From: a virus
IMG/VR virus record: IMGVR_UViG_3300039159_000018
Location: 1-23,589 of that record
DNA length: 23,589 nt
Strand: one strand, 5' to 3'
The notes beneath the pieces are model-generated. The model was not told the DNA's origin. It ran no database searches and saw nothing but the letters and a program-made list of their open reading frames with translations. Both the position numbers and the translations under genes were made by a program. This document shows, piece after piece, positions 1 through 23,589 of this stretch (position 1 is the first letter of the stretch; every line of letters begins with the position of its first letter).

Positions 1-651
1 ATAACTTACAATCCTAGCTCGGCCTTGCGGTGTGGCATTAATATATTGGCCTACACTTGCCACAGTAAATGATGCAGCAGAAGCCGTTAATGTTGCGTTA
101 CCCGATACGGAAGAAGGCGTTAACGTACCAGCAGGTGTCGTAACACTTAATACAAAAGCATAATCTGGTATTCCTGCAAATGTAACATTGGTAACAGTCC
201 ATGATGCGTCGTTAACACCACGAACAATAGTGACTGGCACCAAGTCTGGGTGCACAACAATCAACGTATCAGCCGACTGCGTCCAGTTAATTTCGGCAAG
301 CATTGCTGAAGTAATACCTGTTACTAAATACGGGTTTCCTGTGCCATTTATGTTTGTAACAACATTGCCATCTTTAAATATATACATGCGTAAATTAACA
401 AATGCAAGCATGTAACTATCTGTTACTGAAAACTCAAACGGCACTAAACGCACACCATTAGCAGCAGAGGCTGGAAGCGCATAACGAAACTTTGTGCCAG
501 CTCTGCGCTTTATCCCGCCTTGGGGTTGAATAACAATATTAGTGGCTTTTGCTAACGCATTTCGATACTGGTCAAGATCAACCCTTGCCCGCAACAAAGG
601 GTCTAATTCACCTGTGCTAAAGTTTGTTTGGAAGTCCAAAAAGCGTGGCAT
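1..651 (-). CDS. Tail tubular protein B / nozzle-like protein (partial, N-terminal 217 residues)
   Basis: The frame is open from an ATG at 651 to the left edge, so the C-terminal part lies outside the window. The N-terminus (MPRFLDFQTNFSTGELDP, then LLRARVDLDQYRNAL and a PQGGIKRRAGTKF segment) is typical of the large nozzle proteins that follow tail tubular protein A in T7-like and other podophages. Near the edge a segment ending in QGRARIVSY also recurs in this family. The start overlaps the stop of the preceding tail gene by one base (TAATG), indicating translational coupling. Its role would be to form the distal part of the short tail. Family assignment is from remembered sequence pattern and gene order; the exact subfamily is uncertain. 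Confidence 0.75.
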   Translation of the reverse strand, partial: MPRFLDFQTNFSTGELDPLLRARVDLDQYRNALAKATNIVIQPQGGIKRRAGTKFRYALPASAANGVRLVPFEFSVTDSYMLAFVNLRMYIFKDGNVVTNINGTGNPYLVTGITSAMLAEINWTQSADTLIVVHPDLVPVTIVRGVNDASWTVTNVTFAGIPDYAFVLSVTTPAGTLTPSSVSGNATLTASAASFTVASVGQYINATPQGRARIVSY

Positions 652-1256
652 TAGTATCTCACATCAATTAATGAGTAATCTTCAAATGCTTTTGTTGGTT
701 GGCCTTGACCATCAATATTTGCAGCCTGCCTAAAATATCCACTACGGCCATCGCCACCAACCGATACACCTTGCCAATAACCTGTTTTTGATTCTTGTTC
801 AGTAATGGGATAAGCTAAATGCCAAGCCATCATATATTTTAATAATTGAATAAAATACTGTGGCATTGCAAATTCAGGCGTTTGATAGGGATAATCTATG
901 ACAATAATCTTTTCATTAGTAAAAAGTTTGTCACCTAATATTTCCCATTCTTTAAAAGCTCTAGCGCCAATCTGAGTGTTATTAAAGACAGCACGAGGGT
1001 TTGCCAAACGATCGCCAGGCATTTGAAACTCGTATGACCATTCGTTAACGGGCGTAGTAATTAGCCTTGATAACTGCATTTTTTTGTAAGCAAACGACCA
1101 AGGGTAAAGTGACAAAGTCATATCACGCACGTTTGGGTAAAGACGGTCGCAAGTGTTAGCTTCGTCCGTGCCGTCTGTGAATGACGATATAGGTTTTGCC
1201 CCAAGCAAAATTAAAGCATCAGAACAAATAGAAACAGCCGAATCGCCTGCAGCCAT
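651..1256 (-). CDS. Tail tubular protein A (head-proximal tail ring)
   Basis: This 201-residue protein has the N-terminal pattern of T7 gp11-like adaptor proteins: a helix with SICSDALILLGAKPISSF, followed by an ANTCDRLYPNVRDMTLSLYPWSFA segment. Length matches the family (about 190-210). It would form the ring joining portal and nozzle. A GGGAG ribosome-binding site lies six bases before the ATG. The stop of the upstream methyltransferase gene is one base away and the downstream nozzle gene overlaps the stop by one base, so the three are one translation block. Confidence 0.85.
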   Translation of the reverse strand: MAAGDSAVSICSDALILLGAKPISSFTDGTDEANTCDRLYPNVRDMTLSLYPWSFAYKKMQLSRLITTPVNEWSYEFQMPGDRLANPRAVFNNTQIGARAFKEWEILGDKLFTNEKIIVIDYPYQTPEFAMPQYFIQLLKYMMAWHLAYPITEQESKTGYWQGVSVGGDGRSGYFRQAANIDGQGQPTKAFEDYSLIDVRY

Positions 1257-1257
1257 T

Positions 1258-1770
1258 TTAAACTCCCAATAATATGAACGTTACCTCACTAGGCTTGCTT
1301 GTGTCTACTGTTTTAACCTGCCAACCTGTAAATGACGTTTTAATTTTTTCAAGCCACCAAGATGGTGACTCAACAATCAAGTGTGCATTTCTGCCATCTG
1401 ATAATATTTTAGATGCAAGCCGTGTTGAAATCACTAAATATATTGCTTTTTTTGCAACACGCTCAATATCCTGTAATACTTCTTCTAAGCACTCAGGCTC
1501 GACATGCTCAAGCACGTCACAACAAGCAACCACATCATGTGGTCTTGGTTTGCCAAAGTACTCATAAACTGCTGGGTCATAATTAGTAACTTTAGACAGA
1601 TGCTTTGACATTTCACCTTTACCGCAACCGTAATCTAAAATTGTTTTAGCACCAACTTTCATAGCTAATTCACCAATTGCCACATATAACTTATGTCTAA
1701 CCCGTGAACCGTATCTAGGGTCTTGGTGCAAGTTAATATTTAATGCTCTGTATTTTTCGGTGATTAACAC
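1258..1770 (-). CDS. Class I SAM-dependent methyltransferase
   Basis: The 170-residue protein carries a clear SAM-binding motif I (DYGCGKG, residues 46-52) and a second strand with CCDVLEHV (residues 83-90), the usual layout of small class I methyltransferases of the type found in glycan or small-molecule modification clusters. Substrate cannot be read from sequence. The start is a GTG (1768-1770) preceded by GGGAG, and overlaps the end of the DUF115-like gene by seven bases. Together with that gene and the glycosyltransferase near the terminase it may modify a sugar. DNA methylation is unlikely because no DPPY-type or PCQ motif is present. Confidence 0.8.
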   Translation of the reverse strand: MLITEKYRALNINLHQDPRYGSRVRHKLYVAIGELAMKVGAKTILDYGCGKGEMSKHLSKVTNYDPAVYEYFGKPRPHDVVACCDVLEHVEPECLEEVLQDIERVAKKAIYLVISTRLASKILSDGRNAHLIVESPSWWLEKIKTSFTGWQVKTVDTSKPSEVTFILLGV

Positions 1771-2372
1771 GGCGCTCCCAAAACTTCTTTTGTCATGCCA
1801 GACATTGAATAAATCTTATCCGTCTTGCCGTTAACCTTATGGTTTTTTAATAATTGCAACCAATGTTTTACGTTTTCAGCAGAAGCAAAAGTATTGTCAT
1901 ACCTTTTTGTTTGTTGCCCATAACCTTGAGCATAGCCTAAATTGTCTGGGTCAAGCGGTATACCCGCCATAATAACCTCATCAAAGCCCATTCCGTGCCT
2001 AGCCCACAAAGCGCCAGCAATGCCAGACGAGCCAACAGCCCAGTTTAATTGTGGCCAAACATAATCAATCGCTTGCCATGCTGTATCTGGTGTCGGCAAG
2101 AACCATATTCCACCACCTTTGTTTTGATATTTTCTAGGCCTAGCGTGAATAATAATCGGTCTATTTATAGCTTGTTTGATTTTTAATGACAACTCACCAT
2201 GCTGTGTCCAGACATGATCTATTTCTGGAATAATATTAGATGCAAACTTTACGCCAATTATTTCAGCGCTTGGTCGCAATTTTCTTGCCTTTTCTAAATC
2301 CGATAAAACAGAAGGGGCTGCTCCACATATAATGGCGCAGCCCCCGTGCCGATGATTATATTCAATCGGCAT
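1764..2372 (-). CDS. DUF115 / MptE-like protein (putative glycan-modification enzyme)
   Basis: The N-terminal strand-loop AIICGAAPSVLSD (residues 13-25), a central GSSGIAGALWARHGMGFDEV segment (114-133) and the following IMAGIPLD (134-141) match the pattern of the DUF115 / 6-hydroxymethylpterin pyrophosphokinase MptE-like fold. Relatives include Maf flagellin-glycosylation proteins. The protein is 202 residues. The sequence suggests a nucleotide or nucleotide-sugar binding Rossmann-type domain; the reaction is unknown. There is no good ribosome-binding site before the ATG, so translation may depend on the upstream gene eight bases away. It ends inside the start of the methyltransferase gene. 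Confidence 0.6.
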   Translation of the reverse strand: MPIEYNHRHGGCAIICGAAPSVLSDLEKARKLRPSAEIIGVKFASNIIPEIDHVWTQHGELSLKIKQAINRPIIIHARPRKYQNKGGGIWFLPTPDTAWQAIDYVWPQLNWAVGSSGIAGALWARHGMGFDEVIMAGIPLDPDNLGYAQGYGQQTKRYDNTFASAENVKHWLQLLKNHKVNGKTDKIYSMSGMTKEVLGAPC

Positions 2373-2380
2373 AGCGTTTA

Positions 2381-2659
2381 TTAATCGCTATCTGTACCGC
2401 CAAGCGCTGTCGCGTTAGTTACATCTACGACTCCCGCAGCGTTGCTTGTGACAACATGCAGGCCAAAAGTAGGTGTGCTATCTGCATCAGCGTAGACATA
2501 AATCAAATCACCGACTTTCATGCTGCCAGCCATTTCATTGAAATAGCCAGAACCATCAACGTCAATTGCTAGGTCATTTGTTTTGTATGTCCAAATCTGA
2601 GGCGCTTGCCCTGCTTTTGAAGCGGTTGTAATGTTAAGACCATCTTTGCTAAAAGCCAT
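2381..2659 (-). CDS. Small head-associated virion protein (putative decoration protein)
   Basis: This is a 92-residue protein directly downstream of the major capsid gene. It opens MAFSKDGLNITTASKAGQAP, then has QIWTYKT and a beta-rich centre (MKVGDLIYVYADADSTPTF) and a GVVDVTN segment. Proteins of this size and pattern commonly follow the capsid gene in podophages. A head decoration or stabilising role is inferred from position only. An AAAGGAG site lies six bases before the ATG, one of the strongest ribosome-binding sites here, which fits high expression. Confidence 0.6.
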   Translation of the reverse strand: MAFSKDGLNITTASKAGQAPQIWTYKTNDLAIDVDGSGYFNEMAGSMKVGDLIYVYADADSTPTFGLHVVTSNAAGVVDVTNATALGGTDSD

Positions 2660-2670
2660 GATTTACTCCT

Positions 2671-3510
2671 TTACACTTCGGTGCAGTTAATATTGACGAT
2701 ACCTTCAGCGTCAATAGCAACAGCACCTGCTGAAAACATAGAAGATATCAAGAAGCTAGTCTTTTCTGGAATGTAATTGATTTCGGTTTTAGGCGAAATG
2801 CCCTCTGCCATGCCAACTGCATCACGATGAAAAGCCCAGCAAGTACGGCCGTCTGTATCAAGTGGTAAACCACCCTCATCACGATCACCTAATACGTGGA
2901 ACTGGAAACCCAAGAACGTATTAATGTCACCCTGAACCAAGGCTTTAACTGTATTAAAGTCAGAGCTGGTTACAGCAGTTTCACCCAAGAGTGAAGACAA
3001 TGAATTAGCGTGAATAATAATGTGGCGATCACGCATAGGAACGTTACCTTTGTCGAGCAATGCTTTCGCAGTACGCAACTTTGCAACGTTTAAGTTGGTA
3101 TTTGTACCACCAATGTCTTCCGACACGGTAAGCGTAGTGCTTGAACCGTTAAGCGCATCAAGAACCAACTGGTCTTGACGACGACCAATAGCGCTTGAAA
3201 CCACGTTAACTAACTCGCGACGCTCGTCAAAGTTTACCTTTGCTTGCATAAAGATGTCGCTATATTCAGCAGCAATCCAGTCTTGCAAGGTAGCAGTAAC
3301 TTGACCATAACTTACGTTAAGAGGAGATACATCAGTTTGGGGGATACGAACTTGTGCAACACCCTTGCCGATTTTTGGAAATTTGTAACTAGCGCCTTCT
3401 ACACCAGAACGAGTACGGACAGCACCGCGCAATTCAGCCATAGCTTGATATGCTTGTTTTACTTCCGCGTCGAACAGGGTAACAAAGGCAGTTGATAATT
3501 GAGCAGCCAT
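2671..3510 (-). CDS. Major capsid protein
   Basis: The 279-residue protein resembles the short major capsid proteins of podophages whose head genes lie between scaffold and tail tubular genes. Features visible are an N-terminal helix (LFDAEVKQAYQAMAELRGAV), a YKFPKIGKG segment, a DWIAAEYSDIF strand region, an ERRELVNVVSSAIGRRQDQ helix and a conserved DRHIIIHANSLSSLL segment, consistent with an HK97-type fold. It sits immediately after the scaffold gene, separated by a terminator and a long leader with a candidate promoter. AAGGA lies six bases before the ATG. Assignment rests on position and family pattern; the fold was not computed. Confidence 0.85.
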   Translation of the reverse strand: MAAQLSTAFVTLFDAEVKQAYQAMAELRGAVRTRSGVEGASYKFPKIGKGVAQVRIPQTDVSPLNVSYGQVTATLQDWIAAEYSDIFMQAKVNFDERRELVNVVSSAIGRRQDQLVLDALNGSSTTLTVSEDIGGTNTNLNVAKLRTAKALLDKGNVPMRDRHIIIHANSLSSLLGETAVTSSDFNTVKALVQGDINTFLGFQFHVLGDRDEGGLPLDTDGRTCWAFHRDAVGMAEGISPKTEINYIPEKTSFLISSMFSAGAVAIDAEGIVNINCTEV

Positions 3511-3646
3511 GTTAATTCCTTCGATTAAGTTTATACGGTTATGTCGTTTCGGTTAGCCATCTGGTGATGGGCCTAGACTTGCATTAGGGTGCCAGCCTAC
3601 TGATCACAGTAATTTAAGGGTCACCGTAGTGATATGCCTCTGATAC

Positions 3647-3675
3647 ATTTTATATTACTTATGGATAATTTACAA
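3647..3675 (-). promoter_or_regulatory. Candidate promoter for the capsid/tail genes with overlapping palindrome
   Basis: On the minus strand TTGTAA (3675-3670) and TAAAAT (3652-3647) are 17 bases apart, giving 4/6 and 5/6 matches to the sigma-70 -35 and -10 boxes. The -35 box forms one arm of the palindrome TTACAATTATTGTAA (3670-3684), so a regulator bound there would block or activate it. The match to consensus is moderate and promoter function is inferred. Confidence 0.4.
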
Positions 3676-3789
3676 TAATTGTAAGTAACTTTGTGGGCTA
3701 CTGGATAAAGCACCATTTGTTGAAAAGAAATGCTAATTACACAATTATAAAGTCGCTAACACTTTACTAGCCCACGTTGCTATCATGCC

Positions 3790-3818
3790 AAAAAAAAAGC
3801 CCCAGCGCAAGCTGAGGC
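3790..3818 (-). terminator. Rho-independent terminator after the scaffold gene
   Basis: Read on the minus strand, an 8-bp stem GCCTCAGC / GCTGGGGC (one G-T wobble) closes a TTGC loop (3818 to 3799) and is followed at once by nine T residues (3798 to 3790). It starts 34 bases after the scaffold stop. This is a canonical terminator and separates scaffold transcription from capsid transcription. Confidence 0.9.
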
Positions 3819-3851
3819 AAAATTCCTTGTTAAGGATACTTTGGAGACAAG

Positions 3852-4625
3852 TTAATTATACCGCGCAGCAAACATCTTTTCAACTTTAGAACGGTAAGAT
3901 GCGTCAGTTTGATACTTAGGGTCACCAACCATAGCCTGCAACTCTTGGTCTGTTGGCATGCCTTCAATTGGCATGGATTCAGTTGGTATTCTACCTTCGT
4001 ATGTTTCACGCAATTTCATAAGCGCTTTTAAGCCACGAGAAGTACCACCCATAACCTTAAATTCATCAAAGTCATCAGCGCTCCACACACCCTTGTTAAC
4101 CAAGCCACGCGCCCAATTAACCATGCCGTTGATTACAGAATCAGCATTAGCGCCTAGCGCCTTCTTTTCGGCAACTGGGTCAAACTTAGATTGCCCCATA
4201 GCCTCGGCTGCTAAAGTTGTTAACTCACCCGCCAAGCTGTCAAATGCTGTTTGGCTAATACCGTTTTCTGCTGCCCATTTTTGAAAGACTGGAACCATAG
4301 GCAATTTTTCACCATTATCACCAAACGAACTCAAGTCATACTTACCCTCTGGTGGTGCTTTGTGCTTGCCTTGTGAAACCATTTTTCGCATATCTTTCCA
4401 AGATTTTGCGATACCTTCTAGGTCTGGCTCGTCACCTTTCCAAAAGTTTTCAGGCCACCACTCTGGGCGCTCCTCTGCTTTTTTATCGGTAACTTGATCA
4501 GCAGCCCTATGTTCTACGGCTGTTGATTCTGGGCTAGGTTTCTGTTGACCTTCGTCGGTAGCGTCTGCGCTATCCAATAGGCCAGCAGGTTCTTCGCTGG
4601 GTTGGACTTCTTGTTCTTCGCTCAT
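3852..4625 (-). CDS. Capsid scaffolding protein
   Basis: The 257-residue protein starts with about 50 acidic, disordered-looking residues, then a Trp-rich segment (RPEWWPENFWKGDEPD) and a helical middle. It ends in a basic helical tail (PTDQELQAMVGDPKYQ followed by VEKMFAARYN), the arrangement seen in podophage scaffolding proteins, whose C-terminal helix-loop-helix contacts the capsid protein. Gene order portal, small genes, scaffold, capsid supports this. The ATG overlaps the stop of the preceding gene (ATGA). A strong terminator follows the stop. The protein would be needed only during procapsid assembly. Confidence 0.85.
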   Translation of the reverse strand: MSEEQEVQPSEEPAGLLDSADATDEGQQKPSPESTAVEHRAADQVTDKKAEERPEWWPENFWKGDEPDLEGIAKSWKDMRKMVSQGKHKAPPEGKYDLSSFGDNGEKLPMVPVFQKWAAENGISQTAFDSLAGELTTLAAEAMGQSKFDPVAEKKALGANADSVINGMVNWARGLVNKGVWSADDFDEFKVMGGTSRGLKALMKLRETYEGRIPTESMPIEGMPTDQELQAMVGDPKYQTDASYRSKVEKMFAARYN

Positions 4626-4876
4626 TTCAGATTCCTTGCACGGTTAATACGCAACTCAATCTCTTTGACAAGACTGCATCGCCCTTCTAAAAAATAGCCA
4701 TAAGACGGTTCTGCCCCTGGCCCCCAGCATGGCTGTTCAATGGTCTGATCTCTCAGCGTTTTTAACAGCTTTTGCCCTTCGTCTGTGCCAAACACTTTTA
4801 AGCACAATATATCTAAATCATTTACAGGTGGTGGTGTAAGCGATTGCTGCACCGCTTCTAATTCGTCCCAAGACAT
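4622..4876 (-). CDS. Bbp19-like small phage protein
   Basis: This 84-residue protein contains CLKVFGTDEGQKLLKTLRDQ followed by a YGYFLEGRCSLVKEIELRI helix. That pairing (FGT..G.. helix, then a FxEGRR-like helix) resembles the Bbp19 family named from Bordetella phage BPP-1, usually coded between portal and scaffold. Function is unknown. An AAAGGA site sits six bases before the ATG, inside the double stop (TAATAA) of the cupin gene, and its own stop overlaps the scaffold start, so expression is coupled on both sides. Confidence 0.55.
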   Translation of the reverse strand: MSWDELEAVQQSLTPPPVNDLDILCLKVFGTDEGQKLLKTLRDQTIEQPCWGPGAEPSYGYFLEGRCSLVKEIELRINRARNLK

Positions 4877-4879
4877 TTA

Positions 4880-5185
4880 TTATCCTTTGGTTATAAGAAT
4901 TTTATCAATATTGCTGGCGTCAACCTCATCTGTGGCGTGTACACAGTACCAAACACTACTTTCAATAGCTTCTATTTCGTGCGTCACGTTTGCTTTAATT
5001 TCAATGCACGCTGGGGCAAAATACATTTCTGGTTTGCCGTCTGCAAAAACCATAACACAACCCTTTGCCAAGATAGAAAAATGGGTAAAGGTGTGTTGGT
5101 GCTTTTCAAGTTTCATGCCAGCAGGTAAGTGTGCTTCTTTTGCATAAAGACCATCAGCAAAAAAATGGCAAATCTCTGGGTTCAT
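4880..5185 (-). CDS. Cupin-fold protein in the head gene block
   Basis: The 101-residue protein has a recognisable cupin motif 1: G23, H29-x-H31, then H35 where the motif usually has Glu, and G42. The second motif region supplies H69 (NVTHEIEAI). The size fits a single cupin domain. A metal ion bound by H29, H31, H35 and H69 is plausible. The reaction or ligand is unknown. It lies between portal and the Bbp19-like gene with an AGAGG ribosome-binding site, so it is made with structural proteins; it could be a virion component or a metabolite-binding protein. No signal peptide or membrane segment is seen. Confidence 0.7.
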   Translation of the reverse strand: MNPEICHFFADGLYAKEAHLPAGMKLEKHQHTFTHFSILAKGCVMVFADGKPEMYFAPACIEIKANVTHEIEAIESSVWYCVHATDEVDASNIDKILITKG

Positions 5186-5197
5186 TATTATTACCTC

Positions 5198-6820
5198 TTA
5201 CATTTGCGGTGTCATGGCTTGATCTGGTGCAACAGCAGCTTGCTGGTTAGCATTAACTTGTTGTTGTTGGCCAGCCATAGCCATCATTGCTTGGTCTTGT
5301 TGAGCAAGTTTTCTTTGCTCCTCAATAAGGTAAGCACGTTCGGCAGCCGTGGTTCTAAGTGCAGCAGGAACTCCTAACTTCTCGCCCAGGTAATCAATTA
5401 GATCGCCTGTCTTAATTGCTAATTGACCTTCATTTCCTAATGACGCAGTTAACTGCATAAACTGAACAATAGAATTTATTTCTTCCATGTTTTGCGCCAT
5501 AGCCAAAGGCGCTACGGGTGACACTCTGACTTCAAGGCCATTAACTCTTAAAGGCAAGTCAATTAAACCGCGCTCGTCCATAACTTGCAAAATGCGACTA
5601 ACCAATGGAATCATTGTTTCATTGATTAAACGACCAAATGCCGAGCCTAGACTTTGAGCCAACTCTTTCATGCGCTCAACAACCTCAGTAGCAGAACGTG
5701 CGCTCATGTTGTCTGGCGGTAAAGACTCGTCAAGCAATACGCGCTTAATGTTTTGCCTTAAATCATTAATAACAATTTGCGATACGTTAAAGTCACCCGC
5801 CCTAGGTAACGGACGCAATGACTCACCTTGTGGCCCACCGTTTCTGGCTACGGGAATAATTGTGCCAGGGATAATCTTAACGGTAGCTGGGTTTAAAACG
5901 CCATCGTCTGCTGCGGTATAGACGCCTGCAACAGCTAGTGAAGCATTTTTAAGCACCAGCTCAAGGGTTTTGTTTAAGGTTTTAATGTCAGGTAAAGCTG
6001 TCACCAACGGGCCACGCCCGTAAATCTCACCCGCCACCTTCATGTAACGGCTAATTACCCACGGGCTAGACTTCTGCCTACGGTAAACAATCTCTTCTTT
6101 GCTTACGCTATCAATGACGTGATAACACCAGTCACCTTGGTCTTGGTCGTAAACGGTAGCCTCAAGTAAGTCAACATCATCGGTTGGCTTGGCTTCAATT
6201 CGTTGTTTTATTTGTTCCGATAGCTCTGCATCACGCCATTGCTGGGCAATGCTTTCGCCCTTCATACGCATCTTACGATAGACTTTATCTACAACACCAT
6301 TAGCACCCTCTTCGTAAGCCACTAAGAACATTGGCACAGGAATAAAGTTAATTGGTGATACATCATCACCAGGCTGAACCAACATGCAAGCCGTGCCGAC
6401 AGATAAATCTAATAAAAACTCACCAATAGCAATGTCAAAGTTTGATTGTTTAATAACAGCAAACATCGTGTCGTTATAAACATCAAGCACAGCTTGAGCT
6501 TGGGTTTTGCGATCTGAGGGAATGTCTTGACCTGGCTCAAGGCGACACCATTTTCTTTGTGGCGGGAATATGCCAGACTGCAGGCGGTTAGAAAATCGTT
6601 GTGTACTGTTAATTGCAGTCGAATCAAACACTCGTGCCATCTTTTTATTGCCAACACTATTGCCTTCCCAATATCCATAAAGCTGTCTTTGTGGCAAGGC
6701 AAATTCATAGCAGTCACGGTACAAATCTTCAAACAAATCTTTTTTGCGCTGGGCAACTTCGGCTCGTTTAATGATTTCCTCAGTCGGCATTTTCTTGCCT
6801 TGATAATTTTGTTTAGCCAT
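5198..6820 (-). CDS. Portal protein (head-to-tail connector family)
   Basis: The 540-residue protein matches the podophage head-to-tail connecting family: an N-terminal helical region (LYRDCYEFALPQRQ), DSTAINSTQRFSNRLQSGIFPPQRKW, a YGRGPLVTALPDIKTLNKTLE segment, and a helical C-terminus ending in a Gln/Ala/Met-rich tail. Twelve copies of the family form the vertex channel for DNA entry. The frame is open to a GTG at 6832, but the ATG at 6818-6820 is preferred: it overlaps the previous stop by one base (TAATG), and GGAG lies 11 bases upstream, whereas for the GTG the GGAG would overlap the start codon itself. Confidence 0.9.
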   Translation of the reverse strand: MAKQNYQGKKMPTEEIIKRAEVAQRKKDLFEDLYRDCYEFALPQRQLYGYWEGNSVGNKKMARVFDSTAINSTQRFSNRLQSGIFPPQRKWCRLEPGQDIPSDRKTQAQAVLDVYNDTMFAVIKQSNFDIAIGEFLLDLSVGTACMLVQPGDDVSPINFIPVPMFLVAYEEGANGVVDKVYRKMRMKGESIAQQWRDAELSEQIKQRIEAKPTDDVDLLEATVYDQDQGDWCYHVIDSVSKEEIVYRRQKSSPWVISRYMKVAGEIYGRGPLVTALPDIKTLNKTLELVLKNASLAVAGVYTAADDGVLNPATVKIIPGTIIPVARNGGPQGESLRPLPRAGDFNVSQIVINDLRQNIKRVLLDESLPPDNMSARSATEVVERMKELAQSLGSAFGRLINETMIPLVSRILQVMDERGLIDLPLRVNGLEVRVSPVAPLAMAQNMEEINSIVQFMQLTASLGNEGQLAIKTGDLIDYLGEKLGVPAALRTTAAERAYLIEEQRKLAQQDQAMMAMAGQQQQVNANQQAAVAPDQAMTPQM

Positions 6821-7407
6821 TATTCGTACCACTCCAAAAGAATCTCTGCGGCATGTGACGTACCGTTGACATTTGTTAATCTAAATAAATATGTTGTTAA
6901 TGGTTTAAGAATTATTAGTGGGGAGTTAGTATCGCCACCACCTGCTTTTTTTCCCGTACCGCCAATAAGAATTTGACGTAATAATTCCGTACCAGTTGTT
7001 GTAACCGTTGGGTTGATTAACGCTGCTGATTGACTAGCCACCGCAGAAAAGTTGCGGTTAATGTTAAGAGCCGTTGCTGGTGTCCCACCTGTTACTGTTG
7101 AGCCTTCATATAAATAACCCATTGCATTGCCACCGCATAAACCTGAAACGGATAATTTTGGCGACACGCCACTTGCCCATGCAATCGCAATGTCAATATT
7201 TGCCCCAGCAGCTAACGGGATTGCAAAATCTTTTACAAAGCCTAAGCCATAAGCCCGACCTTCTAACGCTCGCAACATAAACACATCTTCCATTGGCAAA
7301 GGAAACTCTGAGCCAATAAGCGCTGGTTCGCCGTTACGGTCTAAGTAATTTGGCGTTACAAGCCTAGATTTAGCGGTTAATGATTCAAGCTCGACTTTAA
7401 TAGCCAT
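6820..7407 (-). CDS. Putative virion structural protein
   Basis: This 195-residue, beta-rich, Gly/Thr/Ala-rich protein has the pattern of a widespread phage protein: an Asn-rich segment (ALNINRNFSAVASQSAAL), a Gly-rich loop (GGTGKKAGGGDTNS), then PLTTYLFRLTNVNGTSHAAEILLEWYE at the C-terminus. Such proteins are found among phage structural genes, often annotated only as hypothetical. A surface or receptor-related role is possible but not shown. It is translationally coupled to portal (TAATG). An AAGG ribosome-binding site lies eight bases upstream of its ATG. Confidence 0.55.
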   Translation of the reverse strand: MAIKVELESLTAKSRLVTPNYLDRNGEPALIGSEFPLPMEDVFMLRALEGRAYGLGFVKDFAIPLAAGANIDIAIAWASGVSPKLSVSGLCGGNAMGYLYEGSTVTGGTPATALNINRNFSAVASQSAALINPTVTTTGTELLRQILIGGTGKKAGGGDTNSPLIILKPLTTYLFRLTNVNGTSHAAEILLEWYE

Positions 7408-7441
7408 TGTCTGCCTTTTGTTTGCGGTTCATATTCGACGT

Positions 7442-8224
7442 TTAAGCCGATTCTCTTTGAAGCAAAGGCCTGTCAGTCATGCGCCGTCTGGCGTTTGCAC
7501 TTGCAGATCGACGCTCACCAATCTCGCGTTGGAAGTATTCCTGCTCGCGTTGAAGTGCTGCTGTATACTTTTCGCCCAATCCGCTTGTGTCTGGCGCAAC
7601 GGGTGTTGTTGGGGCTTGAGCTGAGAATGATTCATTAAAAGCACCAGGGTCGCCTGTTCCGCGCTGCGCTAATTGGAATATTGGATAACCAGCAGGACTT
7701 GCGCCAACTTGTTTTAAGGCAAAGTTTGATGGGAGTGAAGACGCATCAAAACCTGTAACACGAGTTACTTTATCAACATACCATTGTTGTGCGTCAACAC
7801 CGCTTACGCCAGATAATGCTTGGCCTAATCGACCACTAAAGTCAAATTCACTTTTGTTAGAAGTGTCCCTTGCTAAATTAGCTGATAAGTAGGTGCTTGA
7901 TCTATCTCTAACTGGAAGAGCAACGAACGTCCCGCCAAATGGTGTAACAGTATTGTATTGATTTACCAAATCATTGTAAGCGTTAGCCTTAGTTTGAAAA
8001 TCCCTTGCTGCTGTTTCATATACGCCCATCTGTTTGCCGTACTCTGCAAGCTGGGTTTGGTAGCCTTGCAACAAACCTTGTTGTTCCGCTTGGAATTGTG
8101 AAGACGCTTGAGCTTGAGCGCGTTCATACCCACTTGTTAAATTGCCAATCTCAATTGATTGACGAGTTTTTCTGCGAGCTGTTCTGCGCTCCGCCATTGA
8201 TTTACTAATTTGCAAAAAAGGCAT
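7442..8224 (-). CDS. Putative internal virion protein, coiled-coil
   Basis: This 260-residue protein has a basic N-terminus (ERRTARRKTRQS), a long Gln/Ala-rich helical stretch (about residues 30-95), a middle domain with DRSSTYLSANLARDTSNKSEFDFSG, and a charged Arg-rich C-terminal helix. It has no recognised catalytic motif. Lying between terminase and portal in a podophage, it may be an ejection or core protein, but this is inferred from position and composition. Its AGGAG site includes the stop codon (TAG) of the preceding gene, eight bases upstream. Confidence 0.5.
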   Translation of the reverse strand: MPFLQISKSMAERRTARRKTRQSIEIGNLTSGYERAQAQASSQFQAEQQGLLQGYQTQLAEYGKQMGVYETAARDFQTKANAYNDLVNQYNTVTPFGGTFVALPVRDRSSTYLSANLARDTSNKSEFDFSGRLGQALSGVSGVDAQQWYVDKVTRVTGFDASSLPSNFALKQVGASPAGYPIFQLAQRGTGDPGAFNESFSAQAPTTPVAPDTSGLGEKYTAALQREQEYFQREIGERRSASANARRRMTDRPLLQRESA

Positions 8225-8232
8225 AGCAACTC

Positions 8233-8646
8233 CTACTGTAAACTCATGCCAGCACCAAAAGTTGAAGCGTCATACGAGCCTAAACCCAACTCTGGGTTTA
8301 ATCGTTCTTGCGATAAGAGCGCTCGCATACCGCCACGGCGCATTTGTGTCATACGTTTAGCTTCTTCTTCAGCATACTGACGCTGTTGTGTTTCTAAATC
8401 AGTCGCCATCTTCTGCGCTTCGCCCTCAACCCGCGCTCGGTCAGCAGCAGACTGATTAATTTCAAAACTCAAACGATCTCGTGCAGTATTTGCTGCTTCT
8501 CGCTGTGCTGCTATCTGTTTTTCTGCCTGCTGAGAAGCTGCAGTCGCCTGGCGATTTGCATCAGCCCTTGCAGCAGACGCTGCAGCAGCTTGACGGTTAG
8601 CCGTATAAATTCCAACACCTAATGTAGCAAGCGCAATAAAAGGCAT
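8233..8646 (-). CDS. Small Ala-rich coiled-coil virion protein
   Basis: The 137-residue protein begins with a short hydrophobic segment (FIALATLGVGIYTA, residues 3-16) and continues as a long Ala/Gln/Arg-rich helix (about 17-105), then a Gly-rich tail ending GAGMSLQ. This hydrophobic-start plus heptad-rich layout is common in small podophage ejection proteins encoded next to terminase or portal. Function is inferred. AAGGGG lies six bases before the ATG. The 86-bp AT-rich gap upstream separates it from the large terminase gene and may carry a promoter. Confidence 0.5.
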   Translation of the reverse strand: MPFIALATLGVGIYTANRQAAAASAARADANRQATAASQQAEKQIAAQREAANTARDRLSFEINQSAADRARVEGEAQKMATDLETQQRQYAEEEAKRMTQMRRGGMRALLSQERLNPELGLGSYDASTFGAGMSLQ

Positions 8647-8732
8647 AACTAACCCCTTAAATAAGTATTATGCAATTAATATAATTTTAACCTATATATT
8701 TGTTTTTTAACATAATGTATATCACAGTTATA
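8647..8732 (-). promoter_or_regulatory. AT-rich gap after terL, possible promoter
   Basis: The 86 bases between the terminase stop and the next ATG are extremely AT-rich and contain several -10-like hexamers on the minus strand (for example CATAAT, TATATT, TAAAAT) without a convincing -35 partner. No terminator hairpin is visible. A promoter for the portal-scaffold block is plausible but not established. Confidence 0.3.
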
Positions 8733-10289
8733 TCAACTAAATACATCAAAATCAGTGTTAGCTTGTGCTTGCTGTATAAACGCACCGCTTGATGTCAACG
8801 GTGTTTTGGTTAATCTTTTGTGTTCACCGCCACCTGTTAGCAAATACCCAAAAGCGTCACCAACGTGTGAGTGTTCGTTTTTGTTTGGCGTATCCCTGAA
8901 CCTTTCTTGGCCTGCACCAACAGCGACTCGTTTAAAATGATACCCACCTGCTAAGGATTTGCGTAGCATTTTGCAGTCTGTGTGGATAAGTAAGCCAGGC
9001 TTTCCCTGAATTAATCGCTGCATAGGTAAAGCTGCACCTTCTCGGCGCACTTGAAAGTTATTACTGGGGGCGGGCTGTGCTCTAAGACCTAATGTACGCA
9101 AATAATCAAAAGCTGTCACCTCGTAAATGCCATCTCGTTGCATACCTGCTGGGTCACCCCAGATTAAAATCTGCGCTTTAGGAAATTTAGTATTTACCTC
9201 GGCAAGCAATTGTTGGCCAAACCGTTCTAGCCCCATATCAAAGGTAACAATTTCGTGCAATATTTGCCACCTTCCATTTGATAGCCTTTGACCGATCACA
9301 GCAGCAGGTGTTAAACCAAAGTCAAGACCGATTTGCAAAGGCATACTGGGGTCGTACTCAACAGGCCCCGCCATCATGTTGTCATCGTACTCAGGCCAGA
9401 CGGGTCTACCTTCTTGAACGTAGGTGTACTTGCCTTCTGCGTAGCACCGAATCCAGTCAAGGTTTTTGCCACCTAACATTTGCATGTAGTAGCCAGCAGG
9501 AAGGTTGTTTAAGTTTTCAGCCTTTGGGTTTACTTTAAACCACCTGCCAGCAGAAAAGATATGATCGTTGGCTTCTGGGTTTTCTGGTAAATCGCCAGGG
9601 TCAACTTCAATAACACCGCCTGCTTGGTTAAAAAACTCCCAAGCGTAAGCGCCTGTTAGCTTTTCCTTCTCGGCCAGCCTGTACCACCAGTGGTCATCGT
9701 CCATTGGGTTGGTGTCTAGCCAAATGCCGTTCCATGTTGCGCCACCGTCACGCTTGGTAGGGTAGCGACCAACTCGGTGAGTTAACCCGTCAATTACCGC
9801 TTTGGGTAATTCTCGCGCTTCGTTAACCCAAGCGCCTGTTAATTCTAAAGATAGCAACTTTCTTACGTCTTTAGGCTGGTCAAGCGCTAAAAATATAACC
9901 TCACAGTCAATCCCTGCTGCGTCCCCTCTGGAAGGCAAGCGGATATGATGGGTAATGGGAGGCGTCCATAGCATATTGCCAAAGGTAGCCTCTGGAAACA
10001 GGTCTAGCCACGTTTTAATTGTTGTGGTTTTAAGCATAGGGTAAGAGTTTCTTACCACAGCAAAACGGGTATAGCGTATCCCGTCAACTGGGGAAGGCTT
10101 TTGCTTAACGGCTCGCATCATAATCTCTGCTGCACACGCATAAGACTTGCCACTTCCGACTGGGCCGAGCAAACCCCGCACGAAAGCATTTGATTGCAAG
10201 AATTTATAAACAACAGGCGAGCGTCTAAAGTCTAAATTAAGACCTGCTGTTGTCATTTCTTTTGGCGAGCCTTGTTTTGTACGTGCCAT
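8733..10289 (-). CDS. terL: Terminase large subunit
   Basis: The 518-residue protein has a Walker A motif GPVGSGKS (residues 42-49), a hydrophobic strand followed by an acidic catalytic segment (GAWVNEARELP) as in terminase Walker B regions, and nuclease-domain acidic positions in IGLDFGLTPAAVIG, ILIWGDPAG and HVGDAFGYLLTGG. It packages DNA into the procapsid by ATP hydrolysis and cuts the concatemer. Length and domain order are normal for podophage TerL. The ATG overlaps the stop of the glycosyltransferase gene by one base (TAATG). Confidence 0.92.
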   Translation of the reverse strand: MARTKQGSPKEMTTAGLNLDFRRSPVVYKFLQSNAFVRGLLGPVGSGKSYACAAEIMMRAVKQKPSPVDGIRYTRFAVVRNSYPMLKTTTIKTWLDLFPEATFGNMLWTPPITHHIRLPSRGDAAGIDCEVIFLALDQPKDVRKLLSLELTGAWVNEARELPKAVIDGLTHRVGRYPTKRDGGATWNGIWLDTNPMDDDHWWYRLAEKEKLTGAYAWEFFNQAGGVIEVDPGDLPENPEANDHIFSAGRWFKVNPKAENLNNLPAGYYMQMLGGKNLDWIRCYAEGKYTYVQEGRPVWPEYDDNMMAGPVEYDPSMPLQIGLDFGLTPAAVIGQRLSNGRWQILHEIVTFDMGLERFGQQLLAEVNTKFPKAQILIWGDPAGMQRDGIYEVTAFDYLRTLGLRAQPAPSNNFQVRREGAALPMQRLIQGKPGLLIHTDCKMLRKSLAGGYHFKRVAVGAGQERFRDTPNKNEHSHVGDAFGYLLTGGGEHKRLTKTPLTSSGAFIQQAQANTDFDVFS

Positions 10290-10945
10290 TATTTTCCCAA
10301 ACCTTCAAGTAACTCGTGGTAGTACTTTTTCCAATTGGAAGCCGTGTCACAACCGACATATTGCTTAAAGCAGGGTGTGCCAATAGTGTAATGCAGCAGT
10401 TTTGCGTCAGGATTTGGTTCATATTCCATGACTAACCAATTCCATTCAATAGGCAAGCTACCTATTTCATAATCGTATAACCAACCAAATCGGTGCAAGA
10501 AAGAACCTGTTAATGCTTCTACATTTTCTTGGGTAAGCGTTTCACGCATGGCTTTGTGGCCACAGTTAATAAGCATAAGGCTTGACCAATTCTTGCGTGG
10601 ATAGTCTTCATTTTTTTTACCAAGATATTTAACTGGGTGCTTGGTTTGGTAATCGTGTTTAACAACTTGTACGGCATACTGCTCATCTTTTAATGCCCAA
10701 AGTTGTGCAATATCATCTTGCATGACCATGTCACCATCAGCAAATATTGCCCAACCTTCATAGTTGCACAACATAGGTACTAAGAATCTTGAGTAGATAA
10801 AGTTATTACTACCATCTTTTTGTGGCATATCAATATTTAAAGGCGTTATTTGAACAGGTGTCTTGGTATTGCTTAACACTGATTGGCAAAAGACATGGTA
10901 AGCAATAGCTTCCTTTTGATCAAAACCTACAAACAATTTAATCAT
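10289..10945 (-). CDS. GT8-like glycosyltransferase inserted between terminase genes
   Basis: From the ATG at 10945 this is a 218-residue protein with a GT-A pattern: MIKLFVGFDQKEAIAYHV at the start, FIYSRFLVPML, then the metal-binding DGD (residues 70-72) in GWAIFADGDMVMQDDIAQLW, followed by RKNWSSLMLINCG. This matches a glycosyltransferase type often found near phage terminases. The reading frame extends upstream to 11026, but 10945 is preferred because GAGG lies six bases upstream and the ATG overlaps the small terminase stop (ATGATTAA). Donor and acceptor are unknown; virion, DNA or host envelope sugars are all possible. Confidence 0.75.
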   Translation of the reverse strand: MIKLFVGFDQKEAIAYHVFCQSVLSNTKTPVQITPLNIDMPQKDGSNNFIYSRFLVPMLCNYEGWAIFADGDMVMQDDIAQLWALKDEQYAVQVVKHDYQTKHPVKYLGKKNEDYPRKNWSSLMLINCGHKAMRETLTQENVEALTGSFLHRFGWLYDYEIGSLPIEWNWLVMEYEPNPDAKLLHYTIGTPCFKQYVGCDTASNWKKYYHELLEGLGK

Positions 10946-11372
10946 TGTTAACCTCAATATCTTCTGGCGCTTGTACGTTAATTCCAATAACAGAAGGTTT
11001 ATCAGAAATGTCCTCTGGCCCGTCAAGCAACCCAGACGCTTTGGCCAATAATCTCAACACACCTACTTTATCGTACAGCTCAACCTCTAGTGTGCTGTTA
11101 CCGTCTTTATCGTGTCTTACACGAATGTTTTTTATGGCTTGTAACGCATGCTCTGGTATTTGAGAAGAAGGTTTAACTTTTACCTTGCCATCTTCCCCCC
11201 AAGACATAATATCGGTAATCTTGGTGTTAGCCATGCACAGCAAAGAATAGGCAACTGCTTCCCTATTTTGGGTAATGGTATTGCTACGCTCAAGTCTTTT
11301 TTGAACAGATCGCACTCCACCCCACCCCTCCAAAGAAGGCACTTGCTTTGCTATTCTTGCTGATTTAGTCAT
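10938..11372 (-). CDS. Terminase small subunit (probable)
   Basis: This 144-residue protein lies upstream of terL, with only the glycosyltransferase gene between. Its C-terminal half contains IKNIRVRHDKDGNSTLEVELYDKVG followed by VLRLLAKASGLLDG, the pattern seen near the end of podophage small terminases (an LYDK...AL..LA...GL segment before an acidic tail). No classic N-terminal helix-turn-helix is obvious. It would recognise the packaging site and recruit TerL. The stop overlaps the next start by eight bases. AAAGGA precedes the ATG and lies beside a palindrome at 11384-11398. Confidence 0.6.
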   Translation of the reverse strand: MTKSARIAKQVPSLEGWGGVRSVQKRLERSNTITQNREAVAYSLLCMANTKITDIMSWGEDGKVKVKPSSQIPEHALQAIKNIRVRHDKDGNSTLEVELYDKVGVLRLLAKASGLLDGPEDISDKPSVIGINVQAPEDIEVNND

Positions 11373-11383
11373 TTAAATAATCC

Positions 11384-11398
11384 TTTGTTTAAAACAAA
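11384..11398. repeat. Palindrome overlapping the small-terminase leader
   Basis: TTTGTTT A AAACAAA is a perfect 7-1-7 inverted repeat. It lies 12 bases upstream of the terminase small subunit start and touches its ribosome-binding site (AAAGGA on the minus strand), so it could be a translation control hairpin or a protein site. It is purely A/T/C/G-poor and might be chance in this AT-rich gap. Confidence 0.4.
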
Positions 11399-11424
11399 CA
11401 TTTTTTGTCGTTATTAACAAACTA

Positions 11425-11733
11425 TTAAAACGGCGGGTCTTCTTGCGAGTTAAGACCAGTCCAAGCATTAGGTGAAGCAATACCTTGGTTGCTTTCTGCG
11501 CTAGGTACATTGTGCGCTGCGCTATACCCTGCGTTATTAGCAGGTTGGCATAAATCCCCAACAGAAATACTTAACCACGGTTTACCCGCACCTGTTGATT
11601 TATTCCAAATACTCAGCCAACGCACCTCACCATTTGGCAACATGATCTTGCCCGTCATGTCTGGGTGCTTCTCACTTGTCTTGCGCTCATTAGCAAAAAC
11701 ACTCCCACTACCTGCTCTCATTTCGTAAGCCAT
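11425..11733 (-). CDS. Putative ssDNA-binding protein (SSB-like C-terminal tip)
   Basis: The 102-residue protein has an N-terminal domain (residues 1-60: MAYEMRAGSGSVFANERKTS, then HPDMTGKIMLPNGEVRWLSIW and GKPWLSISVGDL) matching a widespread small phage/plasmid protein type. This is followed by a flexible Asn/Ser/Ala/Gly-rich linker and the acidic tip SQEDPPF. The linker plus tip mirrors bacterial SSB, whose conserved last residues (DDDIPF type) dock partner proteins. A single-stranded DNA-binding role is therefore inferred. A strong AAGGAG lies eight bases before the ATG. It is the first gene after a regulatory gap with a terminator and an inverted repeat. Confidence 0.6.
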   Translation of the reverse strand: MAYEMRAGSGSVFANERKTSEKHPDMTGKIMLPNGEVRWLSIWNKSTGAGKPWLSISVGDLCQPANNAGYSAAHNVPSAESNQGIASPNAWTGLNSQEDPPF

Positions 11734-11808
11734 CTTTAAAACTCCTTATTAGCCTTGTGTAGGCTTTAAATGAAACCACCCATACTTGGGTAGCACTTTG
11801 GTTAAACA

Positions 11809-11836
11809 AATTGATTCTAGCTATCTCAAATCAATT
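11809..11836. promoter_or_regulatory. Operator-like inverted repeat
   Basis: AATTGATT (11809-11816) and AATCAATT (11829-11836) are a perfect 8-bp inverted repeat with centres 20 bp apart, two helical turns, as expected for a dimeric regulator. Interleaved with it is a direct repeat CTAGCTAT (11817-11824 and 11838-11845) with a 21-bp period. It lies about 75-105 bases upstream of the SSB-like gene start. Confidence 0.5.
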
Positions 11837-11858
11837 CCTAGCTATTTAAAATTACTAG

Positions 11859-12050
11859 TCAAAACCCTTTACTAACAAAATACTGAGGAAAAATTGAGGG
11901 GTGTACCCCTCGGTACCTAGGCGGGCGGGGGGGGCATAACGTACCCTTTTTATTTGCCAGCCAGTAGAGCTTTTTCTCTGGTGTATTTATTTCTTTGTAG
12001 GCAGGTGCTGACTCTAGTAATGACACGCTTACCACTTGTCCAATACACAT
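11859..12050 (-). CDS. Possible 63-residue ORF crossing the C-run
   Basis: A frame from an ATG at 12050 overlaps the end of the winged-helix gene by 22 bases and reads through the poly-C tract (PPRPPRYRG) and the terminator hairpin. The first half (residues 1-36) has ordinary composition; the second half is forced by the repeat structure. No family is recognised and no clear ribosome-binding site is seen. It is listed only because the stretch 11935-12028 looks less AT-rich than true spacer. Confidence 0.2.
   Translation of the reverse strand: MCIGQVVSVSLLESAPAYKEINTPEKKLYWLANKKGTLCPPRPPRYRGVHPSIFPQYFVSKGF
11890..11911 (-). terminator. Terminator after the winged-helix gene
   Basis: GAGGGGT/ACCCCTC arms (11896-11911) form a perfect 7-bp stem with a two-base centre (or 6 bp with a tetraloop). 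On the minus strand the stem is followed by AATTTTTCC. This gives a plausible Rho-independent terminator that ends transcription of the 13773-12029 block. The T-tract is only five long and interrupted after the stem. Confidence 0.6.
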
Positions 12051-13054
12051 ACGTTCGGTTGTGCCTTGTACTGAGCATCATTAATGATTGCTAGGCATAC
12101 TTGCTCTACTGTCCCTGCTGGGTTAGCTACGCACACGCGCATAACGTCCTGTTCGCTTACCTTTAAACCATCTATAACTTCAATTAACTTTAAATCTTTT
12201 TCTTTTATTTCTTCAAACAAAACTTCATTTAATTTCTTTAACAATCTACCATAAGACATAACATCTTTTTGTGTTCTTATACTTTCTGGCATATCATTTT
12301 TAATCTTATCACCTCCCTTAGATGTGTCATTAACATCTTTAAGCGTGTCATTAATAGACTGCTTATTAATATCCTTATTAGATATCTTTATACTTCCTAT
12401 ATGTTCCTGCATATAGAATGGTTCTTTTATAGGCTCCCTTATATTTCTTATACTCTCTGACGTATAGAATGTTTTATTTATATTATTATTTAATGAGTCT
12501 TTTATTAAATTATTCTTAATGTTTTTATGTTGTTTATCATCTGGTGTTTTGAATGTTGTTATTAATAGATTTGCTAACCGTCTTTTGTTCTCTTTGATCT
12601 CATTATCTGACCACTCTTTTTCTAATTGCTCATGTTCCTGCTCGATTGCTTTCGGTGTCCTAACATCTTCATTTGCTTTTGACTGAGCAATAGCCACAGC
12701 GTCTTCCAGTGTTAGGTTAGGGTCAAACACAACTCGCAGCGTCTGACCTCTCACACCTTGCACACCGTGGCAAATCATTTGTAAATAACCCTGACGAGTT
12801 AACCTGGTGACACAATTGCTCACCATTGGCTGGGTAATATGCAAGTCAGCAGCAACTCGTATTTGTCCCACGTAACAGATACCAGCTCTATTTGCATACG
12901 CGCAAAGTGCTGCCAGTACCCTTAGATCAACATTCTTTAGTTGCTTATCCCACACGGCAGCAACTGGCAGCACTGCAAACTTCCTGCCGTCTGGTGGCGC
13001 TTCACGCTGCTTTATGCGTGGCTTTTTTGGTAGCGTTATTTGTTTATTTTCCAC
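12029..13054 (-). CDS. Winged-helix DNA-binding protein, probable replication initiator or regulator
   Basis: This 341-residue protein has an N-terminal winged helix-turn-helix (about residues 26-110: FAVLPVAAVWDKQLKN, LRVLAALCAYANRAG, QIRVAADLHITQPMVSNCVTRL, RQGYLQ) of the type in phage and plasmid replication proteins. A charged linker follows, then a very AT-rich, Asn/Ile/Lys-rich segment (about 165-270) and a small C-terminal helical domain with a conserved-looking NPAGTVEQVCLAII stretch. The interior carries iteron-like DNA repeats, as in initiators that contain their own origin. A regulatory role is the alternative. The start is a GTG inside the end of the upstream gene; no better start exists because a stop lies just upstream. 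Confidence 0.6.
   Translation of the reverse strand: MENKQITLPKKPRIKQREAPPDGRKFAVLPVAAVWDKQLKNVDLRVLAALCAYANRAGICYVGQIRVAADLHITQPMVSNCVTRLTRQGYLQMICHGVQGVRGQTLRVVFDPNLTLEDAVAIAQSKANEDVRTPKAIEQEHEQLEKEWSDNEIKENKRRLANLLITTFKTPDDKQHKNIKNNLIKDSLNNNINKTFYTSESIRNIREPIKEPFYMQEHIGSIKISNKDINKQSINDTLKDVNDTSKGGDKIKNDMPESIRTQKDVMSYGRLLKKLNEVLFEEIKEKDLKLIEVIDGLKVSEQDVMRVCVANPAGTVEQVCLAIINDAQYKAQPNVCVLDKW
12274..12465. repeat. Three iteron-like imperfect repeats in the winged-helix gene
   Basis: Three 21-bp copies of about TTCTTATACTTTCTGGCATAT begin at 12274, 12394 and 12445. Copies 1 and 3 differ at three positions, copies 1 and 2 at five; copies 2 and 3 share a further ATAGAATG. They lie in the most AT-rich part of the gene. 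The spacings (120 and 51) are multiples of three, so a repeated peptide (ESIR-like) could also explain them. Confidence 0.45.
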
Positions 13055-13275
13055 AGCGTAATCATCTCATCTCTTAATCGCATCATTGCAGGTTTACCCC
13101 TGACCGCTTCAACTCTTCCTAAATACATGGCTTTCGTATATATCTCTTCCCCAATTTTTCTACGCTTAGGCAATTTATCTGGCATGGTCATGATCAATTT
13201 GGCCTCACAGTAATTTCGCCATTCTTCAGAGCTGCTCTCAAACTGCCTGCCGTCATGGGTTTTATTTATCTTCAA
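13036..13275 (-). CDS. DUF7696-like small protein
   Basis: The 79-residue basic protein begins with THDGRQFESSSEEWRNYCEA and continues with a charged helical region (YLGRVEAVRGKPAMMRLRDEMITLW). The combination of T(H/E).GR...SEEWR.ECEA and a C-terminal RGK...R....I..LW helix resembles the DUF7696 family found in phages and prophages. Its function is unknown. The start is a TTG with AGAG six bases upstream and overlaps the resolvase-like gene by 14 bases. The stop overlaps the winged-helix gene by 19 bases. Confidence 0.5.
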   Translation of the reverse strand: MKINKTHDGRQFESSSEEWRNYCEAKLIMTMPDKLPKRRKIGEEIYTKAMYLGRVEAVRGKPAMMRLRDEMITLWKINK

Positions 13276-13588
13276 TTGTTTCTCTAACCTGCTCTATAAA
13301 CCAATTTAAAGGCACAATCACGCGCCATGGCTGGCCATTACGCCTGTATATAACAACTGGCACTTGCCCAGGCTCAGTGCAGGCTTCGATCTGCTTACAC
13401 CAGGCATCAGCCTTAACTACTTCCTGCCGTTTAACTTCAATTCTATATTTTCCAATCTGTATATCATCAGCACCGTCACGCGCTTGGCCCAGCTTCCTGC
13501 TGATCTTTACACCCAGCTCATTAGTCAGTATTGTTGAAAGCTCCCGCTCGCCTTGAGCGCCTTTATTGCGTGCCATACGGCCACTCAT
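13262..13588 (-). CDS. PDDEXK nuclease, putative Holliday junction resolvase
   Basis: The 108-residue protein shows the PDDEXK layout of Hjc-like resolvases: a first acidic helix (NKGAQGERELSTIL), GADDI (the Asp position), then IEVKRQE (the E-x-K pair), followed by a strand with VPVVIYRRNGQPWRVIVPL. It would cut branched DNA during recombination or before packaging. It overlaps the ribbon-helix-helix gene by four bases (ATGA). An internal ATG at 13576 is an alternative start. It could act with the exonuclease/RecT pair coded on the other strand. Confidence 0.65.
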   Translation of the reverse strand: MSGRMARNKGAQGERELSTILTNELGVKISRKLGQARDGADDIQIGKYRIEVKRQEVVKADAWCKQIEACTEPGQVPVVIYRRNGQPWRVIVPLNWFIEQVRETIEDK

Positions 13589-13773
13589 TGCTTTAGCAAC
13601 CTGTCTAATCTGCTGGCCGTCTTTTCATACTGCCCTAAATGCTGCCTTATTAAGCTATCAACTAGGCTGGCCATTGATCGGCGCTGATCGTGTGCAGCGT
13701 CTTTGAGTAGCTGTTTACTCTCTACACGTAACCGTAGCATTAAGGAAACGCTTTCATCTTTTAACTCAGTCAT
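13585..13773 (-). CDS. Ribbon-helix-helix transcriptional repressor
   Basis: The 62-residue protein has the ribbon-helix-helix pattern: a short strand (SLMLRLRV), helix 1 (ESKQLLKDAAHDQ), a turn (RRSMA) and helix 2 (SLVDSLIRQHLGQYE), with a basic C-terminal helix. This is the size of Arc/MetJ-class dimeric repressors. It is the first gene of the leftward operon, and an inverted repeat overlaps its own candidate promoter, suggesting autoregulation. AAGGAG lies six bases before the ATG. A toxin partner is not seen next to it. Confidence 0.75.
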   Translation of the reverse strand: MTELKDESVSLMLRLRVESKQLLKDAAHDQRRSMASLVDSLIRQHLGQYEKTASRLDRLLKQ

Positions 13774-13812
13774 ATAAAACTCCTTATGGTTAGGCCTTAA
13801 TGATAACCCGAT

Positions 13813-13842
13813 CTTATATCATGGTGCAATAGTATATTTCAA
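13813..13842 (-). promoter_or_regulatory. Leftward promoter for the ribbon-helix-helix operon
   Basis: On the minus strand TTGAAA (13842-13837) and TATAAG (13818-13813) are 18 bases apart, with 5/6 matches to both sigma-70 boxes. The -35 box is inside the inverted repeat 13832-13852. It lies 40 bases upstream of the repressor ATG. Confidence 0.6.
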
Positions 13843-13852
13843 TACGATATAC
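13832..13852. promoter_or_regulatory. Candidate repressor operator
   Basis: GTATAT (13832-13837) and ATATAC (13847-13852) form a perfect 6-bp inverted repeat with a 9-bp spacer, overlapping the -35 box of the leftward promoter. It lies about 22 bases upstream of the -35 box of the candidate rightward promoter. Its position fits a site for the ribbon-helix-helix protein. Confidence 0.5.
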
Positions 13853-13874
13853 AAAACTGATAGAAATAATTGTA

Positions 13875-13904
13875 TTTACAGATATATTTGAAATCACCTA
13901 AGAT
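13875..13904 (+). promoter_or_regulatory. Rightward early promoter candidate
   Basis: TTTACA (13875-13880) and TAAGAT (13899-13904) are 18 bases apart (4-5/6 and 4/6 matches). This is the best pair found upstream of the early operon and would give a leader of about 45 bases before the ardC-like ATG. Confidence 0.4.
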
Positions 13905-13957
13905 TAATACATCAGCTTTCTAGCTGACTTTACTCAACTACTTAAAAGAGATTGATT

Positions 13958-14824
13958 ATGTCAAACGCAATATATGAAACCGTCACAAAAAGCATCATTG
14001 AGCAGTTAGAAAATGGTGTTGCGCCATGGGTTAAGCCCTGGTCAGCAGATAGCTCTGCAAATCAAAACCTAGTTAGCAAAAAAGCCTATTCAGGCATTAA
14101 CCGTTTAATTCTTGGCATGTCAGGCATGGCTAAGGGTTACACCAATAATAACTGGGCCACGTTTAAGCAAATATCTGAGGCTGGCGGTATGGTTCGTAAA
14201 GGCGAGAAAGCCACTCAAATTGTATTCTTTAAGCCAGTCACCAAAACAGAGATTAACTCAGCAGGCGATCTGGAATCTACGGGCTACGCTGTCATTAAAT
14301 CGTATGCTGTGTTTAACGCTGATCAAACAGACGGCCTTGAGCTGCCAGCAACACAGGCAACAATTGGCAATTTTCAAGACGTGCAGGCAGCAGAAAACCG
14401 GATCATTAAAACTGGTGCTGCCATTACTCATGGCGGTGATTCTGCTTTTTTTATGCACTCTGCTGATCGCGTCCAGTTACCAAATAAGACGGCCTTTTTA
14501 ACAGAGTCTAATTATTACGCTACTGCCTTTCATGAGCTTACTCATTGGTCAGGCGCTAAACATCGTTTAGATCGCGATCTATCAAAAGGCAAATTTGGCA
14601 ACCCTGAATATGCTTTTGAAGAATTAGTAGCAGAGATCGGTGCAGCTTTTCTTTGTCAAGATCACGGCATTGACGGCGATATCAGACACGTTGCTTACAT
14701 CAAATCATGGTTATCAGTTTTGAAGCATGACAACTCAGCGATTTTTAAAGCTGCTGCCCTGGCACAAAAAGCAGCCGATTACATAAACAGTTTAGACGCA
14801 ACCGCGCAATCAGTAGCAGCTTGA
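13958..14824 (+). CDS. ardC: ArdC-type antirestriction protein (ssDNA-binding domain plus metallopeptidase domain)
   Basis: The 288-residue protein starts with the ArdC N-terminal domain (IIEQLENGVAPWVKPW, SGINRLILG, NNWATFKQISEAGGMVRKGEKATQIVFFKP). It ends with a zincin-like domain carrying HELTH (residues 192-196) in YYATAFHELTHWSGAKHRL and a downstream acidic helix (FEELVAEIGAAFL, E222/E226) that can supply the third zinc ligand. ArdC proteins bind ssDNA and protect incoming DNA from restriction. Being first in the early operon fits immediate need after DNA entry. An in-frame TTG at 13952 exists, but the ATG at 13958 is preferred for its AAGAGA site. Confidence 0.85.
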   Translation: MSNAIYETVTKSIIEQLENGVAPWVKPWSADSSANQNLVSKKAYSGINRLILGMSGMAKGYTNNNWATFKQISEAGGMVRKGEKATQIVFFKPVTKTEINSAGDLESTGYAVIKSYAVFNADQTDGLELPATQATIGNFQDVQAAENRIIKTGAAITHGGDSAFFMHSADRVQLPNKTAFLTESNYYATAFHELTHWSGAKHRLDRDLSKGKFGNPEYAFEELVAEIGAAFLCQDHGIDGDIRHVAYIKSWLSVLKHDNSAIFKAAALAQKAADYINSLDATAQSVAA

Positions 14825-14832
14825 TTAATCAC

Positions 14833-14850
14833 ATGGGGATTAGTCCCCAT
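14833..14850 (+). other. Intergenic hairpin after ardC
   Basis: ATGGGGA TTAG TCCCCAT forms a perfect 7-bp stem with a tetraloop, nine bases after the ardC stop. No T-tract follows on either strand, so it is more likely an mRNA-stabilising or attenuating hairpin than a full terminator. Confidence 0.5.
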
Positions 14851-14870
14851 ACTTACAGAGAATATATATT

Positions 14871-15098
14871 ATGTTAATCATAAATCAGAAAGGCAGTGAC
14901 CACTTAGAGCGCTTTTTACTTGAAGAGCTGGCAGAAGACAACGGCACACTAGAAGACTGGGCTTGCCATGCTGAGGCGTTAATGATGAACGCTGGTACTA
15001 AGCCAGTCACGTTGCATTTATTAAGCGCTGAAACGCGCTCAGGCGATTCTGCCAGCATTACATTATCTGCAACGTGGTTTACTAAAACAGGAATATAA
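14871..15098 (+). CDS. Small acidic protein of unknown function
   Basis: This is a 75-residue protein with an acidic first half (LERFLLEELAEDNGTLEDW) and a beta-like second half (KPVTLHLLSAETRSGDSASITLSATWF). No family is recognised. It is the second gene of the early operon, directly after the antirestriction gene. The following gene starts two bases after its stop. The ribosome-binding site is weak (AGAGA). Its position and charge make a host-takeover or anti-defence role possible, but nothing in the sequence shows it. Confidence 0.65.
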   Translation: MLIINQKGSDHLERFLLEELAEDNGTLEDWACHAEALMMNAGTKPVTLHLLSAETRSGDSASITLSATWFTKTGI

Positions 15099-15100
15099 AA

Positions 15101-15289
15101 ATGAAACACTACGTATTATTTGCAACCCGCACCCAGCGCGTGACAACGAAAATAACAGTATGGCCACATGAACATATTGAAGACGTTATTGCTGATTTAA
15201 CAGAATCTGACTGGGAAGTGTTAACCACTTATGAAGCAGATGTAAAAGAATTTTACGAAAACTTAGAGGCCAATTATGACGAAGAGTGA
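15101..15289 (+). CDS. Small strongly acidic protein
   Basis: The 62-residue protein has 15 Asp/Glu against about five Lys/Arg, concentrated in the C-terminal half (ESDWEVLTTYEADVKEFYEN...), after a short basic N-terminal strand region. No family is recognised. A CAGGA site lies upstream of the ATG. Its stop overlaps the next small gene by 14 bases. Small acidic phage proteins are often DNA mimics, but this is only a possibility here. Confidence 0.65.
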   Translation: MKHYVLFATRTQRVTTKITVWPHEHIEDVIADLTESDWEVLTTYEADVKEFYENLEANYDEE

Positions 15290-15446
15290 ACTTGAATTTT
15301 TAAACCTACCTCACGTGCCACGCGCTAGGTGTTTAGATGCTGACTGGGTCGCTGTACATCACACGGCTACAGATGTAACTAAAACATGGCGCCGATTTGG
15401 CTGGGTGCCAATTGAAAATAAAGAGATTAACAATGAAAAACAATAA
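15276..15446 (+). CDS. 56-residue hypothetical protein
   Basis: A frame from ATG 15276 to TAA 15446 encodes 56 residues with LPHVPRARCLDADWVAVHHT and TWRRFGWVPIENKE. The Trp-rich, well-mixed composition and the exact fit between its neighbours (14-base overlap upstream, 14-base overlap downstream) suggest a real gene. No family is recognised. One Cys and two adjacent His are present but form no clear metal site. Confidence 0.55.
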   Translation: MTKSELEFLNLPHVPRARCLDADWVAVHHTATDVTKTWRRFGWVPIENKEINNEKQ

Positions 15447-15531
15447 AGACGCGCTTTATGGCGCAATTGCAGGCGCTGTGCTGGGTTTGTTTTGGGGTTT
15501 AGTGTACATACTACGTACTGGTGGGTTTTGA
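15433..15531 (+). CDS. 32-residue membrane microprotein with a glycine zipper
   Basis: The frame ATG 15433 to TGA 15531 encodes MKNNKDALYG, then a hydrophobic segment to residue 27, and a short RTGGF tail. Residues G10, G14, G18 and G22 form a perfect GxxxGxxxGxxxG series along one helix face inside the single membrane segment (about residues 8-27). Such zippers drive helix packing and oligomerisation in membranes. The charge pattern is a basic/polar N-terminus and one Arg after the helix. The gene overlaps the upstream ORF by 14 bases and shares one base with the start of the serine recombinase gene (TGATG). Function unknown. Confidence 0.55.
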   Translation: MKNNKDALYGAIAGAVLGLFWGLVYILRTGGF

Positions 15532-16178
15532 TGCGTTACGTAGCTTATTATCGTGTTTCAACAGAAAAGCAAGGCCACTCTGGTTTAGGCCTTGATGCCC
15601 AGCGCCAGGCGGTTCAGCAATACAGCGCCAGTATTGATTCTGAGTTTATAGAAATAGAATCAGGCTCAGACGATACAAGGCCACAATTGCTGGCAGCGCT
15701 TGCACAATGCCAGAAGACTGGCTCAACCATTTTGATCGCTAAGTTAGACCGATTAAGCAGGGACGCCAGCTTTTTATTTCAGCTTAGAAAATCTGGCGCA
15801 GAAATACTAGCAGCCGACATGCCTAACGCTGGCATGCTGGAATTTGGGATACGGGCAATATTTGCACAACATGAGCGCGAGCAAATCTCAGCCCGCACTA
15901 AGGCAGCGCTGGCTCAAGCTAAATTACGTGGTGTTCGTTTAGGCTGCCCCTGCCCTGGTGTGGGTGCAGCAGCATCAGCGCTCAAAAAAGCAAAAAAAGC
16001 TAACGACTATGCGAGCGCTCTGAAACCTTTATTGGAGTCACTTACAAATCGGTGTGCAAGTTATCAAGATTTAGCTGACGCTTTAACCCTAAAAGGTATA
16101 CGTACAGCGTCTGGGAATATCAGATGGGGTAAGAGCAGCGCACATGCTGTTATGCAAAGATTGGGGCTGTCATTATGA
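15531..16178 (+). CDS. Small serine recombinase (resolvase/invertase family)
   Basis: The 215-residue protein has the catalytic N-terminus YYRVSTEKQ (R8, S10), GLDAQRQAV, and the KLDRLSRD segment with R74 and R77, all expected in active serine recombinases. A long helix region (ISARTKAALAQAKLRG) links to a C-terminal helix-turn-helix (YQDLADALTLKGIRTASGNIRWGKSSAHAVMQRL). The size fits resolvase/invertase enzymes, not large serine integrases. The start at 15531 is chosen because it fits the catalytic-domain start and couples to the upstream gene. An in-frame TTG at 15492 would add 13 unrelated residues. No recombination sites were identified. Confidence 0.85.
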   Translation: MRYVAYYRVSTEKQGHSGLGLDAQRQAVQQYSASIDSEFIEIESGSDDTRPQLLAALAQCQKTGSTILIAKLDRLSRDASFLFQLRKSGAEILAADMPNAGMLEFGIRAIFAQHEREQISARTKAALAQAKLRGVRLGCPCPGVGAAASALKKAKKANDYASALKPLLESLTNRCASYQDLADALTLKGIRTASGNIRWGKSSAHAVMQRLGLSL

Positions 16179-16306
16179 GCGTACTGGCACACTTAATAGT
16201 TATGGTTCTTATTACTTTAGTGATTGGTTATTTTTTAGATTGTATGGAGAAAAAGCAAATAGCAAAACGTAAACAAAAGTTTCTTGGGAGTCTTTTAGAT
16301 GAATAA
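16175..16306 (+). CDS. 43-residue single-pass membrane protein
   Basis: ATG 16175 to TAA 16306 encodes MSVLAHLIVMVLITLVIGYF as a membrane segment (about residues 3-21), followed by a cytoplasmic-type basic tail (MEKKQIAKRKQKFLGSLLDE). It overlaps the recombinase stop (ATGA) and the next start by eight bases, typical of genuine genes in this operon. No family is recognised. The positive-inside rule predicts N-out, C-in. Confidence 0.55.
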   Translation: MSVLAHLIVMVLITLVIGYFLDCMEKKQIAKRKQKFLGSLLDE

Positions 16307-16601
16307 GGTTAACGAAGCGCAAGCACGTAAAGACATGGCTTTGCTTTTGCATGAGTCAGGCAAATCTGATTACATTATTAAGGCAAGGCAGGCTGCTGTA
16401 AAAGTAGCCAAGAAAAAAGGGTTTGTAAGTATTAACGAAGTCAGGCGGGATTGCCCGCCACCAGATAAATATCACCCGTCAGTTATGGGTGCTATTTTAC
16501 GTGGATCTGTGTTCGAGCATACAGGCCAATACATTAAAGCAGCACACCCAGCAAGTCATGCACGGATTGTTGGAGTTTATAAACTAAGGGATTACAAATG
16601 A
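16299..16601 (+). CDS. Hypothetical phage protein, possibly winged-helix
   Basis: This is a 100-residue basic protein with an N-terminal helical half (NEAQARKDMALLLHES, then ARQAAVKVAKKKG), followed by FVSINEVRRDCPPPDKYHPS, VMGAILRGSVFEHTGQYI and ARIVGVYKL. The second half resembles a small family of phage proteins in which a helix (xxINxVR..CPPP) and a 'GAILR...FE..G' helix precede a final strand, suggesting a winged-helix-like fold. DNA binding is plausible but not shown. It is tightly coupled on both sides (overlaps of eight and four bases), directly before the exonuclease gene. Confidence 0.55.
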   Translation: MNKVNEAQARKDMALLLHESGKSDYIIKARQAAVKVAKKKGFVSINEVRRDCPPPDKYHPSVMGAILRGSVFEHTGQYIKAAHPASHARIVGVYKLRDYK

Positions 16602-17557
16602 GCAAAGGTAAATTAACGCCAGACACCATGATTAGCGCATCACGCTTGCCAGGGTTGTTAGGGTTTAGTAAATACAGCACCCCAAACGACGAGCTAATGC
16701 TGTCGATTAAAGCAATGGACGGCATTGACCCAGAGTTTAATGGGAATGAAGCAGCAGATTGGGGTAATCGGCTTGAGCTGCAAATATTAAACGAATCAGC
16801 CGAGCGCTTAAACCTTAGTTCTTTTAACTTTGACCACACAGAGGCGATCTTTCACCCAGATTGGCCTTTATGCACCAGTCTTGACGGGACAGCAGACGGT
16901 CGGGGTAAGGTTGTTAAGACAGATATTGAGGCAGGGATTATTGTTATTGGTGCTGACGAAATTGTTTTAAACGGTTTAGGCTGCCTTGAAGCCAAACTCA
17001 CGAGCCAAGATGCAGAAGAAGCGCCTGCTCTATTTCGTGGGCCGATACAGTTACAGGGGCAAATGGCCTGCACTGGCGCAAACTGGGGCGCAGTTTGTAC
17101 GCTTTACAGAGGCACTAAGTTACGAATATTTTTGTTTGAGCGCCACGAATCTACGATATTTGCAATTGGCAAAGCTGTTACCGACTTTCAACGGCGTTTA
17201 GATATTTACGAGAAAACGAAAGCAATTGAAAATTACCCGCCTTTTGACAGCGCGGACGCAAGCAAACTGTTTCCAAGTGTACAAAACGAAGAAACCTTAT
17301 CGCTGAATTTAAACTCAGCCAACTTGTGCCGACAGATTTTAGAAAAAAAGAAGTTGATAAAAGAGTTAGAAGAAGAAATTGATTTTTTTGAAACAACTTT
17401 AAAAGAGCAGATGGGAACCTTTGGTAAAGCCACCGCAGATAATTACAGTATTACATGGCCGATGCGCTCTTATAAAGCGTCACCAGAACGGCTTGTGCCA
17501 GCCACAGAAGCACGAAAGATTAGACAGTCAACCATTACCATTAAGGAAGCAAAATAA
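16598..17557 (+). CDS. YqaJ-type exonuclease (PDDEXK, lambda-Exo-like)
   Basis: The 319-residue protein has the YqaJ viral recombinase pattern: an N-terminal SASRLPGLLGFSKYSTPNDEL, WGNRLELQIL (E60), SLDGTADG (D96), CLEAKLTS (E131, K133) and FRGPIQLQGQMACTGANWG. These are the acidic and lysine positions of the two-metal nuclease core. It would resect 5' ends of dsDNA to give 3' single strands for the annealing protein coded next. The C-terminal third holds a charged coiled-coil segment (EKKKLIKELEEEIDFFETTLKEQ). It overlaps the previous stop (ATGA) and the recT-like start (TAATG). Confidence 0.85.
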   Translation: MSKGKLTPDTMISASRLPGLLGFSKYSTPNDELMLSIKAMDGIDPEFNGNEAADWGNRLELQILNESAERLNLSSFNFDHTEAIFHPDWPLCTSLDGTADGRGKVVKTDIEAGIIVIGADEIVLNGLGCLEAKLTSQDAEEAPALFRGPIQLQGQMACTGANWGAVCTLYRGTKLRIFLFERHESTIFAIGKAVTDFQRRLDIYEKTKAIENYPPFDSADASKLFPSVQNEETLSLNLNSANLCRQILEKKKLIKELEEEIDFFETTLKEQMGTFGKATADNYSITWPMRSYKASPERLVPATEARKIRQSTITIKEAK

Positions 17558-18606
17558 TGACCACAGCGATCACAACCCGTAACGGGTTTGCACCACAGAC
17601 ATTAACCGAAGCAATGGATTTTTCTAAATTGCTTGCCGATTCAAGTATGGTGCCAAAACAATACCAAGGCAGACCACAAGACATTTTGGTTTGTCTGCAA
17701 TGGGGCAATGAATTAGGTTTAGCGCCGATGCAGGCCTTGCAAAATATTGCAGTCATTAACGGCAAGCCAAGCGTCTACGGTGACGCAGCAATGGCGTTGG
17801 TGCAGCACTCACCGCTTTGTGAGGATATACAGGAATACATGGAAGGCGAAGGCACAGCAAACCCAGTTGCTGTTTGTGTGGCCAAGCGTGTAGGACGCAA
17901 AGAAGTGGTTTCAAAGTTTAGTATTGATGATGCAAAACGAGCAAACCTGTGGGGTAAACAAGGCCCGTGGACAAATTACCCCAAGCGCATGATGCAGATG
18001 CGAGCGCGTGGCTTTGCCTTGCGTGATGCTTTCCCAGACGTTTTAAAAGGTTTGATAACGATTGAGGAAGCGCAAGATTATCCGACAAAAGAAGACGAGA
18101 AGGTTGTTGTCAAATCGGTTAACCCATTAGATAAAATAGCGTTGCCTGTGGATAACTTTGTTGATAACGTTGTTGAAGTTATTAAATACGTTGACGTTAA
18201 GCCTGTGGATAACTTAGAAGAAGCCAATAAGCAGGCTCAAGTTGCAGCCATCGAGGACAAAGAGGAGTCACCTGTTGAGCAGGTTGTTGAGCCAGTTAAA
18301 GAAGAGTTAAAAGAAGTGGTTGCTCAAATACCTGAGCCACACTTAACGCTTCCCGCTTATGTTTTTAATGTGCCTGGTCGTGACCCAGTTGAGTGCCAAA
18401 CGCTTGATGACTTTCTTGCTGCTTACGATGAGATGTGCAGTAAGGTTGAATTAAACGGTCGCATGACTAGCGAAACCAAGCTGCAGAAATTAAAGTCTTT
18501 GCACGATGCCAACCAAATGGCGTTTTCCAAGATGGGTGTTAGCAATATGGTACCTCAAATTGCTAAAGCTGGCGAGCGCCGTGACCGAATTTTAAAAGCA
18601 GCTTAA
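17557..18606 (+). CDS. recT: RecT-family single-strand annealing protein
   Basis: The 349-residue protein carries the RecT core: MDFSKLLADSSMVPKQYQGRP, ILVCLQWGNELGLAPMQALQNIAVINGKPSVYGDAAMAL (residues 43-81), then GPWTNYPKRMMQMRARGFALRDAFPDVLKGL. Beyond about residue 190 comes a long acidic Val/Pro/Glu-rich linker with repeated PVDN, then a small helical C-terminal domain. It would anneal the strands made by the exonuclease coded just upstream. The linker codons create DnaA-box-like sequences (separate entry). A hairpin follows the stop. Confidence 0.85.
   Translation: MTTAITTRNGFAPQTLTEAMDFSKLLADSSMVPKQYQGRPQDILVCLQWGNELGLAPMQALQNIAVINGKPSVYGDAAMALVQHSPLCEDIQEYMEGEGTANPVAVCVAKRVGRKEVVSKFSIDDAKRANLWGKQGPWTNYPKRMMQMRARGFALRDAFPDVLKGLITIEEAQDYPTKEDEKVVVKSVNPLDKIALPVDNFVDNVVEVIKYVDVKPVDNLEEANKQAQVAAIEDKEESPVEQVVEPVKEELKEVVAQIPEPHLTLPAYVFNVPGRDPVECQTLDDFLAAYDEMCSKVELNGRMTSETKLQKLKSLHDANQMAFSKMGVSNMVPQIAKAGERRDRILKAA
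18147..18212 (-). promoter_or_regulatory. DnaA-box cluster inside recT
   Basis: TGTGGATAA, the complement of the high-affinity DnaA box TTATCCACA, occurs perfectly at 18147-18155 and 18204-18212, with a one-mismatch copy (TGTTGATAA) at 18159-18167. They fall on the repeated PVDN codons of the recT linker, so coding constraint is an alternative explanation. Confidence 0.4.
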
Positions 18607-18612
18607 ATTAAC

Positions 18613-18639
18613 TGGCCACCAATTATTTCTTGGTGGTCA
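18613..18639 (+). other. Stem-loop after recT
   Basis: TGGCCACCAA (18613-18622) pairs with TTGGTGGTCA (18630-18639) as a 10-bp stem with one G-T wobble and a seven-base loop. No T-tract follows on the plus strand. It may be an mRNA processing or partial termination signal that lowers expression of the small genes downstream. Confidence 0.5.
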
Positions 18640-18656
18640 AATCAAATGGAATTGAA

Positions 18657-18800
18657 ATGAAAAAACAAGACAAGACAGAAGAAGAAATAATCTTATGCAA
18701 AGAGTGCGAAGGGTTTTCAGTTGCAGAAGATGGGGTTTGTGTGATGTGCGGTGTGGAAAAGGTTGATATTGAACACGATGACACTGACACAGAAAGATAA
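18657..18800 (+). CDS. 47-residue zinc-ribbon microprotein
   Basis: ATG 18657 to TAA 18800 encodes 47 residues with two CxxC knuckles (CKEC at 14-17, CGV preceded by C28 giving C28-x2-C31), spaced as in zinc ribbons. An acidic N-terminus and an acidic tail (DDTDTER) flank them. It would bind one zinc ion. The function is unknown; transcription-related or protein-interaction roles are typical for the type. The upstream A-rich sequence contains no strong ribosome-binding site. Confidence 0.6.
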   Translation: MKKQDKTEEEIILCKECEGFSVAEDGVCVMCGVEKVDIEHDDTDTER

Positions 18801-18826
18801 TTTTAAAAATACTTTAGGAAAACAAA

Positions 18827-18919
18827 ATGATTCATAAACCTTTAACAAAAGAATCGGCAGAGCAACACAGCAAAGCATTGCAAGCCGCAAATTTACAAGC
18901 GATTACGGAAGCGAAATGA
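18827..18919 (+). CDS. 30-residue small protein
   Basis: ATG 18827 to TGA 18919 encodes MIHKPLTKESAEQHSKALQA followed by ten more residues ending ITEAK, predicted as one Ala/Gln-rich helix. A TAGGA site lies seven to eight bases upstream, and its stop overlaps the next gene's start (ATGA), which supports translation. No family is recognised. Confidence 0.4.
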   Translation: MIHKPLTKESAEQHSKALQAANLQAITEAK

Positions 18920-19098
18920 ACGCAACCTGTCGATCCTGCCAATCATACGAGCCGTTGCAAGCGCTGTGCAAAGACGGACACAACCAAGCCACTTACCCCT
19001 CAACAACCCCGCATTGTCTGCGTGACGATTTCCCTGACGCACCTTGGCCTTGGTGGCTAGATGAGCAAGGAACCCCAATAAAACAGGAGGCGAAATGA
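18916..19098 (+). CDS. Cys-rich 60-residue phage protein
   Basis: The protein starts MNATCRSC (C5, C8) and has further Cys at C18 and C34 (ALCKDG, PHCLRD), enough for one zinc site, followed by DAPWPWWLDEQG. Small proteins with this Cys spacing and a Pro/Trp-rich end are common in phage early regions. The function is unknown. It overlaps neighbours by four bases on both sides. Confidence 0.6.
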   Translation: MNATCRSCQSYEPLQALCKDGHNQATYPSTTPHCLRDDFPDAPWPWWLDEQGTPIKQEAK

Positions 19099-19310
19099 AC
19101 AAACGAATAAAAGAGTTAATTCTTGAGGCAGGGTTTCCTAAGTTTGACGAGATGTATGTGGTGACTGACGGCAAAGAATTGGAACGATTTGCTGAGCTGA
19201 TTGTTAAAAAGTGTGTAGATATTTGCTACGAAATTGATAAAGACTATGCGGGTGAAGATGTCTTGGCAACCTGGTGCGCCGATGAAATTAGAAAGCGTTT
19301 TAAGGAGTAA
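19095..19310 (+). CDS. Small conserved-type phage protein, 71 residues
   Basis: The sequence opens MNKRIKELILEAGFPKFDEM and continues with ELERFAELIVKKCVDICYEIDKDYAGEDVLATWCADEIRKRF, an all-helical acidic protein of a type found widely in phages and annotated as hypothetical. The start is strongly supported: AGGAGG lies four bases before the ATG, the best ribosome-binding site in the early operon. A 17-codon ORF with a near-identical beginning follows it. Confidence 0.65.
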   Translation: MNKRIKELILEAGFPKFDEMYVVTDGKELERFAELIVKKCVDICYEIDKDYAGEDVLATWCADEIRKRFKE

Positions 19311-19313
19311 ATA

Positions 19314-19367
19314 ATGAACGAACGAATCAAAGAACTTGCCCGCGCCATCGAAGCAAAACTTAATTAG
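19314..19367 (+). pseudogene. 17-codon remnant duplicating the start of the preceding gene
   Basis: ATG 19314 to TAG 19367 encodes MNERIKELARAIEAKLN. Its first eight residues match the preceding gene's MNKRIKEL at seven of eight positions, and it has its own AAGGAG site six bases upstream. It looks like a truncated duplicate, though a translated micropeptide cannot be excluded. Confidence 0.4.
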
Positions 19368-19375
19368 AAGAACAC

Positions 19376-19582
19376 ATGAACACAAAACAAGTAGGTGGTA
19401 CACATTACAAATCAGATATTGAATGTTTGGATTACATCATCGCAAACCAGCTGGGCTACTTAGAGGGTAACGTCATTAAGTACGTTACCCGCCACAAAAG
19501 CAAGGGCGGGCGTGCGGACATACTGAAAGCAATCCACTATCTTGAGAAAATACTTGAGGTGAATTATGGGGTGGAGGAATGA
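19376..19582 (+). CDS. DUF3310 (SaV-like) protein
   Basis: The 68-residue protein is a clear match in pattern to DUF3310: VGGTHYKSDIECLDYIIANQ, then LGYLEGNVIKYVTRHKSKGG and DILKAIHYLEKIL. The family is common in tailed-phage early regions and is sometimes labelled a nucleotide kinase without proof. The length is normal. The ribosome-binding site is weak. It overlaps the start of the methyltransferase gene by four bases. Confidence 0.8.
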   Translation: MNTKQVGGTHYKSDIECLDYIIANQLGYLEGNVIKYVTRHKSKGGRADILKAIHYLEKILEVNYGVEE

Positions 19583-21093
19583 AATATCTATCAGTATGCT
19601 CAGGCATAGAAGCCGCAACCGTTGCGTGGCATCAATTGGGGTTTAAACCTGTTGGGTTTAGCGAAATAGAGAAATTTCCAAGCCAAGTATTAACACATCA
19701 CTACCCAGACGTTACCAACTTTGGTGACATGACAAAATATAAGGAGTGGGACATTGGAACAATTGACATTTTGGTCGGAGGAACACCCTGCCAATCTTTT
19801 AGTGTTGCAGGACTCAGGAAAGGTCTTGAAGACCCAAGAGGCAACCTTGCCCTTACTTATTGCGGAATACTTGACCGATTTAGGCCAAAGTGGTTTGTCT
19901 GGGAAAACGTACCTGGTGTCCTCAGTAGCAATGGTGGAAGGGACTTTGGTTCCTTCCTCGGGGCGGTGGCAGAACTCGGGTATGGGTTCGCCTACCGAGT
20001 GCTTGACGCTCAAAACTTCGGAGTCCCACAAAGACGCAGAAGAGTGTTCGTTGTCGGATGTCTTGGAGATTGGAGAAGTGCAGCAGAAGTACTTTTTGAG
20101 CCAGAAAGCCTGTGCCGGGGTATTAAGACGAGCAGAAAAAAGGGGCAAGACGTTGCCGCCACAGTTACAGAAAGCACTGGAAGCAGCGAGCAATGGCCCG
20201 CTAGATTAGCGTCAACTTTAAATGCGTCATTTGGTGATAAGTTAGGCTTAGAAAATCAACACATCAATCAGGGCGCACCATTGTTTGTACCTCAAGTATT
20301 TCAAACACACCCGATGGATAGCCGCATTACGGAGATGGGCGATATTTGTCAGACTGTGACGAGCAAAAAAAAGGGGCAAGACATTGCCGCCACAGTTACA
20401 GCACGCACTGGAATCAGTCGTAACAACCATGAAGAATGTTTAACAGCATTTAGGGAATCATCATTTCACCAGTATGATGAAACACTTGTTGCGGGAACCA
20501 TAAAAGCAAGTGGCGGTGCGCTGGCTGGCGGTAGCGAAACCTTTGTAACCAAAGTCTACGAATCACACCCAAACGACTCTCGCATAAAAGAAATGGGCAA
20601 TACCTGTCAGACGGTGACGAGCAGATGGGGTACAGGTGGTGGTAATGTGCCAATTGCGTTACAAGGTGCAGGTGCTACAAGCCAAAATGCGAATGGTGGC
20701 GGATATAAAGAAGATTCGATGTTTACCCTTAACTGTACTGATGTCCACGGGGTTTGCTTACCAATCAACACAATGACAATGCTTGGGCGACCAAGTGACG
20801 ATGCTAACCCTCGCATGGGATTAGGAATCGGCAAAGATGGTGAGCCTCAAAATACTTTGACCAAAGCTCATAGTCATGCGGTTTATCATCAATCAGCCGT
20901 AAGAAGATTAACACCAATAGAGTGTGAAAGGCTACAAGGCTTTCCTGACGGATATACAGACATACAACCCAACGGCAAGCCAACGGCTGACGGGTCGCGA
21001 TACAAGGCTTTAGGCAATAGTATGGCTGTGCCTGTGATGAAATGGATAGGTGAGCGTATTAAACAAGTTGATTTAATAAAGGTGCGGACATGA
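19579..21093 (+). CDS. DNA cytosine-5 methyltransferase
   Basis: The 504-residue protein has the ordered C5-methyltransferase motifs: motif I SVCSGIEAATVAW, motif IV GGTPCQSFS with catalytic C71, motif VI WENV (108-111), motif VIII QRRRR (151-155), and C-terminal motifs IX/X (VRRLTPIECERLQGFP and YKALGNSMAVPV). The target-recognition region (about 180-410) is long and contains two sets of internal repeats, unusual even for a phage enzyme. It would methylate phage DNA at an unknown cytosine site and protect it from restriction. No cognate restriction enzyme is seen, so it is an orphan enzyme. Confidence 0.92.
   Translation: MKYLSVCSGIEAATVAWHQLGFKPVGFSEIEKFPSQVLTHHYPDVTNFGDMTKYKEWDIGTIDILVGGTPCQSFSVAGLRKGLEDPRGNLALTYCGILDRFRPKWFVWENVPGVLSSNGGRDFGSFLGAVAELGYGFAYRVLDAQNFGVPQRRRRVFVVGCLGDWRSAAEVLFEPESLCRGIKTSRKKGQDVAATVTESTGSSEQWPARLASTLNASFGDKLGLENQHINQGAPLFVPQVFQTHPMDSRITEMGDICQTVTSKKKGQDIAATVTARTGISRNNHEECLTAFRESSFHQYDETLVAGTIKASGGALAGGSETFVTKVYESHPNDSRIKEMGNTCQTVTSRWGTGGGNVPIALQGAGATSQNANGGGYKEDSMFTLNCTDVHGVCLPINTMTMLGRPSDDANPRMGLGIGKDGEPQNTLTKAHSHAVYHQSAVRRLTPIECERLQGFPDGYTDIQPNGKPTADGSRYKALGNSMAVPVMKWIGERIKQVDLIKVRT
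20129..20624 (+). repeat. Interleaved repeats in the methyltransferase target-recognition region
   Basis: Repeat A, about 58 bp and near 90 per cent identical, occurs at about 20129-20186 and 20360-20417 (231 bp apart, in frame; peptide KKGQDxAATVT). Repeat B occurs at about 20306-20365 and 20564-20623 (258 bp apart, in frame; peptide HPxDSRIxEMGxxCQTVTS). B ends where A begins. Confidence 0.8.
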
Positions 21094-21197
21094 AAGACAA
21101 ACAATACTTCAGCATAGAAGAACACATGATCTACTTAGCAATTGCTGTGCTTACGGTTGTTAGCTCATGGGTTATTATTTTAATGTCATTTTTGTAG
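21090..21197 (+). CDS. 35-residue membrane microprotein ending the early operon
   Basis: ATG 21090 to TAG 21197 encodes MKDKQYFSIEEHM followed by a membrane segment (IYLAIAVLTVVSSWVIILMSF, about residues 14-34). It overlaps the methyltransferase stop (ATGA). Its 3' end overlaps the convergent Rz1 gene by 12 bp. No family is recognised. Confidence 0.5.
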   Translation: MKDKQYFSIEEHMIYLAIAVLTVVSSWVIILMSFL

Positions 21198-21452
21198 TGG
21201 ACACACGGCATAAAATACATCTAAAAATCGCGCCCCAGATTCTAAAGTTTCTGGGGTGTCTTTGGTTGAGTAAGTAGGCAAGTCACGGGCAAGCTCACGG
21301 CAGACAGACCTATAAGTTTCTGAGCCTTTTGTGCTTTCGCAACCGTTCAACAGAATCAAGGTTATCACCATCAGAGCGACGCGCACGGTCGGCAGCGTCT
21401 TCGATACTGTGAGCTTTTTTTCTGTCAATTTCTGACTGTCGGTTAAATTCAT
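21186..21452 (-). CDS. Rz1: Rz1-like outer-membrane spanin lipoprotein
   Basis: From the ATG at 21452 the protein is 88 residues. A basic start leads into a hydrophobic stretch ending in the lipobox LLNGC (C38), followed by ESTKGSE, so a lipoprotein anchored in the outer membrane is expected. The body has paired Cys and helical segments. It starts inside the Rz gene in another frame and runs past its end, the usual embedded/overlapping spanin arrangement. The start at 21452 is preferred over 21479 because GGAG lies six bases upstream. It completes lysis by fusing with the Rz inner-membrane partner. Confidence 0.75.
   Translation of the reverse strand: MNLTDSQKLTEKKLTVSKTLPTVRVALMVITLILLNGCESTKGSETYRSVCRELARDLPTYSTKDTPETLESGARFLDVFYAVCPLQK
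21223..21258 (-). terminator. Possible terminator inside the end of Rz1
   Basis: CCCCAGA (21233-21239) pairs with TCTGGGG (21250-21256), extendable by two weaker pairs. On the minus strand this hairpin is followed after a few bases by TTTTT (21227-21223). It lies in the Rz1 coding sequence and is the only terminator candidate near the convergent junction. Confidence 0.3.
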
Positions 21453-21555
21453 TTTGCACTCCATTTCTTTTGCCAGCAAAATACACTGTCAACATTGCTG
21501 CTATTACACCAACAAGCCCAAGAATATAGACTTTAAATCTTAACCAGATTGCCAT
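21310..21555 (-). CDS. Rz: Rz-like inner-membrane spanin
   Basis: The 81-residue protein has one N-terminal membrane anchor (YILGLVGVIAAMLTVYFAG, residues 10-28), then a charged helical periplasmic part (EIDRKKAHSIEDAADRARRS). It is shorter than most Rz proteins. It overlaps the endolysin 3' end by 16 bases and contains the Rz1 start in another frame. The pairing with a lipobox protein makes the assignment good despite low sequence conservation in this class. Confidence 0.7.
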   Translation of the reverse strand: MAIWLRFKVYILGLVGVIAAMLTVYFAGKRNGVQNEFNRQSEIDRKKAHSIEDAADRARRSDGDNLDSVERLRKHKRLRNL

Positions 21556-22103
21556 TTATCGGTTCTCATTTGCATTGCAAGGCGTTTTGCCCTGGCTGGG
21601 GTTTGGTCTGCCCATAAAGAATTCAGCATTGATTCTTTGGCAGATACATAATCACCATTTTTAATGTGTGACAAAGTTGTTTTAAATTCCAATAGACCAG
21701 CCACTCCCATTTGGAATGACATGCTTAATAGCACAGCCTTTCTCGGCCCAGACAAATCTTTAAACCAAGGTAATACTTTTTCAAGCGTTTCAACCCGTGA
21801 AACAATATCGTTGTTCAAAAGGTATGCTGATTCTTCTTTAGTAATACCACCGTTTTTACGGGTGTCAATCAAGCGACCAACACCAATGGTTAAGAAACCA
21901 AGGTGATCTTTGTAAGCGTGCAGCACTTCGCCTTCATCGCTTTTAATTTGTTGTGTCGCTCTGCTTATCCAGTCTTGATTGCTTAATGACACGGGCGATT
22001 GGTGAGGCAATGATGCAGACGATTCCGATGGTCTTGAGTATGTCTGTTCCAATTTGGTCGGTGATTGCGTCTGGAAGAGTTTGGATAATTTCTGCAACAG
22101 CAT
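21540..22103 (-). CDS. Endolysin, T4-lysozyme-like (GH24)
   Basis: The GH24 catalytic triad is visible as E57-x8-D66-x5-T72 in DEGEVLHAYKDHLGFLTIGVG. The rest follows the family (KEESAYLLNNDI, LLSMSFQMGVAGLLEFKTTL, DQTPARAKRLAMQMRTDKW). It cleaves peptidoglycan glycan strands. The ATG at 22103 has AGAGG nine bases upstream, but gives a 45-residue non-hydrophobic extension that overlaps the holin gene by 161 bases. A GTG near 21990 is a possible shorter start. No SAR or signal peptide is seen, so release would need the holin. Confidence 0.85.
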   Translation of the reverse strand: MLLQKLSKLFQTQSPTKLEQTYSRPSESSASLPHQSPVSLSNQDWISRATQQIKSDEGEVLHAYKDHLGFLTIGVGRLIDTRKNGGITKEESAYLLNNDIVSRVETLEKVLPWFKDLSGPRKAVLLSMSFQMGVAGLLEFKTTLSHIKNGDYVSAKESMLNSLWADQTPARAKRLAMQMRTDKWQSG

Positions 22104-22203
22104 GTGGAAAAGCCTCTAATAAAGTTAGTAACGCACCGCCTACAATTGACAAGCGTACTGACCACCATTTTGACCAGTCGCTTGCATCAGCAACGAGTTT
22201 CAC
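21943..22203 (-). CDS. Holin (two membrane segments)
   Basis: The 86-residue protein begins KLVADASDWSKWWSVRLSI and has two hydrophobic helices (about 16-31 and 57-72) separated by a short amphipathic loop, with a basic C-terminal tail (RVIKQSRLDKQ). The WxxWWSxRLx start and this layout match a common phage holin type coded before lysozyme. The start is a GTG at 22203 overlapping the previous stop (GTGA). It would form the membrane lesion that releases the endolysin. Confidence 0.75.
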   Translation of the reverse strand: MKLVADASDWSKWWSVRLSIVGGALLTLLEAFPHAVAEIIQTLPDAITDQIGTDILKTIGIVCIIASPIARVIKQSRLDKQSDTTN

Positions 22204-22370
22204 TTCTTGCCTTTAGACATAGTACTCTTTGCTGTCTTTGCTGCTTGCTTAAAATCTCTTGCAGACGGGGCTGCTTTGCTTCCAACCTTGTTCATCTTCT
22301 CGCCTGAACCAGCTTTGATACGAGCTTGTTTAGCGTTAATGTTTGAATATAATCCTGTTTTGCCTGGCAT
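22200..22370 (-). CDS. Small basic conserved phage protein (MPGK-type)
   Basis: ATG 22370 to TGA 22200 encodes 56 residues: MPGKTGLYSNINAKQARIKA, GSGEKMNKVGSKAAPSARDF and a Lys/Ala-rich end. This basic protein, with the MxxPGSKGAPxAxDF-like middle, is widespread in podophages near lysis or packaging genes and has no assigned function. Its charge suggests nucleic-acid or membrane-surface binding. A GGGGTTAATT stretch precedes the ATG. It overlaps the holin start. Confidence 0.65.
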   Translation of the reverse strand: MPGKTGLYSNINAKQARIKAGSGEKMNKVGSKAAPSARDFKQAAKTAKSTMSKGKK

Positions 22371-22384
22371 AATTAACCCCTTAA

Positions 22385-22606
22385 TTACTTGTTAAACTTC
22401 TCAAAAAATAAAATAACGGCACTGCCTAAACCGATTACCCACAAAATAGGCTTGGCTAATTTGCCAATCCATTCCAATACCATGAACGCACTTTTAGCTG
22501 CTTCGAAAGCGGTGACAACTTGACCTGTCTTAGTATCTAAATCATCTACCTTGCCCTCAACTTTAACGAGTCGGTCATATATTTCCTTGTGGGTCACGTC
22601 TTCCAT
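22385..22606 (-). CDS. XhlA-like membrane protein, possible second holin
   Basis: The 73-residue protein has an N-terminal acidic coiled coil (EIYDRLVKVEGKVDDLDTKTGQ), an amphipathic middle and one C-terminal membrane segment (PILWVIGLGSAVILFFEKF, about 53-71). This is the layout of haemolysin XhlA-type lysis accessory proteins. AAGGA lies seven bases before the ATG, inside the end of a 13-codon mini-ORF. It may help or time membrane disruption together with the holin coded downstream. Confidence 0.55.
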   Translation of the reverse strand: MEDVTHKEIYDRLVKVEGKVDDLDTKTGQVVTAFEAAKSAFMVLEWIGKLAKPILWVIGLGSAVILFFEKFNK

Positions 22607-22616
22607 TAGTTATTCC

Positions 22617-22658
22617 TTAATTATCTAGGTCAAAAGTTATTAATTGTTCAACGGTCAT
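22617..22658 (-). CDS. 13-codon mini-ORF linking tail-fibre and lysis genes
   Basis: ATG 22658 overlaps the stop of the upstream tail gene (ATGA) and encodes MTVEQLITFDLDN, ending 10 bases before the XhlA-like start with the AAGGA site at its stop. It may only pass ribosomes on to the next gene. A truncated gene is the alternative. Confidence 0.3.
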   Translation of the reverse strand: MTVEQLITFDLDN

Positions 22659-22942
22659 GTCTTCGGAATCCTTGTTTTGATGCCCTGCTGCCAGTCCACC
22701 CAAGTTGTCGTGCTGTTGACAGCATCGTCAAACATCATCCCAAATTGTTCGCCTGTGCTCTTGAGGTTGTACTCAGCGGCTCGGAGTTGTTGGTAGGGCG
22801 CAACGTAATCCACCCATACACCGTTTGCCCACTTGTCTAAACCGTGGTTAGGTGCAGGGCACTCAATCGAACCTATTGGCGGCTCAGCACCATCGAAGCC
22901 GCCAAGGCAATTACCTGTTAAATCTCTGTAGTGTTTTGTCAT
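22655..22942 (-). CDS. Tail-fibre-associated / assembly-type protein
   Basis: From the ATG at 22942 this is a 95-residue protein with GLDKWANGVWVDYVAPYQQLRAAEY..., then EQFGMMFDDAVNSTTTWVDWQQGIKTRIPK. The C-terminal pattern (EQL..M.DD.....TW..W...IK...PK) is seen in small proteins coded after phage tail-fibre genes. The start at 22942 is preferred to 22948 because it overlaps the previous stop (ATGA) and leaves seven bases after GAGGG. The precise role (chaperone or virion part) is unknown. Confidence 0.5.
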   Translation of the reverse strand: MTKHYRDLTGNCLGGFDGAEPPIGSIECPAPNHGLDKWANGVWVDYVAPYQQLRAAEYNLKSTGEQFGMMFDDAVNSTTTWVDWQQGIKTRIPKT

Positions 22943-23454
22943 GCCCATGCCCTCACTCTGTAAGCCCAGTTAGCGTTTGTGAACAGTACAGCCCCACCAG
23001 TGCTTTTATTAAGTCCAGTGTAAAAGTTCCCAGCACTACCAAAACGTATATTTAAGTTTGTTGCGTCTAATGTCAACACAAGACCATAGTTATCAACGGA
23101 TGACTGGGTATTTATAAGGGGAGTAGCGATAACATCCCCTATTGAATACCCGTGTTCGGCAGTTACGCAAACAATGAATTGGGCAACTAATGTCGGCGCT
23201 ACGCCAAGCCCGTGTGCGATAGTCAGAGTGCCAGCAGATGTAATCGTTTGATTGGATGAGGTGAATACCTTAGTAATCGCAGTAGTCGCACCTGTTATAT
23301 TCACCAACCTCTCCAATCCAGCGTCATCCTTGTAATAAAGCAACTTATCATCTTTAGGATATAGGACAGTTTGCCCTGCCGATGGAGTGCCGGGGATGGT
23401 AATAGCCGAAGTGTTATCTAAGGTTATGTTTGTGTTTGCGAGTACTGCAGCCAT
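22939..23454 (-). CDS. Short tail fibre / receptor-binding-type protein
   Basis: The 171-residue beta-rich protein has an N-terminal segment ITIPGTPSAGQTVLYPKDDK followed by LLYYKDDAGLERLVNI, common in phage fibre proteins as a small module before the tip. The remainder is Thr/Asn/Gly-rich, with GLGVAPTLVAQFIVC and a Trp/Tyr-containing C-terminus (NANWAYRVRAWA). The position next to other fibre-associated genes supports a virion tip or fibre role. The ATG overlaps the preceding stop by one base (TAATG). Confidence 0.6.
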   Translation of the reverse strand: MAAVLANTNITLDNTSAITIPGTPSAGQTVLYPKDDKLLYYKDDAGLERLVNITGATTAITKVFTSSNQTITSAGTLTIAHGLGVAPTLVAQFIVCVTAEHGYSIGDVIATPLINTQSSVDNYGLVLTLDATNLNIRFGSAGNFYTGLNKSTGGAVLFTNANWAYRVRAWA

Positions 23455-23589
23455 TATTTAATCTCCTCTTCCCAATTTAGGGTAGGTTCGTTCCATGTGT
23501 ATTGTTTGCCGTCTGCCGGGTATGGCGTAGGTGCTGACCATTGGCAAGTTTCTTCGTTCAGAAGCCAGCTTGGGTAGGGTTTGGGAGGG
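23454..23589 (-). CDS. C-terminal end of a tail-fibre-associated protein (partial)
   Basis: A frame open from the right edge ends in TAA at 23454-23456. The 44 visible residues read PPKPYPSWLLNEETCQWSAP, then TPYPADGKQYTWNEPTLNWE and EEIK. The PKPYPSW.L....C.W.AP.P.P.DGK.Y.W.E....W signature is a widespread C-terminal module of small phage tail-region proteins. Its start is outside the window. Confidence 0.7.
   Translation of the reverse strand, partial: PPKPYPSWLLNEETCQWSAPTPYPADGKQYTWNEPTLNWEEEIK

Follow-up and report, generated by a model that had tools for sequence, protein, structure and literature searches.

The window, that is, the whole stretch of DNA analysed, has 23,589 bp, corresponds to one IMG/VR record and is cut inside a tail gene. 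It derives from a short-tailed phage in which three sugar-chemistry genes, all on the minus strand, are interspersed with genes for building the head and the tail. These encode a GT8-family glycosyltransferase (GT8), a methyltransferase (MT) and a protein with a GT42/Maf/MptE fold (hereafter the fold protein). The features needed below are:

651 to 1256, minus strand: tail tubular protein A (tubA; phrog_394, tail, 1.9e-33; phrog_9239, tail tubular protein, 8.1e-07), which bounds the cassette site downstream
1258 to 1770, minus strand: class-I SAM methyltransferase (Methyltransf_23, 38 bits; phrog_24759, 5.2e-27)
1764 to 2372, minus strand: GT42/Maf/MptE-fold protein of 202 aa (by predicted structure), anchor of the cassette inserted between head and tail genes
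2381 to 2659, minus strand: capsid decoration-like protein h92 of 92 aa (phrog_18004, function unknown), directly upstream of the cassette
2671 to 3510, minus strand: major capsid protein (MCP; Phage_capsid_2, 4.4e-74; 9eg4 chain A, 1.4e-49 with the family profile)
8733 to 10289, minus strand: terminase large subunit (terLarge; phrog_2, 1.7e-22), border of the GT8 site
10289 to 10945, minus strand: GT8-family glycosyltransferase (Glyco_transf_8, 27.7 bits; phrog_28018, 7.9e-35)
10938 to 11372, minus strand: terminase small subunit (terSmall; Terminase_2, 25.2 bits, slightly below the cut-off of 26.1), border of the GT8 site

An earlier note, made from the sequence alone, had described these genes as scattered inside the morphogenesis block. 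This is misleading: GT8 lies in a second, variable site, and the other two form a pair overlapping by 7 nt in a dedicated insertion site, flanked by the MCP and 92-aa genes on one side and by tubA on the other. The same note correctly placed a glycosyltransferase between the two terminase genes and a SAM methyltransferase between head and tail genes, as the matches and neighbours listed above confirm.

At the family level, GT8 passes the Pfam gathering score for Glyco_transf_8 (PF01501; cut-off 24.3 bits). Its reading frame as listed spans 10289-11026 with a TTG start, but the true start is very probably the ATG at 10945, since the relatives begin there. With this start, the gene shares 8 nt with terSmall and, through its stop codon, 1 nt with the ATG of terLarge. 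GT8 enzymes carry a D-x-D motif for metal and nucleotide sugar and a C-terminal motif of the HxxGxxKPW type. The D-x-D residues, D70 and D72, are invariant in all 6 aligned sequences; in the C-terminal region H185, G189 and P191 are invariant, and the window has HYTIGTPCF, without the K and the W. The sole plausible solved structure found by sequence is WbbM (E = 0.0083). The MT likewise exceeds its Pfam cut-off (27 bits for Methyltransf_23). Its glycine-rich motif I reads LDYGCGKGE, a signature G-x-N-x-H appears as DGRNAH, and D46, G48 (both in motif I), D65, D85, G126, N128, H130 and W139 are invariant in 7/7 aligned sequences. Some GenBank records name its relatives FkbM methyltransferase; FkbM is absent from the six Pfam families listed for the MT at an E-value of 0.1.

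The fold protein has no Pfam match at E = 0.1 and no PHROG match at E = 0.01. The label given to it earlier, DUF115/MptE-like, agrees with a fold match to the MptE structure but not with the Pfam score: at a limit of E = 10 it reaches 12.4 bits against MptE-like (PF01973), below the gathering cut-off of 34.6. Five of seven relatives match the MptE-like family at this limit (best E = 0.0039). A scan with the single sequence and a tblastn search with the window protein against the phages collection both returned no relatives; an alignment was needed to find them. An alignment of 32 sequences gave a model with pLDDT 92.3 and pTM 0.90 (an earlier model from 7 sequences, with pLDDT 51.7, was not used). 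Its best VIA-align match is CstII, the GT42 sialyltransferase of Campylobacter jejuni (1ro7; Z 11.7, rmsd 3.5, 181 of 202 residues), although the two are 14% identical and the fold protein has no sequence-family match. Next come part of the Maf flagellin glycosyltransferase of Magnetospirillum (5mu5; Z 11.3, 174 residues) and the MptE structure (MjHPPK, 8sd5; Z 10.0, rmsd 3.8, 153 residues). The solved Maf chain has 632 aa, of which residues 260-508 are aligned, so the 202-aa phage protein lacks the full-length Maf architecture. Sialyltransferases, Maf, MptE, SteA and thiamin-pyrophosphokinase-like chains all score Z of at least 6.0, and the next row scores 4.4. A sequence search of solved structures yielded none relevant; a profile comparison with a phage alpha-2,3-sialyltransferase-like family gave E = 3.3e-5 (for a single comparison) and a probability of 72%. 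The predicted structure supports assignment to the GT42/Maf/MptE fold, and a common fold alone does not show function. A distant homologue lies directly behind the MCP gene in Paracoccus phage Pkon1; E-values of distant homologues refer to a four-locus database, and with the same profile one locus (L137) obtained E = 0.0012 in a larger set.

In the 80 best of 589 loci fetched with the MCP, whose capsid proteins are the nearest to that of the window, 60 are without the fold protein and have an h92-tubA gap of 24-85 bp, 13 carry it, 1 is undetermined and 6 end too early. The head-tail site is therefore empty in 60 of the 74 informative loci of this sample, and all 13 filled sites hold the fold protein. 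A requirement for this protein throughout the phage lineage was considered and, given these 60 empty sites, rejected. Behind the fold protein is an interchangeable slot, seen in 76 loci with 56 distinct sequences (deduplicated by exact identity only): 24 hold GTb, 15 MT, 8 MTb and 2 GTb with MTc, and 7 are empty. Every filled distinct slot (49/49) has a glycosyltransferase or MT match. This bears on the possibility that the fold protein is some nucleotide enzyme, pyrophosphokinase-like (MptE) or otherwise, and that sugars are handled by GT8 and the MT only. The Z value of MptE is near those of CstII and Maf, and MptE-like is the sole relevant Pfam family approached. However, the top Z values belong to glycosyltransferases, the sialyltransferase-like profile comparison points the same way, and a GT or MT gene stands behind the fold protein whenever the slot is filled. 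We consider such a nucleotide enzyme very improbable. In 77 of 82 loci h92 lies directly upstream of the fold protein (four began too near the end and one was called otherwise); this adjacency had first suggested the lineage-wide requirement rejected above, but the loci had been fetched via the fold protein or its neighbours.

The MT family often adjoins a GT8-like gene in unrelated phages. Setting aside members of the lineage leaves 73 of the best 80 of 583 loci fetched with the MT. GT8 is present in 49 of the 73, 48 times within 2.5 kb and all 49 times on the same strand; 23 have no detectable GT8 and one has no MT call. In a control, GT8 was found in 0/80 loci fetched with the C5 methylase of the window. 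The reverse direction is weaker: GT8 fetched 73 loci from beyond the lineage, and MT is present in 16 of them (11 within 2.5 kb). In annotated phages, GT8 occurs in 18 records, MT in 22 and both in 16, at a distance of about 40-260 bp in all 16 by hit coordinates; these records span three lineages, and one of each was inspected. In 50 longer records, GT8 is present in 8/31 with the fold protein and 0/19 without it (Fisher p = 0.018); several of the 8 are closely related to one another, and a record was counted as lacking the fold protein on the h92-tubA site of its locus alone. In 18 of the 19 negatives h92 directly precedes tubA; in the other (L311) h92 was not called and MCP and tubA are about 306 bp apart. 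All samples are the best 80 per scan, ranked by closeness to the query and thus not random, and the loci overlap, several coming from one contig through different queries. Each HMM rests on a small seed set, and some annotated phages supplied seeds for both MT and GT8; the two scans were separate. The earlier note had held that the genes belong together and had named their independent occurrence across phages as the observation that would speak against it. The site-filling, slot-content and GT8/MT co-occurrence counts show that the three genes are not independent.

A looser association would be one in which independent accessory genes (morons) gather at tolerated spots of the late operon and share no common pathway. 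Several long records indeed have the fold protein without GT8, and GT8 sits elsewhere, between rusA and rep, in locus L012. Moreover, GT8 lies between the terminase genes in only 7 of the 23 loci having both, and the site also hosts other small ORFs and, judged by eye, a PAPS-reductase-like gene. Against this stand the 49/49 distinct filled head-tail slots with a GT or MT and the MT-GT8 linkage, which recurs in unrelated phages but in none of the 80 control loci. Unlinked traffic of this kind is clearly unlikely, even if the position next to structural genes may be simply a tolerated insertion point in the late operon.

The enzymes could also act on the cell, altering LPS, capsule or another surface glycan late in infection and so preventing sister phages from adsorbing or progeny from being lost to debris. 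GT8 has many chromosomal relatives (444), some of them near genes resembling CMP-Kdo synthesis or surface-sugar genes: one neighbourhood (L410) has a MurJ-type flippase gene, and others have genes resembling KdsA, KdsB and KdsD (labels by eye). In Synechococcus phage S-SCSM2R, GT8 is near annotated KdsA and KdsB. The gtr serotype-conversion module consists of a small flippase and a membrane glucosyltransferase; among the 30 proteins of the window, itself a fragment, that were scanned with Pfam, there is no gtr-type membrane-bound transferase or flippase. Furthermore, a scan of genome contigs for the fold protein with the patterns used matched 9 stretches and confirmed none, and the genes sit among head-tail genes both in the window and in a second phage group. 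In that group, which has a Phage_capsid_3 MCP and an SU10-type adaptor and is exemplified by the annotated podovirus ctDrO704, a TPR protein, the MT and GT8 lie between MCP and adaptor. Action on the host surface thus appears rather unlikely. The cellular neighbourhoods of GT8 aside, no specific pointer to an altered host sugar was found, nor any specific support for the block to re-infection that had also been proposed. The other half of that proposal, a late pathway decorating the virion, fits better: the head-tail position is fixed, a similar position recurs with a different MCP in the second group, and the Pkon1 homologue follows the MCP; the enzymatic activity itself is putative.

We regard it as probable that the three genes constitute one glycan-modification module, swapped as cassettes at fixed late-operon sites, that glycosylates the virion. 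A podovirus group would acquire and exchange this module. The fold protein and GT8 may use nucleotide sugars of the host to add sugars to freshly synthesised virion proteins, the likeliest targets being the 92-aa decoration-like protein or the MCP, both encoded beside the cassette, and the MT might O-methylate the sugar. The particle would then bear a variable, capped glycan, with the terminal enzyme changing from one sister phage to another. DNA hypermodification was considered and rejected, since no base-hydroxylation gene is present among the scanned window proteins and the linkage is with head-tail genes.

There are some data on the candidate targets. The h92 family profile matches chain H ('orf16') of 9eg4 (E = 0.03), and chain A of that structure is the best MCP match. 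In one h92 clade, taken from the tree before columns 35-36 were inspected, the fold protein is present in 31/31 rows, including rows whose MCP clusters with phages lacking it; in the other clade it is present in 17/74. The presence of the fold protein changes 7 times on the MCP tree, 6 times on the h92 tree and 8 times on the tubA tree, and independent-pair tests of whether h92 type goes with that presence give borderline results (median p 0.03-0.13). Because the counts are nearly equal and the pair tests borderline, the neighbouring h92 may simply hitchhike, and a clear tracking of the cassette by h92 was rejected. A link between h92 type and cassette presence is at most suggestive. According to a more specific version, the 92-aa head decoration protein would receive a CMP-activated keto-sugar resembling sialic acid, pseudaminic acid or Kdo from a minimal Maf/sialyltransferase-like enzyme, and sister phages would exchange decoration protein, enzyme and capping GT/MT as one block, capsid glycans diversifying through such swaps like flagellin glycans; this version is doubtful. 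A Maf protein of Aeromonas caviae is described as the putative pseudaminic acid transferase for flagellin (PMC3426422).

If virion glycosylation by the cassette is true, a glycan coating would be a modular trait of a largely uncultivated podovirus group, and a viral family without Pfam or PHROG match at the usual limits would gain a suggested function. A recognisable site, empty in most of the close relatives sampled, would hold glycan-type enzymes wherever it is filled, offering natural comparisons of an empty with a filled site and of one capping enzyme with another.

Virion glycosylation by phages is already known; the novel part is the fold-protein anchor and the arrangement, a variant of which no description was found in the open-licence literature. 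In mycobacteriophages Che8, Corndog and Myrna, phage glycosyltransferases glycosylate capsid and tail-tube proteins (Freeman et al. 2023, as cited in PMC12363180). Like the Che8/Corndog type, the window carries a glycosyltransferase gene among structural genes. However, the glycosylated proteins are identified there, according to that citing source, whereas in the window phage glycosylation is deduced from genes; the phage group also differs, and the cassette of the window centres on the fold protein, whose GT or MT partners can be swapped. MEP301, a Methylophilales (OM43) phage (PMC8024684), shares the capsid/tail block: an MCP 73.5% identical is followed by an h92 homologue (54%) and, after that, by tail tubular protein A. 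Its site, in contrast, is empty, h92 and tubA being 65 bp apart, and the 24 kb examined of its 34.8 kb contain no match to GT8, MT, GTb, MTb, MTc or the fold protein. Between the head and head-closure genes of Tetraselmis viridis virus S20 lie a member of the MT family and a pair of annotated alpha-2,3-sialyltransferases, but no GT8 match was found in that stretch. Finally, in the Caulobacter phage CcrColossus, GT8 adjoins the same MT family behind a tail gene, and an annotated alpha-2,3-sialyltransferase lies nearby.

The association of the three genes is real, non-random and functionally coherent, and they are best interpreted as a mobile cassette for virion glycans, with a putative target and putative chemistry. 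The window, a 23,589-bp IMG/VR record, is that of a podovirus-like phage. Its minus-strand late block runs in the order terSmall, GT8, terLarge, three uncharacterised genes, portal, cupin, Bbp19-like gene, capsid assembly protein, major capsid protein (MCP), h92, DUF, methyltransferase (MT), tubA and a tail protein truncated by the window end. Packing is tight, with overlaps of 8 nt (terSmall/GT8), 1 nt (GT8/terLarge) and 7 nt (DUF/MT). The features discussed here are:

651-1256, minus strand, tail tubular protein A (tubA)
1258-1770, minus strand, MT
1764-2372, minus strand, DUF, 202 aa
2381-2659, minus strand, h92, a 92-aa capsid decoration-like protein
2671-3510, minus strand, MCP
4880-5185, minus strand, cupin-like protein (101 aa) in the portal/Bbp19 interval, with matches to PHROGs annotated as short tail fiber protein and as tail fiber adhesin
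10289-10945, minus strand, GT8 glycosyltransferase
13952-14824, plus strand, ArdC-type anti-restriction protein (ArdcN and MPTase-PolyVal), opening the plus-strand block
15492-16178, plus strand, Resolvase N-terminal domain gene of serine-recombinase type
19579-21093, plus strand, C5 cytosine DNA methylase with a DUF3310 gene ahead; its relatives served as control loci

GT8 passes its Pfam cut-off, and its D-x-D motif is kept in all six aligned sequences. MT passes the Methyltransf_23 cut-off, and a G-x-N-x-H signature, which reads 'DGRNAH' in the window, is common to it and its relatives. Searches with DUF matched nothing in Pfam at E 0.1 or in PHROGs at E 0.01; a looser limit gave MptE-like matches, all sub-threshold. 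Its structure, predicted from 32 sequences (pLDDT 92.3, pTM 0.90), found nothing in Foldseek at E 0.001 or better, the top three being ST8SiaIII (E 0.0012), MptE and Maf. Re-scoring of the 1000 best Foldseek chains with VIA-align gave Z scores of 11.7 for CstII, 11.3 for Maf, 10.0 for MptE, 9.8 for SteA and 9.6 for a Pasteurella sialyltransferase; mammalian sialyltransferases, thiamin pyrophosphokinases and lp_1622 came next at 6.0-7.3, and all others reached at most 4.4. The closest structures to the predicted model are glycosyltransferases. By these scores, the name 'DUF115/MptE-like' used in the earlier note is right at the fold level.

The DUF alignment fetched 79 loci, and a profile then detected DUF in the window and in 82 loci. 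In 77 of the 82 the gene immediately upstream is h92; four begin too close to the contig end and one was called otherwise. Since this sample depends on DUF, loci were also fetched with MCP: among the best 80 of 589, h92 is followed by tubA at 24-85 bp in 60, DUF is present in 13, one could not be assigned and six end too early. The empty site is also seen in the cultured relative MEP301, in which an annotated putative acetyltransferase lies directly behind terLarge (L399:5177-5677). Among the MCP-fetched loci, the cupin-like gene was called only in L244, L249, L251, L252 and L254-L258; it was also called in L230.

The slot behind DUF is defined by 76 loci that have both DUF and tubA and represent 56 distinct sequences. 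Among these sequences, 24 hold GTb, a glycosyltransferase of phrog_1962; 15 hold MT, eight a second methyltransferase (MTb), two GTb with MTc, and seven nothing; MTc is a small methyltransferase-like gene called by eye, without a family match. No filled slot among them lacks a glycosyltransferase or methyltransferase match, and one locus (L239) has an additional GT2-like gene under the Pfam cut-off. Apart from apparent overlapping-frame ORFs, the plus-strand ORFs of 69 DUF and tubA loci include no other recurrent family. Among 50 longer records, which are fragments, so that a missing gene may still exist in the phage, and in which some positives are closely related, GT8 is found in 8/31 with DUF vs 0/19 without, GTb in 17/31 vs 0/19, and the MT profile in 11/31 (three weak, of MTb type) vs 0/19. 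GT8 is the fairer test because GTb and MT sit inside the DUF cassette.

GT8 lies between both terminase genes in 7 of the 23 loci that have both. In some sister phages a PAPS-reductase-like gene, recognized by eye, occupies this site (L015:1635-2450, L013:11018-11854), which therefore is a second variable slot. In one sister phage (L012:10001-10648), GT8 is located between rusA-like and replication genes, not terminases; the head-tail site of that contig (L181) holds DUF and GTb.

GT8 and MT also occur together elsewhere. The MT alignment fetched IMG/VR loci (best 80 of 583) of which seven carry DUF and belong to the lineage of the window. Among the 73 others, GT8 is present in 49, within 2.5 kb in 48 and on the same strand in 49/49; 23 have no GT8 and one has no MT call. 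In 80 control loci fetched with the C5 methylase, GT8, DUF, GTb and MTb were each found in none and MT in one (Fisher p 4e-22). The reverse direction is weaker: MT is present in 16 of 73 GT8-fetched loci outside the lineage, within 2.5 kb in 11. By tblastn against 50,697 phage records, 18 have GT8 relatives, 22 have MT relatives and 16 have both. These 16 represent three lineages: Caulobacter giant phages (14 records), podovirus ctDrO704 and Stenotrophomonas phage DLP_6. Match coordinates place the two genes ~40-260 bp apart in 16/16, as confirmed in one opened record per lineage. Alpha-2,3-sialyltransferases are annotated in the CcrColossus cluster (with GT8 and MT) and in the T. viridis virus S20 cluster (with MT).

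Several observations argue for a virion target. The insertion site sits between capsid/decoration and tail genes, and h92 resembles a decoration protein. Its profile matches 'orf16', chain H of a PDB entry that also supplies, as chain A, the best match for MCP; E 0.03 is weak alone, but the shared entry adds support. A second phage group with a different MCP (Phage_capsid_3) has MT, GT8 and a TPR protein between MCP and an SU10-type adaptor, an order seen in L140 and similar to that in the annotated podovirus ctDrO704. Among 119 neighbour proteins from 10 loci of this group, the commonest Pfam/PHROG matches are adaptor (10), an unknown PHROG (10), TPR (9) and virion structural protein (9), followed by MT (8), the GT8 PHROG (8) and MCP (7). 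Finally, a distant DUF in L137, which the DUF profile recognizes at E 6e-6 in a four-locus database, has a homologue in Paracoccus phage Pkon1 (tblastn 2e-23) that overlaps the MCP gene end. In L137, which is outside the lineage, four consecutive genes (4034-6339) encode MT, a sialyltransferase-like protein, GTb and this distant DUF.

The cellular relatives of GT8 give hints of another role, action on host surface glycans. Among the best 80 of 444 relatives in bacterial genome contigs (5 kb flanks), MT is near six and GTb near three; recurrent neighbours are a TPR protein (22 loci) and, by eye, KdsD-like (21), KdsB-like (19) and KdsA-like (10) proteins. Phage S-SCSM2R has annotated KdsB and KdsA near its GT8 gene. 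These neighbourhoods hint at a keto-sugar context for GT8, equally one of host surface glycans, and are the chief evidence against a purely virion reading. As for virion glycosylation, it is already established in phages (Freeman et al. 2023, as cited in PMC12363180).

h92 may travel with DUF. The MCP of the window is 77-83% identical to those of DUF-less phages (except L230), whereas between its h92 and those of the same phages identity is only 38-51%. The window's h92 is 72% identical to the h92 of L092, which carries DUF and MT and has an MCP 71% identical to that of the window. In the h92 tree (105 loci), a 31-row clade spanning several MCP backgrounds is wholly DUF-positive; the remaining 74 rows comprise 57 DUF-negative and 17 DUF-positive. 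Independent pairs agree in direction on average in 4.1/5 and 4.9/7 (MCP tree) and 5.3/7 and 6.0/9 (tubA tree), the rest being without difference and none opposite (median p 0.03-0.13). Parsimony changes of DUF differ little: seven on the MCP tree, six on the h92 tree and eight on the tubA tree. Physical linkage alone could account for the association, because h92 adjoins DUF. At h92 columns 35-36, the all-DUF-positive clade has D35 (100%) and mostly G36, and the other clade N35 (97%) and T36 (100%).
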